A program made the translations under genes and the position numbers. From Candidatus Hydrogenedentota bacterium (GTDB lineage: Bacteria; Hydrogenedentota; Hydrogenedentia; Hydrogenedentales; JAEUWI01): a DNA stretch of 64,000 bases. The stretch spans positions 62,001 to 126,000 of the forward strand of contig JAEUWI010000014.1 of assembly GCA_016791475.1 (NCBI GenBank), written 5' to 3'. The notes below the pieces were generated by a model. The model saw nothing but the letters and a program-made list of their open reading frames with translations, ran no database searches and was not told the DNA's origin. This document shows, piece after piece, positions 1 to 64,000 of this stretch. Every line of letters starts with the position of its first letter. The stretch's first letter is position 1.

Positions 1-1
1 C

Positions 2-742
2 GACGCCTTTCTGCTGGAAGTCGGCGTGATCTCGAAAATTGTCCGGGGCTTCCTCGATCACACAAAGAACCCGGAACTGGTGCGCACGCAACACCTGAGC
101 GCGGACTCCGAGACCGAGTCCGCGCCCCCGACGGCGGCGATGGAAAACATCTACGAAGGCCACCGCGTCGACTACGAAATGATCGTGAACCTGGTGGAAA
201 GCGGCAGCCGCGTGCTGGATATCGGCTGTGGCGATGGCGAACTGCTCTGCAAGCTCATTGCGAAAAAAAACGTGCAGGCCGTGGGCCTCGAAGTGGCCCA
301 GGGCAGCGTCGTGAGTTGTATTCGCCGGGGCATCTCCGTGATTCAGGCGGACATCGACAAGGGCCTGAGCGCCCTGCCCGATCAGAGCTTCGATTACATC
401 ATCTTGAGCATGACCTTGCAGGTCATTCGCAAGCCGGACCTGGCCCTCAAGGAAATGTTGCGGGTCGGCAAGAAGTGTATCGTGAGCTTTCCCAACTTTG
501 GACACTGGCGCGTGCGTTGGATGACCTTCTTCGAGGGACGCGCTCCGGTGACCCGCAACCTGCCCTATGCGTGGTACCAGACGCCAAACCGGCACGTGCT
601 GGCAATCGATGATTTCCGCCAGCTCTGCAGCGACCTGAACGCCCAGATCGAACGGGAGATCCCCCTTTATAGCGAGGGCGTCGCCCGCTTCTGGCCCAAC
701 CTCTTCGCCGAGGAAGCGCTGTACGTGATTACGTCGCCGTAA
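2..742 (+). CDS. metXW: MetX-MetW fusion, C-terminal part (homoserine O-acetyltransferase tail plus methionine biosynthesis methyltransferase-fold protein)
   Basis: The gene enters from the left edge, so its start is not visible. The first residues (DAFLLE, then a helix ending RGFLDH) match the C-terminal end of MetX, the homoserine O-acyltransferase of methionine synthesis. The same frame runs without a stop into a complete MetW: the Rossmann SAM-binding motif VLDIGCGDGELL, then the MetW signatures SFPNFGHW and YQTPNRH. MetX and MetW are normally separate adjacent genes that work together in acylating homoserine. Here they appear as one polypeptide. Internal starts (GTG at 26, ATG at 140) have no convincing ribosome site and would not explain the MetX residues upstream. 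MetW assignment is secure; the fusion is inferred from the open frame. Confidence 0.88.
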   Translation, partial: DAFLLEVGVISKIVRGFLDHTKNPELVRTQHLSADSETESAPPTAAMENIYEGHRVDYEMIVNLVESGSRVLDIGCGDGELLCKLIAKKNVQAVGLEVAQGSVVSCIRRGISVIQADIDKGLSALPDQSFDYIILSMTLQVIRKPDLALKEMLRVGKKCIVSFPNFGHWRVRWMTFFEGRAPVTRNLPYAWYQTPNRHVLAIDDFRQLCSDLNAQIEREIPLYSEGVARFWPNLFAEEALYVITSP

Positions 743-767
743 GGGATGGGCAGCCGCCGGGGGGATT

Positions 768-848
768 TATGGGTCGTATGGGTCTTATGGGTCGTATGGG
801 TCTTATGGGTCGTATGGGTCGTATGGGTCTTATGGGTCTTATGGGTCG
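768..848. repeat. 9-bp tandem repeat tract (TATGGGTCK, 9 copies)
   Basis: Nine uninterrupted 9-bp units alternate between TATGGGTCG and TATGGGTCT, followed by a degenerate unit. The same nonamer in reverse orientation recurs at 23176-23234 and, with a variant, at 54140-54189. Noncoding, just after metXW. Confidence 0.95.
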
Positions 849-883
849 TATAGGAACCCTGACCCGTTGAGCTTTACTACGAT

Positions 884-974
884 ACTATCAACTATCAACT
901 ATCAACTATCAACTATCAACTATCAACTATCAACTGTCAACTGTCAACTGTCAACTGTCAACTGTCAACTGTCA
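884..974. repeat. 7-bp tandem repeat tract (ACTRTCA, 13 copies)
   Basis: Seven copies of ACTATCA are followed directly by six copies of ACTGTCA with no interruption. The tract stops 1 bp before the stop codon of the minus-strand ABC-F gene. It resembles the heptameric short tandem repeats known from filamentous cyanobacteria in form, not in proven origin. Confidence 0.95.
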
Positions 975-975
975 C

Positions 976-2904
<1,929 letters not shown>

Positions 2905-2944
2905 GGAACGGCACTTTCACGGATGGGTGGGAGCTTAACGGGAT

Positions 2945-2974
2945 AAAATACCCTACCACGCGCCCTTTATGCAA
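2945..2974 (-). promoter_or_regulatory. Putative sigma-70 promoter for the ABC-F gene
   Basis: On the minus strand TTGCAT and TATTTT are separated by 18 bp, about 40 bp before the ABC-F start codon. Confidence 0.45.
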
Positions 2975-3000
2975 TGGCGCGACGCGTCCCGCGCGTGAAC

Positions 3001-3705
3001 TCAAGTTTGGGCAGCCATCTCCATCCAGGTCGGCAAACGGGTCAGAAGGGCCTCGGGCACCTCGTGGCCGCCCGAAAAATAAAGCGTCTCGGGGACGTAC
3101 CCGAGCTTGGCCAGGATACACTCGGCCGCGTTCCCCTTGGCGATGGGAACGATCACGTCGTCCGTTCCGTGAACCAGCATCGTCGGGACAGGCCCCCGCG
3201 CCGCCAGGACGGCCTCCACATCGGCCGGGAAATCACCGCCGCAGGCAACCACCCCCGCCACGGGACAGGCGCCGAATGCCGCATATCGCCAGGCCATTGA
3301 AACCCCCTGGCTGAAACCAAGGACAACCGGAACGAAAGGAAAACCCAACGCTTCTTCAATTTCACGAAAAATGGAATCAAGTGCGGTCACCGCCGTCGCC
3401 ACGCCGCGGTCGCGATCAAAGGACGTGAGCCAGCCGAATCCCACCTTGCGCGTGGTCTGGTCGAGATAGAACTGATGGGGGGCCTGAGGCGCGACCACCA
3501 GAATATTGTGATGCTTCAAACTCGCGAATTTGCGCACAAACGACGCGCTGCTCTGCCCCCATCCATGGAGCACCACGAGACTCCGGGTATCCTGGTTTAA
3601 TCCGGTCTCCGGGTACTGAATCGCATAATAGGCCGCCGTCCGCACCGAAACGACGTGAAGCCCTTCCGCACCCGTACCGGCGCCGCCCACCTGACCTTTG
3701 ATCAT
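3001..3705 (-). CDS. Alpha/beta hydrolase, phospholipase/carboxylesterase-like
   Basis: A 234-residue alpha/beta-hydrolase fold protein of the small carboxylesterase/phospholipase type. Visible elements are the oxyanion-region motif VVLHGWGQ, the nucleophile elbow GFSQG, the acid region HGTDDVIVP and the catalytic histidine in SGGHE. No signal peptide, so probably cytoplasmic. I place the start at ATG 3705, preceded by GGAG at good spacing; an upstream TTG start would lie inside the terminator hairpin of pilQ. It lies downstream of pilQ but is separated by that terminator, so it is probably its own unit. The substrate cannot be told. Confidence 0.82.
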   Translation of the reverse strand: MIKGQVGGAGTGAEGLHVVSVRTAAYYAIQYPETGLNQDTRSLVVLHGWGQSSASFVRKFASLKHHNILVVAPQAPHQFYLDQTTRKVGFGWLTSFDRDRGVATAVTALDSIFREIEEALGFPFVPVVLGFSQGVSMAWRYAAFGACPVAGVVACGGDFPADVEAVLAARGPVPTMLVHGTDDVIVPIAKGNAAECILAKLGYVPETLYFSGGHEVPEALLTRLPTWMEMAAQT

Positions 3706-3732
3706 GACGCTCTCCGATCGCTTCAATAGAAA

Positions 3733-3761
3733 GAGCCGCCTGCACAACGTACAGGCGGCTC
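3733..3761 (-). terminator. Intrinsic terminator of the pilMNOPQ operon
   Basis: A perfect 10-bp stem (GAGCCGCCTG / CAGGCGGCTC) with a 9-nt loop lies about 20 bp after the pilQ stop on the minus strand. The following T-run is short (TTTC), so efficiency is uncertain. Confidence 0.75.
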
Positions 3762-3780
3762 GAAATTTATCCCAGGATTC

Positions 3781-6306
3781 TTACTCGCCCTTGGCGGGGC
3801 GGTGATTCTTGCGCCACTTCCAGGCGGGATCGCGCATTTCGCCGGGGTAGACGGCGTCATTGATGAGCGCCGTTTCCGCGCTTACCTTGACGTCCGCATC
3901 CTGCACTTCGCCCACGCGCTCTTTCTGGTAGTCCGTCAATTCCGGCTCGCCTTCCACCACGCTGCATGTAAGGAAGATAAGCAGTTCATTCACCGTCTCG
4001 CTCCGCTGATTGGAGCGGAACAGCAGATTCACCACGGGCACGTCGCCAAGCACCGGGACTTTGCGAATCGTGACGGTGTCGTTGTTCTTGCGCAGGCCGC
4101 CCACGTAGATCGTCTGACCGCTCGCGAGATGGGGCGTGGTGTTGATCTGGCGAAGGTCTTCCACGGGCACGCCATTCACCACCTGCGATGACGTACTTTC
4201 CTTGGCGTCGATCATCGCAATGATGTGGTCGTCGTGGGTGACCTTCGGGGTCACTTCGAGGGTTGTACCGATGGGCTTGAACTCGGTGCTGGTCTGCTGT
4301 CCGCCTTCGCCCGTCTGGGTCAATTCGGTGTAGGGTATCTCCGAGGCAATGGTGATGGTGGCAGGTTGATTCTCCACCGTGATCAGTCTCGGATTCGAAA
4401 GGAGGGTCGAGTTGTTGTTTCGTACTTCGGCCTGAATTACGCCGCGCCAGTCGATGGCATCGGTCAGGATGCCAAAGTTCAGAAGCCCGGCCGCGTCGCC
4501 GATGCTCAGATCGGTGTCGAGGCTCAGTTCCTGAAGATCCCCGGTAAAGATTCCCGTATCGCCGGCCGCATCCCGACGGCTCTGGTTTTTCACCGCGCCC
4601 ATCAACCAGTCCACACCGGTGTCGGCGGCGTCGGTCAGAGTCACGTCCACAATCATGGCGTCGATGGCGACCTGCTTGACCGGCATATCAAGCTGCTTGA
4701 TCAAATCGGTCATCTGTTCCACGACAATCGGGATGTCGGTCACGATCAGCATGCGGGCGCGTTCATCCACGGAGACCTTGCCAACTTCCGGCGTCATCAT
4801 GCCTTCGAGAGCCGCCATCATCTCTGCGGGCTCCGCATAGTTGAGCTTGATCGGCATGGTGACCGTGGGCAGGGTCGCCTGCTCCACGTCCAGGCGCTTG
4901 GCCATCACGACCAGGGGTTCGATCTGATCGATGGGGCCCGCGATGATCACCGTGTTGGCGGTTTCGTTGGAAGAAATGCTGATAAGACTTTCATACTCGG
5001 AACCCGTGATGACATTCTTGAGGGTCGCCACGATTTCCTCGGCCTTGGACTCGACGATATCGACCACCCTTGTCTCGCGTTTGGAGGCAATGGCATCGAG
5101 ATATGGCTTGATGTGATAGATACCTTCCTCTTCAACAATGCCCAGGCCGTTGATACGCAGCGCCGTTTCCATCGCCTGCATGAGCGGAACGTTCTTGAGA
5201 TTGAGGGTCACCGTTCCCACGAGGTCGGTGCCGGCAATTACGTTGATCCCGGCCATATCCGCAAGGATCTGCACGGCGTTGATGAGGTCCATGTCGCGGA
5301 AATCGATGGTAACCGGCTGGAGAAGGGGGCTCCCCGTCCAGGCTTTCTTTTCCACGGGAGCGGGCGCGTCGCCAGCCGGGGCCGCCGCGGCGGCCGTAAT
5401 CATCTGCTTGGAAAGTTCCTTGTTCGCATCCGCGCTGTTCACGACTTTCGGCTCGCGCTTCACGGGGGGCTCCACCGGCGCGGGCTCTTCCGCGGGCGGT
5501 GTCGATCCTTCGGGTTCGGCTTTGGGAGCTTCCGTCGCGGGCGCCTCCGCCGCCGGGGCCTCCGCCGCCGGAGCTTCCGCCTTCGGCTCGTCTTCCTGCG
5601 CTCCAAACACGGCCTCGGTCAGGCCGACCAGCTCAACATTTGCTTCGCTGACCGCCCGGAGCGACGCGGGATTCACGGCGGAGGAACGCGGCGCGCTGTT
5701 TGCCGCGCTCCACCAGGATTCCGTCTCGGAGACCGTGCCCGACGAAGCCACTTCGCTGAGCGAGCCTTTGATGGACTCAATGGACTTTCCCTGATAGGAA
5801 GCCTGGAGAGGATAGGACTTTTCAATGAAACGGAGGGCAAATGCTTCACCGGGCATGGACGGCGCGCTCAGCGTGACAGTGCAGGCGCCTTGCGCCGTCT
5901 CGGTGCGGCTCTCCACACCTTCCGCGACCTCCAGGGAGATCTGTGCCTCGCTCTCGCGGCCCCAACTGGATTCGGAGAAGCGGATGCGCTGGATCAGGGG
6001 ATGATTCGCCTCGATAATCTGCGCCATCGCCTTGGGAATGTAGGTATCGGTGAGCACGAGCTCGATGACCCCGGGGAGCGAGCCGTCGGCCACGAGCACA
6101 CCGTTGAGCTTCTCGACGTGGACCAGCACCTCGTTCGGGTTGCTGGCCAGCCGCGACACCTGGTGTATGGCCGCGCTGCGTTGTGTTTGTTCTTGTGCGC
6201 GATTCTCCGCGGCGCCGGCTTCCGCGCCCGCGGGCAGGGCCAGCATGATCGAAAGGAGCGTTGACAGGACTGTCGTTACCCCGGCATTCCATCGCTTCGT
6301 GGTCAT
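3781..6306 (-). CDS. pilQ: Type IV pilus secretin PilQ
   Basis: An 841-residue secretin forming the outer-membrane pore for type IV pili. A signal peptide ends around AGAEAGA. Two AMIN-like beta domains probably occupy about residues 50-200. An Ala/Pro/Glu-rich linker with repeats of AEAP follows (about 240-300). The STN/N0 domain begins near TIDFRDMDLINA, NolW-type N1 domains follow, and the secretin beta-domain has the hallmark VPVLGDVPVVNLLFR near residue 760. It is the last gene of pilMNOPQ, 4 bp after pilP, and is followed by an intrinsic terminator. PilP contacts the PilQ periplasmic domains. Longer than Neisseria PilQ mostly because of the linker. Confidence 0.95.
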   Translation of the reverse strand: MTTKRWNAGVTTVLSTLLSIMLALPAGAEAGAAENRAQEQTQRSAAIHQVSRLASNPNEVLVHVEKLNGVLVADGSLPGVIELVLTDTYIPKAMAQIIEANHPLIQRIRFSESSWGRESEAQISLEVAEGVESRTETAQGACTVTLSAPSMPGEAFALRFIEKSYPLQASYQGKSIESIKGSLSEVASSGTVSETESWWSAANSAPRSSAVNPASLRAVSEANVELVGLTEAVFGAQEDEPKAEAPAAEAPAAEAPATEAPKAEPEGSTPPAEEPAPVEPPVKREPKVVNSADANKELSKQMITAAAAAPAGDAPAPVEKKAWTGSPLLQPVTIDFRDMDLINAVQILADMAGINVIAGTDLVGTVTLNLKNVPLMQAMETALRINGLGIVEEEGIYHIKPYLDAIASKRETRVVDIVESKAEEIVATLKNVITGSEYESLISISSNETANTVIIAGPIDQIEPLVVMAKRLDVEQATLPTVTMPIKLNYAEPAEMMAALEGMMTPEVGKVSVDERARMLIVTDIPIVVEQMTDLIKQLDMPVKQVAIDAMIVDVTLTDAADTGVDWLMGAVKNQSRRDAAGDTGIFTGDLQELSLDTDLSIGDAAGLLNFGILTDAIDWRGVIQAEVRNNNSTLLSNPRLITVENQPATITIASEIPYTELTQTGEGGQQTSTEFKPIGTTLEVTPKVTHDDHIIAMIDAKESTSSQVVNGVPVEDLRQINTTPHLASGQTIYVGGLRKNNDTVTIRKVPVLGDVPVVNLLFRSNQRSETVNELLIFLTCSVVEGEPELTDYQKERVGEVQDADVKVSAETALINDAVYPGEMRDPAWKWRKNHRPAKGE

Positions 6307-6310
6307 AGTA

Positions 6311-6901
6311 TTATAGCTCCTTCAGCTCTACGGGAATCAGCGTGTCGCGCCATTGGAACCAAACCCGTTTCGGTTCAATCTGGGTCACGACGACACCATC
6401 CGGATACTGATATCCTTCCGTGATAACCTCGTCGTCAACGATGGCGACGGGGTTGAACTCGTTGTAAATTATGCCGCTGACCGATTTACTGCGGATGATG
6501 CCGGGACTGACCATCTGGTTGTCCTTCTCATCCATCGTGGTGGGTGCAATGACCCGGCCGACCAGGGGGGTCATGGGATTGCGATTGATCTTTTCGTTAT
6601 CGTAGACGAAGGTTACCACGTTGATGTTCTGCAGGAGGGCGTCCAGATCCACGTCGACCTTCTTGAGGCGGGTCGGACCCTCGGCGGAGGCCACTTTGTC
6701 ATCCGCCTTGGCTCCGCCCTTGGGGGCCGCGCCTTTTCCGCCTTCCGGGGCGGCTTTGGCGCTTGCCTGCGCATTACCGCCCGCCGCTTTGGGCGGCGGA
6801 GCGGGTCCACCGGCAATCAGAAACTGATACACCAGCACGGCGACCAGGACGACCCCGAGGGCCCCTGCTATGATGACTTGTTTCTTATTTTCCTGGTTCA
6901 T
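6311..6901 (-). CDS. pilP: Type IV pilus assembly protein PilP-like
   Basis: A 196-residue protein in the position of PilP. It has an N-terminal membrane anchor (about residues 9-29), an Ala/Gly/Lys-rich flexible stretch to about residue 70, and a C-terminal beta-rich domain containing GIIYNEFNPVAIVDDE, compatible with the PilP/GspC homology-region fold. PilP links the inner-membrane PilN-PilO platform to the secretin. The anchor looks like a transmembrane helix, not a lipoprotein signal, because no lipobox cysteine is visible. It overlaps pilO by 17 bp and lies 4 bp before pilQ. Assignment rests on gene order plus architecture more than strong sequence identity. Confidence 0.8.
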   Translation of the reverse strand: MNQENKKQVIIAGALGVVLVAVLVYQFLIAGGPAPPPKAAGGNAQASAKAAPEGGKGAAPKGGAKADDKVASAEGPTRLKKVDVDLDALLQNINVVTFVYDNEKINRNPMTPLVGRVIAPTTMDEKDNQMVSPGIIRSKSVSGIIYNEFNPVAIVDDEVITEGYQYPDGVVVTQIEPKRVWFQWRDTLIPVELKEL

Positions 6902-7478
6902 TGGACGCTACGCTCGCAGTATCTGTACGTTGAATAAACCGAAAAGTACTGAGTTGGAAGGTGGCCTCGGAGATGCCGGCGATCTCTTCGCCGATATCAA
7001 GATTGGAGACCTTCAGGTACCGCTGATCGCGCTCCAGCAGGTTGATAAACTGGACGATCTCGTGGAAATCGCCCCGGGCGATGATCTCGTAGGGAATGGT
7101 TTCCTTGTTCGCGTCGGTCATGGAGGGAAGCTGGGTCAACTCCACCGTCAGACCGAGGTCGTCGCCCTTCTTTTCGAATTGTTCGAGCAGCCGGGGAATC
7201 TCGCGCTCTTCCGGAAGGCGATCTTCAAACATTTCGACCAGCTTCGTCGCCTTGTCGGCTTCCTGCTTGAATTCGTCGAACTTGGCCCGAATCGTACGGG
7301 CCTCTTTCAGCTCGCTGACGGTCTCGGCCAGGGTCTCCTGGGCGGTCACGAGCTTGGCCTGCTGGGACTTGTACACGCCAAAATAGAAGCCGGCGCAAAG
7401 CAAGCCTGTTATCCCGAGCACCGCGCCGACGAAGGCCCAGTCTTTTGCGGTAACGGTCCCTTTGAAGAAGTCCAGCAT
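6885..7478 (-). CDS. pilO: Type IV pilus inner-membrane platform protein PilO
   Basis: 197 residues: short cytoplasmic N-terminus, one membrane helix (about residues 15-35), a long coiled-coil segment (about 38-100) and a ferredoxin-like C-terminal domain, the standard PilO layout. PilO pairs with PilN to form the alignment platform of the pilus. The C-terminal region contains DFHEIVQFINLLERDQRYL, typical of the family. The start codon overlaps the pilN stop by one base (TGATG), which implies translational coupling. Confidence 0.9.
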   Translation of the reverse strand: MLDFFKGTVTAKDWAFVGAVLGITGLLCAGFYFGVYKSQQAKLVTAQETLAETVSELKEARTIRAKFDEFKQEADKATKLVEMFEDRLPEEREIPRLLEQFEKKGDDLGLTVELTQLPSMTDANKETIPYEIIARGDFHEIVQFINLLERDQRYLKVSNLDIGEEIAGISEATFQLSTFRFIQRTDTASVASNEPGK

Positions 7479-8149
7479 CAGAGCTCGTCTCCCGTATTGA
7501 TGTTGTATTCGAGTGCGAACCCGCGCACGGCGTAGCCATTGTATTCGGCGTCCGTGATGTTGGGCGACTCCAGGGTGAAGATCTTGCTGAATGCTTCATC
7601 CTGCGTGGTGTTGTAGGTCAAGGGATTGATCCGGCTGGAACCCTGCTCGTTGTTGATCACATAGCCGGAAATCTCAAACACCGGGCGCTTCACGTTCTCC
7701 TTGACGATCTTGGGCTTGCCATCCTTGTCGACGACTTCCTTGCCCGTCTTGGGGTCGAGCTCGACCCGTTCGACACGGACGGTCTTGGAGGTTTCGCGGA
7801 TCCGCTTGTACCAGAAATTGTCGGGCGTCAATTCCGCGAGGCGGTGAAGCTGTTCGGACCAGATTATGCGGTTGCTGAGAATTTCCTGGATTACGCCGAT
7901 CTTGGCTTCGAGCTGCTCTTTCTTTTCGCTGAGGGCGTTGTATTCCTCCACCCACTTGCGCAGCCCGTCGAGCTCTTCATTCGCCTTCGCCAGATCTTCC
8001 TGGGCCTGCCCTATTCTTCCCGTGACGGAGATGAACATGTAGGCCATGCCCGCGAGCGCGGCCAGCAGGACCGCCACACTGAGTATGTGGGGCAGCGGCG
8101 TCCGCTTGATCGGCCGCAATTCCGGTGGTAGCAGGTTGATAATAATCAT
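7478..8149 (-). CDS. pilN: Type IV pilus inner-membrane platform protein PilN
   Basis: 223 residues beginning with the PilN signature INLLPPELRP, whose conserved asparagine-leucine-proline segment docks into the groove of PilM. A membrane helix follows (about residues 24-42), then a coiled coil and a periplasmic domain. The C-terminal half is somewhat longer than in proteobacterial PilN and carries a lysine-rich insertion (around KTGKEVVDKDGK). ATGA overlap with pilM indicates coupled translation. Confidence 0.92.
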   Translation of the reverse strand: MIIINLLPPELRPIKRTPLPHILSVAVLLAALAGMAYMFISVTGRIGQAQEDLAKANEELDGLRKWVEEYNALSEKKEQLEAKIGVIQEILSNRIIWSEQLHRLAELTPDNFWYKRIRETSKTVRVERVELDPKTGKEVVDKDGKPKIVKENVKRPVFEISGYVINNEQGSSRINPLTYNTTQDEAFSKIFTLESPNITDAEYNGYAVRGFALEYNINTGDEL

Positions 8150-9459
8150 AGGTCGGCCATCCCACGCGCCGCGAGACCCACGGCCACCATGAACTGAGCG
8201 GGCTGTTCGGTCATCTTGCCCATCGACATCTCGTCTCCCGCCATCAATGCGCTGGAAAGCGGATTTGCGATATCAACCGATTCCACACCCAGCTCTTCCA
8301 GGAGAATGTTGCAAACTATGTTGGAATGCGCGATACCGCCGCTCACGATCAGACGATCCACGGGGCGCTCGTACAACTGATGCTCATAGTAGTCAAAGGA
8401 ACGGCGTATTTCCGAGACCATCCGGTTGAGCGAACCCGCTACGATGTCGTGCATGTCCGGCTCCACTTCTTCGGCCATGCCCATGGGCGCCGCGGAAGTA
8501 ATTCCGCCAAACTCATCGTCCAGCGGATCAAGCAGGGAGCCTCCACCCAGGGGCGCGGCTGCTTTTTTCGGAGGGGCAACCTCTTCGGCAATGCCGAAGG
8601 GATCGTCGCCAAAATCACTGAGCGAGTCCGGGGTCTGTATCGATTCCGCGGTGTCGCTCAGGGTGCTTTCCAGATTTTCGATGACCGGCGGCGCGGCGAC
8701 GGGCATGGCGGGCGGCACCGGTGCGGGCCCCTTGGAAAGAAACTCCTGCAGGCGGCGTTCCGCCTCTTCATAGTCGCACCGAATTTCTTTGGCGATGGAA
8801 TGCACCAGTTCACGGGCACCCCAGTTTACATCGCGAATAAAGTTGGAAACCCCATCTTTCACGAAGTGAATACTGGCGGAGGTGAGGCCGATATTGACGA
8901 GCGCCACGGTCTCCCCCACGCGCAAGAAGTCGCAGGCTTCGGCCGCATCGGCCAGCGCCAGCGAATCCACGCCCAGGATGGAATATTCCAGTTCGCTGGC
9001 GTTCATGATCTGAACGCGCGAATCGATGATTTCGTGCTTGGCCGCCACAAGAAGCACCTTGAGCTGGCGCTGCCCGGCTTCTTCGACCTCGTCCAGAAGG
9101 GTCCAGTCCAGCGACACTTCATTGAGGTCATAGGGGATATTCTGGCCCGCTTCGCGCGAAACGATCGCCGCAAGCTGATCCCGGTTTGCTTCGGCATAAC
9201 GGGGATAGCGAATAACTACGGTTTGACCCGGCAAGGCGCCCACGATCTGGCTCGATTTCATATTCATCGTGGAAAGGGCCTCATTGACGGCAACCGCGTG
9301 GGCCACGATGGGATCGGCGTTCACCTGATTCCGGTCGATTAACGCGTAGCCCACTTCGTCAATGCACAGGCGCCCGCCGCGTCGCGACATCTGCACTGCC
9401 TTCACGGAATGGGTGCCAATATCGAGGCCTATCGATTTTTTTGCTTTAAAGAACAGCAA
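8146..9459 (-). CDS. pilM: Type IV pilus assembly ATPase-fold protein PilM
   Basis: A 437-residue actin-like cytoplasmic protein, longer than the usual 350. The N-terminus has SIGLDIGTHSVKAVQM, the phosphate-1 loop of the FtsA/PilM family, and the C-terminus has RLIVSGGIAHSN. An additional low-complexity insertion rich in Pro, Ala, Asp and Glu lies at about residues 245-335, where related proteins are compact. PilM binds the N-terminus of PilN and, through it, regulates pilus motor engagement. First gene of the operon, with a near-consensus promoter upstream. Confidence 0.94.
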   Translation of the reverse strand: MLFFKAKKSIGLDIGTHSVKAVQMSRRGGRLCIDEVGYALIDRNQVNADPIVAHAVAVNEALSTMNMKSSQIVGALPGQTVVIRYPRYAEANRDQLAAIVSREAGQNIPYDLNEVSLDWTLLDEVEEAGQRQLKVLLVAAKHEIIDSRVQIMNASELEYSILGVDSLALADAAEACDFLRVGETVALVNIGLTSASIHFVKDGVSNFIRDVNWGARELVHSIAKEIRCDYEEAERRLQEFLSKGPAPVPPAMPVAAPPVIENLESTLSDTAESIQTPDSLSDFGDDPFGIAEEVAPPKKAAAPLGGGSLLDPLDDEFGGITSAAPMGMAEEVEPDMHDIVAGSLNRMVSEIRRSFDYYEHQLYERPVDRLIVSGGIAHSNIVCNILLEELGVESVDIANPLSSALMAGDEMSMGKMTEQPAQFMVAVGLAARGMADL

Positions 9460-9557
9460 TACACCCTAGCTCCTCTTCGGACCCACATACCACTTCGCAC
9501 CCACTACTGGGGTATTTAATTGACTGCGCGCAACCCCTTTATCGGGCCTGCGTATTT

Positions 9558-9586
9558 AGTTTACGCAGTCCTCGCTAGTTTGTCAA
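9558..9586 (-). promoter_or_regulatory. Sigma-70 promoter of the pil operon, overlapped by a palindrome
   Basis: On the minus strand TTGACA (9581-9586) and TAAACT (9558-9563) are separated by exactly 17 bp, about 100 bp upstream of pilM. The palindrome with arms GCGTA/TACGC (9550-9566) covers the -10 element and could be an operator. Confidence 0.8.
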
Positions 9587-9599
9587 GTATTTACTGCGA

Positions 9600-9918
9600 G
9601 AAAAAAGAAAACCGCCCGAAGGCGGCCTGAAATGGCCCCTGGGGCGGTAAAATCCCCGCCCGGGTAGCCCGGCAATCGAGCGCGTCAAACCTTTCCCTCA
9701 ATAGGGGGGCATTCTCACGATAGCCCTTCGCCTTCCACTGAACAAGTGAGGCCTGGCGTTGGCTACTCAAATATCGAACACCCGGTTCAATGCGAAAGGT
9801 GCGGCGCTTCATGCCGGTGCGCACACGGGGCGGGGAAAAAATGGTGTGTGCCCTGCGGTGTTGGCCAACGGGGGAAATCGTGTTCCGACGTCCCCGAGAG
9901 GCCCGCACCAACCAAACC
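9600..9918 (-). ncRNA. Putative structured noncoding RNA of about 315 nt, family unknown
   Basis: The minus strand has an extended -10 promoter at its upstream end and a strong intrinsic terminator at its downstream end, with no protein-like reading frame between. The only long frame here runs through the terminator and starts inside the -10 box. Internal complementarity includes GCACAC/GTGTGC flanking a T/C-rich loop (about 9825-9850) and CCCCCC/GAGGG (about 9695-9710). I looked for and did not find the hallmarks of tmRNA, RNase P RNA, SRP RNA, T-box, cobalamin or c-di-GMP-I riboswitches. Since the pil promoter lies after the terminator, this reads as a free-standing transcript. Confidence 0.5.
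9602..9626 (-). terminator. Intrinsic terminator ending the putative ncRNA
   Basis: Minus strand: CCGCC-TTCG-GGCGG stem with a stable tetraloop followed by TTTTCTTTTTT. It lies just upstream of the pilM promoter and insulates it. Confidence 0.85.
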
Positions 9919-9924
9919 GCTGGC

Positions 9925-9951
9925 ATTATAGCATGCCGGGGCGTTGAACAA
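9925..9951 (-). promoter_or_regulatory. Extended -10 promoter of the putative ncRNA
   Basis: Minus strand TGCTATAAT (9925-9933) is a perfect -10 with the TGn extension; a weak TTGTTC lies 15 bp upstream. Confidence 0.65.
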
Positions 9952-10052
9952 CAGTGTCTGTGGGAAAAAATCCTCGCACGCTGGAATTAAAAGAGGCGCG
10001 GATGATGTTTTCTCTGTCAGTTAAACGTGTTTTGGTCATTTGGGCCCTCCCG

Positions 10053-10081
10053 TTGAAACCTGACCGCAGGTCTATTACAAT
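10053..10081 (+). promoter_or_regulatory. Sigma-70 promoter for the SPASM-domain gene
   Basis: TTGAAA (10053-10058) and TACAAT (10076-10081) with a 17-bp spacer, 39 bp before the GTG start at 10121. Confidence 0.7.
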
Positions 10082-10120
10082 AGCGTCCCAATTGCCCCCA
10101 TACTTGGAGATCCCGGCCGC

Positions 10121-10855
10121 GTGAGCCCTCTTGCAGAGCATTCTTCTGAAACCGACCCCCTGGAGTTCTTTCTTCTGGGCCGCAGGATCAGGCAGGGGCT
10201 TTCCAAGTGCACCCAGGCGGCCGAGGCACGAACCGGTGGCGATGTGTTTTACCTCTGGCTTCAGACCGAACCGGTGGAAGGCGCGCCCACCCTCACGAGC
10301 GACGAATGGCTCAACATTGTGGATGAGGCGGCCTCGCTGGGTGTGAACTGGCTGGTGGTCACACTCGGGTCGCTGTGTGGCGAGCGAACCGAAATCGTCG
10401 AGCTCTGCCGTTGGGCCCACAGTACCCACGGCATGGTGGTCTGCCTCCATACCCGCGCCGGACAAATCAGCACCCACGAGCGGCAACTGCTTCGGGAACT
10501 CCCCCCCGCGTCCACGTTCCTGCTCGTGGATCCGGAACGTGTGGACGACTTCTCGGATCTCCTTGACGAGGGGGTGCGTGTTTGCAGCGCCAACCCCGCG
10601 CCCAGCGCGACCGACGGCGAAACCTGCGAATATCCCCATCGCATGATTTTTGTCGATTCCCGAGGTCGGCTTTATACCTGCGGCATGGTCTCCGGCGAAA
10701 GAGACTTCTTCCTGGGCTCCGTGCTGGACGGAAGCCTGGACGCCATCATGCACAACCCCCAGTTGCCCCACTCCGTTGCGTCAACCGATCCCGAGGCCCA
10801 TACCCGCTGCAGCGGTTGCCCACCGCTGGTTGCCAAGCATCTCTGCCACAAGTAA
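10121..10855 (+). CDS. SPASM-domain protein with a degenerate radical-SAM-like core
   Basis: 244 residues, GTG start preceded by GGAGA at 10106. The C-terminal 75 residues look like a SPASM/twitch auxiliary-cluster domain: CEYP, then IFVDSRGRLYTCG, FLGSVLDGSLDAI and CSGCPP...LC. The N-terminal part follows the first strands and helices of a radical-SAM barrel (FYLWLQTEP, TSDEWLNIVDEAASLGV, WLVVTLGS). However, the CxxxCxxC motif that binds the catalytic iron-sulfur cluster should follow the first strand and is absent; that place reads QTEPVEGAP. Such a protein cannot do standard radical chemistry and may serve as a binding or scaffold partner. It has its own promoter and converges with a Nif11-like gene 6 bp away. 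Confidence 0.7.
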   Translation: MSPLAEHSSETDPLEFFLLGRRIRQGLSKCTQAAEARTGGDVFYLWLQTEPVEGAPTLTSDEWLNIVDEAASLGVNWLVVTLGSLCGERTEIVELCRWAHSTHGMVVCLHTRAGQISTHERQLLRELPPASTFLLVDPERVDDFSDLLDEGVRVCSANPAPSATDGETCEYPHRMIFVDSRGRLYTCGMVSGERDFFLGSVLDGSLDAIMHNPQLPHSVASTDPEAHTRCSGCPPLVAKHLCHK

Positions 10856-10861
10856 GACCGG

Positions 10862-11098
10862 CTACTTCAGGCCCGTCTCCCGCAATACCTCTTCCAGTGA
10901 CTCGTCCGACAATTCGCCGTCGGCCATAGACACCACGGCGTCCCGGTATTCGTCCACGCTGAAATCGAAACCCCGCTCGCGGCCCAATTCCACAAGCCGC
11001 TCCAGCACGTCCCTGCCGCGCAACTGGTTGATCTGTTCCTGCAACACGGGCGATTCTCCAACCGCCGCGATAAAGGAAAGTGCCTCGGATATGGACAT
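10862..11098 (-). CDS. Nif11-like small protein (RiPP leader-type domain without obvious core)
   Basis: 78 residues with an AGGAG ribosome site. The pattern MSISEALSFIAAVGESPVLQ...L, then ERGFDFSVDEYRDAV and an acidic ELSDESLEEV matches Nif11-type domains, found in leaders of nitrile-hydratase/Nif11 RiPP precursors and as stand-alone proteins of unknown role. No Gly-Gly cleavage site and no Cys/Ser/Thr-rich core follows; it ends RETGLK with no cysteine at all. So it is either a stand-alone Nif11 protein or a leader acting in trans. It follows the HDOD gene by 33 bp on the same strand and converges with a SPASM-domain gene. Gene is probably real; function unknown. Confidence 0.65.
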   Translation of the reverse strand: MSISEALSFIAAVGESPVLQEQINQLRGRDVLERLVELGRERGFDFSVDEYRDAVVSMADGELSDESLEEVLRETGLK

Positions 11099-11131
11099 CG
11101 GACTACTCCTGCGTTGCGCGAACCGCCGCGC

Positions 11132-12661
11132 TCATCCTTTTGAGATTCGGGCCAGCACCGCGGGGGATATTCCCAGCTCCTGAAGAGACGCGCCAAAGGC
11201 CGCCATTTGTTTGTCCGTGTCGGCGCCGTCCATATTCGCCAATCCGGAAGCGAGCCTGAGGAGGCTCGCCAGTTGCTGGGATTCCTTCGCATCGGTCGGC
11301 GAGAGGTAGAACTGCAGGGCGCGAACGATGGACGGCGGATAGTGCCATTCGGTTGCGATCGCGGCCGCCGCCTCGCAATGGGTCATCGTAAAGAAGCGTT
11401 GCTCCGCCTGGACGAGTTGTTCCCCGTACAACTGGGGCTTGATGCGCTTGTACTGGAGGGGGGACACCATGGCCAGGGCAATGCGACCGAGATCGGCCAG
11501 CAGGCCAAGGCTGTAGGCCGCATGGGGCCCCACCACCTTGCACTCCCGGGCAAGCTCCTGGGCAATCTGGCCCGTGCGGCGACAGATATCCATCCAGGGG
11601 GCTATCACGGCGAGTCCCCGGGGATCGGCGGGCTCCAGGCACTTCGCCAGAATCCGCTCGATTGCGGGCTTGCCCAGCACGGCCACGGCCATGGGCACGC
11701 TGTCTACCTGCCCGCGCATGCTGTAAAGTTCACTATTGGCAAAGCGCAACAGGGTCGCGCCCAGGGCCGGCTCATTGAGGGCCAGGGCCGCCACCAGATC
11801 CAGGCTCACCTCTTCCGGCGCGATCTTCTCCGCTATCGTCTTGATCTGCTCGGCTGAAAGCAGCATGCCGTTCCACTTCTTCAGCTTGTCCTCCACCTTC
11901 TCTTTCGGGGCCGCGGCTCCGGGAAGATTGTCAAAGGCGGAAGGCGTAAGGTCGAACTGTTTGCGCTCGGGGTAATACTTTTGCACCGCCGAGTGGATAT
12001 CCTCGAGCTTGCACAGCATGGCCTTCACTTTTAGCCCCGTGGCGCGCTCGAGTACGCCGATGGTCGCCGTGTCCAGCGGACAGGCCATCGCCACCGTGAG
12101 CAGCTTGCCGAGCTGGTCGATGGGCAACACGAGGTTCTCAATTGCCAGTTTTTTCGGCACCAGCTTGATCAGTTCCGGGCTGATATTGCAGCGGGAAAGG
12201 TCGATTGCCGCGATGCCCGGCTGGCGCGAAAGGAAAGCGTGGAGCTGGTCTTTGTCAAGGTGGCCGAGCGCCAGTAGAATTTCGAAGGTCTTTCCGCCGT
12301 CCGTCTGCTGTTTGGATAGGGCATCGTTGAGCTGGCTCTCGGTGATCAGTCCCGCCTCGATCAAGAGCTGGCCGATGGGCTCCTGTGCCCGGGGCGGATC
12401 GGGGGTCTCGCTGGGCGGCGGCGGCGTGGACGGACGGGACGGCGCGGTCGGGGCGCTCCGCTCGGGCGCCGAGGCCGATGCCGGCGCGGAAGGCGCGGGG
12501 GCCGGTTGCACGCCGGGGAGTGGACGGGTGTTTTCCTCGGCGGCCTTGACGTGGGCGGCACAGCGGACGCACTTGAAGGTGCGCCCCATTGCGTCTGCGG
12601 GGACCTTCATTTTCTGCCCGCATTGGCAGGCGAGGACCATGAGTTCCGGGGTATCGGCCAC
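11132..12661 (-). CDS. Zinc-ribbon / MshEN / HDOD multidomain regulatory protein
   Basis: 509 residues with three parts. Residues 8-40 form a zinc ribbon (CQCG...CVRC). A Pro/Ala/Ser-rich linker runs to about 90. Residues about 95-230 match the MshEN/GspE N-terminal domain (IGQLLIEAGLITESQLNDAL, LLALGHLDKDQL), which in some ATPases binds cyclic di-GMP. Residues about 265-500 form an HDOD domain, a degenerate HD-type signalling module. No ATPase domain is attached. The start is a GTG with GGAGAG upstream. A role in surface motility or c-di-GMP signalling is suggested by the domains and by pil genes 2 kb away, but this is inference. Divergent from the giant coiled-coil gene. Confidence 0.82.
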   Translation of the reverse strand: MADTPELMVLACQCGQKMKVPADAMGRTFKCVRCAAHVKAAEENTRPLPGVQPAPAPSAPASASAPERSAPTAPSRPSTPPPPSETPDPPRAQEPIGQLLIEAGLITESQLNDALSKQQTDGGKTFEILLALGHLDKDQLHAFLSRQPGIAAIDLSRCNISPELIKLVPKKLAIENLVLPIDQLGKLLTVAMACPLDTATIGVLERATGLKVKAMLCKLEDIHSAVQKYYPERKQFDLTPSAFDNLPGAAAPKEKVEDKLKKWNGMLLSAEQIKTIAEKIAPEEVSLDLVAALALNEPALGATLLRFANSELYSMRGQVDSVPMAVAVLGKPAIERILAKCLEPADPRGLAVIAPWMDICRRTGQIAQELARECKVVGPHAAYSLGLLADLGRIALAMVSPLQYKRIKPQLYGEQLVQAEQRFFTMTHCEAAAAIATEWHYPPSIVRALQFYLSPTDAKESQQLASLLRLASGLANMDGADTDKQMAAFGASLQELGISPAVLARISKG

Positions 12662-12718
12662 TGAACGACTCTCCTTCAGGCTGCCCGTTTTGTACCGCTG
12701 GATACAAAAACATAACTG

Positions 12719-12750
12719 TTGACAACCGAATCCAGATAATATGTTACACT
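12719..12750 (+). promoter_or_regulatory. Putative promoter of the coiled-coil gene
   Basis: Perfect TTGACA at 12719-12724. The -10 is ambiguous: TATGTT at 12740 (15-bp spacer) or extended TGTTACACT at 12742-12750 (20-bp spacer to TACACT). RBS GGAG lies 6 bp before the ATG at 12793. Confidence 0.5.
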
Positions 12751-12792
12751 ACTTCGCATAAGAAGAGAAATACCCCGTATCCGGAGCGAGCC

Positions 12793-15700
12793 ATGCAACT
12801 CAACGCCCTCGAAAAGAAGTTTCTCGAGTCCAGTCAACATTTTCGCGAGCGCAAACATGCTGAATCGCTCGACCTCGTGGAGTCTCTGGGCGACGAATTG
12901 CCGGGCAGCCCCGCCGTCTACTACCTTCGGGCGCGCAATCTTGCGGCCATGAGCCGGGTAGATGAAGCGCTGGAGATGTGCAATACGGCCCTCCAGCAGC
13001 TCCGGCTAAGCCGCGAGCAATACCAGTCCCTGGCCGGGTTTCTGGACGATCCTCAGGTCGAACGGCTGGAGCAGGCTTCCAGCGCCCAGGAGGGCCAGAT
13101 TGCGGCGCTGAAGACCAGCCTCGACAATCGACTGGCCGACGCCCTGGACAAGTCGCAGTTGCGGGGCACGGTGGCGGAACTCCAGAAAGAACTGGAGCGC
13201 CTCAAAGCGCAGGCGGGCAGCGTCTCCGAATCGGAGTCGGCCCTTCAGGCGGAATTGGATGCCCTCCGCGAGGCGGAACTCAAGAAGTCCAACGATCTCC
13301 ACAAATCCCAGAATGAGCTGGAGAACCTGCGTCTCCTGTTGGAAGAGCGGGAAATGGCCATTCGCCAGGTGGTGGAGGATTCCGAAGCCAAAGAAGCGCG
13401 CATGGCCCAGCTCGAATCGCAGTTGAGTGCCCTGAGCGCCGACGCCCAGTCGGCCGCCGCTTCGGAGCAGGAACTGTACGCCGAGGTGGAACGCCTGCGC
13501 GCGGAGGAGGCCGCCAAAGCGGCGGCACTCAACGAGGCCCGGGGCGCGTTGAACTCCCTGCAGGATAAACTCACGGATCGCGAGCGCGCCGTCGCCGAAG
13601 CCGAACGCATCAGCGCGGAGCGTGAACAGGCGATCCAGCAGCTTCAGGGGGAGATGGAGCGCATCCAGAAGAACGCCGCAAGCGCTTCCGACTCTGAGAA
13701 AGCGCTGCACCAGGAGCTGGAGCAACTGCGGGCCACGGAAAAGAGTAAGTCCGAGGCGCTGGAACAGGCGCGCAACGAGTTGGTGAATCTCCAGGAAAAC
13801 CTGGCCGATCGGGAATCGGCCATCGCGGAGGCCGAAGCGCGGAGCAAACAAAGCGAAGCCGCCATCGCCGCGCTCAACAAAGAGCTTTCCAATATTCAAA
13901 GCCAGGCGGCCGAGGCGTCGACCTCCGAGCAGGCCCTGCAGGCGGAACTGGAGCAATTGCGCCTCAATGAGCGGAGCAAGTCCGAGGCGTTGGAGCAGGC
14001 CCGCAATGAACTCGTTAACCTTCAGGCGAATTTGAAGGATCGGGAAGGCGCGGTGGCGGAGGCGGAGGCGCGAAGCCGCCAGAGCGAGGAGGCGATGGCG
14101 TCGCTGCAGAAGGAACTGGCGACGATCCAGGATCGGGCGGCGGAAGCTTCCGAATCGGAGCGCGCGCTGCAGGTGGAATTGGAGCAACTGCGCGACAGCG
14201 GTCGCGCGGCGGCGCAGGCGCTGGAAACGGCCCGAGGCGAACTGGCCCACTTGCGGACAACGCTGGACGAGCGCGAGGGCGCCGTGGCGGAGGCGGAGGC
14301 GCGAAGCCGGGAGAGCGAGGCCGCGATTGCCTCCTTGAACAGGGAATTGGCGGCGATCCAGGAACAGGCGTTGCAGGCGTCGAGTTCGGAGCAGGCCTTG
14401 CAGGCGGAATTGGAGCAATTGCGCACCAACGAGCGGAGCAAGACCGAAGCGCTGGAATTGGCGCGCCGCGAGTTGACGCAATTGCAGGGCACGTTGGACG
14501 AACGCGAAGTGGCCATCGCCCAGGCGGAGGCGAGCAGCCGGGAGAAAGAAGAGGCGATCAAGGCGCTTCATGGCGAATTGTCCAACATTCAAGGACAGGC
14601 GGAAGCGGCGGCGGCTTCGGAACAGGCTCTGGCCCGCGAGTTGGAAAACTTACGCGCCAAGGAAGCCGAAAAGACCGATTATCTCGAAAAAACCCGTGGC
14701 GACCTCGATGCCCTGAAGGCGGATTTGGCCCGGCGCGAAGCCGAAATGCAGGATGCGGTCAACCGCAGCAGTTTGAGCGAAGAGGCGCTGGAGGCCCTTC
14801 GCAACGAGTTGGTTGGCCTGCACAGCAAGGTGCAAGATCAGGCGGAGTCGGAACGGACGCTGGCCCAGGAACTGGAACAATTGCGGGCCGACGGGTCGAG
14901 CAAGTCCCAATCACTGGAAGGCGCCCGGAGCGAACTGGACACCCTCAGAAGTCAGTTGAATGACCGCGAGGCGGCGGTGGAGGCGGCGAAGAAGGCGAGC
15001 GCGGAGCACGAGGCGCAGGTGGCGGAGATGCAGCGGGAGTTGGCGAAGCTGCATGAAGCGGCCCAGGCGGCGTCTCAGTCGGAAACGGAGCTGGCGGGCG
15101 AACTGGAAACCCTGCGGGCGAGCGAGGCGGAAAAGACCAAGACCCTGGATGACGCGCGTGCGGAGTTGGAAGCACTGCGGGGCCAGTTGGGTGATCGCGA
15201 GCATGCGATGGCGGAGGCGGCGCGGCTCAGTGGCGAGCAGGAGGCGCGCCTTCAGGAAATGCAACAGGAACTGGCCGCGCTGCAGGCCCGTGCGAGCCAG
15301 GCCTCGTCTTCGGAGGCAAGCCTGACGGCGGAACTGGAGAAACTTCGGGACAGCGAATCGAGCAAGAACAAAGCGCTGGACGACGCCCGCGGCGAGTTGG
15401 ATTCCCTTCGCGATGCCCTGGAGAAGCGCGAGCGGGCGGCGGAAGAAGCGAAAGCGGCAAATGCGGAGCAGGAGGCGCTGGTGCTGGCGATGCAGCGGGA
15501 GCTGGAAGGGCTGCGGAACGCGGCGGCGCAGGCGTCCACCTCAGAGGAGAGCCTGACGAGCGAACTCGAAGCGTTGCGCGCGAGTGAATCGAGCAAGAAC
15601 AAGGCGCTGGACGATGCGCGGCAGGAGTTGGTTTCGCTGCGCGAAGACCTCCTGGCTCGAGAAAAAGCGGCGGAAGAGGCCAAGGCCAGCAATGCGGAGC

Positions 15701-17529
15701 AGGAAGCCCTCGTCGCGGCGATGCAGCGGGAACTGGCGGCCTTGCAGGCGCGGGCCACCCAGGCCTCGTCCTCCGAAGAAGCGCTGGCGGGCGAACTCGA
15801 ACAACTCCGCCAGAACGAGTCGCAGAAATCCCAGGCCCTCGAAGACGCGCGCAAGGAAGTGGAAGACCTCCGCAAGGCCCTGGCCCAGCGCGAACAGGAT
15901 ATACAGAAGGCCGCCGATAGCGACGTGGCCAGCCAGGAGCAAATGCAACAGCTCCAGGATGAGTTGAAAGCGCTTCAATCCAAGGCGCAGGAAGCGGCTT
16001 CATCCGAAACGGAACTGGCCACCGAACTGGACCAACTCCGGCGCAACGAGGAAGAGAAGAACAGCGCGCTGGCCCAGGCGCGCACCGAGCTTGAAAACCT
16101 GCAGAAGACGTTGGCGGAGCAGACCGCGGCGGCGGATAAGGCCAACGAAGAACGGGCGCGCAATCAGGCGGCGGCGGACCGGCTCAAAGAAGAGCTGGCC
16201 ATGCTGGAGAAGCAGAAATCCGACGCCAACGCCTCGCAGGAGGCCCTCGCCCGCGAGCTGGAACTGCTCAAGCAGGAAGAGAAAAATCAACTATCCAATC
16301 TGGACAAGGCGCGCGCCGATGTGGACGCGCTGAGGAAGGCGCTGGACGAACAGGACGACACCCTGGCGCGCACGGAATTCATGCTGACGCGGGCAAAAGA
16401 ACGTACGCGCAGCACCAACGTCCCGGTGCTTCTGGGTGTCATTGCGGCGGGCCTGCTGGCGGTTGGGGGCGTATTCGTCTACTTCAAATACATCAGCCCA
16501 CCGGTTACGGTGGTGGAATCCTCTTCCAAGCCGATCACGTTGCGTTTCCCCGCGGAGCACTCTCTTGGCGCCCTCTACGTGAAGCCCCGGGCCAGTTTCG
16601 ATCAGGCGGAATGGCTCCCCGTGGAGCAGGGAGCCCAGGGCGAAGTAAGCGCCACGGCGGATCAGGTGTTTCGCTTGGACATGACCGAAGAAGCCGCCCA
16701 GGACCTTTCCGCCCTGCGAACCCTCCAGTCCACCTACTTCTGGAGTCTGACCCTGCCCCGGCTCATCGTAAACGACGAAAATCTCAGTCACCTCAAATAT
16801 ATGAGCGAACTCCGCCAGCTCTCCATCAATTCCAATCTCGGCGAAGAGAATAAGGCCGCCATCAACGCGGTGCTGCCCAATCTGGTGATTGAGGACAAGC
16901 CGCCGGAGGCCATCAGCTATGCCTCGCTGAACACGCCCCCCCAGGCCCGTATACTAAACTTCCCGGCCCAGAGCATGGGCACCCTCTTCACACGCAACTG
17001 GACCGAGGACGGCCAGGGCGAATGGGGCGAGGGCGGCGATGCCCGGGGTGACATCACTATCGCGAAAGGCATCGAGGCCCGGCTGCGTCTGGGCTATGAT
17101 GTGAGCGACCTTTCACCCCTCGACGCGCTGCAGCCCGATGCACTCCAGGGCATCATCATTAACGGTCCGAACGTGACCGATGACGATATGGTCCATGTCG
17201 GTCGCCTCACGGGCCTGCTCTACCTCGAAGTACAGGAATCCGATTTGACCGACGCCGGCATCCGCGAACTGGCCGCCATCAGCCACCTCCGCACACTCGA
17301 ATTGCGCAATGTGGCGAACCTGACCGACGAAGGGCTCAAATACTTCTCACAGCAACAGCATCTCTATGATGTGGCCGTGACTTATACGAAACTGACGAAT
17401 GCGAGTGTCAATTTCTTTAAAGGACTCCCCTCGCTTACCAAGCTCTACATCAATTCCACGTCGGGCGTAACGGAGGAGGGTATTATCAGCTTGAAGGCGG
17501 GTCTGCCGAAGTGTGAGGTCATGCCGTAG
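12793..17529 (+). CDS. Giant repetitive coiled-coil membrane protein with C-terminal leucine-rich-repeat-like domain
   Basis: 1578 residues. Residues 1-90 look like one or two TPR-type helical hairpins. From residue 147 to about 1205 it is a nearly pure coiled coil made of 14 units of exactly 77 residues, each opening with a motif like SEqaLqaELEqLR followed by KsqALeqARnELvnL and DREaaVaEAea. One transmembrane helix lies at about 1210-1232 (VPVLLGVIAAGLLAVGG). The C-terminal 340 residues are predicted extracytoplasmic; the last 150 carry LRR-like units (TDAGIRELAAISHLRTLEL, TDEGLKYF). The rod would therefore be cytoplasmic, about 150 nm if fully helical. I know no named family. Possible roles are a cell-envelope or cytoskeletal scaffold. 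The gene has no close co-directional partner. Confidence 0.85.
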   Translation: MQLNALEKKFLESSQHFRERKHAESLDLVESLGDELPGSPAVYYLRARNLAAMSRVDEALEMCNTALQQLRLSREQYQSLAGFLDDPQVERLEQASSAQEGQIAALKTSLDNRLADALDKSQLRGTVAELQKELERLKAQAGSVSESESALQAELDALREAELKKSNDLHKSQNELENLRLLLEEREMAIRQVVEDSEAKEARMAQLESQLSALSADAQSAAASEQELYAEVERLRAEEAAKAAALNEARGALNSLQDKLTDRERAVAEAERISAEREQAIQQLQGEMERIQKNAASASDSEKALHQELEQLRATEKSKSEALEQARNELVNLQENLADRESAIAEAEARSKQSEAAIAALNKELSNIQSQAAEASTSEQALQAELEQLRLNERSKSEALEQARNELVNLQANLKDREGAVAEAEARSRQSEEAMASLQKELATIQDRAAEASESERALQVELEQLRDSGRAAAQALETARGELAHLRTTLDEREGAVAEAEARSRESEAAIASLNRELAAIQEQALQASSSEQALQAELEQLRTNERSKTEALELARRELTQLQGTLDEREVAIAQAEASSREKEEAIKALHGELSNIQGQAEAAAASEQALARELENLRAKEAEKTDYLEKTRGDLDALKADLARREAEMQDAVNRSSLSEEALEALRNELVGLHSKVQDQAESERTLAQELEQLRADGSSKSQSLEGARSELDTLRSQLNDREAAVEAAKKASAEHEAQVAEMQRELAKLHEAAQAASQSETELAGELETLRASEAEKTKTLDDARAELEALRGQLGDREHAMAEAARLSGEQEARLQEMQQELAALQARASQASSSEASLTAELEKLRDSESSKNKALDDARGELDSLRDALEKRERAAEEAKAANAEQEALVLAMQRELEGLRNAAAQASTSEESLTSELEALRASESSKNKALDDARQELVSLREDLLAREKAAEEAKASNAEQEALVAAMQRELAALQARATQASSSEEALAGELEQLRQNESQKSQALEDARKEVEDLRKALAQREQDIQKAADSDVASQEQMQQLQDELKALQSKAQEAASSETELATELDQLRRNEEEKNSALAQARTELENLQKTLAEQTAAADKANEERARNQAAADRLKEELAMLEKQKSDANASQEALARELELLKQEEKNQLSNLDKARADVDALRKALDEQDDTLARTEFMLTRAKERTRSTNVPVLLGVIAAGLLAVGGVFVYFKYISPPVTVVESSSKPITLRFPAEHSLGALYVKPRASFDQAEWLPVEQGAQGEVSATADQVFRLDMTEEAAQDLSALRTLQSTYFWSLTLPRLIVNDENLSHLKYMSELRQLSINSNLGEENKAAINAVLPNLVIEDKPPEAISYASLNTPPQARILNFPAQSMGTLFTRNWTEDGQGEWGEGGDARGDITIAKGIEARLRLGYDVSDLSPLDALQPDALQGIIINGPNVTDDDMVHVGRLTGLLYLEVQESDLTDAGIRELAAISHLRTLELRNVANLTDEGLKYFSQQQHLYDVAVTYTKLTNASVNFFKGLPSLTKLYINSTSGVTEEGIISLKAGLPKCEVMP
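13231..16464 (+). repeat. 231-bp coding tandem repeat, 14 units, no indels
   Basis: Equivalent serine codons opening the SExxLxxELExLR motif fall at 13231, 14386 and 16234. These are separated by exactly 5 and 13 multiples of 231 bp. Fourteen units can be counted; the last two are the most divergent. Confidence 0.9.
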
Positions 17530-17562
17530 GCCGCGCAACGTACCGCGGCATGCTGGTTCACC

Positions 17563-18384
17563 TTAACGCGACAGCGCGTCCAAAATCGCCTCGTAGACCG
17601 GGACGGGGGTACGAACCGAGCCCAGCAGGGCCTTGCCTTTGATCGTGCCGTGGCAGTCGCTGCCCCCGGTAATGAGCAGACCCCGCTCCCGCGCGAGGGC
17701 TATGAATTCTTCGACACGGCCGGGGCTGTGGCTCACATGGTACGCCTCGATCCCGTCGAAGGAAAACGCGAGCAGCTCGGGCAGCAGCTTCCGCGTCGTC
17801 TTTCCGAGGCCCGGGTGGGCCACAAAGGCCAAGCCACCCGCGCCGTGAATCAAGTCCACGGCATCGGCCAGGGGCATGGTTTCCTTCGGCACATAAGCCG
17901 GGCCGCCGGCATTCATGAAGCGGTCGAAGGCCTCCTGCGGTTTTCGCACGTGCCCCGCATCCGTCATGGCCCTTGCAATATGCATGCGCCCGAAGGCCCC
18001 TTCGGGCGCGTGGGCCGCATCCGCCTCAATGTTCAGATCGAAACCCAGCGCGCGCAGGCGCTCCAGGATGATGTTGCCCCGGTTGCGACGGGATGCGCAG
18101 AGTCCCTCCAGCGCGGTTGTCAGCGGGTCGTTGTTCTCATCGACTCCCAACCCAAGCACGTGAATCTCTCGAAACTTGTAATGGGTGCTGATTTCCGTAC
18201 CTGAAAGGAAGCCTATCCCCGCCGCCGCCGCCGCGGCCCGCCCCTCCGCCACGCCGGCGGTGGTATCGTGATCCGTCAGTGCAATGGCCGCCGCGCCCGC
18301 TTCTACGGCGCGCTCCACGATATGCGAGGGCGTGTCGGATCCATCGGAATGGAGGCTGTGCAGATGCAGATCGACGTAGGACAC
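17563..18384 (-). CDS. PHP-domain phosphoesterase, TrpH/RNase AM-like
   Basis: 273 residues of the polymerase-and-histidinol-phosphatase fold. Metal-binding motifs are DLHLHSLHSDG at the N-terminus, TDHDTTAG, GTEIST, AHPGLGK around residue 190 and GSDCHG near the end. Overall length and motif spacing match the YciV/TrpH family, which cleaves nucleoside 3',5'-bisphosphates and short 5'-RNA ends. It follows nusB by 7 bp and is probably the last gene of the riboflavin operon transcript. Confidence 0.85.
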   Translation of the reverse strand: MSYVDLHLHSLHSDGSDTPSHIVERAVEAGAAAIALTDHDTTAGVAEGRAAAAAAGIGFLSGTEISTHYKFREIHVLGLGVDENNDPLTTALEGLCASRRNRGNIILERLRALGFDLNIEADAAHAPEGAFGRMHIARAMTDAGHVRKPQEAFDRFMNAGGPAYVPKETMPLADAVDLIHGAGGLAFVAHPGLGKTTRKLLPELLAFSFDGIEAYHVSHSPGRVEEFIALARERGLLITGGSDCHGTIKGKALLGSVRTPVPVYEAILDALSR

Positions 18385-18391
18385 GGCGCGC

Positions 18392-18817
18392 TTACGCGGT
18401 ACGCGTCTGGGACTTGCGCTTCAAACGGTCCAGCACGCCATTGATGAATTTCGGGGCATCCTCGGTGCCAAAAATCTTGGTCACTTCCAGGGCCTCGTTG
18501 ATAGCCACGGAATCGGGCACGTCTTCGCAGTGACGCATTTCGTAGAGCGCGATACGCAGCACGGCGCGTTCGACATAGCCGATGCGATCAGGCGTCCAGT
18601 TGTCCAGGGATGCGGCGATCTCGTTGTCCAGGTCCTCCAGATGGCGGGACACCCCGCGGATGAGGATCTCGGCATACTGCTTTGCGCCGGGCTTCACCGG
18701 ATTGATCACCCAGAAATCTTCGAGCTTCTCGTCACAGGTGTGCCCATTGAAGTCGAGGCTGAAAAGAAACTGGAGGGCGCGCTCGCGACCGCGCCGTCTC
18801 GCCTGGGGATTAACCAC
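18392..18817 (-). CDS. nusB: Transcription antitermination factor NusB
   Basis: 141 residues, all-helical, with the NusB hallmarks [18 protein letters not shown] at the N-terminus, [18 protein letters not shown] in the middle and [14 protein letters not shown] followed by KFINGVLD near the C-terminus. NusB binds boxA RNA with NusE in rRNA antitermination. It overlaps ribH by 8 bp; ribH-nusB adjacency is widespread in bacteria. Confidence 0.96.
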
Positions 18818-19283
18818 GATCCAGTTGCTCCATCAGGCTCATCATTTCCAGCGCGGCCATGGCGGCGTCAGCGCCCTTGTTGCCCGCCTTGGTGCCGGCC
18901 CGCTCGATAGCTTGCTCGATACTGTCGGTGGTCAGCACGCCAAACAAAATCGGTATGTTGCACTGGAGCGAAAGCTGGCCGATCCCCTTGGCCGCCTCGC
19001 CGGCCACATAGTCGAAGTGGGGCGTGCCGCCGCGAATGACACAGCCCAGGGCGATGATCGCGTCGTAGGCGCCGGTGGCCGCGACCCGCTTTACCACGAG
19101 GGGAATCTCGAAGGCGCCCGGAGCCCACACCAGCGTAATCGCGCTGTCGTCAATCCCGTGGCGTACCAGCGTGTCCACCGCGCCATCGACGAGATTCTTC
19201 GTGATAAAGGCGTTAAAGCGCCCGGCAACCAGGGCCACCTTCTTGCCGGACGCCTGGAAATTTCCTTCTATAACCTGGGGCAT
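18810..19283 (-). CDS. ribH: 6,7-dimethyl-8-ribityllumazine synthase
   Basis: 157 residues, standard length. Condenses 5-amino-6-ribitylamino-uracil with 3,4-dihydroxy-2-butanone 4-phosphate, the penultimate riboflavin step. Signatures are ARFNAFI for the substrate site, [25 protein letters not shown] with the catalytic histidine, and [11 protein letters not shown]. The active-site pattern is complete. It belongs to the FMN-riboswitch operon. Confidence 0.97.
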
Positions 19284-19313
19284 TGACTACTCCTCGGGGC
19301 GCGGGTGCGCCGT

Positions 19314-19559
19314 TTACTCGGCGGCGCCTTCGCTGCGCTTCAGTTGCTCTTCGATCAGCCGGATCGCTTCGGCGGCATCGTCTTCATGCACGTACACATC
19401 GCAGTCATCGCTGACCGGCAGAATGCTGTGGGGCAGGTCCGTCTCCAACTTCGCCGTGATCCCGTTTTCCGCCAGAAACGCGATGATGATGCTCGCTTCT
19501 TCGTCAGAGGCGCAGGCCTGAACCGATACGAGTCCGTGGTGTTCTTCCGTGTTGCTCAT
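19314..19559 (-). CDS. DUF2007-like putative signal-transducing protein
   Basis: An 81-residue acidic protein. The pattern LVSVQACASDEEASIIIAFLAENGI, then VYVHEDDAAEAIRLIEE, matches the small ferredoxin-like DUF2007 family, whose role is unknown. It sits inside the riboflavin operon between ribBA and ribH with short gaps on both sides. No cofactor or catalytic motif is visible. Cotranscription with flavin genes is clear from position; participation in flavin synthesis is not shown. Confidence 0.8.
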   Translation of the reverse strand: MSNTEEHHGLVSVQACASDEEASIIIAFLAENGITAKLETDLPHSILPVSDDCDVYVHEDDAAEAIRLIEEQLKRSEGAAE

Positions 19560-19614
19560 GGTCGTTTCCCTTTCCTGAGTCGTTCTACCATCCGGCCCTT
19601 GCAGGCCTCTACCT

Positions 19615-20808
19615 CTACTTTAACAGATGGCCCATCTTTTCGCGCTTTGTATTCAAATATTTTTCGTTCACCTTGTTCGCCGGAATCTCCAGCGGCACGC
19701 GGCCGGCAATCTCCAGGCCATAGCCTTCGAGGCCGGCGCGCTTCACGGGGTTATTCGTGAGAAGGCGCATGCGGCGCACCCCGAGGTCGGTCAGGATCTG
19801 AGCACCGATGCCGTACTCACGGGGATCGGGGTCGAATCCCAGGTGAATATTCGCTTCGACCGTGTCCATCCCCTGATCCTGAAGCTGGTAGGCCCTGATC
19901 TTGTTCACGAGGCCGATGCCCCGGCCCTCCTGGCGCATGTACACGATCACGCCGCAACCGGCCTCGGCGATAATGGCCATGGCCTTGTTCAACTGGTCAC
20001 CGCAGTCGCAGCGCAGAGAATGGAATATGTCGCCCGTAAGGCATTCGGAGTGAACCCGGACCAGGGGGGCGTCGGCGTTGGCCACATCGCCCATAACCAG
20101 CGCGAGGTGCTCGTGATCGTCAATCTCCGTCTCATAGACAATCAGGTGAAACGTGCCGAATTCGGTTGGGAGAATGGTGTCGGCCGCGCGGTGGACCAGC
20201 TTCTCCTGGGCTTGACGATAGCGGATCAGCTCCTGAATTGTGCAGATCTTAAGGCCGTGCTCCCGGGCGAAGAGCTTCAATTGGGGAAGGCGCGCCATCG
20301 TGCCGTCTTCATTCATTATCTCGCAGATGACGGAGGCGGGCTGGAGGCCGGCAAGCCGCATCAAATCAATGGAACCCTCCGTCTGACCAGCGCGGACGAG
20401 AACGCCGCCCTCCCGGGCGCAAAGGGGAAACATATGGCCGGGACGCACCAGATCAGCCGCCGTGGCGTTGGGGTCGCTGGCCGCAGCCACGCTGCGGGCG
20501 CGATCCGAAGCGCTGATACCGGTGGAAATGCCCGACGCGGCCTCGAAGGAAACATGAAAGGCGGTATTGTGGGGCGCCCGGTTCTTCACCGTCATGGGAG
20601 GCAACTCAAGGCGTTCCAGCGCCTCCGCCGTCATGGGCATGCAAATAAGACCGCGCCCGTGACGCGCCATGAAATTGATGTGGTCGGGCGTTACCTTCTC
20701 CGCCGCAAAAACCAGGTCGCCCTCGTTTTCACGATCTTCGTCGTCCACCAGAATGATCTGGCGTCCCGCGCGAAGCTCGTCAAGTATTTCGGGTATGGAA
20801 CTGAGCAT
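19615..20808 (-). CDS. ribBA: Bifunctional 3,4-dihydroxy-2-butanone 4-phosphate synthase / GTP cyclohydrolase II
   Basis: 397 residues with two catalytic domains. Residues 1-200 form the RibB part with [11 protein letters not shown] and the HTEGSIDLM-like segment (here [13 protein letters not shown]). Residues 205-397 form the RibA part with zinc ligands in [18 protein letters not shown] and the [10 protein letters not shown] motif. RibA opens GTP to start riboflavin synthesis; RibB makes the four-carbon unit from ribulose 5-phosphate. The ATG overlaps the ribE stop. Both motif sets are intact, so both activities are expected. Confidence 0.96.
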
Positions 20809-21443
20809 TAAGCCTCCTGGGCAAAACCGTGACGCTTGAGGAAATCAACCGAAATCGGTTCCTTCTTGCCCTGCTGCATGAAATGAAAAATGTGCTTGCC
20901 GATCATGTCGGCCTCCAGGTTCACCGGGTCCCCGGGTGCGCGGGTGGACAGTACCGTCTTCGCCAGGGTGGCGGGAATAATCGCCACGCTGAATACATCC
21001 GCTACAGGATTAACGACCGTGAGGCTGATCCCGTCAACCGCCACCGAACCTTTCGGAATCAGGTACTGGGCCACGTGCCGGGGCGCGCGGAAATGCCAGA
21101 CCTGAAATTCCCCCTGATCGTCCACCCCCGTTACCTCCCCCACGCCGTCCACATGCCCCTGGACAAAATGGCCGCCGAAGCGACGGCTCGGGGTCATCGC
21201 CCGCTCCAGATTGACCCTATCGCCGGCTTTGAGACGGCCCAGGGTAGTTTTCTCGAAGGTTTCCGGCGATACCTGCACGCGAAATGACTTCTTATCGAAG
21301 GCCACCGCCGTGAGACAGGCGCCATTGACCGCGATGCTGTCGCCCTCGGCAAGATCCTGCACCACCAGGGACGACTGAATGACCAGCTCGGGACCCCGCA
21401 GGGAGGCCACCTTGCCAATTTCCTCTATGATTCCAGTAAACAC
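20808..21443 (-). CDS. ribE: Riboflavin synthase alpha chain
   Basis: 211 residues made of two related lumazine-binding beta-barrels. The N-terminus [12 protein letters not shown] is diagnostic; the second barrel contains [14 protein letters not shown] and later VDGISLTVV. Dismutates two lumazines into riboflavin and the pyrimidine precursor. It lies 22 bp after ribD and overlaps ribBA by one base. Confidence 0.96.
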
Positions 21444-21465
21444 GCGTCTACTCCGTTTCTCGTGC

Positions 21466-22548
21466 TCAGGGCCGCACGTAGGCTTCTATCAACAGGTCCT
21501 GACCGACCGGTGTGGCGGTCATGTGGTCCAGTTGAATGGCCTCGTCAATGGTGGCGAAGCCCTCGCCCTCGACCGGCGATACGGCGTCGCGCCCTCCCAG
21601 AATCTTGGGAGCAACGAAGAACATGACCTTGTCCACAATGCCCGCCTTGAAGGCCGAGGCATGGGTCGTCCCGCCGCCCTCAATCAAAAGCGACGTAATG
21701 CCGCGCTTCCCCAGTTCATCCATAAGAACGGCCATGTCGATACCGCCGTTGCCTTTCGGCAGTCGGATGACGTCGTCCGCCTCGGGATAATCGTGGTCCG
21801 CGCTGACCGCCACCCAGGTGGGGGCCTCACTGTTCAACTGGAATATGCGCCTTTTACTGTCGAGGTACTCCCCCGCGTCGAGAATGATCCGGGTCGGATC
21901 CTTGGCGAAGCCGTTGACCAGCCGACAGGTCAGGCTGGGATCGTCCAGCATGACGGTGCGGCTGCCCACAAGAATGCCGTCCACCTGGCTGCGGATTTCA
22001 TGCACACGGGTGCGGGCCGCCTCGCAGGTGATCCACCGGGAATGCCCGGTGCGGGAAGCGATCTTCCCATCCAGAGTCATGCCGCATTTCACGATGACAA
22101 ACGGACGTCCCGTGGTAATGTATTTGATGAAGACTTCATTCAGGCGGCGCGCTTCAGCCTCACAACAGCCCACGTCAACTGAAACACCGGCCTCGCGAAG
22201 TCGGGCAATGCTGCGGCCCCGGGTCAGCGGGTTCGGGTCTTCCATCGCCACCACGACCCGCGCCAGATCTTCCCGAAGCAAAAAATCCAGGCACGGCGGG
22301 GTTTTTCCGTGGTGTGCACAGGGTTCCAGGGTCACATAGACCGTAAGCCCCTTCCGGCGCTCGGCGGGTATGTCCCGGAACGCATTGACCTCCGCATGGG
22401 GCCCCCCGGCATATTCGTGGAAACCTTCGCCGACGATTTCCTGCCCCGCCACCACCACACAACCCACCATGGGATTCGGCGACGTACGACCGAGCCCCTT
22501 CGCCGCCAGGGCGAGGGCGCGCTGCATGTATTCCGAATCAGAAGGCAT
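21466..22548 (-). CDS. ribD: Bifunctional diaminohydroxyphosphoribosylaminopyrimidine deaminase / 5-amino-6-(5-phosphoribosylamino)uracil reductase
   Basis: 360 residues. The deaminase domain has the zinc motif HAEVNAF and the cysteines in TLEPCAHHGKTPPC. The reductase domain follows from about residue 145 with KCGMTLDGKIASRTGHSRWI and LLIEGGGTTHASA. I start the protein at 22548 (MPSDSEYMQRAL), matching other RibD N-termini and preceded by AGGA. Upstream starts would lie within the FMN riboswitch. First gene of the riboflavin operon, separated from the aptamer by about 140 nt. Confidence 0.95.
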   Translation of the reverse strand: MPSDSEYMQRALALAAKGLGRTSPNPMVGCVVVAGQEIVGEGFHEYAGGPHAEVNAFRDIPAERRKGLTVYVTLEPCAHHGKTPPCLDFLLREDLARVVVAMEDPNPLTRGRSIARLREAGVSVDVGCCEAEARRLNEVFIKYITTGRPFVIVKCGMTLDGKIASRTGHSRWITCEAARTRVHEIRSQVDGILVGSRTVMLDDPSLTCRLVNGFAKDPTRIILDAGEYLDSKRRIFQLNSEAPTWVAVSADHDYPEADDVIRLPKGNGGIDMAVLMDELGKRGITSLLIEGGGTTHASAFKAGIVDKVMFFVAPKILGGRDAVSPVEGEGFATIDEAIQLDHMTATPVGQDLLIEAYVRP

Positions 22549-22687
22549 AAAAAATCCTGCGAGCCAAGGGCCGACAGGGTATGGACAGACGGAATGCTGC
22601 CGTGCACGGGGCCACGCCACCCATGCAGGCAAACGCCTGCACCGGCAGCCTGACCGCACCGCTCTTGGCGGGCACGGCATACTCCGA
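22549..22687 (-). promoter_or_regulatory. Expression platform of the FMN riboswitch
   Basis: The 139 nt between aptamer and ribD hold a perfect hairpin (7-bp stem TGCAGGC/GCCTGCA, loop 4 nt, at 22624-22641). A short T-run sits immediately before the ribD ATG, next to the ribosome site. I cannot tell whether control is by termination or by hiding the ribosome site. Confidence 0.5.
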
Positions 22688-22798
22688 CCTTCTTCCATCC
22701 GGACTTTAACCGTCGGCCCCGGAATTTCACCGGAATCTGCGCCGAAGCGCTCGCGGGCTGTCACCGCCGGTCAGGAATTACACCATGCCCTGAAGGTC
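22688..22798 (-). promoter_or_regulatory. FMN riboswitch (RFN element)
   Basis: Minus-strand sequence contains the conserved RFN blocks in order: CTTCAGGGCATGGTG, AATTCCTGACCGGCGGT, AGCCCGCGAGC, GCAGATTCCGGTGAAATTCC, GGGGCCGACGGTTA and AGTCCGGATGGAAGAAGG. FMN binding to this class represses riboflavin genes, which fits ribD directly downstream. Confidence 0.97.
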
Positions 22799-22865
22799 TT
22801 GACCTATGTTGAACACCGGTATTGTACCAAGCAGTCGGCGAGGGGGTCAATTATTGGGGGATTTT

Positions 22866-23170
22866 GAAGGGAGTCTGGAGGCTGAAGGCTGGAGGCTGGA
22901 GTCTGAAGGCTGAAGGCTGAAGGCTGAAGGCTGATGGCTGAAGGCTGAAGGCTGATGGCTGATGGCTGGAGGCTGGAGGCTGGAGGCTGGAGGCTGGAGG
23001 CTGAAGGCTGAAGGCTGAAGGCTGAAGGCTGAAGGCTGAAGGCTGAAGGCTGAAGGCTGAAGGCTGGAGGCTGGAGGCTGGAGGCTGGAGCCTGGAGCCT
23101 GGAGCCTGGAGCCTGGAGCCTGGAGCCTGGAAGCTGGAGGCTGGAGGCTGGAGGCTGGAGGCTGGAGGCT
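22866..23170. repeat. 7-bp tandem repeat array (GGCTGRA and variants, about 43 copies)
   Basis: About 305 bp of uninterrupted heptamers, with GGCTGAA, GGCTGGA and GCCTGGA grouped in runs. The open frames across it (Ser-Leu-Gln-Pro repeats) are artefacts of the 7-bp period. Noncoding. Confidence 0.95.
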
Positions 23171-23175
23171 GGAGG

Positions 23176-23234
23176 CCATAAGACCCATAAGACCCATAAG
23201 ACCCATAAGACCCATAAGACCCATAAGACCCATA
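23176..23234. repeat. 9-bp tandem repeat (CCCATAAGA, about 6.5 copies)
   Basis: Perfect tandem copies adjoining the heptamer array. The unit is the reverse complement of the TATGGGTCT unit at 768-848. Confidence 0.95.
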
Positions 23235-23299
23235 CGCACGCCTTGCGATGTGCCCGCGTGCTCCGATAGGATGCGGAATTATTCAGGAGCCCCTTCAGA

Positions 23300-24019
23300 A
23301 TGCAGGAAGATTTCAATCGCGCGGGCTACATCGTTGCGCCACACGTGCTCAACCCGAACGCTCTCAAACGACTCACAACACTCTTGGAAGCACTGGAACT
23401 TGAGCGGGCCGATCACAACCGCCAGGGAAAAACATTCGCCATGCGCGATATTTTTGCCGAGGAGCCCGAGCTGCTAAGATTCGCCTCCGCTCCTCCATTG
23501 CTGGACCTTGCCCGCTTGCTGGCGGGCCATAGTGCCCGCCCGACGAAGGCCACCTATTTCGATAAGCGCCCGGAGGCGAACTGGTCCCTGCCGCTGCATC
23601 AGGATATGACCATTACCGTCCATGCAAAGGTGGACATTCCCGGTTACACCCACTGGTCCATCAAGGCGGGCGTCCCCCATGTCCAGCCACCGGTGCGGGT
23701 TTTGGAGGGGATCGTGGCACTGCGGATCCACCTCGACGATTGCCCTGCGGAAAATGGCGCGCTGGAGGTGGTGCCCGGAAGTCATTTACAGGGTCGCATT
23801 TCGGCGGAAGAGCTGCGGATGATGCACATGGAAGGTCGGCCCGTGATCTGCCCCGCGCGAGCGGGTGATGTGCTCGCAATGCGTCCCTTGCTGGTTCACG
23901 GGTCGAGCAAGGCACGAGTACCGAAGCGGCGGCGCGTACTCCATGTGGAGTATGCCACTACGGAACTGGACGCCCCCCTGCAATGGCCGCTGTGGTCTCG
24001 CCTGCACGCGCCGTCGTAG
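23300..24019 (+). CDS. Phytanoyl-CoA dioxygenase (PhyH) family protein
   Basis: 239 residues of the Fe(II)/2-oxoglutarate oxygenase fold. The iron triad is visible as HQDM (HxD, about residue 99) and the distal histidine in LLVHGSSKA near residue 198, followed by arginines suited to 2-oxoglutarate binding. PGSHLQGRI is a family signature. Members hydroxylate lipids, ectoine, antibiotics or other small molecules; the substrate here is unknown. It starts 66 bp after the repeat arrays and lies 17 bp before a fucosidase-like gene. Confidence 0.85.
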   Translation: MQEDFNRAGYIVAPHVLNPNALKRLTTLLEALELERADHNRQGKTFAMRDIFAEEPELLRFASAPPLLDLARLLAGHSARPTKATYFDKRPEANWSLPLHQDMTITVHAKVDIPGYTHWSIKAGVPHVQPPVRVLEGIVALRIHLDDCPAENGALEVVPGSHLQGRISAEELRMMHMEGRPVICPARAGDVLAMRPLLVHGSSKARVPKRRRVLHVEYATTELDAPLQWPLWSRLHAPS

Positions 24020-24036
24020 AGAAGAAGGAACTTCCA

Positions 24037-26067
24037 ATGAATCGCCTCTTCTACGTCGCCGCGATGTTGTTAATGATGACGCTCCCGGCCATGGCCCAGG
24101 AACCCGCCCGGCGTGTCTGTACGTGGGCGGTGCTTGGCCCTTTCCCGGTCGAGATGGGCGAAGGTGGAATCGACGCCTCCACGTTGGCCCCGATGCTCGG
24201 CACGACAGTTGGCGGGGCGACGTGGCGCTATTTTGATGACCGCCTCTACTGCCGGAACTACGACGACTACAATGACCTCTACACGTTCTTTCTTGAGGGC
24301 CGCGAGGGCGGTCCAGGCGGGGGAAGCGATCAGAAATTCGCCTGGTGCGGGGCGTATGTCTGGTCGCCCGCGACGCAGGAGGTCTCCCTTCGATTCAGCG
24401 CAAACGATCAGGCGACGGTCTGGCTTAATGGCAAGGTTGTGTTGGAGCAATCGGAGTCACGGCAGGCATTGCGCGATGAACTGGTGGTACCGGTGTCGCT
24501 GGCGGCGGGCTGGAATCCGGTCCTCGTGAAGGTCACGAATGGGCGACGCAACTGGGGATTCTATTTCAATCTGACAGACCACGAAGGCCAGCCCCTTGAG
24601 GGCCTGGAGTTCGCGCCCGACAATCCCGTGGCCACTCCTTCACTGGAAATTCTCAATCCCGCGTTGCCAGCGGGCTACAACAATCAGCCCTATGTCTGGC
24701 TCGACGTGCGCAATCCCAGCGGGAAGTTTCCCGGCGAAAATCCGAGCGCGTCCCCCTTGCGCCTGCTCGCCTGCGGGGGTATGCCGCCTTACACCTGGGC
24801 GATCGCCGGATTGCCCGAGGGATTGTCCCTGGATCCCGCCGACGGCGAACTGCGGGGCCGCACCGGCTCCGTCGGATCACATCCATTGACGATCACCGTA
24901 ACGGACGGCGCCGAACCACCGAATCGTGCCTCTCGCGATTTGACGCTGGAGATTAAACCGCGCCCGACGGAGTTGTGGTGGGAGACGGGCACCCGCCTGG
25001 GCAGTCTGCGTCACCATGGCGGTTCGGACGAAACACACTGGGCGGTGGAAAACGCCGATCAGCAGATCGAATTCTTGAAGCGCCAGGGCTACTATTGGCA
25101 GGCCTATACCATGTTTTCCTGGTGGACCATCAAGCCCGATGGCGCGATGGCGATTTCCGGATCACCGGCCATGCTGGCCTACCGGGACGGATTGCGCAAC
25201 GCTGGAATCCGGTTCGCCCAGTACATGAATTTCTTCGATTTTCGCGAGCTATCGCCCGACGCGAAGACTCACGCGGAGCGCATGCATGAAGCGCTTGAGC
25301 TGTGCATGCGACAGAACGAACCAGTGCTGTGGTGGTTTGATCTTTCGATTGACGGATTGAAACAACCTGCGGAGTTTGACGCACTCTACAGCCTGATCCG
25401 AACGCTCGATCCCAATTGCCTGATCACGGTGAACAATGACATCCGAGGGCGGGATTACGAATGCGGCGATCTGGACATTCTGCAGGTGCACGGCTCCTTC
25501 CAGACCGACTCCTACTGGGGCCACTGGCCGCCCTCGCCCCTGCTGGGCAACAATCCCAAATTCATGCCGGTCGACGCGTGGCGGTTGCCCTGGAAGGGCT
25601 ATATGGACCCGTTGGAATGGTGCAAGGTCATCGTTTCCATGCTGGCGGACCCGGCGAATCTGGAGGCGCCCCGCACCATCGATCTGGACACGACCCCGGT
25701 GCTGGAAACGGACTACGACACGATGGCGCTCCATCGGGCAATCGCGGACTGGCTGGAGCCGCGGCGGGAGTCGATTCTGGGCACCATGCCCCTCGCTGGC
25801 GCCCCGGTGGATTGGGGCTACATCGTCCGGCAGCCAAAAACCGGCGATGTGTATTTGCATATCCTGAGCAATCCGCTGGGAAAGCGGGGGCTCTTCGAAC
25901 GATCATTACTGGATGTAAAGCTTGACGCGGCCGTCGAATCGGTGGAGCTGGTTCCCGGTGGCGAAAGCGTGCCCTTTACCCAGGCGGGGGGAACGTTGAC
26001 GGTGGATGTGCGGAGACTCAAGGTGGATCCGGTGGACACGATTCTGCGAATCGTGTTCCGGAATTGA
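24037..26067 (+). CDS. Secreted alpha-L-fucosidase-like (GH29-type fold) protein with Ig-like domain
   Basis: 676 residues starting at the ATG after AAGGAA; a signal peptide ends near AMAQEP. Residues about 25-190 form a beta-rich domain resembling a PA14 or galactose-binding module. Residues about 230-310 match a putative Ig (He_PIG) domain, with PYTWAIAGLPEGLSLDPADG. The rest looks like a GH29-type barrel. LWWFDLSIDG resembles the nucleophile region WFD, followed by LIRTLDPNCLITVNNDIRG, and a small C-terminal beta domain closes the protein. Sequence is divergent, so the sugar specificity is not assured. Probably periplasmic or secreted glycan degradation. Confidence 0.68.
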   Translation: MNRLFYVAAMLLMMTLPAMAQEPARRVCTWAVLGPFPVEMGEGGIDASTLAPMLGTTVGGATWRYFDDRLYCRNYDDYNDLYTFFLEGREGGPGGGSDQKFAWCGAYVWSPATQEVSLRFSANDQATVWLNGKVVLEQSESRQALRDELVVPVSLAAGWNPVLVKVTNGRRNWGFYFNLTDHEGQPLEGLEFAPDNPVATPSLEILNPALPAGYNNQPYVWLDVRNPSGKFPGENPSASPLRLLACGGMPPYTWAIAGLPEGLSLDPADGELRGRTGSVGSHPLTITVTDGAEPPNRASRDLTLEIKPRPTELWWETGTRLGSLRHHGGSDETHWAVENADQQIEFLKRQGYYWQAYTMFSWWTIKPDGAMAISGSPAMLAYRDGLRNAGIRFAQYMNFFDFRELSPDAKTHAERMHEALELCMRQNEPVLWWFDLSIDGLKQPAEFDALYSLIRTLDPNCLITVNNDIRGRDYECGDLDILQVHGSFQTDSYWGHWPPSPLLGNNPKFMPVDAWRLPWKGYMDPLEWCKVIVSMLADPANLEAPRTIDLDTTPVLETDYDTMALHRAIADWLEPRRESILGTMPLAGAPVDWGYIVRQPKTGDVYLHILSNPLGKRGLFERSLLDVKLDAAVESVELVPGGESVPFTQAGGTLTVDVRRLKVDPVDTILRIVFRN

Positions 26068-26074
26068 CGCAAAT

Positions 26075-26734
26075 TCACGCCCGAACGTCGAGCTTTTCCA
26101 CACCGCCACCGCCGCCGGCCTCGACATACTGGGCCAGTTCACGCTTGGAGAGCGCGCCGCCCTCGTCCCTTCCCGACTCCAGCTCCGCCTGCCGCGCTTC
26201 CTGTATTTGCTTGCGGGCGTCTCGCTCAAGCTGCGTCGCGGCGGCCGCCACGGCCCGGTCCTGGCCCGAAGGATCGGCGGGCGCCAGGGCGGCGCGACGG
26301 ATCACTTGCGCCTTAGTCAGGGTGGCTTCGGGTGTGTTGGCTGGCCCCACATCAATGTTTACGTGCCCCCCCGTCGCATACTGGCGGCCGTCCGGCCCCG
26401 TGGTGAACTCGAACTGGGGGCCGCCGTTGGCGTAGCGGCCCGCCGCCGCCACGTGAGCCTGCTCGTGACTACGCACTTCCCGATCACGCTGCTTGAGTTC
26501 CTCAACTTCGCGAAGTTGCTCCTCCGTGAGTTCCCGTGTTGCAGCCGGGCTACGGGACTTCTCCGGTTCATCGGGAGTGGTGGTGGCGTTGGCCGCGGAA
26601 TTGGTCTCCCCCAAGCCCGACTTGGTTCCCAACGCGCTGTCTGGCGTTCTCCCGGATGTAGAAGCCTTTGTATACGCCGCACCCGTAAGAAACGCGGGCG
26701 CCGCGCCTATGGAGCCGATACCGGCCATGTTCAT
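26075..26734 (-). CDS. SprA-like putative metalloprotease (CJM1_0395-type)
   Basis: 219 residues. The conserved block (about residues 70-185) begins LTEEQLREVEELKQRDREVR, then SHEQAHVAAAG and the glycine-rich GGPQFEF...GPDGRQYATGGHVNID. Next come PANTPEATLTKAQVIRRAALAP and a helical tail. This is the SprA-related family, annotated as putative metalloproteases because of a HExxH-like HEQAH. The N-terminus is low-complexity and there is no signal peptide. The start is uncertain: ATG at 26734 or 26728. It converges on the fucosidase-like gene 7 bp away. Activity is unproven in the family as far as I know. Confidence 0.75.
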   Translation of the reverse strand: MNMAGIGSIGAAPAFLTGAAYTKASTSGRTPDSALGTKSGLGETNSAANATTTPDEPEKSRSPAATRELTEEQLREVEELKQRDREVRSHEQAHVAAAGRYANGGPQFEFTTGPDGRQYATGGHVNIDVGPANTPEATLTKAQVIRRAALAPADPSGQDRAVAAAATQLERDARKQIQEARQAELESGRDEGGALSKRELAQYVEAGGGGGVEKLDVRA

Positions 26735-26951
26735 GATTCCATTGTAGAAACTGCGGCACCAGGACCGCTGCCGGTCCGGCCTGTTCTCCAAGAGTATAAC
26801 ACAGGCGGGCCCACCGCAAAATCCATCCGGCGGGTCGTGCTTGAGGCCAAAGTCTTGGAAGTGCTACGGTTATGCCCTGACTGCGGGGTGGCGCTTTTCG
26901 TGCGCGCGGCGCCCCGCACGGGCGCCGGAAGTGGCAGACAGGAGGACTCAC

Positions 26952-28373
26952 GTGGATCCACTCGAAGTTCAATTGCAGGCTCTGCTGGAGTCCGTCAAGG
27001 TGTCACCGGAAAACGTGCCCCTGCGGCGGCTGGTCTCAGACACCTTCCTCAAACTGGGACGCCATGAAGAGGCCGAACAGCACGCCCGAATTGCCCTGCA
27101 GCATGATGCGGAGGACATCGGCTCCAAGTTCATCCTGGCGCAAATCTACCACTTTCTTGGAAAAATGAGCCTGGGCCTCGTGCTGGTGGAGGATGTACTC
27201 GCCGCGGACAGAAATCACAGCGAAGCGTGGCTTCTCCACGCCAGGCTGCTCCAACGGACGGGAAACCCGGCGGAGGCCGGCGCGTCGTATCGGGAAGCCC
27301 GTCGACTAAACCCGACGCTCCGCGACGAAACGCTGGATGCTCTGCTCGAATCTTCGCCAAAGGAAGCACCGCCACTGGGACGGGTGGGCGCGGCAACCAC
27401 GTCCTCGGGGCAACAGTGGGTGGAGGAAGCGTTTTCGAAGCCCTTTGACCTCACACCCGCCACCCCGTCGGCCAGTGCGCCCATGCGGGATCCCGAGTTG
27501 CCCGGCCTCGTCATCGAAAAGCCCCTCTACGGATTCGAGGCGGTCGGCGGCATGAACCGGGTCAAAGAAGACATCCGAATGAAAATCATTCTGCCGGCCA
27601 CGAATCAGGAGCTCTATGCCATGTACGGCAAGAAGGCCGGCGGTGGCATTCTCATGTACGGCCCTCCCGGATGCGGCAAGACCCATCTGGCCCGAGCCAC
27701 GGCCGGCGAAATCAATGCCCAATTCATCAGCATTGGCCTTCACGATATCCTCGACATGTGGATGGGCAATAGCGAGAAGCAGTTGCACAATGTCTTTCAA
27801 TATGCCCGGGCCCACACCCCCTGTGTGCTCTTCTTCGACGAAGTGGATGCCCTCGCGGCAAGTCGCAGTGACATGCGAAACAGCGCCGGCCGCCACACCA
27901 TCAACCAGTTTCTCGCAGAATTTGACGGCATCGAGGCGTCCAACGAAGGGGTCCTCGTACTGGCGGCCACCAACGCCCCCTGGCATCTGGATCCCGCATT
28001 CCGACGCCCCGGCCGCTTTGACGAGATCATCTTCGTGCCGCCGCCCGACGCCGATGCGCGGGAGAAAATCCTGGAGATCTTCCTCGACAAGAAACCGGTG
28101 GAGAAGCTGGATCTGGCCAAGCTCGCCGCAAAGACCAAAGATTTTTCGGGCGCGGACCTGCGCGGACTTGTGGAGCGGGCGGTCGAAGAAAAGCTGCGCG
28201 AGGCTATGAAGAGCGGCAAACCGGAGCCCATCCGCACCAACGACCTCCTCGCCGCGCTCAAACGACAGAACCCGAGCACGCGGGAATGGCTCGCCACTGC
28301 CCGCAACTATGCCGCATTCGCCAATGAAGGCGGGGTCTACGACGACATCAAGGCTTACCTCAACATCAAGTAA
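26952..28373 (+). CDS. AAA+ ATPase with N-terminal TPR repeats
   Basis: 473 residues from a GTG start with a strong AGGAGG site. Residues 1-130 carry three to four TPR units, for example LKLGRHEEAEQHARIAL. Residues about 185-445 are a classic AAA module of the FtsH/Cdc48 group: GPPGCGKTH (Walker A), VLFFDEVDAL (Walker B), ATNAPWHLDPAFRRPGRFD (sensor and arginine finger) and a C-terminal lid with FSGADLRGLVERA. No protease domain or membrane segment is present, so it is probably an unfoldase or remodelling ATPase recruited through its TPRs. The next gene, 46 bp downstream, is a TPR membrane protein that could be its partner. Confidence 0.88.
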   Translation: MDPLEVQLQALLESVKVSPENVPLRRLVSDTFLKLGRHEEAEQHARIALQHDAEDIGSKFILAQIYHFLGKMSLGLVLVEDVLAADRNHSEAWLLHARLLQRTGNPAEAGASYREARRLNPTLRDETLDALLESSPKEAPPLGRVGAATTSSGQQWVEEAFSKPFDLTPATPSASAPMRDPELPGLVIEKPLYGFEAVGGMNRVKEDIRMKIILPATNQELYAMYGKKAGGGILMYGPPGCGKTHLARATAGEINAQFISIGLHDILDMWMGNSEKQLHNVFQYARAHTPCVLFFDEVDALAASRSDMRNSAGRHTINQFLAEFDGIEASNEGVLVLAATNAPWHLDPAFRRPGRFDEIIFVPPPDADAREKILEIFLDKKPVEKLDLAKLAAKTKDFSGADLRGLVERAVEEKLREAMKSGKPEPIRTNDLLAALKRQNPSTREWLATARNYAAFANEGGVYDDIKAYLNIK

Positions 28374-28419
28374 TTGGCATTGCGCCGCGCGCGCAACGCC
28401 CGCTGGAAAGGGCACGTGA

Positions 28420-29646
28420 ATGGAAGCAGTGATGCGGCGGGTCGAACTCCTCCTCGATCAAAGGCGTTTTGCCGAGGCGCGGGCCATGATCATGCAGGGT
28501 CTGGCCCAGGATCCGGACCAGCCCTATTTCAATGCCTTTCTCGCTTATTGTCTGCGCATGGAAGATCGCGACAAGGAAGCCCTTGAACCGGCACGCCGCG
28601 CGGCCAGCAGTGCCCCCGAATGGCCTTTCGTCCACTATGTGCTGGCGTTGGTCCATGAAGGTCTCGGACAGCCGAAGTTGGCCCTGGAGTGCATCGGCCG
28701 GGCGATCCAGCTTGACCCCATGAACCCAAGCCATCATGGACTCCAGGCGACCATCCTCTTTCAGACCCGGAAGTGGCACGAGGCCATTGCCGCGTGTGAG
28801 CTGGGCCTGGCCATCGACCCGGAGCACGCCCAGTGCCGGGGTATTCTGACCGCCGCAAAAAACCAGCTCGGCCAGCACGAGGACGTGGAGCACCTGGTCA
28901 GCGAATCGCTGCGACTCAACCCCGAGAACGCCTTCGCCTTTGCGAACAAGGGGTGGAGCTGTCTGCGACAGGGCGAACCGAAGGAAGCCATTCGCCACTT
29001 CAAGGAGGCCCTCCGGCTGGAGCCGGAACTGGAATGGGCGCGCCAGGGCGCCCTCGAATCCCTCAAGGCGCGCAACTTCGCCTACCGATGGCTCCTCGCC
29101 TTCTTCTTCAAGATGGGCAGCCTCCCCCAGGCCGCCCAGACCGGCATCATCATCGGACTCTTCGTGCTGTACCGCCTGGTGCGGGCCGTGGGCGAAAGCA
29201 ACCCCGGCCTCCAGCCCTATGTGACGCCCCTGGTCATTGCCTATCTGCTCTTCTGCTACGCCACCTGGGTCGGGGCGAGCCTGGCCAATTGCTTTCTACT
29301 CTTCCATCCCTTCGGACGCCTCGCCATGACGCAGGGAGAAAAGCGGAACGCCATCGTGCTTGCCGGGGTACTTATAACCGGACTCGCCTGCGTGAACATT
29401 GGCCTCTTTCGAGACCATTTTGAGTCCCTGGCGCTGGGCGGATTGCTGGTCATGATTACCTTGCCCCTGGTGGGCACGCAGAATGCCGGCACGCCCAAAG
29501 GACGCAACATCGGCCTGTTCATGACCGGCGCCATCCTCATCTTTGGCCTGCTGGGCATCTTCGTGGCGCCGCACCTCACGGCCGTCGCCCTGATTCTGTG
29601 GATCGCATATATCTGGGGCATCGGCCACTACGTTACGCGAAACTGA
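28420..29646 (+). CDS. TPR-repeat inner-membrane protein
   Basis: 408 residues. The first 225 carry about six TPR units, for example KLALECIGRAIQLDPMNPSH and EAIRHFKEALRLEPELEWA. The remainder contains four or five hydrophobic helices (around 240-260, 270-290, 310-330, 335-355 and 370-400). The TPR half should be cytoplasmic. It follows the TPR-AAA ATPase by 46 bp with no terminator, so they probably form an operon. Function unknown. Confidence 0.82.
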   Translation: MEAVMRRVELLLDQRRFAEARAMIMQGLAQDPDQPYFNAFLAYCLRMEDRDKEALEPARRAASSAPEWPFVHYVLALVHEGLGQPKLALECIGRAIQLDPMNPSHHGLQATILFQTRKWHEAIAACELGLAIDPEHAQCRGILTAAKNQLGQHEDVEHLVSESLRLNPENAFAFANKGWSCLRQGEPKEAIRHFKEALRLEPELEWARQGALESLKARNFAYRWLLAFFFKMGSLPQAAQTGIIIGLFVLYRLVRAVGESNPGLQPYVTPLVIAYLLFCYATWVGASLANCFLLFHPFGRLAMTQGEKRNAIVLAGVLITGLACVNIGLFRDHFESLALGGLLVMITLPLVGTQNAGTPKGRNIGLFMTGAILIFGLLGIFVAPHLTAVALILWIAYIWGIGHYVTRN

Positions 29647-29656
29647 AATCGCCGCA

Positions 29657-31264
29657 TCAGGAATCGAAGGGCAGATTGTCCAGCGGTATCTCCGGATTCT
29701 TGTCCGTGAAATAGCGCAGCCCCCAGGCGTTTTCAAAGAGCAGCACGGCGCGGTCATGACCATCCAGCGCCCGCTTCACGCCCGGCGGAATCGCCACCTT
29801 GTCCAGATCGATGCCGGGCTTTACCCAGCGGGTCTGCGTCCAGGGCGCGCTCTGCAGGCGTGTTTCAGCACCGTACTCGCTCTGCAACCGGTACTGCACA
29901 ATTTCAAACTGAAGCGGGCCCGCCGCCGCAAGCAGAGGCGCCATCCGCAGGGAGTCGTGAATACGATACTCCTGCATCACACCTTCGAGCAGAAGCTGGC
30001 TTAACCCCGTGCGGAAACGCTTGGCCTGGGCGGGCTGGGTGTTCTCGATATAGGCGAAGCACTCGGGCGCGAAGTAGGGAATCTCGTCGTAGACCAGAGC
30101 GTTCTCTTCCGTCAGCGTATCGCCGATCGCAAAGAGGTCATTGCCAACGATCCCCACCACGTCCCCCGCATAGGCCTCGTCCACCGTCTCCCGCTCCGCA
30201 CCGAAAATCTTGCTCGCATTGCCCAGGCGCACTTTCCGGCCGGTGCGGGCGTGGGTCACGGTCATGTTCCGCTCAAACTTGCCGGACACAATACGGATAA
30301 AGGCGATACGGTCCCGATGGTTCGGGTCCATGTTCGCCTGAATTTTGAAAACGAAACCGGAGAAAGCACCATGGGTCGGCGGCACCTCGCGGCCCGACAC
30401 CGTCGTCCGTGGGGCGGGCGGCGATGAGTGCTTGAGGAAGCCGTCGAGAAGCAACTGCACGCCAAAGTTGTTCAGCGCGCTGCCGAAGTAAACCGGGGTC
30501 GTGCGGCCCGCAAGCACGTCGTCATCGTTAAATTCCGTGCCGGCCAGTTCCAGCGTTTCCACTTCCTCGCAGACGGTCGCATAAGTCCTGGCGTCGAGTT
30601 GCTCGCGAATGAAGGGGTCGTCCAAACCACCGGTATGTACCGGAGCGCGGTGTGCGCCGCCCGTGGTGCGCTCGAAAATGTGCGCGGTCTGGGTCTGGCG
30701 GTCCCATACCCCCCTGAAAACCGGTCCCGTTCCCAGCGGCCAGTTGACCGGATAGGTCGCAATCCCGAGCGTCTTCTCGATCTGGTCGAGCAACTCGAAA
30801 GGCTCGCGCGTCGGGCGATCAAGCTTGTTGATGAAGGTGAAGATGGGCACCCCCCGGTGTTTGCATACCTCGAAGAGTTTCAAGGTCTGCGCCTCGATGC
30901 CTTTACCCGCATCGATCACCATGATGGCGGCATCCACCGCCGTAAGCACGCGATAGGTGTCTTCCGAAAAGTCCTGGTGGCCCGGTGTGTCCAGCAGGTT
31001 GACCTTATAGCCTTCATAATCAAACTGAAGCACGGTCGAGCTGATGGAAATACCGCGCTTGCGCTCCAGCTCAAGCCAGTCGGAGGTCGAAGCGCGCTGG
31101 TTCTTTCGCGCCGTTACCGAACCCGCCAAATGGACCGCGCCACCATAGAGCAGAAACTTTTCCGTGATGGTCGTCTTGCCCGCGTCCGGGTGGGACACAA
31201 TCGCAAAGGTCCGCCGCCGAAGTACTTCGTGGGACAGTGGGCTGGCGGTAGTTGCGGTTTCCAT
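29657..31264 (-). CDS. prfC: Peptide chain release factor 3
   Basis: 535 residues, the standard RF3 length. GTPase motifs are SHPDAGKTTITE (G1), RGISISSTV (G2), DTPGHQDFSEDTY (G3) and FINKLDRPTR (G4). The RF3-specific continuation includes NWPLGTGPVFRGVWD and GALQFEIVQYRL-like sequence (here GPLQFEIVQYRL). RF3 recycles RF1/RF2 from the ribosome after termination. It converges with the TPR membrane gene 10 bp away; GGAG lies 7 bp before the ATG. Confidence 0.97.
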   Translation of the reverse strand: METATTASPLSHEVLRRRTFAIVSHPDAGKTTITEKFLLYGGAVHLAGSVTARKNQRASTSDWLELERKRGISISSTVLQFDYEGYKVNLLDTPGHQDFSEDTYRVLTAVDAAIMVIDAGKGIEAQTLKLFEVCKHRGVPIFTFINKLDRPTREPFELLDQIEKTLGIATYPVNWPLGTGPVFRGVWDRQTQTAHIFERTTGGAHRAPVHTGGLDDPFIREQLDARTYATVCEEVETLELAGTEFNDDDVLAGRTTPVYFGSALNNFGVQLLLDGFLKHSSPPAPRTTVSGREVPPTHGAFSGFVFKIQANMDPNHRDRIAFIRIVSGKFERNMTVTHARTGRKVRLGNASKIFGAERETVDEAYAGDVVGIVGNDLFAIGDTLTEENALVYDEIPYFAPECFAYIENTQPAQAKRFRTGLSQLLLEGVMQEYRIHDSLRMAPLLAAAGPLQFEIVQYRLQSEYGAETRLQSAPWTQTRWVKPGIDLDKVAIPPGVKRALDGHDRAVLLFENAWGLRYFTDKNPEIPLDNLPFDS

Positions 31265-31507
31265 TGGGAATCTCCGGGGCGCGGGGCGCTCAGGTGGTGG
31301 GGGTTTCGGGAATAAATATTACGGTGAGTGCTTACTGTCGGAAGAGATCGCAAGCCACTAACAAAATGTTTCGGCTTTAACTGACCGACTGTGGGTGCCA
31401 CCCGCACGCGGGCCGCCTTTGGCGGTCGGTAGCTTGCGGGTGATGGGACTATGGTCGAACAACATCATCCCCACCCTCGGGTTGCCAGCTCTCTCGCGTT
31501 ACACACA

Positions 31508-34177
31508 TCATAAAGCGGACGTATAGTCCGCCGCGACACAAGCACCCGTAAACTTAGTCGCCAGCGCTCCCGCGTGTACGGGTGGCACCCGGGGTTGCTC
31601 TTCTTTAAGCAACGTGGCCTCCTTGACCGCCTGGGTCATTTCAGGCGGCAAGCCCAGCAGGGCGAGAATTTCTTTTGGTTTCGCCAGCTTCCCGGCGCCA
31701 TCCCGTGTGGTGAAGAGCAGCGTGGCGTTCGTGCCATCGTGACGCTTCACTTCGAGCGACTCTATCAGCGGACGCAGGTTCATTTCCGCGGTGGACTTGC
31801 CGCGCGGCTTCCAGCCCCGACCTTTTTTCGGCTTCTTCTGCTTCACTTTGCGCTCCACGAGGATTTCGTCGCGCGCCATCAGGTCCGCGACACGCGCCGC
31901 CAAGTCATCGGGAGCGCCGGTGGTCATGATGCTGTAGGAAAAACCTTCCACCAGACTCATAAGCGATTCGCCGCGCAGGGGCATCTCTTCCACATCAAAT
32001 ACATGAAGACCGGGCGCCACTCGCTCCTGCAGCCGGGCAAAAAGCCCGTCCACCTCGGTGTAATCCTTCAGCATGACGTCCATGTAGTCGCCCCGGCTCG
32101 CTTCGCCAACTGGACATGCCGTGGAAAACGTAACCTTGGGCTGGGCATGAAAACCCTGACTGTACGCGATGGGGGCCTTGGCCCGGCGCAGGGCGCGGAA
32201 CCAGGCGTCCTTCAACTCCAGATGGGACAGGAAGCGCGCTTCGCCGCTGCGACCGATCTTGAAGCGTACGCGCTGCACGGGATCGGGCTGCTCCGGCATG
32301 GCTGGCGTGTAGCCCTCCCACGTCTCCTCCTCCATCTTGTGGCCCGCCTTCTGTTTCTTCAGCATAGTCTGGCACAACTCGCGCTCGCGATAGATCACGC
32401 CGCAGAGGTGGCACTTGCCGGCGCGACAGTCCTGGGCATATTTCAGGTCCATCGCCCGCTGCCAATCCTTCTGGAACCACGCCTTCGGAATGAGAATGTC
32501 GATATGGTCCCAGGGAAGACGCTCGTTCACATCGCGCTCGCGAAACTGGCCCGCCACATCGTAGTTCACGTCCTCGATGGCCTTCTGCCACGCGCCAAAA
32601 TTCACATGCTCTTCCCACGTCTCCAGGCGCGCGCCATTTTTCCAGGCCGCCTCGATGAGATCGGCGCCGCGCCGATCCGCACGGGTCAACAGCCCCTCAA
32701 TAAAGGATGTGGTGGCCTCGTGGCGACCAAACTTGATGTCGCTCTGGCCGCGAAACTTGGCAAACAGTATGTTCTGGCGCCGATGGGTCTCTTCGATGCC
32801 GATCTGCTCGGCCCATTGAAAAGGCGTAAAGGGCTTGGGCACGAAAGTGGATACGCCGGTGCGTACGGCCGCGCGCGGATTAACCTTCTTGCCTTCCTTC
32901 ACTGTGCGAATGGCGAGATCGGCTATCGCCGCCACGTCTTCATCGCGCTCCGTGGGCAGGCCAATCATGAAATAGGTCTTCACGTGGTCCCAGCCCCGGC
33001 TGTAGGCTTCGCGCGACATGGTGAGCAATTCTTCGTCGGGAATAAACTTGTTGATTACCGCGCGCATACGGGGTGTCGCCGCTTCCGGGGCAAACGTGAG
33101 ACCGCTGCGGCGCACCCCCGCCACCATGTCGGACAACTCGACCGCATAGGAATCGAGGCGCAAGGACGGCAACGAAACGGAGACGTTGTCCTTGTGCCCG
33201 CGGTCCGCCGCCATCTTCACCAGCGTGCGCGGCATGGAAAAGTCGCAGGTGGACAGGGAAATGAGCGACACGGCATCGAAACCTGTGTTGTCCAAGGTGC
33301 GCTCCATGAGCTGATCGATGTTTTCAATGGACCGCTCGCGAACGGGACGGGTCACCATGCCCGCCTGGCAGAAACGACAGCCCTGGGTGCAGCCCCGAAG
33401 TACTTCAAGGCCCGCGCCGTCGTGCACCAGTGCCGCATTGGGCACGATGTAGTTCGTGGGAAAACTTGCCCCGTCCAAATCACGCACAAGTCGCTTCACA
33501 ACCTTCGGCGCGTCTTCCTTCGGCAGGATCTGGCCGTCGGGCATGACCTCGAAAGGATAGAGCTCTGGAACGTAAACGCCTTCGATTGTTGCCATCGCGG
33601 CGAGCTTTTCCGCGCGCGTGGCCCCTTTCAAGGCGCGCATCGTCCCGGCGATCTCCATCATCACGTCTTCGCCATCGCCGATGACGAAGAAATCGATAAA
33701 GGGCGCAATGGGCTCGGGGTTAAATACCGCCGGGCCGCCCGCAAAGATCAGGGGCATGGAATCGTCGCGATGCTCGCTGCGGATTGGCAAGCCGGCCAGA
33801 TCGATGGCATTCACAATATTGGTGAAGGTCAGTTCGGACTGCAGCGTGAAGCCGATCATGTCCGCTTTCGTAAGCGGCTCCTTGGATTCGAGCATAAAAA
33901 GCGGAATCCCGCGTTCGCGCAGAATCGCTTCCATGTCGATGCCCGGCGTGTAGCCGCGCTCCGCCCAGACCCAGTCCAGGTTGTTCATTTGCGCGTAGAG
34001 GATGTGCAGCCCCAGATTGCCCAGGCCCAACTCATAGAGATCGGGGAAAAAGAAGCAAATCCGCAGTTCAACCCCGGACGGATCCTTGTGGGTGCTGTTA
34101 AGCTCATTGCCCAGGTACCGGGAAGGCTTTTCAACCCGGGATAGGATTTCATTGTTGAGCACGTCGCGGAAATTCAT
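31508..34177 (-). CDS. B12-binding-type radical SAM protein fused to a DUF2344 domain (TIGR03960-TIGR03936)
   Basis: 889 residues. The N-terminal 180 residues resemble a cobalamin-binding-type fold (ELGLGNLGLHILYAQMN). The radical-SAM barrel follows with the cluster motif CTQGCRFCQAG around residue 260. The C-terminal 220 residues match the DUF2344/TIGR03936 family (RVRFKIGRSGEARFLSHLEL). A short CRAGKCHLCGV motif lies at the junction and could bind a metal. The fused form is a recognised pair of families in many bacteria, often near rng or ribosomal protein genes, with no firmly established reaction. I place the start at ATG 34177 and reject an upstream TTG. Confidence 0.9.
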   Translation of the reverse strand: MNFRDVLNNEILSRVEKPSRYLGNELNSTHKDPSGVELRICFFFPDLYELGLGNLGLHILYAQMNNLDWVWAERGYTPGIDMEAILRERGIPLFMLESKEPLTKADMIGFTLQSELTFTNIVNAIDLAGLPIRSEHRDDSMPLIFAGGPAVFNPEPIAPFIDFFVIGDGEDVMMEIAGTMRALKGATRAEKLAAMATIEGVYVPELYPFEVMPDGQILPKEDAPKVVKRLVRDLDGASFPTNYIVPNAALVHDGAGLEVLRGCTQGCRFCQAGMVTRPVRERSIENIDQLMERTLDNTGFDAVSLISLSTCDFSMPRTLVKMAADRGHKDNVSVSLPSLRLDSYAVELSDMVAGVRRSGLTFAPEAATPRMRAVINKFIPDEELLTMSREAYSRGWDHVKTYFMIGLPTERDEDVAAIADLAIRTVKEGKKVNPRAAVRTGVSTFVPKPFTPFQWAEQIGIEETHRRQNILFAKFRGQSDIKFGRHEATTSFIEGLLTRADRRGADLIEAAWKNGARLETWEEHVNFGAWQKAIEDVNYDVAGQFRERDVNERLPWDHIDILIPKAWFQKDWQRAMDLKYAQDCRAGKCHLCGVIYRERELCQTMLKKQKAGHKMEEETWEGYTPAMPEQPDPVQRVRFKIGRSGEARFLSHLELKDAWFRALRRAKAPIAYSQGFHAQPKVTFSTACPVGEASRGDYMDVMLKDYTEVDGLFARLQERVAPGLHVFDVEEMPLRGESLMSLVEGFSYSIMTTGAPDDLAARVADLMARDEILVERKVKQKKPKKGRGWKPRGKSTAEMNLRPLIESLEVKRHDGTNATLLFTTRDGAGKLAKPKEILALLGLPPEMTQAVKEATLLKEEQPRVPPVHAGALATKFTGACVAADYTSAL

Positions 34178-34345
34178 GGAATAGGAACCAATCTCATTGG
34201 GAAGGAAGCGGGAAATATGCTCCAGAAGCGAAAACAACGGAGCATGGACACACGATTCCGTTGCGATCCCCAATTATACCGCCCACGCCCCGAAATTGCC
34301 ACTTTTCGCCCTGAATTATCCCACAAGCTGCTGAGATCTATGCCC

Positions 34346-34558
34346 TTAGAAACTAGAGCCTTCGCTCTGCCACAACAGCGTCTCCTGGGCGTCATACAGC
34401 AATGCCCGGCTACGGCCCGCCTCTTCGGCAGCTTCCTGCACCTGGATGATCAACTCTTCCTGATACCACTCCCGGAGCGGCTTCACCGGCTGATGCCACA
34501 TCTGGCTCTGGTTTTCGTCCATGACGTGAATATGGAGGGAATAACCTTTTGATCTCAT
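34346..34558 (-). CDS. Small hypothetical protein
   Basis: 70 residues beginning MRSKGYSLHIHVMDENQ with AAGGGG about 9 bp upstream. Composition is ordinary and mixed charge, with a central amphipathic helix (ELIIQVQEAAEEAGRSRALL), unlike the Arg/Pro-rich junk frames nearby. I do not recognise the family. It precedes the radical-SAM gene on the same strand by about 170 bp. Confidence 0.55.
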   Translation of the reverse strand: MRSKGYSLHIHVMDENQSQMWHQPVKPLREWYQEELIIQVQEAAEEAGRSRALLYDAQETLLWQSEGSSF

Positions 34559-34853
34559 CGCATCTGTCCCCTTGTTATTTGGCACCCGACGCCACGCCGA
34601 AAATGGGAGCGCGGGCCAGGCGGGCGTGTGTGGCCTTCGGGTCCTGGTTTACTCTCTCGCGCCAGGCGGATTTGAAGCACCACAAACCTGCTCTATAACT
34701 GACGCCTCACGAAAAGCATCATAGCAGGACTCACCGGGGAATTCGAGATCTTTTTTCGGAAAAACCCAAATAAATCAGGGAAATTCCGACAAAAATCTGC
34801 CACTTGAAGTCCCGGGCCGCAGGCAAACGGGGGACGCTGGTGAAACGAATCGA

Positions 34854-35513
34854 TTAATCCGAAGGGTTCGTGGTGGACTTGCGAATGCTGAGCTGCTTGC
34901 GGATGTCCGATTGTATTTCTTCCGGAGTCAGACTGCCATCCGTCTTGATCACAAGTTCCTTGCGCCGGAATAGATCAAGCAGGGGCGCGGTCTTCTCGTG
35001 ATAGTCGGCAATCCGCTTGCGAACCGCCGCTTCGTTGTCGTCCTCCCGGGTGAGAAGCTTGCCTTTGCACACGTCACACTGGTCGGCAACGCGCGGGCGG
35101 TGCTGGATCAGGTTGTAGTCCAGCCCGCATTCGCTGCACAGGCGGCGCGACAATACGCGCTCCATGACGATGTCGTCGGAGACGTCGATGTGAATCACGG
35201 CGTCGATATCGTAGCTTTCGAGAAAGAACTCCGCCTGCTTGCGGCTGCGCGGAAAACCATCCAGAATGAAGCCATAGTTCCAGTCATGCTCCTGAAGGCG
35301 CTGGCGAACCACGTCCTCCACGACCTCGTCGGAAACGAGGTTGCCCTCTTTAATCAGGCGACGCACTTTGGCGGCAAGTTTGGTGTGATTCTGGATGTTC
35401 CAGCGGAAAATGTCGCCCACGCTGATGTGTACGAGATCGTAATCCCGCGCCAGCATGATTGCCTGGGTCCCCTTGCCGCACCCCTGTACCCCCATGATGA
35501 CATACTTGTGCAT
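34854..35513 (-). CDS. adk: Adenylate kinase family protein
   Basis: 219 residues from ATG 35513. The P-loop reads MGVQGCGKGTQA, a slight variant of the usual GPPGAGKGTQA. ILDGFPRSRKQAEFFL is the adenylate-kinase signature, and the lid has four zinc-ligand cysteines (CSECG...CDVC). It interconverts ATP plus AMP with 2 ADP in the cytoplasm. Length and zinc lid fit long bacterial Adk. The altered P-loop means a broader nucleotide-kinase role cannot be excluded. Confidence 0.85.
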   Translation of the reverse strand: MHKYVIMGVQGCGKGTQAIMLARDYDLVHISVGDIFRWNIQNHTKLAAKVRRLIKEGNLVSDEVVEDVVRQRLQEHDWNYGFILDGFPRSRKQAEFFLESYDIDAVIHIDVSDDIVMERVLSRRLCSECGLDYNLIQHRPRVADQCDVCKGKLLTREDDNEAAVRKRIADYHEKTAPLLDLFRRKELVIKTDGSLTPEEIQSDIRKQLSIRKSTTNPSD

Positions 35514-35787
35514 GATGAATTCTTCTATCGTTCCGCCGCACGGGATGCAGCCGTTCCAATTTGCGGAAAGCGCCCGAGCCGGATTGCCCAAGAACTAGCT
35601 ATCGATGGCGAAACTCCGCGATTCCGAAGGTCAAACTATGCAATGAAGGCCCGCCGCGATGCAACTTTTTTGAGGAACGCCGCCCGAGTTAATTCGCCAC
35701 GGCGCCCGAGAATGGACATTTCGTTCCCGCGCCGCCGGACGCTTACAATACCCGCCACGCTCCACCCTTGTGCCACGCAGGAATACC

Positions 35788-36396
35788 ATGACGGACCCCG
35801 TAATTCAGTTTCAGCCCACTCTTCAGACGGGTCGGCGCACCTTGCTCAAAGTTGCAACCCTGGTCGAAGGGGGAATGCTGCTGGTCGCCCTGGGGCTGGG
35901 CTGGTTTCTGGAGGAGCCATGGTGGACGGGGGCCCGGGCGGACGGGGTGAGTCTGGCGAGCGGCGCGATTGCGGGCGCCATCATGCTGGCCGCCGCAGGG
36001 GCCTTCATGGAACTGAACCTCCCTTTCACCATCCAGATGCGCCGGGACATAGACCGGCTCTCCGGGTTGTTTCGCGATGCCACGCTCCTGGATTTCCTCT
36101 ATATTTCGGTCCTCGCCGGTGCGGGCGAGGAGGCGCTGTTTCGAGGCCTCGTCCAAACAGGAATGGCTGCGCATCTGGGCCTTCCGCTGGCGATCGCGGC
36201 TTCGGCGCTCGTCTTTGGCCTCGTGCATAATATCTCCCGCCCCTACGTCGTCTTTACCGCAGTGCTCGGTGCTTTTTTCAGTGGACTTTTCGTCTGGTCA
36301 GACAATATTGTGGTGCCTGCGACGGCCCATGGGGCCTATGACTTCATCGCCCTCTGCTATATGCGTCACGGCGCGTCGAAGAACCGTAAGGACTAG
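35788..36396 (+). CDS. CPBP family intramembrane metalloprotease
   Basis: 202 residues from ATG 35788, with CAGGAA upstream. Four to six hydrophobic helices are visible. The conserved CPBP/Abi motifs are EEALFRGLVQ, FGLVHNISR and HGAYDFIAL, giving the Glu-Glu-Arg and two histidine sites in order. CPBP proteins are Rce1-like membrane endopeptidases; bacterial ones act in bacteriocin immunity, anti-sigma release or unknown processes. First of four closely spaced plus-strand genes. Confidence 0.86.
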   Translation: MTDPVIQFQPTLQTGRRTLLKVATLVEGGMLLVALGLGWFLEEPWWTGARADGVSLASGAIAGAIMLAAAGAFMELNLPFTIQMRRDIDRLSGLFRDATLLDFLYISVLAGAGEEALFRGLVQTGMAAHLGLPLAIAASALVFGLVHNISRPYVVFTAVLGAFFSGLFVWSDNIVVPATAHGAYDFIALCYMRHGASKNRKD

Positions 36397-36402
36397 AATG
36401 TT

Positions 36403-37050
36403 ATGGACGTCCCGGAACCCGAAACCGTCGTGCTCCTCCACGGCCTCGGCAGGAGCCGCGCCTCGCTCTGGCCCCTGAGCCGGCGCCTGCGCCAGGCGGG
36501 ATTTCAGACGAGGAACTTCCCCTATTCCCCCGCCTTTCACCGCTTTGATACTCTGGTGGGCGACTTGCATGATTTCATAGTCTCAAAGGTAAGTACCCCC
36601 CGCTATCACCTCGTGGGCCATTCCCTGGGCAACATCCTCATTCGCGCGCGCTTTCGCGTGGGCTATCCCTCGGGCCTGACCCGCATCGTGATGCTGGCCC
36701 CGCCCAACCAGCTCCCCGTCCTGGCGCGCCGCCTTCAGGGCTGTCCTCCATTTCAGCTCTGGTCGGGGGAGAGTGGGCGGCTCCTGGCCTCGCCCGAGTT
36801 CTACGCGGACCTGCCGGTACCCCACGTGCCCTTCGGCGTGATCGCGGGCGACCAGGGCCAGCGGATCACCTTTGACGAGCCCAACGACGGTATCATCACC
36901 GTGGAAAGCACCCGCCTGGAAGGTATGGCGGACCACCTCGTACTCCCCGTGGCCCACACGTTCATCATGAACAGCCGCAAGGCGGCCGAAGCCACCGTAA
37001 ACTTCCTGCGCGAGGGAAACTTTACCCCGATTTCGCCGAAAGGTGAATAA
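36403..37050 (+). CDS. Alpha/beta hydrolase, lipase-like
   Basis: 215 residues. VVLLHGLGRSRASLWPL contains the oxyanion motif and HLVGHSLGN the serine nucleophile; the histidine is probably in LPVAHTFIM. Pattern and size resemble small EstA/lipase-like hydrolases, often annotated as acetyltransferase- or hydrolase-like proteins with alpha/beta fold. It starts 6 bp after the CPBP gene, which suggests an operon. Substrate unknown. Confidence 0.82.
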   Translation: MDVPEPETVVLLHGLGRSRASLWPLSRRLRQAGFQTRNFPYSPAFHRFDTLVGDLHDFIVSKVSTPRYHLVGHSLGNILIRARFRVGYPSGLTRIVMLAPPNQLPVLARRLQGCPPFQLWSGESGRLLASPEFYADLPVPHVPFGVIAGDQGQRITFDEPNDGIITVESTRLEGMADHLVLPVAHTFIMNSRKAAEATVNFLREGNFTPISPKGE

Positions 37051-37106
37051 AAGAGCGGGTGAGCGGTAGAATGGAACTGCGGTTCAACCCTTCGAAAGGA
37101 ATTTGC

Positions 37107-38204
37107 ATGTCTGTCTTTACCCGAATAGCACGGGGTTGCCACCTGGGCGTTCGCAGTCTTATTGTCGTGCTTCGCGACAAGACACTGCTGGTCTTCCCGA
37201 TGATTCCGTTTACGACGGTCATTGCTATCGCGACGATTTTCTGGTGGCTTATCGGATCCGACCTCCTCATCTGGAGCATCATCACTACGCACATGATGAA
37301 GGCTCGAAGCTTACTCATCGCCTTCTCCCTGTACCTCCTTTTTGGCGCCGTTTCGGTGTTCTTCAGCGTTGCCCTCGCCTCGTGCACACGGATTACGCTC
37401 GAAGAGCGGGATTCGAAATTCCTCGACGGATTCCGTCAGGCCATACGAAACACCCACTGGATCGTCATCTGGACGCTGATTTCCTGGACCTTCGGACCCA
37501 TCCTGAATCTTCTCGACCACCAGCGCTACACCACACTCTGGGTCCGAAAGATGCTCAAGAGCAGTTGGTCCACCGTATCCTACTTTGTAGTTCCCATTCT
37601 CGTCGTGGATCAGGTAAACGTCTTCAGTGCCTTGCGGCGCTCCGTCGAGGCGATGTCCAGGGCCTGGGGCAAGGGCGCCGTATCGCGGCTGGGACTGTAC
37701 TGGTTCTTCTTCCTGCTGAATATTCCCACCATCGCTCTTTTCGCGGCAGGCCACTACCCCGAAGGCGACTGGCCCAACAGCCTGACGCTTGTCGTTCTTC
37801 TTTACATCTACACCACCATCGTGGTCTATCAGACGGCCAATTCCGTGCTGAGTGTCGTTCTGTACAAATACGCGTCGGACGGCACCGTGGTACCTGGATT
37901 CAAAGAAGAACATCTGAAGAACGGCTTTGCGCAGCCCGTGCTCTATGTGCTCGCCACGGAGGATCCCGGCGAGGGCTACCGACCGGTGGAACCGGTGGCG
38001 ACTGAAGAACCCGCGGCAGCAGCCCCGGTCTCGGAAACGCCCGAGGCTCCCGAAGATAGTACGCCGGAGCCGTTGGAAGCACCTGAAGCAACGAGCGATA
38101 TCGCGTCGACCCCCGAGGATGCGCCCGCACCTGAACAGCCCCTTGACGCGGAATCCGCGACGGTGGAATCGCCCGAGAATACCGAGAAGAAGGCGGACGA
38201 TTGA
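37107..38204 (+). CDS. DUF6159-like polytopic membrane protein with acidic tail
   Basis: 365 residues from the ATG after AAGGAA. Four or five membrane helices are visible (around residues 28-50, 68-92, 115-140, 150-175 and 200-250). A Pro/Glu/Ala-rich acidic tail of about 80 residues closes the protein. The membrane part, beginning with RIARGCHLGVRSLIVVLRDK, resembles the uncharacterised DUF6159 group. It is 56 bp after the lipase-like gene. Function unknown. Confidence 0.75.
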   Translation: MSVFTRIARGCHLGVRSLIVVLRDKTLLVFPMIPFTTVIAIATIFWWLIGSDLLIWSIITTHMMKARSLLIAFSLYLLFGAVSVFFSVALASCTRITLEERDSKFLDGFRQAIRNTHWIVIWTLISWTFGPILNLLDHQRYTTLWVRKMLKSSWSTVSYFVVPILVVDQVNVFSALRRSVEAMSRAWGKGAVSRLGLYWFFFLLNIPTIALFAAGHYPEGDWPNSLTLVVLLYIYTTIVVYQTANSVLSVVLYKYASDGTVVPGFKEEHLKNGFAQPVLYVLATEDPGEGYRPVEPVATEEPAAAAPVSETPEAPEDSTPEPLEAPEATSDIASTPEDAPAPEQPLDAESATVESPENTEKKADD

Positions 38205-38241
38205 GTCTCGGGACAGCGCGCGGCGGTAGGGAGGCTATGGC

Positions 38242-39642
38242 ATGTGGGACGACCGAAGCTTAACTCGGATCAACCGCGGCGCGGCGGGTATATGGCGGAT
38301 TGCTTTGGCGGTGTTTCTGGTGACATCCGCGTCCGCGCACGCTCAGGACGACGCCATGGCCGCTGAGCAGGACGGGGGCGGGGTGACATCCCTTCAGGAA
38401 GGTACGCTCGCTTCACGCGTGGCGAATCTCCGGGTGGAGGCGCGGCATGATCGCGTTCGCGCGCTCCACGATCTCGTCACGAATTTCACGGAAGACGACG
38501 TTCCCGCCCTCCTCGGAGTCCTGGAAGACCCCGCAGTGTCCGTCCGCATTCAGTGGCGCCTGCTCCGCGCGCTGGGCATGCGGGGTATTCAAGCGGCGGG
38601 GCCGGTCGCCGCGGCCATCGTCAAGGATTCCGAGCGTATCGAAGGCGTGCGCCAGGCGGCCGCCTATACCATCGCCGATCTTGGGGCGAAAGCACACGCG
38701 CCCGCCCTGCTGGATGCGGCGCGGAGCGCCCCGGAACCGCTCACCCGGATCATCGCGGCGGGCGCCTTCTACCGCCTGATGGGCAAGGGCGCGCTCCATG
38801 ACCTCAACCGACTTCGGGCATCCGAGACCGATCCCTATGCCCGCGAACACCTCGACTGGTTCGCCCAATTGATTCGCAATGGCGACACCTTCATCACCCG
38901 GCCCCGCCCCGGAGAGGTCGTCGCGTGCGCCCGGTCCGGCACCCGCTACCTCGTCTATGCGCCCACAGACTACGACCAGGACGCGCCCCACGATCTGCTG
39001 ATCTCCGTGCACGGCACGTTTGGAAGCGCGGACCGCTATATGGAAATCGTCCGTGAGCGAGCCGATGCGGAAAACGTGATGGTCGTGGCCCCCTGGTTCG
39101 ACGCGGCCACCTTTCCAAGTTTCGACAATCTGAATCTGGACAACGTCGGCATCGGGCTTCCACGCAGCGATCTCAGGCTGCTGGAAATTGTGGACGCCCT
39201 GGGCGCGTACGCTTCCGTAAATACACAGAAGCTCTATCTCTACGGCCATTCGAAAGGCGGCCAGTTCGTCCAGCGCTTCGTCTTTGCCCACCCCGACCGG
39301 GTGGCCCGCGCCGCGCCCTGCGCCTCAGGCATCTATCTCGCACCGGAAGAGGAAACGAAGGGCGGATACGGCGAGATGTTCCCTTATGGCGCCGAACCCA
39401 ACCCCTTCGCCCCGGATCTGGCCGACCGGACTTTTGAAGGCCTGGTTGCCGCGCCGATTGTCTTCTTCGTGGGCACCCAGGATCCCCGACTCCTGGACGC
39501 CCACCGCTTCGTGCGTGAGTCGCAACTCCGGGCCCGAAAAGAGGGCTACATCCCCCGGATCGAGGTGCGCCTGCTGCCCGAAGTGGGCCACGACGGCTCG
39601 CAAACTTTTCCACCTGCGGCGGACTTCCTCTTTGGCGACTAA
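38242..39642 (+). CDS. Secreted HEAT-repeat plus alpha/beta-hydrolase (esterase) protein
   Basis: 466 residues with an N-terminal signal ending near SAHAQ. Residues about 55-210 form HEAT-like repeats (VPALLGVLEDPAVSVR, VRQAAAYTIADLGAKAHAPAL). Residues about 235-460 are an esterase fold related to poly-hydroxyalkanoate depolymerase/feruloyl-esterase-type hydrolases: LLISVHGTFGSA, YGHSKGGQF (nucleophile), FFVGTQDPRLLDA and EVGHDGSQ (histidine). GGGAGG lies 7 bp before the ATG. The combination is unusual and may tether an esterase to a partner. Confidence 0.78.
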   Translation: MWDDRSLTRINRGAAGIWRIALAVFLVTSASAHAQDDAMAAEQDGGGVTSLQEGTLASRVANLRVEARHDRVRALHDLVTNFTEDDVPALLGVLEDPAVSVRIQWRLLRALGMRGIQAAGPVAAAIVKDSERIEGVRQAAAYTIADLGAKAHAPALLDAARSAPEPLTRIIAAGAFYRLMGKGALHDLNRLRASETDPYAREHLDWFAQLIRNGDTFITRPRPGEVVACARSGTRYLVYAPTDYDQDAPHDLLISVHGTFGSADRYMEIVRERADAENVMVVAPWFDAATFPSFDNLNLDNVGIGLPRSDLRLLEIVDALGAYASVNTQKLYLYGHSKGGQFVQRFVFAHPDRVARAAPCASGIYLAPEEETKGGYGEMFPYGAEPNPFAPDLADRTFEGLVAAPIVFFVGTQDPRLLDAHRFVRESQLRARKEGYIPRIEVRLLPEVGHDGSQTFPPAADFLFGD

Positions 39643-39679
39643 AAAAAGCCCCCGACGCGGTTGAACCGATCAGGGGCAC
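39641..39679 (-). terminator. Intrinsic terminator of the DegT-family gene
   Basis: Minus strand: TGCCCCTGATCGG...CGTCGGGGGC hairpin followed by TTTTTTT. It overlaps the stop codon of the convergent esterase gene and could act in that direction only weakly. Confidence 0.8.
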
Positions 39680-39691
39680 TGAAGCTGAATC

Positions 39692-41008
39692 TCAGGCGCG
39701 GTAGTGGGTCGCCACTTTTCTGATCGCCGCCCCATACTGCCGAATCTGCTCTTCGGTATTGCTCTCGTGGATCACAACACGGATGCCACTGGTCAGAATC
39801 GCCTCCGCTTCGGGCGTCTCCACCTTCGTGTAGTCCATATCGGTCATTCCCGCCTCTTTGATCGTCCAGTGGCCATTGAAGAATGCGTGATTCTTGAACA
39901 CATCACTGCGATGCACGGGCACAGGAATGTACCCCGCGCTGCAGGATACGCCCTCCGCCGCGAGCGCCTTGTTGAACTCGTCCCGCGTGCACTTGAGTGC
40001 CGCCGGATCGATGCGGAACATGTAGAACCAATACACGCAGCGATCTTCGGGATGGACCGCATGCGGCGTAACCCCAGGAAGATCCTGGATGTTTTCCGTG
40101 AGCAGATTGCCCAGCCGCGCGCGGGTGGAGACGATGCTCTCCAGTCGCGTGAGCTGGCCCGCAAGAACCGCCGCCTGGGGCTCGCTCATGCGGTAGTTGG
40201 TCGAAAAACTCTCCCAGCCGCTCGTGGCGCGATTGAAACCCTTGTCGCCGTACTGCTGGAGCTTCGGCCCGAAAACGGGGTGACTGCTCGCCACCACGCC
40301 GCCGTCTCCGGTGGTGATGTGCTTGGAATTCTGCAACGACCAGCACGCGATGTCGCCCACAGTACCGATGGGCTTGCCGCGATACTTCGCGCCCCAGGCC
40401 TGGCAGCAATCCTCAATCAACACGAGCTTGTGCTCGTCGGCAATAGCGCGAAGCTCTTCCAGCCTGCTTGGATTGCCGGCGAGGTGCACCGCGATGATGG
40501 CCTTCGTTTTCGGCGTGATGCGACGGCGCACATCAGCCGGATCGAGAGTAAGCTCCGACGGAAGCAGGTCCGCAAACACGGGCACGCCCTGCTGATAAAT
40601 AACACCGATGACCGTGCCGATATCGGTGATGGGTGAGGTGATCACCTCGTCGCCCGGCACCAGTCCCGCCGCGCCCACGGCAATATGCAGTGCGGCCGTT
40701 CCCGATGAGCAGGTCATCACATGCTCCAGCGGGCAGATCGCTTTAAAGCGCTCGGTGAAGATGGCTGTCTGGGGGCCCTTCCAGTAGAAGAGCGTATCCT
40801 GCTTGATCATCTCTTCCAGGCGCTCGCGCTCCGGCGCGCCAAAGCGCGGCAAGGTCGGCGACGTCGCGGTAACCGCCTTCGCGCCACCGTCAATCGCCAG
40901 CTTTTCTTCGACGCCATGAGCCGCGCCGCCCGCCGCCAGTCCGGCCAGGGTCATTCCCGCCGTGGCGGCAAGAAACTCCCGACGGGGCATTTCGTTCTTC
41001 GATTCCAT
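39692..41008 (-). CDS. DegT/DnrJ/EryC1/StrS aminotransferase-family protein with a Tat signal peptide
   Basis: 438 residues from ATG 41008, with AGGAG upstream. The N-terminus MPRREFLAATAG...LAGLAAGGAAHG is a twin-arginine-type signal. The rest is a fold-I PLP protein of the DegT family: CSSGTAALHIAVGAAGL, IEDCCQAWGAKYRG and the PLP-lysine region WSLQNSKHITTGDGG, where the lysine is retained. DegT enzymes aminate nucleotide-keto-sugars in the cytoplasm, so an exported copy is unexpected; Tat would let it fold with PLP first. It is preceded by an inverted repeat and follows the amidohydrolase operon on the same strand. Confidence 0.85.
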   Translation of the reverse strand: MESKNEMPRREFLAATAGMTLAGLAAGGAAHGVEEKLAIDGGAKAVTATSPTLPRFGAPERERLEEMIKQDTLFYWKGPQTAIFTERFKAICPLEHVMTCSSGTAALHIAVGAAGLVPGDEVITSPITDIGTVIGVIYQQGVPVFADLLPSELTLDPADVRRRITPKTKAIIAVHLAGNPSRLEELRAIADEHKLVLIEDCCQAWGAKYRGKPIGTVGDIACWSLQNSKHITTGDGGVVASSHPVFGPKLQQYGDKGFNRATSGWESFSTNYRMSEPQAAVLAGQLTRLESIVSTRARLGNLLTENIQDLPGVTPHAVHPEDRCVYWFYMFRIDPAALKCTRDEFNKALAAEGVSCSAGYIPVPVHRSDVFKNHAFFNGHWTIKEAGMTDMDYTKVETPEAEAILTSGIRVVIHESNTEEQIRQYGAAIRKVATHYRA

Positions 41009-41089
41009 GGAAAAACTCCTTTTTCGATTGCACTCAATGGAGGAGATTGCTGTTTGCAGGATGCGATATATTGAGTCGCCGCCACCAAT

Positions 41090-41246
41090 TATTTTTTCAC
41101 CACGAAGGACACGAAGCTCACGAAGGAAAACACGAAGGGCTATATTTGAGGCGCGCCTGGTGTCGTCGGACCACGCTTCGACACCACTGTGAAAAAATAT
41201 CTTCTCTTTCCTCCTTCGTGCTCTTCGCGTCCTTCGTGGCGAAAAT
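41090..41246. repeat. Imperfect inverted repeat of CACGAAGGA-type units
   Basis: The left arm ATTTTTTCACCACGAAGGACACGAAG (41090-41115) pairs with the right arm CTTCGCGTCCTTCGTGGCGAAAAT (41223-41246). Inner arms carry further CACGAAGG units. Sits between the DegT-family gene and the amidohydrolase gene. Confidence 0.85.
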
Positions 41247-41280
41247 TCATTACTTCCGGTCAATACTTAACTGTGCCTGT

Positions 41281-42057
41281 TCAATGTACGCCCAGTAGAG
41301 CACTCGCGTTTCCACCCTGCAGTTGCTCCAACGATTCATCGCTCAACGCGGACTCCTTCAACTTGAACAGTGACGATTCAAAATAGAAAAAGGGCGCATA
41401 GGACCCAAACACCAGATATTCCAGCGGGATCTGCCTGGATATCGCATCGATACCCGCGATACCCTCCAGCCAGGCGATATCAAACCAGACCTGCTTCGTC
41501 GCCACGAGCGCGTCGATCACCTCACCACGCGCGGCCCGAAAGGCGTTCAACAACACGAGCTTCAGTCCCGGCACGGAAGCAACCACATCCGCCAGCGGCG
41601 CAACGTCCACATGTGCCACCTGCATCAGGGGATGCATCATACGTTCGTCTTCCATGGTCACCACCAACTGCACGACCAGTTTCGCGGCTGAAGCCTGCTC
41701 CAGCAGCGCTTTGAACCGCCCGTCGTCGAGTGTGTAGCCGTGGTAATTGGGATGAAGCCGGATACCCTTCATCCGGTGCACTTCCGCGCAACGGCGCAGG
41801 TCCTCTTCCCACTGAGGTAGCGCCGGATTCACTGAGCCGAATGGCACGAGCACGCCATTGTCATGCAGGCGGCACGCCTCCACAAGACGCTCATTCACCC
41901 CCGCGATGTCTTTATGCAGGATACCCTCGAAAGAGCCGGTCCACGCCTGTTCCACACCGTAGTGGCTGAGCTTCGCAAGCAGGGCATCTACGGTGTCCTC
42001 CGGTGTACGACGAAAGGGCCATTGGCCGATGTAGGTATTGGTGTCTATGAAGCTCAA
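41281..42057 (-). CDS. Amidohydrolase-family protein lacking the HxH motif
   Basis: 258 residues with the TIM-barrel pattern of amidohydrolase-2 proteins: GSVNPALPQWEEDL, MKGIRLHPNYHGY and LEYLVFGSYAPFF. The first strand reads DTNTYIG where metal-binding members have HxH, and the usual GTD near the end reads GSYAP. It may therefore be catalytically altered or structural. ATGA overlap with the upstream amidohydrolase shows translational coupling. Confidence 0.82.
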   Translation of the reverse strand: MSFIDTNTYIGQWPFRRTPEDTVDALLAKLSHYGVEQAWTGSFEGILHKDIAGVNERLVEACRLHDNGVLVPFGSVNPALPQWEEDLRRCAEVHRMKGIRLHPNYHGYTLDDGRFKALLEQASAAKLVVQLVVTMEDERMMHPLMQVAHVDVAPLADVVASVPGLKLVLLNAFRAARGEVIDALVATKQVWFDIAWLEGIAGIDAISRQIPLEYLVFGSYAPFFYFESSLFKLKESALSDESLEQLQGGNASALLGVH

Positions 42058-42836
42058 CGTAACATGCCCTTTGCTTCAAGAATCGGTTTCAAGATCCGCT
42101 TCAAGTTCCCCGCCAACACCAGGGCCTTCTCGCTCTCACCGATCCGCGCGCCCATCACCTTCGCCAGTTGCGAACCAAAGCTCCGACCCGGGATATCGCT
42201 GCCGTAAATGACGCGGTCTGCCCCCAGTTCCTTCACCGCCATCTCCGTATAGCCCGCCGTGGGATCGCCGCCCGCCAGATCGGCATAGATGTTCTTGTGA
42301 GGCCGAATCGCCCGCACGCCCAGCTCCCAGTCCCCGCCGGTGTGTCCGCAAATGAAAGGCGCTTCGGGATGGCGTGCCGCAAGCCGCGTCAAGTCAATTG
42401 CCGTCGACTCACCTGGTAGATTGCCCGTGATTTTCTGCCAGGTGTGTTGAAATACGGGCGCTTTCAACTCAGCCGCGCGTTTCACAATCGCATCGGTCTC
42501 CGGAGTATCGCAGTTCTGCGCCACCCACAACTTGATCGCCACCATGGGACCATTTGCGACACAGCGTTCCAGCTCCGCCAGGCTTAGCTCGACGTGCGCG
42601 GGACTCAAATAGACCCAGCCATAGACCCGGTCGGGCCAGGCAAGACTTGCCTCGAGCACTTCGTCGTTGGCGTGTTTCAACTGCTCCGCCGTCGGCTCGG
42701 TGTGGAACTCCGTGCCCATATAGATGCACAACTTGCTCACGCCCATGCGCTCCGCCACCTCCAGCATCTTCCCCACGCGCTCCGTCGGCGTGCCGCCGTA
42801 CGCATTAATGTGGCAATGCCCGTCCCAGATCTCCAT
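42054..42836 (-). CDS. Amidohydrolase-family metal-dependent hydrolase
   Basis: 260 residues from an ATG that overlaps the stop of the nitrilase-family gene (TGATG). The metal motif DGHCHINAYGG (HxH) is at the N-terminus, followed by PFICGHTGGDWE and IYGSDIPG with the catalytic aspartate, as in amidohydrolase-2 (ACMSD-like) enzymes. No signal peptide. Its partner downstream is a paralogue that has lost these residues, so the two could form a heteromer. Substrate unknown. Confidence 0.87.
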   Translation of the reverse strand: MEIWDGHCHINAYGGTPTERVGKMLEVAERMGVSKLCIYMGTEFHTEPTAEQLKHANDEVLEASLAWPDRVYGWVYLSPAHVELSLAELERCVANGPMVAIKLWVAQNCDTPETDAIVKRAAELKAPVFQHTWQKITGNLPGESTAIDLTRLAARHPEAPFICGHTGGDWELGVRAIRPHKNIYADLAGGDPTAGYTEMAVKELGADRVIYGSDIPGRSFGSQLAKVMGARIGESEKALVLAGNLKRILKPILEAKGMLR

Positions 42837-44182
42837 CAGTTTCCCTTCGGCAACAAGGGACGGTTGTGGGGAATCTCCGCCCCAAAATCGCCCAGGCTGG
42901 TCCAGTATAGATGCTTGTTGAGGTCGACCTCCGCAACGGTGATGGTCCCCCACTCCTCCGCCCGCGCAATGACGTCGCCCTCCCGATCAAAGACGCCCGT
43001 CACCATCCAGTCGTAGCTCTTGTCGGTGTAGCTGCTGCTCACCACGTACACGTGATTCTCGCAGGCCCGCGCCGCCGCGAGGAGGGGGTTGCAGCCCGCC
43101 ACCGGAAAAGCGATAACCTCCGCGCCATTGTTGCTGAGCTGGCGCGCTACCTCCGGGAAGAAGCCGTCATAGCAAATCATCATCCCCACCTTGCCGAAGC
43201 TCGTCTCGAAGACGGGATACTCGTGGCCCGGTGTGATGCCCATATCGATCTCGGTACGCGGCAGGGTCACCTTGCGGTACTTGCCCACCAGGCCGCCCTG
43301 GGGATCGATGAGCACCGAAGTATTGTAAATCAGGTGATCCTCACGCTCCACCAGGCCAGCGACGAGGTACATGCCATGCTCTTTGGCCAGGCCGCCGAAG
43401 TACTCGGTAGAGGGGCCGGGAATAGGCTCACCCACATCGAAGTAGCTCAGGCCATTGCCCGCGCAGGTGAGCGCTTCGGGCAGCACCATGAGCGTTGCCT
43501 TCTGCTTCGCGGCCTCGGCGATAAAGGGCGCGAATTGCTTGCAGTTGTCCATCGCGGTCTTGCCGCCGCTCGGATTGTAGTGCACCGTGGCCAGGCGCAC
43601 GATGCGCGGCTCCGGTGGCGCGCTCTTGTCAAAAGAAACCGCCCCCCACTCGCACTTCGCGTTCGGCGCCCAGCGGAAGTGAAGCTCCACGATGGCCTTG
43701 GTCGCTTCCGGCGGCGCAAGGAGAATATCGCTCACTTCCGTCCACCCCTCGGCGCTGGTATCGCGCTCCTTCGGATACTCCGGCTCCGCCACGGGCGGAT
43801 TGGCTCCGTCGAAAGACTTGGCCCCCTTGAAGTCGTGGCGCACGATCTGATCCTGCGCCCCGCGCCATTGCACCCGGGCGAGGGCGGATCGCCGGGGCGA
43901 TTCAACGTTGGTCAATTTGCGCAGGGCGTGAAAGCGATAGTGTTGTCCGCCCTCAACCGCAAAGGTTTTCACCCAGCGCCCGTCGAGCCCTTCCCGTTCG
44001 TCCGCCTCGATAATGAAGGCGCCCTGGCCATCGGGGCCACCGGCGGGATCATAGTCAAAGGCGGGCCGGGTCCCCTCCCGAACCTCCATGGGCACCCATC
44101 CCTCCGGCGCAGCCGCGAGGGCCGCTGCCGCGCCGCAAAAGACGAATATGGAAAGTAGCGCATTCCTGAAACGAGATTGCAT
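42836..44182 (-). CDS. Exported carbon-nitrogen hydrolase (nitrilase superfamily) with N-terminal beta domain
   Basis: 448 residues. A signal peptide ([18 protein letters not shown]) is followed by a beta-rich domain to about residue 190, probably carbohydrate-binding-like, then a nitrilase fold. The Glu-Lys-Cys triad is complete: VLPEAL, YRKVTLP and [10 protein letters not shown]. Such enzymes cleave amides, nitriles or ureas. I choose ATG 44182; ATG 44191 is an alternative but sits only 2 bp from AGGAG. It is first in a coupled operon with two amidohydrolases. Export of this enzyme but not its partners is notable. Confidence 0.88.
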
Positions 44183-44275
44183 CGATGCCATAGCTCCTGT
44201 GCCCGACATGTTGGAGCATCCACTATACAATGTGACACGGAAGACTTCCAAACCGAAGTCGCCGTGCGAAAGCGA

Positions 44276-44315
44276 CAAAAAAGCCTGCCCGAAACCGTCA
44301 AGGCTTCGAGCAGGC
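44276..44315 (-). terminator. Intrinsic terminator of amtB-glnB
   Basis: Minus strand GCCTGCTCGAA...TTTCGGGCAGGC stem followed by TTTTTTG, just after the glnB stop. Confidence 0.85.
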
Positions 44316-44338
44316 GCAACCTCGCCTGAATCGTGGGA

Positions 44339-44695
<357 letters not shown>

Positions 44696-44713
44696 TTAAC
44701 GCAATCCGAGATA

Positions 44714-46042
44714 CTACAGGTCGTAGCCCACTTCGCCGTGCTCGGAAATATCCAATCCAACCTCTTCGCCTTCCGCGTCTATCCGAAGGCCGATCACTTT
44801 GTCCACGAACTTAAGTATAAGGTAGGAAACGATCAGCGCATAGATAATTGTAAAAAACGACGCAAAGGTCTGCACGCCCACCTGTCGGACGATGTTCAGA
44901 TCGCTCACCCACCCGCCGAAAGTTCCCGACCCGAGCACTCCGACCAGCAGCGTGCCCACGAGACCGCCACCGCCGTGAACACCCACGACGTCAAGCGCGT
45001 CATCATAGCCAAACTTGTGCTTGAGCCGCGTGGCGGCCCAATAACAGAAAATCCCGGAAGTCAGGCCGATCACAACTGCGCCGAAGGGCCCGACCGAACC
45101 CGAGGCCGGCGTGATCGCGGCCAGCCCCGCTATGGCGCCCGTCGCAAAACCAAGTGCGCTCGTCTTCCCGTTCTTCAACCGCTCAATCACGGCCCAGACC
45201 AGCCCCGCCACGCACGGAGAAATCTGCGTGACCAATACCGCCATCGCCGCCTGACCGCTGGCTTGCAGGGCGCTTCCTCCGTTAAAGCCAAACCAGCCCA
45301 CCCACAACATCGCCGTACCGCCCATGGTCATCGTAAGGCTGTGGGGCATCATGGGCACCTTGCCATACCCTTTCCGCGGCCCAACCAGAATTGCCGCAAC
45401 CAGAGCCGCCGCCGCCGCAGTCAAGTGAACAACAATGCCCCCGGCAAAGTCGATCGTGCCCAGGTCCGCGAGAAAAGCGCCCGGACCGCCCCAAACCATG
45501 TGACAAATGGGAAGATAGACCAGCGCGACCCAGATCACCGTAAAAAGCAGCACGGCGGAAAATTTCATCCGTTCCGCGAATGCACCGATGATCAAACCCG
45601 GCGTGATGATTGCAAAAGTCATCTGAAACACGACAAAGAGCGCTTCGGGAATGGTGCCGCGCAGAGAATCTGGCCTGACCCCGGAGAGAAAAAGCCGGTC
45701 CAGGCCCCCGATGAAGGCATTCAACCCACGGCTGCCCTCGGCCATTCCGGCGCTGCTGAAGGCCAGGCTGTACCCGAATGCCACCCAGATCACGCTCACC
45801 ACCGCGGTAATCAGGAAGCACTGCAAGAATAGCGACAGCACGTTCTTCGTGCGGACCAGGCCGCCGTAAAACATGGCCAGTCCGGGGATCATCATGAAAA
45901 GCACCAACGCCGAGGCCACAAGGATCCAGGCCGTGTCTCCCCCTTGAAGCGTGTCCTGGGCACGCGCCACCGAGGGGACCAAAAGGGTAAGCCCGGGCAG
46001 GGCCAGCCAGGCGGATCGGCGAATATTGCCGTACGATTGCAT
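44714..46042 (-). CDS. amtB: Ammonium transporter AmtB
   Basis: 442 residues from the ATG after AAAGGAGA. A signal peptide (to about VARAQD) precedes eleven membrane helices, as in E. coli AmtB. Signatures are AMFYGGLVRTKN, DFAGGIVVHLTAAAAALVA (with the first pore histidine), LWVGWFGFNGGSAL and DDALDVVGVHGGGG (second pore histidine). Transports ammonium/ammonia and is gated by the neighbouring PII protein, 36 bp downstream. Confidence 0.97.
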   Translation of the reverse strand: MQSYGNIRRSAWLALPGLTLLVPSVARAQDTLQGGDTAWILVASALVLFMMIPGLAMFYGGLVRTKNVLSLFLQCFLITAVVSVIWVAFGYSLAFSSAGMAEGSRGLNAFIGGLDRLFLSGVRPDSLRGTIPEALFVVFQMTFAIITPGLIIGAFAERMKFSAVLLFTVIWVALVYLPICHMVWGGPGAFLADLGTIDFAGGIVVHLTAAAAALVAAILVGPRKGYGKVPMMPHSLTMTMGGTAMLWVGWFGFNGGSALQASGQAAMAVLVTQISPCVAGLVWAVIERLKNGKTSALGFATGAIAGLAAITPASGSVGPFGAVVIGLTSGIFCYWAATRLKHKFGYDDALDVVGVHGGGGLVGTLLVGVLGSGTFGGWVSDLNIVRQVGVQTFASFFTIIYALIVSYLILKFVDKVIGLRIDAEGEEVGLDISEHGEVGYDL

Positions 46043-46229
46043 GCGTCTCTCCTTTGGGGCGCGAAAAAACACACCCCACCCATTGCCAGAAAGTATTTCT
46101 CAAAGGCAGACGCTAAGCATGCGCTTCCCAAAAGCGCAACCCGGACACAGCATTAAGGCAACTCCACTGCAGATAGCCCCACCTACTCAAATTGCCAATC
46201 CAACCGTCGGCCTTCTCGACTCCGCGCGC

Positions 46230-46257
46230 ATTATACAGACCCACGACAACAAAGCAA
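46230..46257 (-). promoter_or_regulatory. Sigma-70 promoter of amtB-glnB
   Basis: Minus strand TTGCTT (46252-46257) and perfect TATAAT (46230-46235) with 16 bp between. It gives a leader of about 180 nt. I saw no sigma-54 consensus here. Confidence 0.65.
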
Positions 46258-46329
46258 ACTGAGAATTTCGCGCCCACGACGAAAAAATACAGCCACTGAT
46301 AGGCCCGACCGTGTTCAGGCCTTCCCGAA

Positions 46330-48240
46330 TCACTCCAGGCGCCAGTTGAACCGCATCAACTTCGCGCCATCGCCAAAGTAAATTCCATGCTCTTCGATGG
46401 CAAAGCCGCAGCGGATATCGCCGGGATACTCCGCGATCACGTCCACCGCATAGCTCGTCGGATCTACGCGGAATACCTTCTTGCCCGAGAGGCCATAGAG
46501 CATTCCATCCTTCCACGGGCGCAGCGAGATATCATGCACATTGCCCACGCCGAGCTTGGCCGTGTGGATGATGGCATCCGCGTCGAGGTCATGAACAAAG
46601 AGCGTCTCTTCGCCGCTGATGCCGTAAAGCTTGCGGCCGAGGATACACATCGCGCGAATCGCCCCATCCCCCGGCACCACCACACGCTCGAATTTCAGTG
46701 CCTTCGTTGAAGGATCAAAAGCAAAGAACTTCGCCTCCTTTTCCGACGGCGTCGTCCCGCCACCACCGACAATGCTGGTCCCGCCGAATACGAGGTCGGT
46801 TGTGGAGTCATACGCCAGCGCAACAATGGATTGGTTCTTTACAAGCTGGGGATAGTTTTCCAGCAACGTGTCCGATTCCGGATCCCACACGCCGAGAGAG
46901 CCGCCGAGCACGCCATACTCCGGAAAGCTGCCGATGTAGATCTTCTCCTCGGGGCCGCGGATCATGGCACGGGGGCGCAGGTGGCCGGGCCCGATGTTGC
47001 CGAAGCCCTGGGGATTATTCGACTTCTCGCGACCATAGATCCAAGGCTTCGTTGGGTCCCACTTGGAGAGGAAGGAGCCGGGGTAAGCGCAGACGTAAAG
47101 TGTTCCGTGATGGTCAAGCATGCTGTAGATCTCGCCGCCGACCTCGGTTGGGTTGCCGGGATTTTCCAGCGCGCCCGTAGCCGGGTCATAGTGGAAGAGC
47201 TCGTTGGGCATCCAGGTGCCGCCGTAGATGCGACCTAAGGGGCCATTCTCCACCATGAACACGCCCGAGCCCGCGCCCTTGTAGTCGAAGGTCCGCTTCT
47301 CCACCGTGCCATCCGGTGCGACGAGTTCGTAGGTCCGGTCGATGGTGACATTCGCCACGCGACGACCGTCTTTCAGCGTCAGCTGATTCACCGCCGGTGC
47401 CGGGCTCTCTGCCACGCGGACTCCTTCCGCCTCCACCACCAGCACCGCCGAGCCCTGCTGCGGCACACCCGCCGCATCCGGCGTCATGGTAATCGCGTTG
47501 ATGTAAATCTTGCCATCCACCCCCTTGTACATCCCCGCGAAGGTCTGCTTCTCGTGGGCGCGGTATTCATCGGGAAGGATGGATTCATGCGCGCCCGTAG
47601 CGGGATCGAAGCGCACGATGTTCGCCCGCCCATAACCAATTGCGACGTAGATCTTGCCATCGGGCCCCGTCAATATCTCGCGGCTGTATTGCTGCGTGTC
47701 GTCCATGACACCATGGTCCGTCAGCGCACCCGTCGCGGGATCATAGGACACGACCTTGGCCCCTGGGAAAGTGCACCCATAGATCTTTTTGTCGGGGCCC
47801 GTGGTGAACATCCACAAATAGGACTCCGACTCCGCCGGTCGCCCCACCACCTGAATCGCCTTCTCCGGCGCTTTCGGATCGAAAACCAGAATCTGGCCGC
47901 TATCGCCGGGATCCGGGCCTTCGTGCGTGCCCAGATATATTCGTTCATCCGGCCCCACCATAAAGCCCCAGGCGCCCGTACCCACGGGCGACTGAAACTG
48001 CTCCGACGCACCCGAATCAGGATCAATGGCGACCAGAAAGAGCTTCCCCCCCTCCTGACGGAAGTTGATGTAGATTCGCTCGGAACCCGGCGTCGGTCCC
48101 GGCCCCACGATGGTGCCCATCAGCCCCGCCTTCATGACGGGGATTCCGATTTCTTCAAATATGGGCTCGGCCTGGGCGAAGGCATCCGTAGCCGCGATGA
48201 AGGCGACCAGCGCTAGAGCGAAAGAGTGAATACGGTTCAT
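46330..48240 (-). CDS. Secreted beta-propeller (PQQ/WD40-like) protein
   Basis: 636 residues with a signal peptide (HSFALALVAFIAATDAFA) cut before QAEPIFEE. The rest is repeating beta-sheet blades of the form tGPDGkiYvaigyG ... vrFDPaTGah, about seven to ten of them, with many ATGAL/PDGKIY motifs. This resembles SMP-30/PQQ-like and virginiamycin-lyase-type propellers, but no catalytic set is obvious. Probably extracytoplasmic, binding or enzymatic role unknown. The gene runs on the minus strand between amtB and the 48.4-kb repeat. Confidence 0.8.
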   Translation of the reverse strand: MNRIHSFALALVAFIAATDAFAQAEPIFEEIGIPVMKAGLMGTIVGPGPTPGSERIYINFRQEGGKLFLVAIDPDSGASEQFQSPVGTGAWGFMVGPDERIYLGTHEGPDPGDSGQILVFDPKAPEKAIQVVGRPAESESYLWMFTTGPDKKIYGCTFPGAKVVSYDPATGALTDHGVMDDTQQYSREILTGPDGKIYVAIGYGRANIVRFDPATGAHESILPDEYRAHEKQTFAGMYKGVDGKIYINAITMTPDAAGVPQQGSAVLVVEAEGVRVAESPAPAVNQLTLKDGRRVANVTIDRTYELVAPDGTVEKRTFDYKGAGSGVFMVENGPLGRIYGGTWMPNELFHYDPATGALENPGNPTEVGGEIYSMLDHHGTLYVCAYPGSFLSKWDPTKPWIYGREKSNNPQGFGNIGPGHLRPRAMIRGPEEKIYIGSFPEYGVLGGSLGVWDPESDTLLENYPQLVKNQSIVALAYDSTTDLVFGGTSIVGGGGTTPSEKEAKFFAFDPSTKALKFERVVVPGDGAIRAMCILGRKLYGISGEETLFVHDLDADAIIHTAKLGVGNVHDISLRPWKDGMLYGLSGKKVFRVDPTSYAVDVIAEYPGDIRCGFAIEEHGIYFGDGAKLMRFNWRLE

Positions 48241-48385
48241 GGGTACTGCGATTCCTTCCGGGAAGAGGGTTGTATCTGCATCGCCGCACGATAGCAAAAT
48301 ACGTGATCGCCGAGCCACCCGCCAGAGCCCCAACTTCAATTGGTCGTTCACTGGCTGGAGATTGCGAAAACCCAGGCAAAAAATC

Positions 48386-48501
48386 TTCCCAAAGATCTTC
48401 ACAGATCCGCACAGATAAGAGATCGCGCACTGAAGAAGCGGCTGCCACGGGGGCGCATAGCCTCTCCCTATCTGTGAAGATCTGTGCGGATCTGTGGGAA
48501 A
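48386..48501. repeat. Imperfect inverted repeat of CACAGATC/TCTGTGCGGATC-type units
   Basis: The left arm TTCCCAAAGATCTTCACAGATCC (48386-48408) extends to AAGAGA (48422). The right arm (48463-48501) repeats ATCTGTGAAGATCTGTG and GGATCTGTGGGAA. The arms use the same short units in permuted order. The rest of 48241-48617 shows nothing else apart from the RBS of the next gene. Confidence 0.8.
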
Positions 48502-48617
48502 CTATTTTCCCGCGTGAGTTGATTACATGCGGACCATGATTTTAGCAAGAGCAACTGGTACCATGGCCTCTTACACGTCCCGATCGCTGGACGTGCCCTC
48601 AGCCCAAGGAAGTCACG

Positions 48618-51473
48618 ATGCATTCTTACCGAATCCTCTTGTTCCTCATCATCCTTGCCTCCTCTGCGATAGGCACCGCATCGGCCCAGTATCTCGAGCC
48701 CCCCGAAAGCCCCGGTCCGGAAGCGTGGCCCTTCCTCACCGATCTCGCCGCGCCGATCCAATGGCGCTTTCACTGGTCACGCGAGACACCCGGCAACGGA
48801 GAAGTATCGTTGCGTGGCGGCGTTCGCGTGGAGGCGAGTTTTCCCGATCCCGATGGCGTGCTGGAAACGGCCTATCAGGATCTCGACACCTTCTTCACGG
48901 CGGCATCCATCCCTCGGGACGGTGCCTACCGCATCGTGACGGAGCAGATGCCCACCGAAACTTTCGAAGCCTTCCAAATCACCATAACCGAGACGGAGTG
49001 CCGCATTCAGGCGAACGACACCGAAGGCATCCGTCGCGGCATTTTCTTTCTGGAGGATGAACTGCTCCGCGCCGAGGGCCCCTTCCTGAAGCCCGGTGTT
49101 ACCCAGCGCCAACCGTTCGTCCGCAACCGCATTTCACGCTGCTTCTTCGGCCCCATCAAGCGCGAGCCCAAATTCAAGGACGAGCTGATGGACGCGGTGG
49201 ACTACTATCCAGAGCACTACCTGAACAAAATCGCCCACGACGGGGTGAACGGTCTCTGGCTCACAATTGAATTCAAAGACATCGTCCAGACCTCCCTCAC
49301 CCCCGTCGTGTCTCCCGGTCGCGAGCAGCGCCTCGCAAAGTTGCGCGCCACCGTCGCCAAATGTCGCCGCTACGGCATCGAGGTGTTCCTCTTCTGCATC
49401 GAGCCCCGCGTGATGGATGCCGATCATCCCCTGCTCGTGGCCCACCCCGAAATCGGTTCCAAAACACCTGGTACTGGACGCCTCTTCTGCCCATTCCCCG
49501 AAGCGGGACAAAAATACCTTTACGAAGCGATGAACGACCTCTTCACCCAGGTCCCCGGCCTCGGCGGACTGATCAACATCAGCTTCGGTGAGCGCTCCAC
49601 CACCTGCCTGAGCGGCGCAGACGAACAGTGGAAGCTCCTGTGCCCCACCTGCTCGTCCAAAACACCCGGCGAAATACTGCGCGCTTCCCTCGCGGCCATG
49701 GAACAGGGAATGCACGCGGCGAATCCGAATGCGAAATTCATCTCCTGGCTCTATGTGCCGGAGAATGGCACCGGCCCGCAGCGCGATCTTGCACCCCTCC
49801 GCGAAATGGCTCAGCACACGCCGCCCGGCGTCATTTGCCAGATCAACTTCGAATCGGGCGGCGAGCGCGAGCAGCTTGGCAAGCCCCGCCACGTGGGCGA
49901 CTACTGGCTTTCCTACATCGGCCCGAGCGCGGTCTATCGCGATGTCGCGGCGGGCGTCGCCGAGAGCGAGGGGAAACTGGGTGCGAAGCTCCAGGCCTGC
50001 AACTCTTTTGAAGTCTCCACGGTGCCTCATGTGCCCGTGCCCGGCAACCTATATCAAAAGTACGCCGAGATGCGCCGCCTCGGCGTCACCTCGGTCATGC
50101 AGTGCTGGTACATCGGAAGCCTCCCTTCCGTTATGAACCGCGCGGCGGCCAGCGAACTCGCCTTCGCCCCGGAAGGACAATCCCAGGACGATTTCCTCCT
50201 CCGCCTCGCGCAGCGGGATTGGGGTGCGCAGCATGCACCGGAAGTCGTGCGCGCCTGGAAACTTTTCGCCGAGGCCTACAGCCATTACCCCCTCACCAAC
50301 GCCTTCCAATACTACGGCCCCATGCACGATGGCATCGGCTGGCCCCTCCACTTGAAGCCCGTGCACAAGAACCTGTCGCCCGTATGGAAGTTGGAATACC
50401 CGCCCAGCGGCGACCGCATCGGCGAGTGCTTTTCCGGCTCGCACACGCTTCCAGAAATGCTCGAACTGTGCGAACGACTCTCCGATGGCTGGCAGCAGGG
50501 CCTGAAGGTACTGCGCGCGTTGAAGCCCGAGTTTGAGGGCGATCCCAACCGGCTCCTCGATCTCGCAAACGCCGAGGCCCTTGGCATTCACTTTCGCACG
50601 GGCTACAACATCCTCCGCTTCTACGATCTTCGCGAGCGCTTGCTCTACGGCGATGCGGAAGAGGGCGATGCCCTGCTGGAGGAACTCCGCGCCATCACCA
50701 ACGAAGAAATTGAGAACACCGCGGCCGTGGTGGCACTATGCGCGCAGAATCCCTACCTCGGGTTTCAGGCCGAAGCGGAAGGCTATAAGTATTTCCCCGA
50801 ACGCCTCCAATGGCGCGACGCGCAGTTGCGGGCAATGCTGGCAACGGAGTTTGTTGAGGCGGAACGGGCCATCGCGGCGGGCGATCGCGTGTTCCCGGAA
50901 TTGACCGGCCTCGTCGAAAGCCCGCTGCACTATGCGGCAGTGAAGGCTGCGTCCGACTTTGGCGCGCAGTGGAAAACCGAGGCGACGTGGACCGCTATCG
51001 CGGGAATTGCCCAGGGCCCGCATGAGCCCGCGTGGTCATGGAAAGCCACCCACGACGACAGCGCGATATACGTGAACGTCGTATCCGACGCATCCCCCGA
51101 CTGGCGGCCCGTAGCGGCGGTCCTGCAGCTCGAACCAACGCACATCTATCCGCGCCGCACCTTCCGCGCCGACCCCAACGGCAAGCGCGATCTCCGCACC
51201 GTCTGGCTGGGTCCCGATGCCGATTGGGAGGCCGCCTGCGATGTCATCGAAGGCCAGCAGCACTTCCGCTTCCGCATTCCCATGGGAGCTTTTGAAGGCG
51301 AAGCCGATTCGGCGCGTCCCATGCGCGTCAACGTTGAACTCACCTTCCTGTCGGCGGATAAGAAAACTCAGATGGTCCGCACCTGGGCACCCGCCGCCGA
51401 GCCGCGGCTCCTCCACCGCCTGGGCTATGGCGGTGCGAACCCGGCGGAAATGGGATGGCTGGTAAGAAAATAG
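48618..51473 (+). CDS. Secreted glycoside-hydrolase-like protein with C-terminal CBM9-like domain
   Basis: 951 residues with a signal peptide (to about TASAQ) and AAGGAAG upstream. Residues about 60-170 resemble the alpha/beta N-terminal domain shared by GH20 and GH67 enzymes (IQANDTEGIRRGIFFLED). A barrel-like region follows with GVNGLWLTIEF, YGIEVFLFCIEP and HPEIGSKTPGTGRLFCP. A helical region and then a CBM9-type beta sandwich (about 790-950, WSWKATHDDSAIYVNVV) complete it. It is probably an exported glycosidase or glycan-binding enzyme; the exact family cannot be fixed from sequence reading. Confidence 0.68.
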   Translation: MHSYRILLFLIILASSAIGTASAQYLEPPESPGPEAWPFLTDLAAPIQWRFHWSRETPGNGEVSLRGGVRVEASFPDPDGVLETAYQDLDTFFTAASIPRDGAYRIVTEQMPTETFEAFQITITETECRIQANDTEGIRRGIFFLEDELLRAEGPFLKPGVTQRQPFVRNRISRCFFGPIKREPKFKDELMDAVDYYPEHYLNKIAHDGVNGLWLTIEFKDIVQTSLTPVVSPGREQRLAKLRATVAKCRRYGIEVFLFCIEPRVMDADHPLLVAHPEIGSKTPGTGRLFCPFPEAGQKYLYEAMNDLFTQVPGLGGLINISFGERSTTCLSGADEQWKLLCPTCSSKTPGEILRASLAAMEQGMHAANPNAKFISWLYVPENGTGPQRDLAPLREMAQHTPPGVICQINFESGGEREQLGKPRHVGDYWLSYIGPSAVYRDVAAGVAESEGKLGAKLQACNSFEVSTVPHVPVPGNLYQKYAEMRRLGVTSVMQCWYIGSLPSVMNRAAASELAFAPEGQSQDDFLLRLAQRDWGAQHAPEVVRAWKLFAEAYSHYPLTNAFQYYGPMHDGIGWPLHLKPVHKNLSPVWKLEYPPSGDRIGECFSGSHTLPEMLELCERLSDGWQQGLKVLRALKPEFEGDPNRLLDLANAEALGIHFRTGYNILRFYDLRERLLYGDAEEGDALLEELRAITNEEIENTAAVVALCAQNPYLGFQAEAEGYKYFPERLQWRDAQLRAMLATEFVEAERAIAAGDRVFPELTGLVESPLHYAAVKAASDFGAQWKTEATWTAIAGIAQGPHEPAWSWKATHDDSAIYVNVVSDASPDWRPVAAVLQLEPTHIYPRRTFRADPNGKRDLRTVWLGPDADWEAACDVIEGQQHFRFRIPMGAFEGEADSARPMRVNVELTFLSADKKTQMVRTWAPAAEPRLLHRLGYGGANPAEMGWLVRK

Positions 51474-52093
51474 TGAACTATGAATAGTGAATTGGAACCT
51501 TTCAAAACGAAGGTGCTCTTGACGGCACTTCGTCTTTTTTCTCCTTTCGCTATTCTTAATGGTTCATCCGGTTTGGTCGTACATTCTCGTTCGGACTGGA
51601 AATACTCTGGGAACTCTTTGCTTCTTTATGAGCCAGGGAGTTGCATCAAGAGCAAGTCACCACGCGTGATTGGATTTCATTTTCAGTCATTGCCCCGGAG
51701 GGGCGGCGGAACTTAGTTCGCCGCGGCGAATGGAGCCTAAGCGGAACCCTGGGATCTGGATTATCTATAGCCTAAAACCACCGGAGGGGGTGACGGAGAT
51801 TTTGGCAAAGCGACGTATTCTCGCTACCTGGCGCGGCTCTTTGAGAGTGTACCAACAGTAGTACTCCTGCGTGGTTTCCGTCGCCCCCTTCGGGGGCTGG
51901 AGTGCGGATTCAATCGAGATCCCAGGGTTCCGCTCGTGCCTCGCTCCACCCTGGGCTAAGTTCCGCCGCCCCTCCGGGGCCAAAGCATTCGAAAATCAAG
52001 CACTTTCAGATCCTTGCGGAGCTGGCCACAAAAGAGAAAGTACGCTCAAGCCGGATGAACCTTCTTAATTCACTATTCTAAATTCTCTATTCC
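51472..52093. repeat. Nested inverted-repeat region, about 620 bp, noncoding
   Basis: The outer arms TGAATAGTGAATT (51480s) and AATTCACTATTC (about 52067) pair. Inside them GGTTCATCCGG (51561-51571) pairs with CCGGATGAACC (52051-52061), and GTACATTCTC pairs with GAGAAAGTAC. The inner element at 51687-51990 is annotated separately. Short frames here are not convincing genes. Confidence 0.75.
51687..51990. repeat. Inner inverted repeat of GCCCCGGAGGGGCGGCGGAA type
   Basis: The left arm (GCCCCGGAGGGGCGGCGGAA then CTTAG, from 51692) pairs with the right arm (CTAAG then TTCCGCCGCCCCTCCGGGGC, 51956-51980). Next, GCGGAACCCTGGGATCTGG pairs with GAGATCCCAGGGTTCCGC. The central GGAGGGGGTGACGGAG pairs imperfectly with CCGTCGCCCCCTTC. 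Confidence 0.88.
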
Positions 52094-53988
52094 CCCAATG
52101 CCCGCAGCGTATCAAAATCAAAGTGCTGCAAAAACCCAAAGCTGAACAGACTTGGCGAATCGGTGTATTTCCCCCGCGCTTCCATGAACTCGACCAGCGA
52201 TCCCGGCATCTCCGTGGACTCTACGGCATCCACCAATCCCGGATTCAACGCATCGACGACGAGCGCGATCAGCCCGCTTTCCGGACCAGCGGTGTGCAGC
52301 GTGATCGACGTTACCGCTTTCGCCGCGCGGAACCATTCGCAGACCGCAGCCACTTGGGCTGCTTGAATCGCCAGGGCGCGCTCGTCGGTTGCGTTCACAA
52401 TCATGGGGTATTGGTAGGGCCCCGCGCCGCCCGCGAGATTGCCGTTCTGGGCGAAGGGCGCCACCGCAACGGCCTGCTTGCCCGAATCGAGAAGGGGCTT
52501 GCACAGGGCCGATGCCCCCTTGAAGCCTTCGTCATTCAGCACCACATGCACCTCTGTTCTATCCGCACCCGCCGGTGTGAAACCCGCCGCGGGTATGGTC
52601 CAGTCGGCGCTCTTGAGGCGATAGGCGGTGGCGAGGGCCCCGGCCTCGGACTCCAAGTCGTTTTCTACCGTCATGAGACTGACCGGGATATAACCGATTA
52701 GTTCGCGCAAGACCTTGGCCTGTTCTCGCTTCCACGACTCACGCGCCGCGCCGACCGCCGGAACCGCCGGAAGCGTGATGGCTTTCGCTGCGGCGATGCC
52801 CAAAGACACAACGCTCGCGTTGTCCGCAGGTATACCGACCTTCAACTGCTCGTCGCTGAGCAATTCGCCTTCCACCGAGAGTTCCTCGGGCGTCCACTCG
52901 GCCTCGGGCACCAGGTGTTGGTCGATGAACTTGTAAAACTGCAGCCGATTGTCGAGATCGTAATTGTGCGTGCCCGGATCTTCGTTGATGTGAAATTCAA
53001 AATCAGCGCCCGCGCCGTAGAGCGCGAAGACAGGCTTCACCGGATCGTATATCGCGGGCAGGGTCCGGGCCGCCTGAAAGCAGCACTCGTCCTGTGCGTT
53101 GTAGATAAGCAACGTCGGCCGGGGCGCGAACAGCGCCGTCAGGTGCGGGTAATCCGCCACGGTCAGCATGTTGCTTGGCACCTGCTCGATATCGCCGATG
53201 TCCGCGCCATTATCGATCCGCACGCCCATGGCGCCGTGGCCCGCCACGGGCACGATCACCGAGATGCGCTCGTCCAGTGCACTCATCAGCGCCGTCTGCC
53301 AGCCGCCCCCGGAGAGCCCCGTCATCCCAATGCGGTTCTTGTCCGCCCGAGGATGGGCCTGAAGCACGTCCAGCGCGCGGGAAAGGGACAAATAGAAGAG
53401 GGAAACGCCGCTTACGCCGGCCGCATCCAGATAGGCAATGCGGTCATGGGAATACTCCACGCCACCGAGTTCGCCCATCCCAATCCACTCCGGGTGAATG
53501 TTCAGCACCCCGCGCTTGGCCAGGTTGATGCAGCGCGTTTGCTCCTCCGGGCGCCATTTACCTTCGGCGTAATGCCCGTTCACATTCAGCACCGTCGGCA
53601 GCCCTGTTGCATCGCCGTCGGGTTCATAGAGCAACGCCGGATTCCAGAAGCCCGGCGCCACCTCATAGAGCAGTTTGCGGATGCGGTAGCCCTTGCCCGT
53701 TTCGATGTCCTCCGTCCACCGAATCTGCACCTCGCCCGATGTCCACGCCTCGGGCACCCCCTTGAGCACGACTTCATTGAGATACCTCTCGCGCAACGCT
53801 GTCGCCTCCGCCTCCCAGGCCTCGCGGGACTCGGGCACGGAGAACGCGGGCACCTTCGGGTGAAGATAGCGTTTGATTTCAGCGCCCGCTACGTCTTCCG
53901 GGACAGCGGCGCGGACAAGGGCGTCGTCCATACTCGCGGCGCCCGTGAGGCTGGCGGCGGCAAGGGCGAGAGCGGCAACAAAGGTCAT
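52087..53988 (-). CDS. Secreted acetyl-xylan-esterase/dienelactone-hydrolase-like alpha/beta hydrolase
   Basis: 633 residues from ATG 53988, with AGGAGA upstream. A signal peptide (VAALALAAASLTGAAS) is followed by a large alpha/beta-hydrolase domain. LPTVLNVNGHYAEGKW gives the oxyanion site, RIGMTGLSGGGWQT the nucleophile and LIYNAQDECCF the acid region. HNYDLDNRLQFYKFID probably contributes the histidine. A second, weaker domain fills residues about 400-633. The pattern resembles the acetyl xylan esterase/AXE1-like group common in planctomycetes. Probably de-esterifies polysaccharides outside the cytoplasm. Confidence 0.75.
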   Translation of the reverse strand: MTFVAALALAAASLTGAASMDDALVRAAVPEDVAGAEIKRYLHPKVPAFSVPESREAWEAEATALRERYLNEVVLKGVPEAWTSGEVQIRWTEDIETGKGYRIRKLLYEVAPGFWNPALLYEPDGDATGLPTVLNVNGHYAEGKWRPEEQTRCINLAKRGVLNIHPEWIGMGELGGVEYSHDRIAYLDAAGVSGVSLFYLSLSRALDVLQAHPRADKNRIGMTGLSGGGWQTALMSALDERISVIVPVAGHGAMGVRIDNGADIGDIEQVPSNMLTVADYPHLTALFAPRPTLLIYNAQDECCFQAARTLPAIYDPVKPVFALYGAGADFEFHINEDPGTHNYDLDNRLQFYKFIDQHLVPEAEWTPEELSVEGELLSDEQLKVGIPADNASVVSLGIAAAKAITLPAVPAVGAARESWKREQAKVLRELIGYIPVSLMTVENDLESEAGALATAYRLKSADWTIPAAGFTPAGADRTEVHVVLNDEGFKGASALCKPLLDSGKQAVAVAPFAQNGNLAGGAGPYQYPMIVNATDERALAIQAAQVAAVCEWFRAAKAVTSITLHTAGPESGLIALVVDALNPGLVDAVESTEMPGSLVEFMEARGKYTDSPSLFSFGFLQHFDFDTLRALGE

Positions 53989-54139
53989 GGCGATTCTCCT
54001 GACGGATTCGGGCCTGCTATATTGAGACACGCCGGGTAGTATGGGGAAAAAATCGCGGAGAGGCAAGTGCGCGAGCGTGGCGTGTTCGAAGTGGGTATTA
54101 TGGGGCATCAGAACTTTGGCGCATCAATCAAAAGGACGA

Positions 54140-54189
54140 CCCAGTGGTCCCAGTGGTCCCAGTGGTCCCATAAGACCCATAAGACCCAT
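54140..54189. repeat. 9-bp tandem repeat with two unit types (CCCAGTGGT, CCCATAAGA)
   Basis: Three CCCAGTGGT units run directly into two CCCATAAGA units plus CCCAT, with the 9-bp phase kept. The second unit is identical to the repeat at 23176-23234. Confidence 0.9.
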
Positions 54190-54210
54190 TCCATCAACCC
54201 AAGCGTTCTA

Positions 54211-55701
54211 TCACCGCTTCCCCACCGCCCCCAGTTTCCCGACAAAAACACCCCGCGCCTCGCGCTGCAACGCAATCGCGGAGGCCTTTCCCTCCTCGGG
54301 CGAAGCTTCCAGGCTCACGATCCGCTCGTTGATCCAGTCAATGAAAAACTGAAGCGCCTCGGCCTTCGGCTTGAAGGGCGCGCCCTTCACTTCCACATAA
54401 TACGGCGCTGTGGCCCCGATCCGGAACGTCGTGGAATTCGACCCCAGCGCTCGAATCAGAAACCAGCCACTCTTCTCGAAGGTCAACGAAAACCGCCCGG
54501 CCGCCGCCAGTTCCTTCGGCGTCTTCTCCTCCACCACCTCACCATTCACCACCACTTGAACAATCGACACCGGCTCCGCACCGAGCAATGCGGCCTCCGC
54601 GTTCAGCACGGCACCGGTATCGACCTGGAATACATGCCCGGGACGCTCTCCCTCCACCGTCACGTCCAGCAGCGGGCCATTCGTCACCATGGTCCGCCCA
54701 GCGCGAAGCCCCTCCCACCAGGCCTTATAGTCGAGCTTGTCGCCGAGGTAAACATAGACCCGGTTGTAGCCCACGGGGTTCTTCAGCACGCCCGAGGCGC
54801 TCCCCGCCGACGGCGGAATGCGATAACCCGCGTTCAGGACCTGGTAGTAAATGTGCTGCGTCCAGAAGCCATTGCCCAGCGGCGAGGGGAAGTCCTCTTT
54901 CGGCCGCGCCTTGCCCCAGGCCTCGTTGTCCATCATCTCACCGTGCTGCATGTGGTTGTTTACGATACCAATCGTGTGAAAGCGCCCGAGGGCCAGGGCC
55001 GCGGGCATGTCCCACCAGAAGGGCTTCTCCATGTCGATGTGTGCCCCTGCGGCCAGTTGTTGCTCGGCGAATTCCAGCGCGGAGGGCGTCTCACGACCCG
55101 CCTGCGTCACGTCCATGGGCGGCGCATTGTAATACATGAAGGCCCCGCCACCCCGCTCATCCTCGCCACCGAGCAGGTAAATAAAGCGATTGTCCAGCAG
55201 CGTCTGCAAAGGTTTTTCCGGCAGGGGCTCGCTGAGCCAGGGATTCGTCTTGTTCCACCACGTGATCACCGGCGCCACGTGCAGGTCTTCGGCGCGAATA
55301 AGCAGGGGCACCGCCTCGACAGGCCGATGGATATGGGTTTCGCCGGACCACCAGCCCCGCGCCGCCATATCCACCATGCGTCCCAGGCTGACCGCTTCGA
55401 CTCGTTCCGCGCTTGCCGCGATCGCAATCGTCCCTTCCCGCGACTCAAACTCCGGCCCGCGCGCCACCTTGTATCGATAAACACCCGGAACGACGTCAAA
55501 AGTCGCCTCCCCTTCGCAGGTAACGTGATCATGCCACCGGGGCAGCGTAGGATGCTTCACCGGCGTGCCGGCAGCATCCCACACGTGAATGCGACATGGC
55601 GCAAATTCACCCGTCTCAGCGGAGCGCACCTCGAACTTCAGGGATTCGGCATGCGCCGCAAGCGAGACAATGGCCAGTACGGCCAGAAACATTACTCTCA
55701 T
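54211..55701 (-). CDS. Secreted CehA/McbA-type (PHP-like) metallohydrolase
   Basis: 496 residues from ATG 55701; a signal peptide ends near AHAESLK. A beta domain of about 90 residues precedes a PHP-like metal site: WWSGETHIHRPVE (HxH). Later MQHGEMMDNEAW and RAGRTMVTNGPLLDVTVEG match the CehA/McbA family of esterase or phosphoesterase-like proteins. Named members hydrolyse carbaryl; the natural substrates of environmental paralogues are unknown. Divergent from a second CehA/McbA gene across a 190-bp region containing an inverted repeat. Confidence 0.82.
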   Translation of the reverse strand: MRVMFLAVLAIVSLAAHAESLKFEVRSAETGEFAPCRIHVWDAAGTPVKHPTLPRWHDHVTCEGEATFDVVPGVYRYKVARGPEFESREGTIAIAASAERVEAVSLGRMVDMAARGWWSGETHIHRPVEAVPLLIRAEDLHVAPVITWWNKTNPWLSEPLPEKPLQTLLDNRFIYLLGGEDERGGGAFMYYNAPPMDVTQAGRETPSALEFAEQQLAAGAHIDMEKPFWWDMPAALALGRFHTIGIVNNHMQHGEMMDNEAWGKARPKEDFPSPLGNGFWTQHIYYQVLNAGYRIPPSAGSASGVLKNPVGYNRVYVYLGDKLDYKAWWEGLRAGRTMVTNGPLLDVTVEGERPGHVFQVDTGAVLNAEAALLGAEPVSIVQVVVNGEVVEEKTPKELAAAGRFSLTFEKSGWFLIRALGSNSTTFRIGATAPYYVEVKGAPFKPKAEALQFFIDWINERIVSLEASPEEGKASAIALQREARGVFVGKLGAVGKR

Positions 55702-55780
55702 CGCTTTCAGCGCTCCAATCGATTGCATTTGCGACCACACCTGCTTGAACCCAATTGCCCCATACTACTCGATTGGCCTC

Positions 55781-55889
55781 CATTGCTTCTTCCTGCCTTT
55801 TTCTTTGCGCCTTAGCGCCTTTGCGTGCACAATAAAGGATTATGAATTGCCATCGCACGCAAAGGCGCTAAGACGCAAAGGAAGCAATG
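55781..55889. repeat. Inverted repeat of AAAGGCGCTAAGACGC units between the two CehA/McbA genes
   Basis: The left arm CATTGCTTC...TTTGCGCC-TTAGCGCCTTTGCGTGC (55781-55828) pairs with the right arm GCACGCAAAGGCGCTAAGACG...GAAGCAATG (55855-55889). The right arm includes AGGAAG, the ribosome site of the gene at 55894. Confidence 0.88.
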
Positions 55890-55893
55890 CACC

Positions 55894-57582
55894 ATGAACC
55901 ATCGGGTGGGTCTAACCGCAGTCCTCTTCATCGCCCTCTTCATAGTCCCATGCGTGGTTCAGGCCCACGACGACGCCCACGGCCCCCTCGTGCCCGTCTC
56001 CCCCGAGGCCGAGGCGCTCATCCACACGGCCCCCGGCGCGACCGTTGCCGGCGTGCCCGCCGTTGCCGAGGGCGCGCAGTCGGCCCTGCTGAACCTGCGT
56101 GTGATCGATCTGGCTACCGGCGAGCCCACCTTCTGCCGCGTCAATGTCATCGGGCAGGACGGCAACTACTACGAGCCGGAAGCCCACGCCCAGCAGCCCT
56201 GGAGCCTCCAGCGTCTCGGCAATCGCAAGGAGAAAGGCCCTTTTCGCTACTACGGCTGGTTTTTCTATTGCGATGGCGACGAATCGGTCCGCGTACCCAC
56301 TGGAGACTGCACCATCGAGGTGTGGAAGGGTTTTGAGTTTCGTCCCGTCCGTCAGACCATTTCCATCGCGGCGGCGGCCACGCAGGAAGTCACCATTACC
56401 CTGGAGCGCACGCTGGACATGGCGGCGGCGGGCTGGTATTCGGGCGATCCCCATATTCACCTGAACCGTCGCGACAACACGGACCTGGAGCGCGCCCTCG
56501 ACCTCACGGCGGCGGAGGATATCCGCTATGGCTTCCTCCTGGGCATGAACGATCCGAAACAGTTCAACGGCGTGATGGCGGACCAGGAGTGGCCCCAGTT
56601 GCAGGGCATGGGCGATGCATCGGTGCTGCAGCGCGGCAATCAGGTGGTCAGTTCAGGTTTTGAATATCGAAACGTTACCTTCGGCCACATCCTCCTGCTC
56701 ATGGCGGACGAGCTCCTCTTCAAAGATCAGGTGCTCGCGGTCAATGAATGGCCCACCTTCGCCGAAGTCGCCAAGGAAGTCCACCGCCTCAACGGCAAAG
56801 CCTTTCACGCCCACGGGGGCTACGAAAAGGAGATCTACGCCGACTACATTCCAGGCGCGACGGACGGCGTGGAACTCCTGCAGTTCGCCATCTATCGCGG
56901 CATCGGCCTGGAGGGCTGGTACCACATTCTGAACGCGGGCTTTCGCTTTCCCTCGGTCGGCGCCAGCGATTTCCCTTACTGCCGGGCCCTGGGCGATTGC
57001 CGCACCTATGTGCGCCTGGGCGAGGATAAATCCATGCGCGCCTGGACCGACGCCGCCGTTGCGGGCCGCAGTTTCATGACCACCGGCCCGATGCTCGACT
57101 TCACGGTGAATGGCGCGGGTCCCGGCGACTCGCTCAACATCGACGCGGACGCTAAGGTGGTCAATGTGTCCCTGTCCGTGCGCTCAGAGGTTTCCACCGT
57201 TTCCGATGTCGAAATCATCGCGAATGGAACCGTCGCAAAGCACTTCCGAGTCGACCGCACCACAGAAGCCGGCCGCCTGCCCCAGAAGCTCACCTATCGC
57301 TTCGAACTCCCCCTGAGCGGCTCCACCTGGTTCGCCGCGCGGGCCTACGGCGAGCAGGTCAAAGGACTCCCCGACGCCGAGGCCCACACCAACCCGATAT
57401 ACGTGATGCGCGGCGAAGCGCCCATCGCAAACATGGCGTCGGTAAACTGGCTGCTCGCCAGGCTCGACGAGCGTATCGTGGAAATCGAGGCCATGGACTT
57501 CGAGAAGAAAGCCGATGTAATCCGTTACTACCAGGACTGCCGCGCCCTGCTGGCAGCGCGTATGGGCGGGTCAAGTGATTGA
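55894..57582 (+). CDS. Secreted CehA/McbA-type (PHP-like) metallohydrolase
   Basis: 562 residues with a signal peptide ending about VVQAHDDA. Beta domain at about 65-180, then the metal-binding core: GWYSGDPHIHLNRRD (HxH) and KAFHAHGGYEKEIYADYIPG. The family tail follows with ASDFPYCRALGDCRTYV and AVAGRSFMTTGPMLDFTVNG. Paralogue of the divergent gene at 54211-55701, sharing the CehA/McbA plan. RBS AGGAAG sits inside the right arm of an inverted repeat. Probably extracytoplasmic; substrate unknown. Confidence 0.84.
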   Translation: MNHRVGLTAVLFIALFIVPCVVQAHDDAHGPLVPVSPEAEALIHTAPGATVAGVPAVAEGAQSALLNLRVIDLATGEPTFCRVNVIGQDGNYYEPEAHAQQPWSLQRLGNRKEKGPFRYYGWFFYCDGDESVRVPTGDCTIEVWKGFEFRPVRQTISIAAAATQEVTITLERTLDMAAAGWYSGDPHIHLNRRDNTDLERALDLTAAEDIRYGFLLGMNDPKQFNGVMADQEWPQLQGMGDASVLQRGNQVVSSGFEYRNVTFGHILLLMADELLFKDQVLAVNEWPTFAEVAKEVHRLNGKAFHAHGGYEKEIYADYIPGATDGVELLQFAIYRGIGLEGWYHILNAGFRFPSVGASDFPYCRALGDCRTYVRLGEDKSMRAWTDAAVAGRSFMTTGPMLDFTVNGAGPGDSLNIDADAKVVNVSLSVRSEVSTVSDVEIIANGTVAKHFRVDRTTEAGRLPQKLTYRFELPLSGSTWFAARAYGEQVKGLPDAEAHTNPIYVMRGEAPIANMASVNWLLARLDERIVEIEAMDFEKKADVIRYYQDCRALLAARMGGSSD

Positions 57583-57585
57583 ACA

Positions 57586-57726
57586 ATAGAGACACGGAGG
57601 CACGGAGAAGAAAAAGAGCTCGCGAGGTTCCCATGCTGAGTCATGACAAACTTGAAGTCTGTTATGCCTCTCTTTCTTCCCTCTCTCGTATTCTTTTCTT
57701 CGTGCCTCCGTGGGCTCCGTGGTCAA
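57586..57726. repeat. Inverted repeat of CACGGAGGCACGGAGAAG units
   Basis: The left arm GAGACACGGAGGCACGGAGAAG (57589-57610) pairs with the right arm CTTCGTGCCTCCGTG then GGCTCCGTGGTC (57699-57724). It lies between two converging genes. Confidence 0.88.
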
Positions 57727-57742
57727 TGCATATTGATTCTTT

Positions 57743-58318
57743 TTACTCAGCAGGCACCGTTTTCTCAGCCTCCTGCCGGAGGTATTCCTCGATGGATAGA
57801 TCGCCGAAGTACAGCCCCGCGATCACCCCTTCGCCCTCCCGCACGCGGATGACGGCATGGGCGCCCTCCTCCGTTCGGCTTTGCCCGCGATAAGCCGCCT
57901 CGGCGGCCGGCGCCTGAAACTCGTCCATGTAGTAGCGGTCAAAAGGCAGTGTCACCCAGAGCGTTGAATTTCCCGCGCCGCCGCCATAGGCCTTCACTTT
58001 CAGATAATCACCCGACGCCGGCGGGCTCAACGTCACGTCCGCAATCTTCGCAAGCCCCACTTCGTCCACCCGAAGCAGCGCATAGGCCGTTTCGGTGCCG
58101 TCAAAGAACATACCGGTCCAGTTCTCAAGCTGCATATCCGGGAAGCTCAGGGCTACATAACGCCCGCGAAACGCGTCGTAGGGGTCCACCGGTCCGCAGC
58201 GGAACTTGTACGCCACGCCCGACGCCAGCACATCCTCGCGCGATCCAATCATGAGGAAAGGCACCGCCAACTGGGCAAGCGCCATAACCACGAAAGCAGC
58301 CCATTGCACGGTTTTCAT
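57743..58318 (-). CDS. GDYXXLXY-domain membrane protein
   Basis: 191 residues from the ATG overlapping the DUF2157 stop (ATGA). One N-terminal membrane helix, then an exposed beta domain holding GDYLKVKAYG, the variant here of the GDYXXLXY motif, and DPYDAFRGRYVALS, both typical of the family. Function unknown. The family regularly follows DUF2157/DUF4401 genes, as here. Confidence 0.85.
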   Translation of the reverse strand: MKTVQWAAFVVMALAQLAVPFLMIGSREDVLASGVAYKFRCGPVDPYDAFRGRYVALSFPDMQLENWTGMFFDGTETAYALLRVDEVGLAKIADVTLSPPASGDYLKVKAYGGGAGNSTLWVTLPFDRYYMDEFQAPAAEAAYRGQSRTEEGAHAVIRVREGEGVIAGLYFGDLSIEEYLRQEAEKTVPAE

Positions 58319-59643
58319 GACGCCAACTCCTTCTGCTTTGCGGCACGCCGCGATATCCACAGGTTCGCACCCAGAAAGCCCATCCCGATAAGGATAAAGG
58401 CCACGCCCCGAAATAGAATCCCCATGTCGCTGTCAAAGAATCGGAACGTAAAGAGCAACGCAAGAATGCCCAGCCCCGCGTTCGCCGTAGCCATCCGCCC
58501 GGACACGATGCCCGCGCGCAAGACCACAATACCGAGGACAAACAGGTACAGGTTGTAGGCATAAGCCGCCAAAGTATCAACGCCGGCCCCCGTCTCCAGA
58601 CTGCACAACACAAAAAACGCACAGGCGAGCGCGGGCGACACCACCCAGGCGAGGGCGTTCCAATCCCTGCGCCCCGCACTGCGCACCGCAAGCGCAACCA
58701 CCGCCCCGAGAGCTATCAGCAGGAGTGCGTAGTCCGCAACCCCGACCCATTCCAGATAGCGCGCATTGCCTGCGCGATAGTGACGGAACCCGATGTCGTT
58801 CCAGCCAAAGTCAAAGGTCAGCAGCAACGCGAGAACCACCGTGCCCACGCCGCCAACCAAGCGGAAAGGCTGACCCGAACGCCCCGTCACGGATTCGCGG
58901 CCCAGCAGGCAGAAGGCTGCAAACATCGCCGTGTAAATCACGATCCACAGGCCCGGCAACACCTTCTCCAGCGACACACCCAGCCCCACGCAAAGATTCA
59001 GGCACAGCACCCAGCCGAGGAAGGCATTGCGCGGCGCGGCGCTGTCCCGCCGGTGCTCCAGCCAAAGAAAGGGCAGCGCGGCCGACAGCATGGCCCAGTA
59101 CCACAGGGCATGCCCGCCCTGACTCTGCGCCTCAATCGCCCAGCCCGTCGCCCCGATGAAATAGAGCATGGCGACGGTCGCGCTGCGGTAAAGGTAGATC
59201 AACGGCAGCCCGAGCAGCAGCCACGTGAAAAGAAAATTCGCCAGGTTGCCGGGGATGTGGTAGGTCTGCCCCACCAGCGCAATGCTTGCCCCGATCGACA
59301 GCGCAAGAAATGCACTCGCCCCCTCCCGCCACGCAATCGAGTCCATGCGCCGCGCCAGCGTCCACGCGGCAATCGCCTGGCCCAGCAGCAACGGAAGAAA
59401 GCTCAACACCGCCCGCGCGGGCCTGCCCAGCTCATCCCAGTTGCTCGCCAGCGTCAGGATAATGCCCGCGCCAATCAGCAGTGCGCCGAGAATCGCGAGC
59501 AATATCTTCGCCACGTTGACGCCGCCTTCCGGCGCTGGCCCATAGTGCTCGCGAAGACGCGCCGCCGTCTCCGCCGACACCACGCCCGAGGCCACCAGTC
59601 CCGGCAGTTCGTCGTACAGCCATCGTATCGATCGTTGGCCCAT
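58315..59643 (-). CDS. DUF2157-domain polytopic membrane protein
   Basis: 442 residues from ATG 59643. A soluble N-terminal segment with WLYDELPGLVASGVVS is the DUF2157 signature. About twelve hydrophobic helices follow, including AILGALLIGAGIILTLASNWDEL. Paired and translationally coupled with the GDYXXLXY gene. Function unknown; these pairs may act in membrane transport or sensing. Confidence 0.85.
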   Translation of the reverse strand: MGQRSIRWLYDELPGLVASGVVSAETAARLREHYGPAPEGGVNVAKILLAILGALLIGAGIILTLASNWDELGRPARAVLSFLPLLLGQAIAAWTLARRMDSIAWREGASAFLALSIGASIALVGQTYHIPGNLANFLFTWLLLGLPLIYLYRSATVAMLYFIGATGWAIEAQSQGGHALWYWAMLSAALPFLWLEHRRDSAAPRNAFLGWVLCLNLCVGLGVSLEKVLPGLWIVIYTAMFAAFCLLGRESVTGRSGQPFRLVGGVGTVVLALLLTFDFGWNDIGFRHYRAGNARYLEWVGVADYALLLIALGAVVALAVRSAGRRDWNALAWVVSPALACAFFVLCSLETGAGVDTLAAYAYNLYLFVLGIVVLRAGIVSGRMATANAGLGILALLFTFRFFDSDMGILFRGVAFILIGMGFLGANLWISRRAAKQKELAS

Positions 59644-59748
59644 AACCCTTCTCCCCTCCGGCCACAGCCGGGTAGGGGGCGACCGACCATCGGCCACCCG
59701 CAAGGAAATGATACCTCCAAACTGTTAGATATGCAACATTTTTATTTC

Positions 59749-61182
59749 TTACTTTACCGTCCGGTAATCCGCCCCGCCGTCACTCGCCAAACAGCTCGCG
59801 CGCCACGCCGCCAAAGTATCCTTCATAGCAGCCACGCGCGCCACTTCCGATGCAGCCAGATTCGTCGTCTCGCCCGGGTCCGTTTGCAGGTCAAAGAGCA
59901 GGTCCTCCGCGCCAGACGCGGAAAAGTCCGTCAACAACTTGTAGCGATTGTCCGTCAGCGCCACCGCCGGTGATTCTCGTGTTTCCACGGAACCCGCCTT
60001 GCCCAGGGTCTCAAAGGCAATGGGCGCGGGGCGCTCCTGGATCCCGTCGCGGATAACCGGGACCAAGCTGATTCCGTCCATGGGTCGTGAATCAGGCATC
60101 GAAATGCTCAAGACTTCGAGGATCGTCGGGAGGTAGTCGCTCGTCACGGCGGGGTAGTCGGACACCGTTCCGGCCTTAACCTGTGCGGGCCATTCAAGCA
60201 GCCCCGGTACGCGAACGCCCCCTTCAAACAGGCTCCGCTTGCGTCCTCGGAATTGGCCCGCGGACCCCATGTAGCGCTCGCCCGGCGCGTCCCCTTCGGG
60301 ACCGTTATCGGAGCAGAAGAAAACGATGGTAGTCTCCGCCACCTTGAGCTCGCGCAGCTTCGCCCGAAGTCGCCCGACCTGTTCATCCATCGCCGCCACC
60401 GCCGCATAATAGTGTTGCGCTTCTGCAGGGTGCTCCGCATAACGCGCGCGGTACGCCGGCCCACCCACCACCGGCGCATGAGGCGCGTGAAACCAGATCA
60501 CCGAAAGGAAGGGCTTCGCCGCCGCCACGGCCCCTTCAATGAAGGGAATCGCCTTATCCATGATGATCCGCGAGTCATCCCCATCCAGCGACTCTTTGAC
60601 ATTCTCGCCATTCTGCCAGTAGAGCGCCCGCCTGTCCACGACACCCTTCAACACCGGGTGAAGGCTTTCCACCGCATAGGGGTCCCAGGTGCCCACGGCA
60701 AACTCCGTGCTGAACCACTCCGCAAACCCGTTCATCCCCGGTGTGGCATAGTGCTTTTCCGGTTCCCGAGCGGTCTGCCCAGAATACTTGGGCGTCATCG
60801 TCCCCAGGTGCCACTTGCCGAAGTGCCCGGTGGCGTAGCCCACCTCCGAAAGAATCTCGGGCAGGGTGATCTCCTCGGGCTTCATGTGGCCGCCATTGGC
60901 AAAGCGAACGCCGTAACGAAAAGGATGCCGCCCCGTCAGGCAACTGCCCCGCGTGGGACTGCACACCGGCGCGGCCGAATAAAATCGATTGAACTTCAGC
61001 CCCGCCGCGGCCATGGCGTCCAGGTTCGGTGTCCCGATGACCGTGCCGCCGTTGAAGCCCGGATCGCCCCAGCCGAGGTCGTCGGCCATTAACAGGACGA
61101 TATTGGGCCGCGCTTCGGCGGCGGGCGCGGAGAGGATTACGAAGAGCAGAGAGACGAAGAGACCGGCGGCACGAATCGGCAT
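59749..61182 (-). CDS. Secreted sulfatase (arylsulfatase A family)
   Basis: 477 residues from ATG 61182, with GGAG upstream; a signal peptide ends at AEARPN. PNIVLLMADDLGWGD is the first metal motif. The formylglycine consensus CSPTRG is intact, so the cysteine is expected to be matured by a formylglycine-generating enzyme not seen in this window. FCSDNGPEGD and HFGKWHLG complete the active-site set. It removes sulfate from a sulfated sugar or aryl ester outside the cytoplasm, in keeping with the surrounding exported hydrolases. Confidence 0.94.
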   Translation of the reverse strand: MPIRAAGLFVSLLFVILSAPAAEARPNIVLLMADDLGWGDPGFNGGTVIGTPNLDAMAAAGLKFNRFYSAAPVCSPTRGSCLTGRHPFRYGVRFANGGHMKPEEITLPEILSEVGYATGHFGKWHLGTMTPKYSGQTAREPEKHYATPGMNGFAEWFSTEFAVGTWDPYAVESLHPVLKGVVDRRALYWQNGENVKESLDGDDSRIIMDKAIPFIEGAVAAAKPFLSVIWFHAPHAPVVGGPAYRARYAEHPAEAQHYYAAVAAMDEQVGRLRAKLRELKVAETTIVFFCSDNGPEGDAPGERYMGSAGQFRGRKRSLFEGGVRVPGLLEWPAQVKAGTVSDYPAVTSDYLPTILEVLSISMPDSRPMDGISLVPVIRDGIQERPAPIAFETLGKAGSVETRESPAVALTDNRYKLLTDFSASGAEDLLFDLQTDPGETTNLAASEVARVAAMKDTLAAWRASCLASDGGADYRTVK

Positions 61183-61216
61183 GTGTACGCTCCGAACAAA
61201 GGGGCTGGATGTAAGT

Positions 61217-62314
61217 TCAATAAGGCGGCAACAGTCGCCGGAAGCCATGTAACAGTACCACGCACAGAAAAAACAAGTTGCGCAAGAGCTGTCCTGGCAC
61301 ATTAAGTCGCACAGGTGCGGACGGAACGCCACGCTCGGCAACCTCTGCGCTCCGCGCGGCGACCCTGCGGATCCAGGCGATGCCGCAGGGCCATTCGGCC
61401 AGTCCATCGATCCACGCGCCGGGGATTCCCTCGAATCCCGTGGCCGCCCCCAGAATCGCGCCAGTAATCGCCGCTGTCGTATCCGTATCGCCACCACAGT
61501 CGATTACCGCGGACACGGCAGCCTCGTAGTCCATCGGAGAAGAAAGCCATGCGTGAAGTACGACCGGTACGGTATGGTACATGTAGCCGCTGACGCCCGT
61601 GGCAAGACCCATCTCCCGCGCGAAATCGCCCGTGGATGCCCCCCGTCCCACGCTCGCGACCACCTCCCTGACCAGCGACACCATTTCCTCCGCGCCGTCG
61701 GCGAGTTCCGACTCGACACACTCCAGAAACGCTTCGGGCCGAAGTGCGTCCCTTCTGATTGCGGCCTCACGCGCGGCAATCGCCACCACCAGCGCTCCGA
61801 AAAATGCCTTGGGGTCCGTGTGCGTCAGCACGGTTGAGCGGCGTACCAGTTCGCGGAGCAGCACCGGCTGGCGGGCAAACAGCACGCCAAGAATCGGGCT
61901 GCGCATGGCCGGACCGTTGCCGGCCGAGTAAACACCGCTGCGCTGCCACGCGGTCCCAGCCCAGAGTCGCAGGATCGCCCGCGCCGTGGCCAGACCCACG
62001 CCGGCGGGGAGACCCAGCAACCAGAACCGGAGCCGCCAGGAAAGGCTGCGCACAAAACGGTCCGGATCGCCGCCCGACGCAATCACCGCCTGGGCCGCCA
62101 TGCAGGCGTGCTCGGTGTCATCGGAGATCATGCCGTGGCGCAACATAAAACACTGCCGGAGCTTCGGATACATGCGACGCCGGCGCTGCGCGGAAAGCCC
62201 TTCAAAAGGAAGCCCCAGCGCGTCGCCCGCAGCCATGCCCGCAAGACACCCCAGGGCAGCTTCGGTCACTGCGAAAGTGTCTCTTTCCGATTCGCATTCC
62301 GCTTCCATCGTCAT
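61217..62314 (-). CDS. ADP-ribosylglycohydrolase family protein
   Basis: 365 residues. The fold's metal motifs are visible: AGMAAGDALGLPFEGL at the start, MISDDTEHACMAAQAV (DDT) and CGGDTDTTAAITGAILGA. These bind two magnesium ions in DraG/ARH-type enzymes, which remove ADP-ribose from proteins or cleave related glycosides. The middle GVYSAGNGPAMRSPILGV is typical of the bacterial branch. Substrate uncertain. It lies 34 bp upstream of the sulfatase start on the same strand. A weak hydrophobic C-terminus (LLRNLFFLCVVLLHG) might touch the membrane. Confidence 0.88.
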   Translation of the reverse strand: MTMEAECESERDTFAVTEAALGCLAGMAAGDALGLPFEGLSAQRRRRMYPKLRQCFMLRHGMISDDTEHACMAAQAVIASGGDPDRFVRSLSWRLRFWLLGLPAGVGLATARAILRLWAGTAWQRSGVYSAGNGPAMRSPILGVLFARQPVLLRELVRRSTVLTHTDPKAFFGALVVAIAAREAAIRRDALRPEAFLECVESELADGAEEMVSLVREVVASVGRGASTGDFAREMGLATGVSGYMYHTVPVVLHAWLSSPMDYEAAVSAVIDCGGDTDTTAAITGAILGAATGFEGIPGAWIDGLAEWPCGIAWIRRVAARSAEVAERGVPSAPVRLNVPGQLLRNLFFLCVVLLHGFRRLLPPY

Positions 62315-62440
62315 CAGCCTTCAGACATATTCGCTCAATCGCCGGGGCGATCAAAAACCGAAAAATTCCAGAAAAGTTGTTCCCAATTGCAACCAAATGG
62401 TAGCATGCGCCGTCCAATCAGTTAACCTCGGAGTTCCGCC

Positions 62441-63796
62441 ATGTCCAACTCGCCCGCTATCGATCCGTCCAGAGATCGCGTCCAGTCCATCGACCAGTTT
62501 CGCGGCTATGCCATTTTCGGCATGATGCTGGTCAATTTTTTCGGCCACTACAGCACCAAGTGGGTGGATGCCCTGAACATTGAAGGGCTCAAAGACCCTC
62601 TCAAATTCATTTTCGGCGAGCAGCTCCACCACCACAACCATTACATGACCTACGCCGACACCATCGCCCCCATCTTCATGTTCGTCGTCGGCATCGGCCT
62701 GCGCATCTCGTGGCTCAAGAAGGTCGAGAAGTATCCGCCCAATGTCGCCCGAAAGTCGCTGGCCGGGCGCTACTTCACGCTGGTGCTCATCGCTTTCGCC
62801 ATCTACACCGGCTGGCTTTGGGACGCCCTGATGAGCATCGGCCTCGCCGGACTCGTCGGCCTGCTGGTCGTGGACAAGAAGTGGACCGTGCGCATCGCGT
62901 TTGCCCTGGCCCTGCTCACGGCCTATCAGCTCATCTTCTCCTACACCAGCTACGGCGTCTGGCTCTTGCGCCTCGGAAGCTATGGCGATGGTCCCAACGA
63001 CCTGCCCTGGCCCGTCATCACCATCTTCCTGCCCCTGCGTGACGCCCTGCTGGACGTCAAGATCAACGGCGGGCCGCTGGGCCACTGGAGCTGGGCATTC
63101 ATCTTGATCTGCGGCACAGTAGCCTATGACATCATGGCCACGCGCGATCGCAATAAGATTCTGGCGGGACTTGCCTGCATGGGCCTCATCCTTACGGTTG
63201 CGGGCTGGGGCGTCCGGGCTGTCGGCACCAAGGCCTACTTCAGCAAAGCTGAACCCTGGGCCGCCGCCGCCATGTTGGAAAACGACTTTGGCCCCGCAAA
63301 AGAAATAATGGGAAAGAGCCACGGCATGTTTGCTTCGACCGCCAAAGGCAATCCCGAAGCCGAAGCAGCCCTCGAAGCGGGCAATCTCGAAGAATTCGCT
63401 CGCCTGTCCCACGACAAACTGGTGGCCCTGGCCGCGCAGAAGCCCACAGAAGCCCCGCGCTACGCCAACGGCTGGGTGTTCTCCAAGAACTACCTGACCA
63501 TGCCCTTCCCCTTCTGGGCCACCGCCCTCGCGGTCTTCCACCTGCTCGCCTTCTACATCATCTGCGATATTTTGAAATTCAACGTGCCCGGCATGGCGGT
63601 CGTGGGCATGAATCCCCTGTTTCTATACATCTTCCAGTCGCTTACCCTGGAGATGTACGGCAATCTGAATTCCCACTGGAATTACAAGTCCACCGAAAGC
63701 GGGCTGTTCGTTCTGGGCTCTTTCGTGGTCTACTGGGGAATCATGTATTCCATGGCGCGCTACTTCTACAACCGAAATATCGTCATTAAGATCTAG
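62441..63796 (+). CDS. HGSNAT-like (heparan-alpha-glucosaminide N-acetyltransferase/DUF5009-type) membrane acyltransferase
   Basis: 451 residues, about ten membrane helices. The opening DQFRGYAIFGMMLVNFFG, a variant of the SIDxFRG signature, and TIAPIFMFVVGIGLRISW match the HGSNAT/YeiB-like acyltransferase group. The histidine-rich loop HHHNHYM lies where the acetyl-accepting histidine is expected. It probably transfers acetyl groups from acetyl-CoA to an amino sugar across the inner membrane. An intrinsic terminator follows. Confidence 0.85.
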   Translation: MSNSPAIDPSRDRVQSIDQFRGYAIFGMMLVNFFGHYSTKWVDALNIEGLKDPLKFIFGEQLHHHNHYMTYADTIAPIFMFVVGIGLRISWLKKVEKYPPNVARKSLAGRYFTLVLIAFAIYTGWLWDALMSIGLAGLVGLLVVDKKWTVRIAFALALLTAYQLIFSYTSYGVWLLRLGSYGDGPNDLPWPVITIFLPLRDALLDVKINGGPLGHWSWAFILICGTVAYDIMATRDRNKILAGLACMGLILTVAGWGVRAVGTKAYFSKAEPWAAAAMLENDFGPAKEIMGKSHGMFASTAKGNPEAEAALEAGNLEEFARLSHDKLVALAAQKPTEAPRYANGWVFSKNYLTMPFPFWATALAVFHLLAFYIICDILKFNVPGMAVVGMNPLFLYIFQSLTLEMYGNLNSHWNYKSTESGLFVLGSFVVYWGIMYSMARYFYNRNIVIKI

Positions 63797-63826
63797 CCCC
63801 CCCTGCCAGCTCTCCCAGCATCAATC

Positions 63827-63858
63827 GCCAGCGTCTCACCCGAGGCGCTGGCGTTTTT
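63827..63858 (+). terminator. Intrinsic terminator after the HGSNAT-like gene
   Basis: GCCAGCG/CGCTGGC stem, 12-nt loop, followed by GTTTTTT. Confidence 0.9.
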
Positions 63859-63885
63859 TATGGTTGCTCGCATCTAAGCCCCTCC

Positions 63886-63914
63886 TTGACCGCTTCCAAA
63901 CCATGGTATATACT
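63886..63914 (+). promoter_or_regulatory. Sigma-70 promoter of the antitoxin gene
   Basis: TTGACC (63886-63891) and TATACT (63909-63914) with a 17-bp spacer, 36 bp before the ATG. Confidence 0.75.
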
Positions 63915-63924
63915 TCGGTATATA
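63905..63924 (+). promoter_or_regulatory. Repeated operator overlapping the antitoxin promoter
   Basis: Two direct copies of GGTATATA (63905-63912 and 63917-63924) overlap the -10 element. Autoregulation by antitoxin is typical of such modules. Confidence 0.55.
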
Positions 63925-63950
63925 GCAATAGTCCTGAAAGGTGCGCTCCC

Positions 63951-64000
63951 ATGCAGAAAGCCAAGATTTTCCCCAACGGCCGCTCTCAGGCGATTCGCCT
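63951..64000 (+). CDS. VapB/MazE-like antitoxin (AbrB-type DNA binding), 5' end only
   Basis: Only 16 codons are visible: MQKAKIFPNGRSQAIR. AKIFPNGRSQAIR matches the N-terminus of VapB/VagC and MazE antitoxins with an AbrB/SpoVT fold. AAGG lies 9 bp upstream. The toxin, if any, lies beyond the right edge. Confidence 0.7.
   Translation, partial: MQKAKIFPNGRSQAIR

Follow-up and report, generated by a model that had tools for sequence, protein, structure and literature searches.

Gene-less palindromes made of inverted tandem word arrays in a Hydrogenedentota genome share their arms with the borders of resident GxxExxY genes, which encode putative nucleases

Several described systems combine short intergenic repeats, inverted arms or a small partner gene, and each of them resembles in part the elements reported here. 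REP and REPIN sequences are high-copy, short intergenic palindromes with a single GTAG/CGTC-tagged hairpin; one small gene of the same genome, the RAYT gene, is bordered by the same palindrome, and the gene-less copies are presumably mobilised in trans; for REP families see PMC3733652. The IVS of 23S rRNA with its S23 or four-helix-bundle protein (TIGR02436), for example the Coxiella IVS, consists of a small ORF enclosed by long, imperfect inverted repeats at its ends; it sits in the rRNA and is removed by RNase III (PMC4990558). Short tandem intergenic words are also found as the heptamer repeats of Xanthomonas and Nostoc and as the STRR sequences of cyanobacteria. In the accessible part of the account of the heptamers, the repeat GGGAATC forms 70-75 inverted pairs in Xanthomonas, and the 7-bp G-rich words are interpreted as quadruplex formers with no gene partner reported in that part (PMC4692102). 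MITEs of IS elements, finally, are non-autonomous inverted-repeat elements.

The elements described below differ from all of these. Compared with REP/REPIN-RAYT, their arms are tandem word arrays, there are many word classes per genome with one per nuclease, and the enzyme is an unrelated PD-(D/E)XK nuclease; tandem-word arms and a nuclease as the partner gene likewise set them apart from MITEs, and no ends of an IS transposase were recognised in them. The IVS has a helical-bundle protein and a 7-bp word period, whereas the present elements are intergenic, have no ORF in the loop and repeat their words every 8-10 bp.

The window is a 64,000-nucleotide stretch of a Candidatus Hydrogenedentota genome (contig JAEUWI010000014.1, positions 62,001 to 126,000), in which an earlier note had proposed a family of inverted repeats at four loci. 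All four are present, and all are intergenic. Element 1 (41094-41245) is of word class CACGAAG; an inverted-repeat (IR) search places its arms at 41094-41127 and 41212-41245, and its word arrays run from 41101 to 41125 on the plus strand and from 41214 to 41238 on the minus strand. Element 2 (48386-48501), of class CACAGAT, forms a long stem when folded, with words at 48400 and 48410 (plus) and at 48470, 48480 and 48490 (minus) that together span 48400-48496. Element 3 (55795-55886) is of class CGCAAAG/CGCTAAG, with arms at 55800-55828 and 55855-55883 and word arrays at 55803-55825 and 55858-55880; it is the one element of the four whose arms (55800-55883) have the opposite orientation, minus before plus. 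Element 4 (57586-57726), of class CACGGAG, is flanked by two convergent genes and has arms at 57593-57614 and 57691-57712, its word arrays extending from 57593 (plus) to 57721 (minus). The loops measure 26-90 bp and contain no ORF, so that all four elements are gene-less, with no GxxExxY gene (see below) inside. The four word types are variants of a single degenerate 7-mer, CRCRRAN, repeated with a period of 8-10 bp and 1-3 linker bases between words, and every one of the four elements is an inverted pair of tandem CRCRRAN arrays. The words do differ from locus to locus, as the earlier note had it, but they are not unrelated.

Such structures are not expected by chance. In a 284-kb sample, made up of the window and eleven further 20-kb stretches chosen arbitrarily from its genome, the IR search found 14 inverted repeats, compared with 0.0 in dinucleotide shuffles. 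A blind word rule, which accepts arrays of at least two CRC[AGT]RAN words spaced 8-11 bp apart and pairs opposite-strand arrays less than 300 bp apart, recovered exactly the four elements within the window; over the whole 284 kb it returned 8 pairs. Reversing the sequence gave 1 pair, and 20 permuted words averaged 0.15 with a maximum of 1. The four elements are also not unique local hairpins, since the 7.7-Mb genome contains 42 occurrences of the word CACGAAGGACACGAAG (at most 1 mismatch) and 44 near-copies of the 23-nt arm of Element 3, CGCAAAGGCGCTAAGRCGCAAAG (at most 2 mismatches), with none for the backward control of the word or the control of the arm. As proposed, the four share one plan and almost certainly one kind of mechanism. 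The further proposal that the elements are unlike MITEs holds in part only, as there are subfamilies of gene-less copies whose loops or interiors are conserved and which look MITE-like.

The window's genome and its relatives were searched for genes of the GxxExxY (TIGR04256) and four-helix-bundle (TIGR02436) families. The window's genome has six GxxExxY genes, and all six lie between inverted arrays of CRCRRAN-type words, namely CGCAAAG, CACGAAG, CACGGAG, CGCAAAT, CACAGAT and CACGAAT, among which are the four word types of the window. At several gene-bearing loci a complete palindrome stands on either side of the gene. When whole arms were compared, each of the 8 window arms matched a resident GxxExxY locus best, a different locus for each element and with both arms in agreement; the best locus scored 22-31.5, the second best 9-15.5, and shuffled sequence at most 13.5. 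The cognate locus is C55 for Element 1 (arm scores 26 and 22; second best 13 and 12), C43 for Element 2, whose left arm is identical to it over 29 of 29 nt, C9 for Element 3, and C23 for Element 4 (22.5 and 31.5, with 15.5 and 14.5 for the second best). When word order is shared in this way, the arms have a common descent and were not invented independently. They are thus inherited or copied, with one word class for each nuclease lineage, and the view that the words are unrelated inventions of a repeat-making process does not survive the comparison.

These matches bear on a purely local origin, in which the hairpins, whether or not they serve the host as terminators, mRNA stabilisers or nucleoid sites, would arise by slippage and template switching and stay where they were made. 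Slippage and template switching typically yield tandem words and palindromes, which speaks for this origin, as do the intergenic positions and the chimeras of two word classes and mixed-word arrays that were seen. We nevertheless regard it as very improbable: an exact order of degenerate words is common to distant loci, as in the 29-nt identity and the 44 copies of the 23-nt arm; the same word recurs with the same nuclease subfamily in different phyla; and there were no Rfam matches across window positions 40000-59000 and no terminator-like signal called at the four elements. One set of composite elements was observed in the congener G002 (L338, L342 and L345), where a CGCAAAG hairpin with a near-identical loop and flank occurs in all three. 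Its neighbour is a CACGAAT element in two of the copies and a CACGAAG array in the remaining one, so that modules recombine or insert beside each other.

Mobilisation by a Y1-family transposase of the genome has a precedent in REPIN-RAYT systems, where intergenic palindromes are mobilised by an enzyme acting in trans, and the window's genome has 14 matches to Y1_Tnp (PF01797). Paired word palindromes are missing, however, from all 8 of these loci that were examined; two unpaired word arrays stand about 1 kb apart at one of them, and several carry other palindromes (CAGGGGGTTGACCATTCCTGGTCGACA, CGTGGCTGTCCCGTCG), whereas word arrays stand at 6 of 6 GxxExxY loci. The ends of the window elements also lack a GTAG/CGTC tag. 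The RAYT was rejected as the partner of the word palindromes on the count of 0 in 8, and this explanation is the least probable of those considered; in being unlike REP, the elements are as the earlier note described them. The REP-like palindromes near the Y1_Tnp (RAYT-type) genes at L362, L365, L367 and L368 form a family of their own, and similar ones occur at L105 (7410) and L110 (18908).

The partner protein is small, roughly 125 residues, and matches TIGR04256 (E 1.8e-42) and PF13366 (PDDEXK_3; E 4.9e-41). Across 20 divergent members five residues do not vary, E27, D67, E77, K79 and Q91; this is the PD-(D/E)XK nuclease pattern together with a QxxxY-like motif, as known from the RecB/Cas4 group. 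A confident AlphaFold (AF2) model with a pLDDT of 93.4 has Cas4 SSO0001 as its closest solved structure (Z 9.6 over 100 residues); further structural matches are to other PD-(D/E)XK nucleases, including Hjc and RecE, with Z values below 8 not distinctive, and the first Foldseek rows are lambda exonuclease, SSO0001 and LHK-Exo. From the model, the fold is predicted to be Cas4/lambda-exonuclease-like; the D...ExK active-site residues are intact, and the protein is a putative nuclease.

Comparison of orthologous sites shows that the elements are present, absent or different at the same intergenic positions in related genomes. The neighbours of Element 1 are conserved on both sides in three congeners at 69-77% identity, and the gap between the aligned blocks, 350-363 bp long in the window, is shorter in two congeners, at 129-138 bp; the gap has no word array in G001, G002 or G003, the locus being split over two contigs in the third congener. 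The accessory status that had been proposed is supported for Element 1, which is absent from three congeners, and for Element 2 as well. Conversely, at 42052-42093 the window has no element and the three congeners carry other tandem-word or palindromic sequences. Another orthologous gap holds a CGCAAAT palindrome in the window's genome and CACGGAA plus CACGAAT arrays in the congener G003, and each of the two genomes has GxxExxY genes bordered by the words in question. Gene-bearing units can be seen in the same way: in Bacteroides finegoldii, one bounded by TTCACCACAGAGG...CCTCTGTGGTGAA lies between radA and the gene of an FAD protein, an interval of 13 bp in Parabacteroides, and in Sphingomonas parapaucimobilis one lies between fabD and fabG. 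Filled and empty pairs within one species were sought in a plasmid collection and none was found, the empty sites coming from other species or genera; congeners differ by 20-30% at the compared sequence.

Copy number within the genus and the order follows the presence of a gene, with one exception. In the two genus members where a gene bordered by CGCAAAG was found, the arm CGCAAAGGCGCTAAGRCGCAAAG has 44 and 72 copies; the two members where no such gene was found have 9 and 2. Tandem CACGAAG words number 0-2 in ten members of the order without GxxExxY and up to 130 in others, and they are more numerous in genomes with a known CACGAAG-bordered gene than in the rest (p 0.005, a comparison that precedes the discovery of two further genomes with such a gene). 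G002 is the exception, with 101 tandem CACGAAG matches and yet no CACGAAG-bordered gene among the three GxxExxY genes examined there; such a gene may have been lost, may be absent from the assembly or may not be required. The distribution of the gene also bears on a cellular role, in which nuclease and words would form a system of genome maintenance or defence, with the nuclease acting on, or guided by, dispersed word sites. Nucleases like RecB, Cas4 and lambda exonuclease often process DNA ends in repair and defence, and chi-like dispersed sites offer a precedent. Against this stand the patchy distribution of the gene, which 10 of 68 members of the order lack, the several different nuclease-word pairs in one genome, the non-orthologous positions of the elements, and a PADLOC search that returned no match for the GxxExxY protein, and we judge a cellular system to be highly improbable.

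The association of gene and words extends far beyond this order. A scan across phyla, with one genome per species, gathered 80 GxxExxY loci from many bacterial phyla and from Methanothrix archaea; no stretch usable for scanning was conserved across a broad GxxExxY alignment and a narrower clade was used instead, so that these loci represent mainly the 'PGLLE' clade. Of the 80 loci, 79% have three or more copies of a single CRCRRAN word no farther than 400 bp from the gene, a share that falls to 5% when distal sequence of these loci is counted and to 15% when the word is reversed. The other 21% of the genes have no clear word array by this count. In addition, upstream and downstream flanks align in inverted orientation with a score of at least 16 at 53% of 116 GxxExxY loci, against 4.7% for mismatched flanks. 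Phage records gave no GxxExxY match, and viral contigs gave one.

Furthermore, the type of word follows the protein. A tree was made from the domains of 157 GxxExxY proteins, after removal of N-terminal extensions that are translated words; on it the word changes 45 times, against 87.3 in shuffles (minimum 79), and its seventh and last letter changes 6 times, against 38.9 (minimum 32); an untrimmed tree agrees. When a protein is paired with the one most like it in a different phylum, the two words agree in 28 of 61 cases (12.0 expected), and among proteins with a called word an N-terminal FDxLS goes with CACGAAG in 11 of 11, compared with 4 of 111 others. Each nuclease lineage has its own word, a tracking that could be plain co-inheritance and therefore marks gene and word as a unit, which is distinct from recognition. 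Covariation of residues and word letters among independent pairs gave nominal matches only: LT/LS where the domain begins went with word letter 5 (8 of 8, p 0.008 before correction), and a C-terminal N with word letter 2. As to the N-terminal extensions, predicted N-termini of the MNHRDTETQRE type (L128, L135, L139, L153 and similar) are in-frame translations of CACAGAG word arrays, which means that element arms are read into proteins. Peptides at N-termini that are spurious or fused are likely to arise in this way.

How might these elements spread? Taken together, we consider it reasonably probable that the window palindromes are gene-less members of a superfamily of nuclease-plus-word-array elements, that they spread in trans and that the nuclease recognises the words. 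The full form would be a pair of inverted tandem arrays around one GxxExxY gene, or doubled on both sides of it. The nuclease would recognise its own word array, as a duplex or perhaps as an extruded hairpin or cruciform or as a single strand during replication, and would cut or trim the DNA there to make an end; repair or insertion after the cut could then copy the element to a new intergenic site, in a joining step that may use host functions. Gene-less palindromes would be carried in trans, as REPs and MITEs are by their transposases.

The main rival to spreading by the nuclease is homing, in which the palindromes pre-exist or spread by other means and GxxExxY genes are selfish endonuclease genes that enter word palindromes through cutting and repair copying. 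Loci with a palindrome on either side of the gene look like gene entry, or like recombination between two palindromes; a homing enzyme and its target would be expected to show the same correlation of word and protein, and the nuclease fold fits. Homing leaves the spread of the gene-less palindromes unexplained, however, and is at odds both with the simple arm-gene-arm insertions that exist between otherwise adjacent genes and with the rarity of CGCAAAG palindromes where the cognate gene is not found, and we hold it to be unlikely. Spreading by the nuclease is the reading we retain: the evidence suggests that each nuclease reads its words and is responsible for dispersing the repeats, and the gene-less palindromes are probably spread in trans.

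Four-helix-bundle genes of related genomes show the same arrangement with another word length. At their loci (L031-L060), 17 of 20 strong genes are bordered by inverted tandem arrays, almost all with a period of 7 and with words such as TTGATAG, GTTGGCG, AGGCTTT and TAGGGAC, and by analogy the heptamers of Xanthomonas and Nostoc may belong to this class. A gene-less heptamer palindrome was observed at L110 (15293-15450). Within the window, a different, long nested inverted repeat was met at 51692-51980 and about 51470-52110, with arms GCCCCGGAGGGGCGGCGGAACTTAG and AGCGGAACCCTGGGATC that are 96-100% complementary; the repeat itself lies between TATGAATAGTGAATT and AATTCACTATTCTAAATT, heptamer-like words that recall the four-helix-bundle class. 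The word AGGGACNNN (seen at L122 6478-6654, L123 5806-6049 and L125 1148-1544) defines a third class; it has a 9-bp period and occurs at 173 places in the window's genome (G000) and 461 in G001, counts for which the backward control is also high. Its arrays are mostly one-sided and palindromic at some sites, and no partner gene was found for it. Elsewhere, L107 carries at 15248-15463 a perfect 35-bp inverted repeat, CGGGTGCCACCTCAATCGAGCAACGCTCGTTTGGG, with a 146-bp spacer.

The open-access literature, which most subscription papers and preprints lie outside, holds no description of the word elements or of a link between GxxExxY and words; the family name occurs there, with no description of the function of the protein. 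The word-array elements are apparently a widespread and undescribed class. Tentatively, and at somewhat less than even confidence, they may be seen as minimal mobile elements of bacterial phyla and archaea, in which a Cas4/lambda-exonuclease-like nuclease of about 125 residues reads the tandem words proper to its lineage and copies both the gene-bearing form and many gene-less ones to new intergenic sites with no known transposase chemistry, and of which the four-helix-bundle and IVS elements are a parallel 7-bp branch. If the proposed relation of nuclease and words is true, word-coded peptides such as HRDTETQRE at predicted N-termini would be explained as translated element arms, and the pairing of protein and word, with about 15 word types that have at least two genes in the set tested, would offer, ready for use, a natural collection of DNA-recognition specificities. 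A role would be found for a very common family of 'hypothetical' nucleases, and a large share of the unexplained intergenic palindromes of many phyla would gain an origin.
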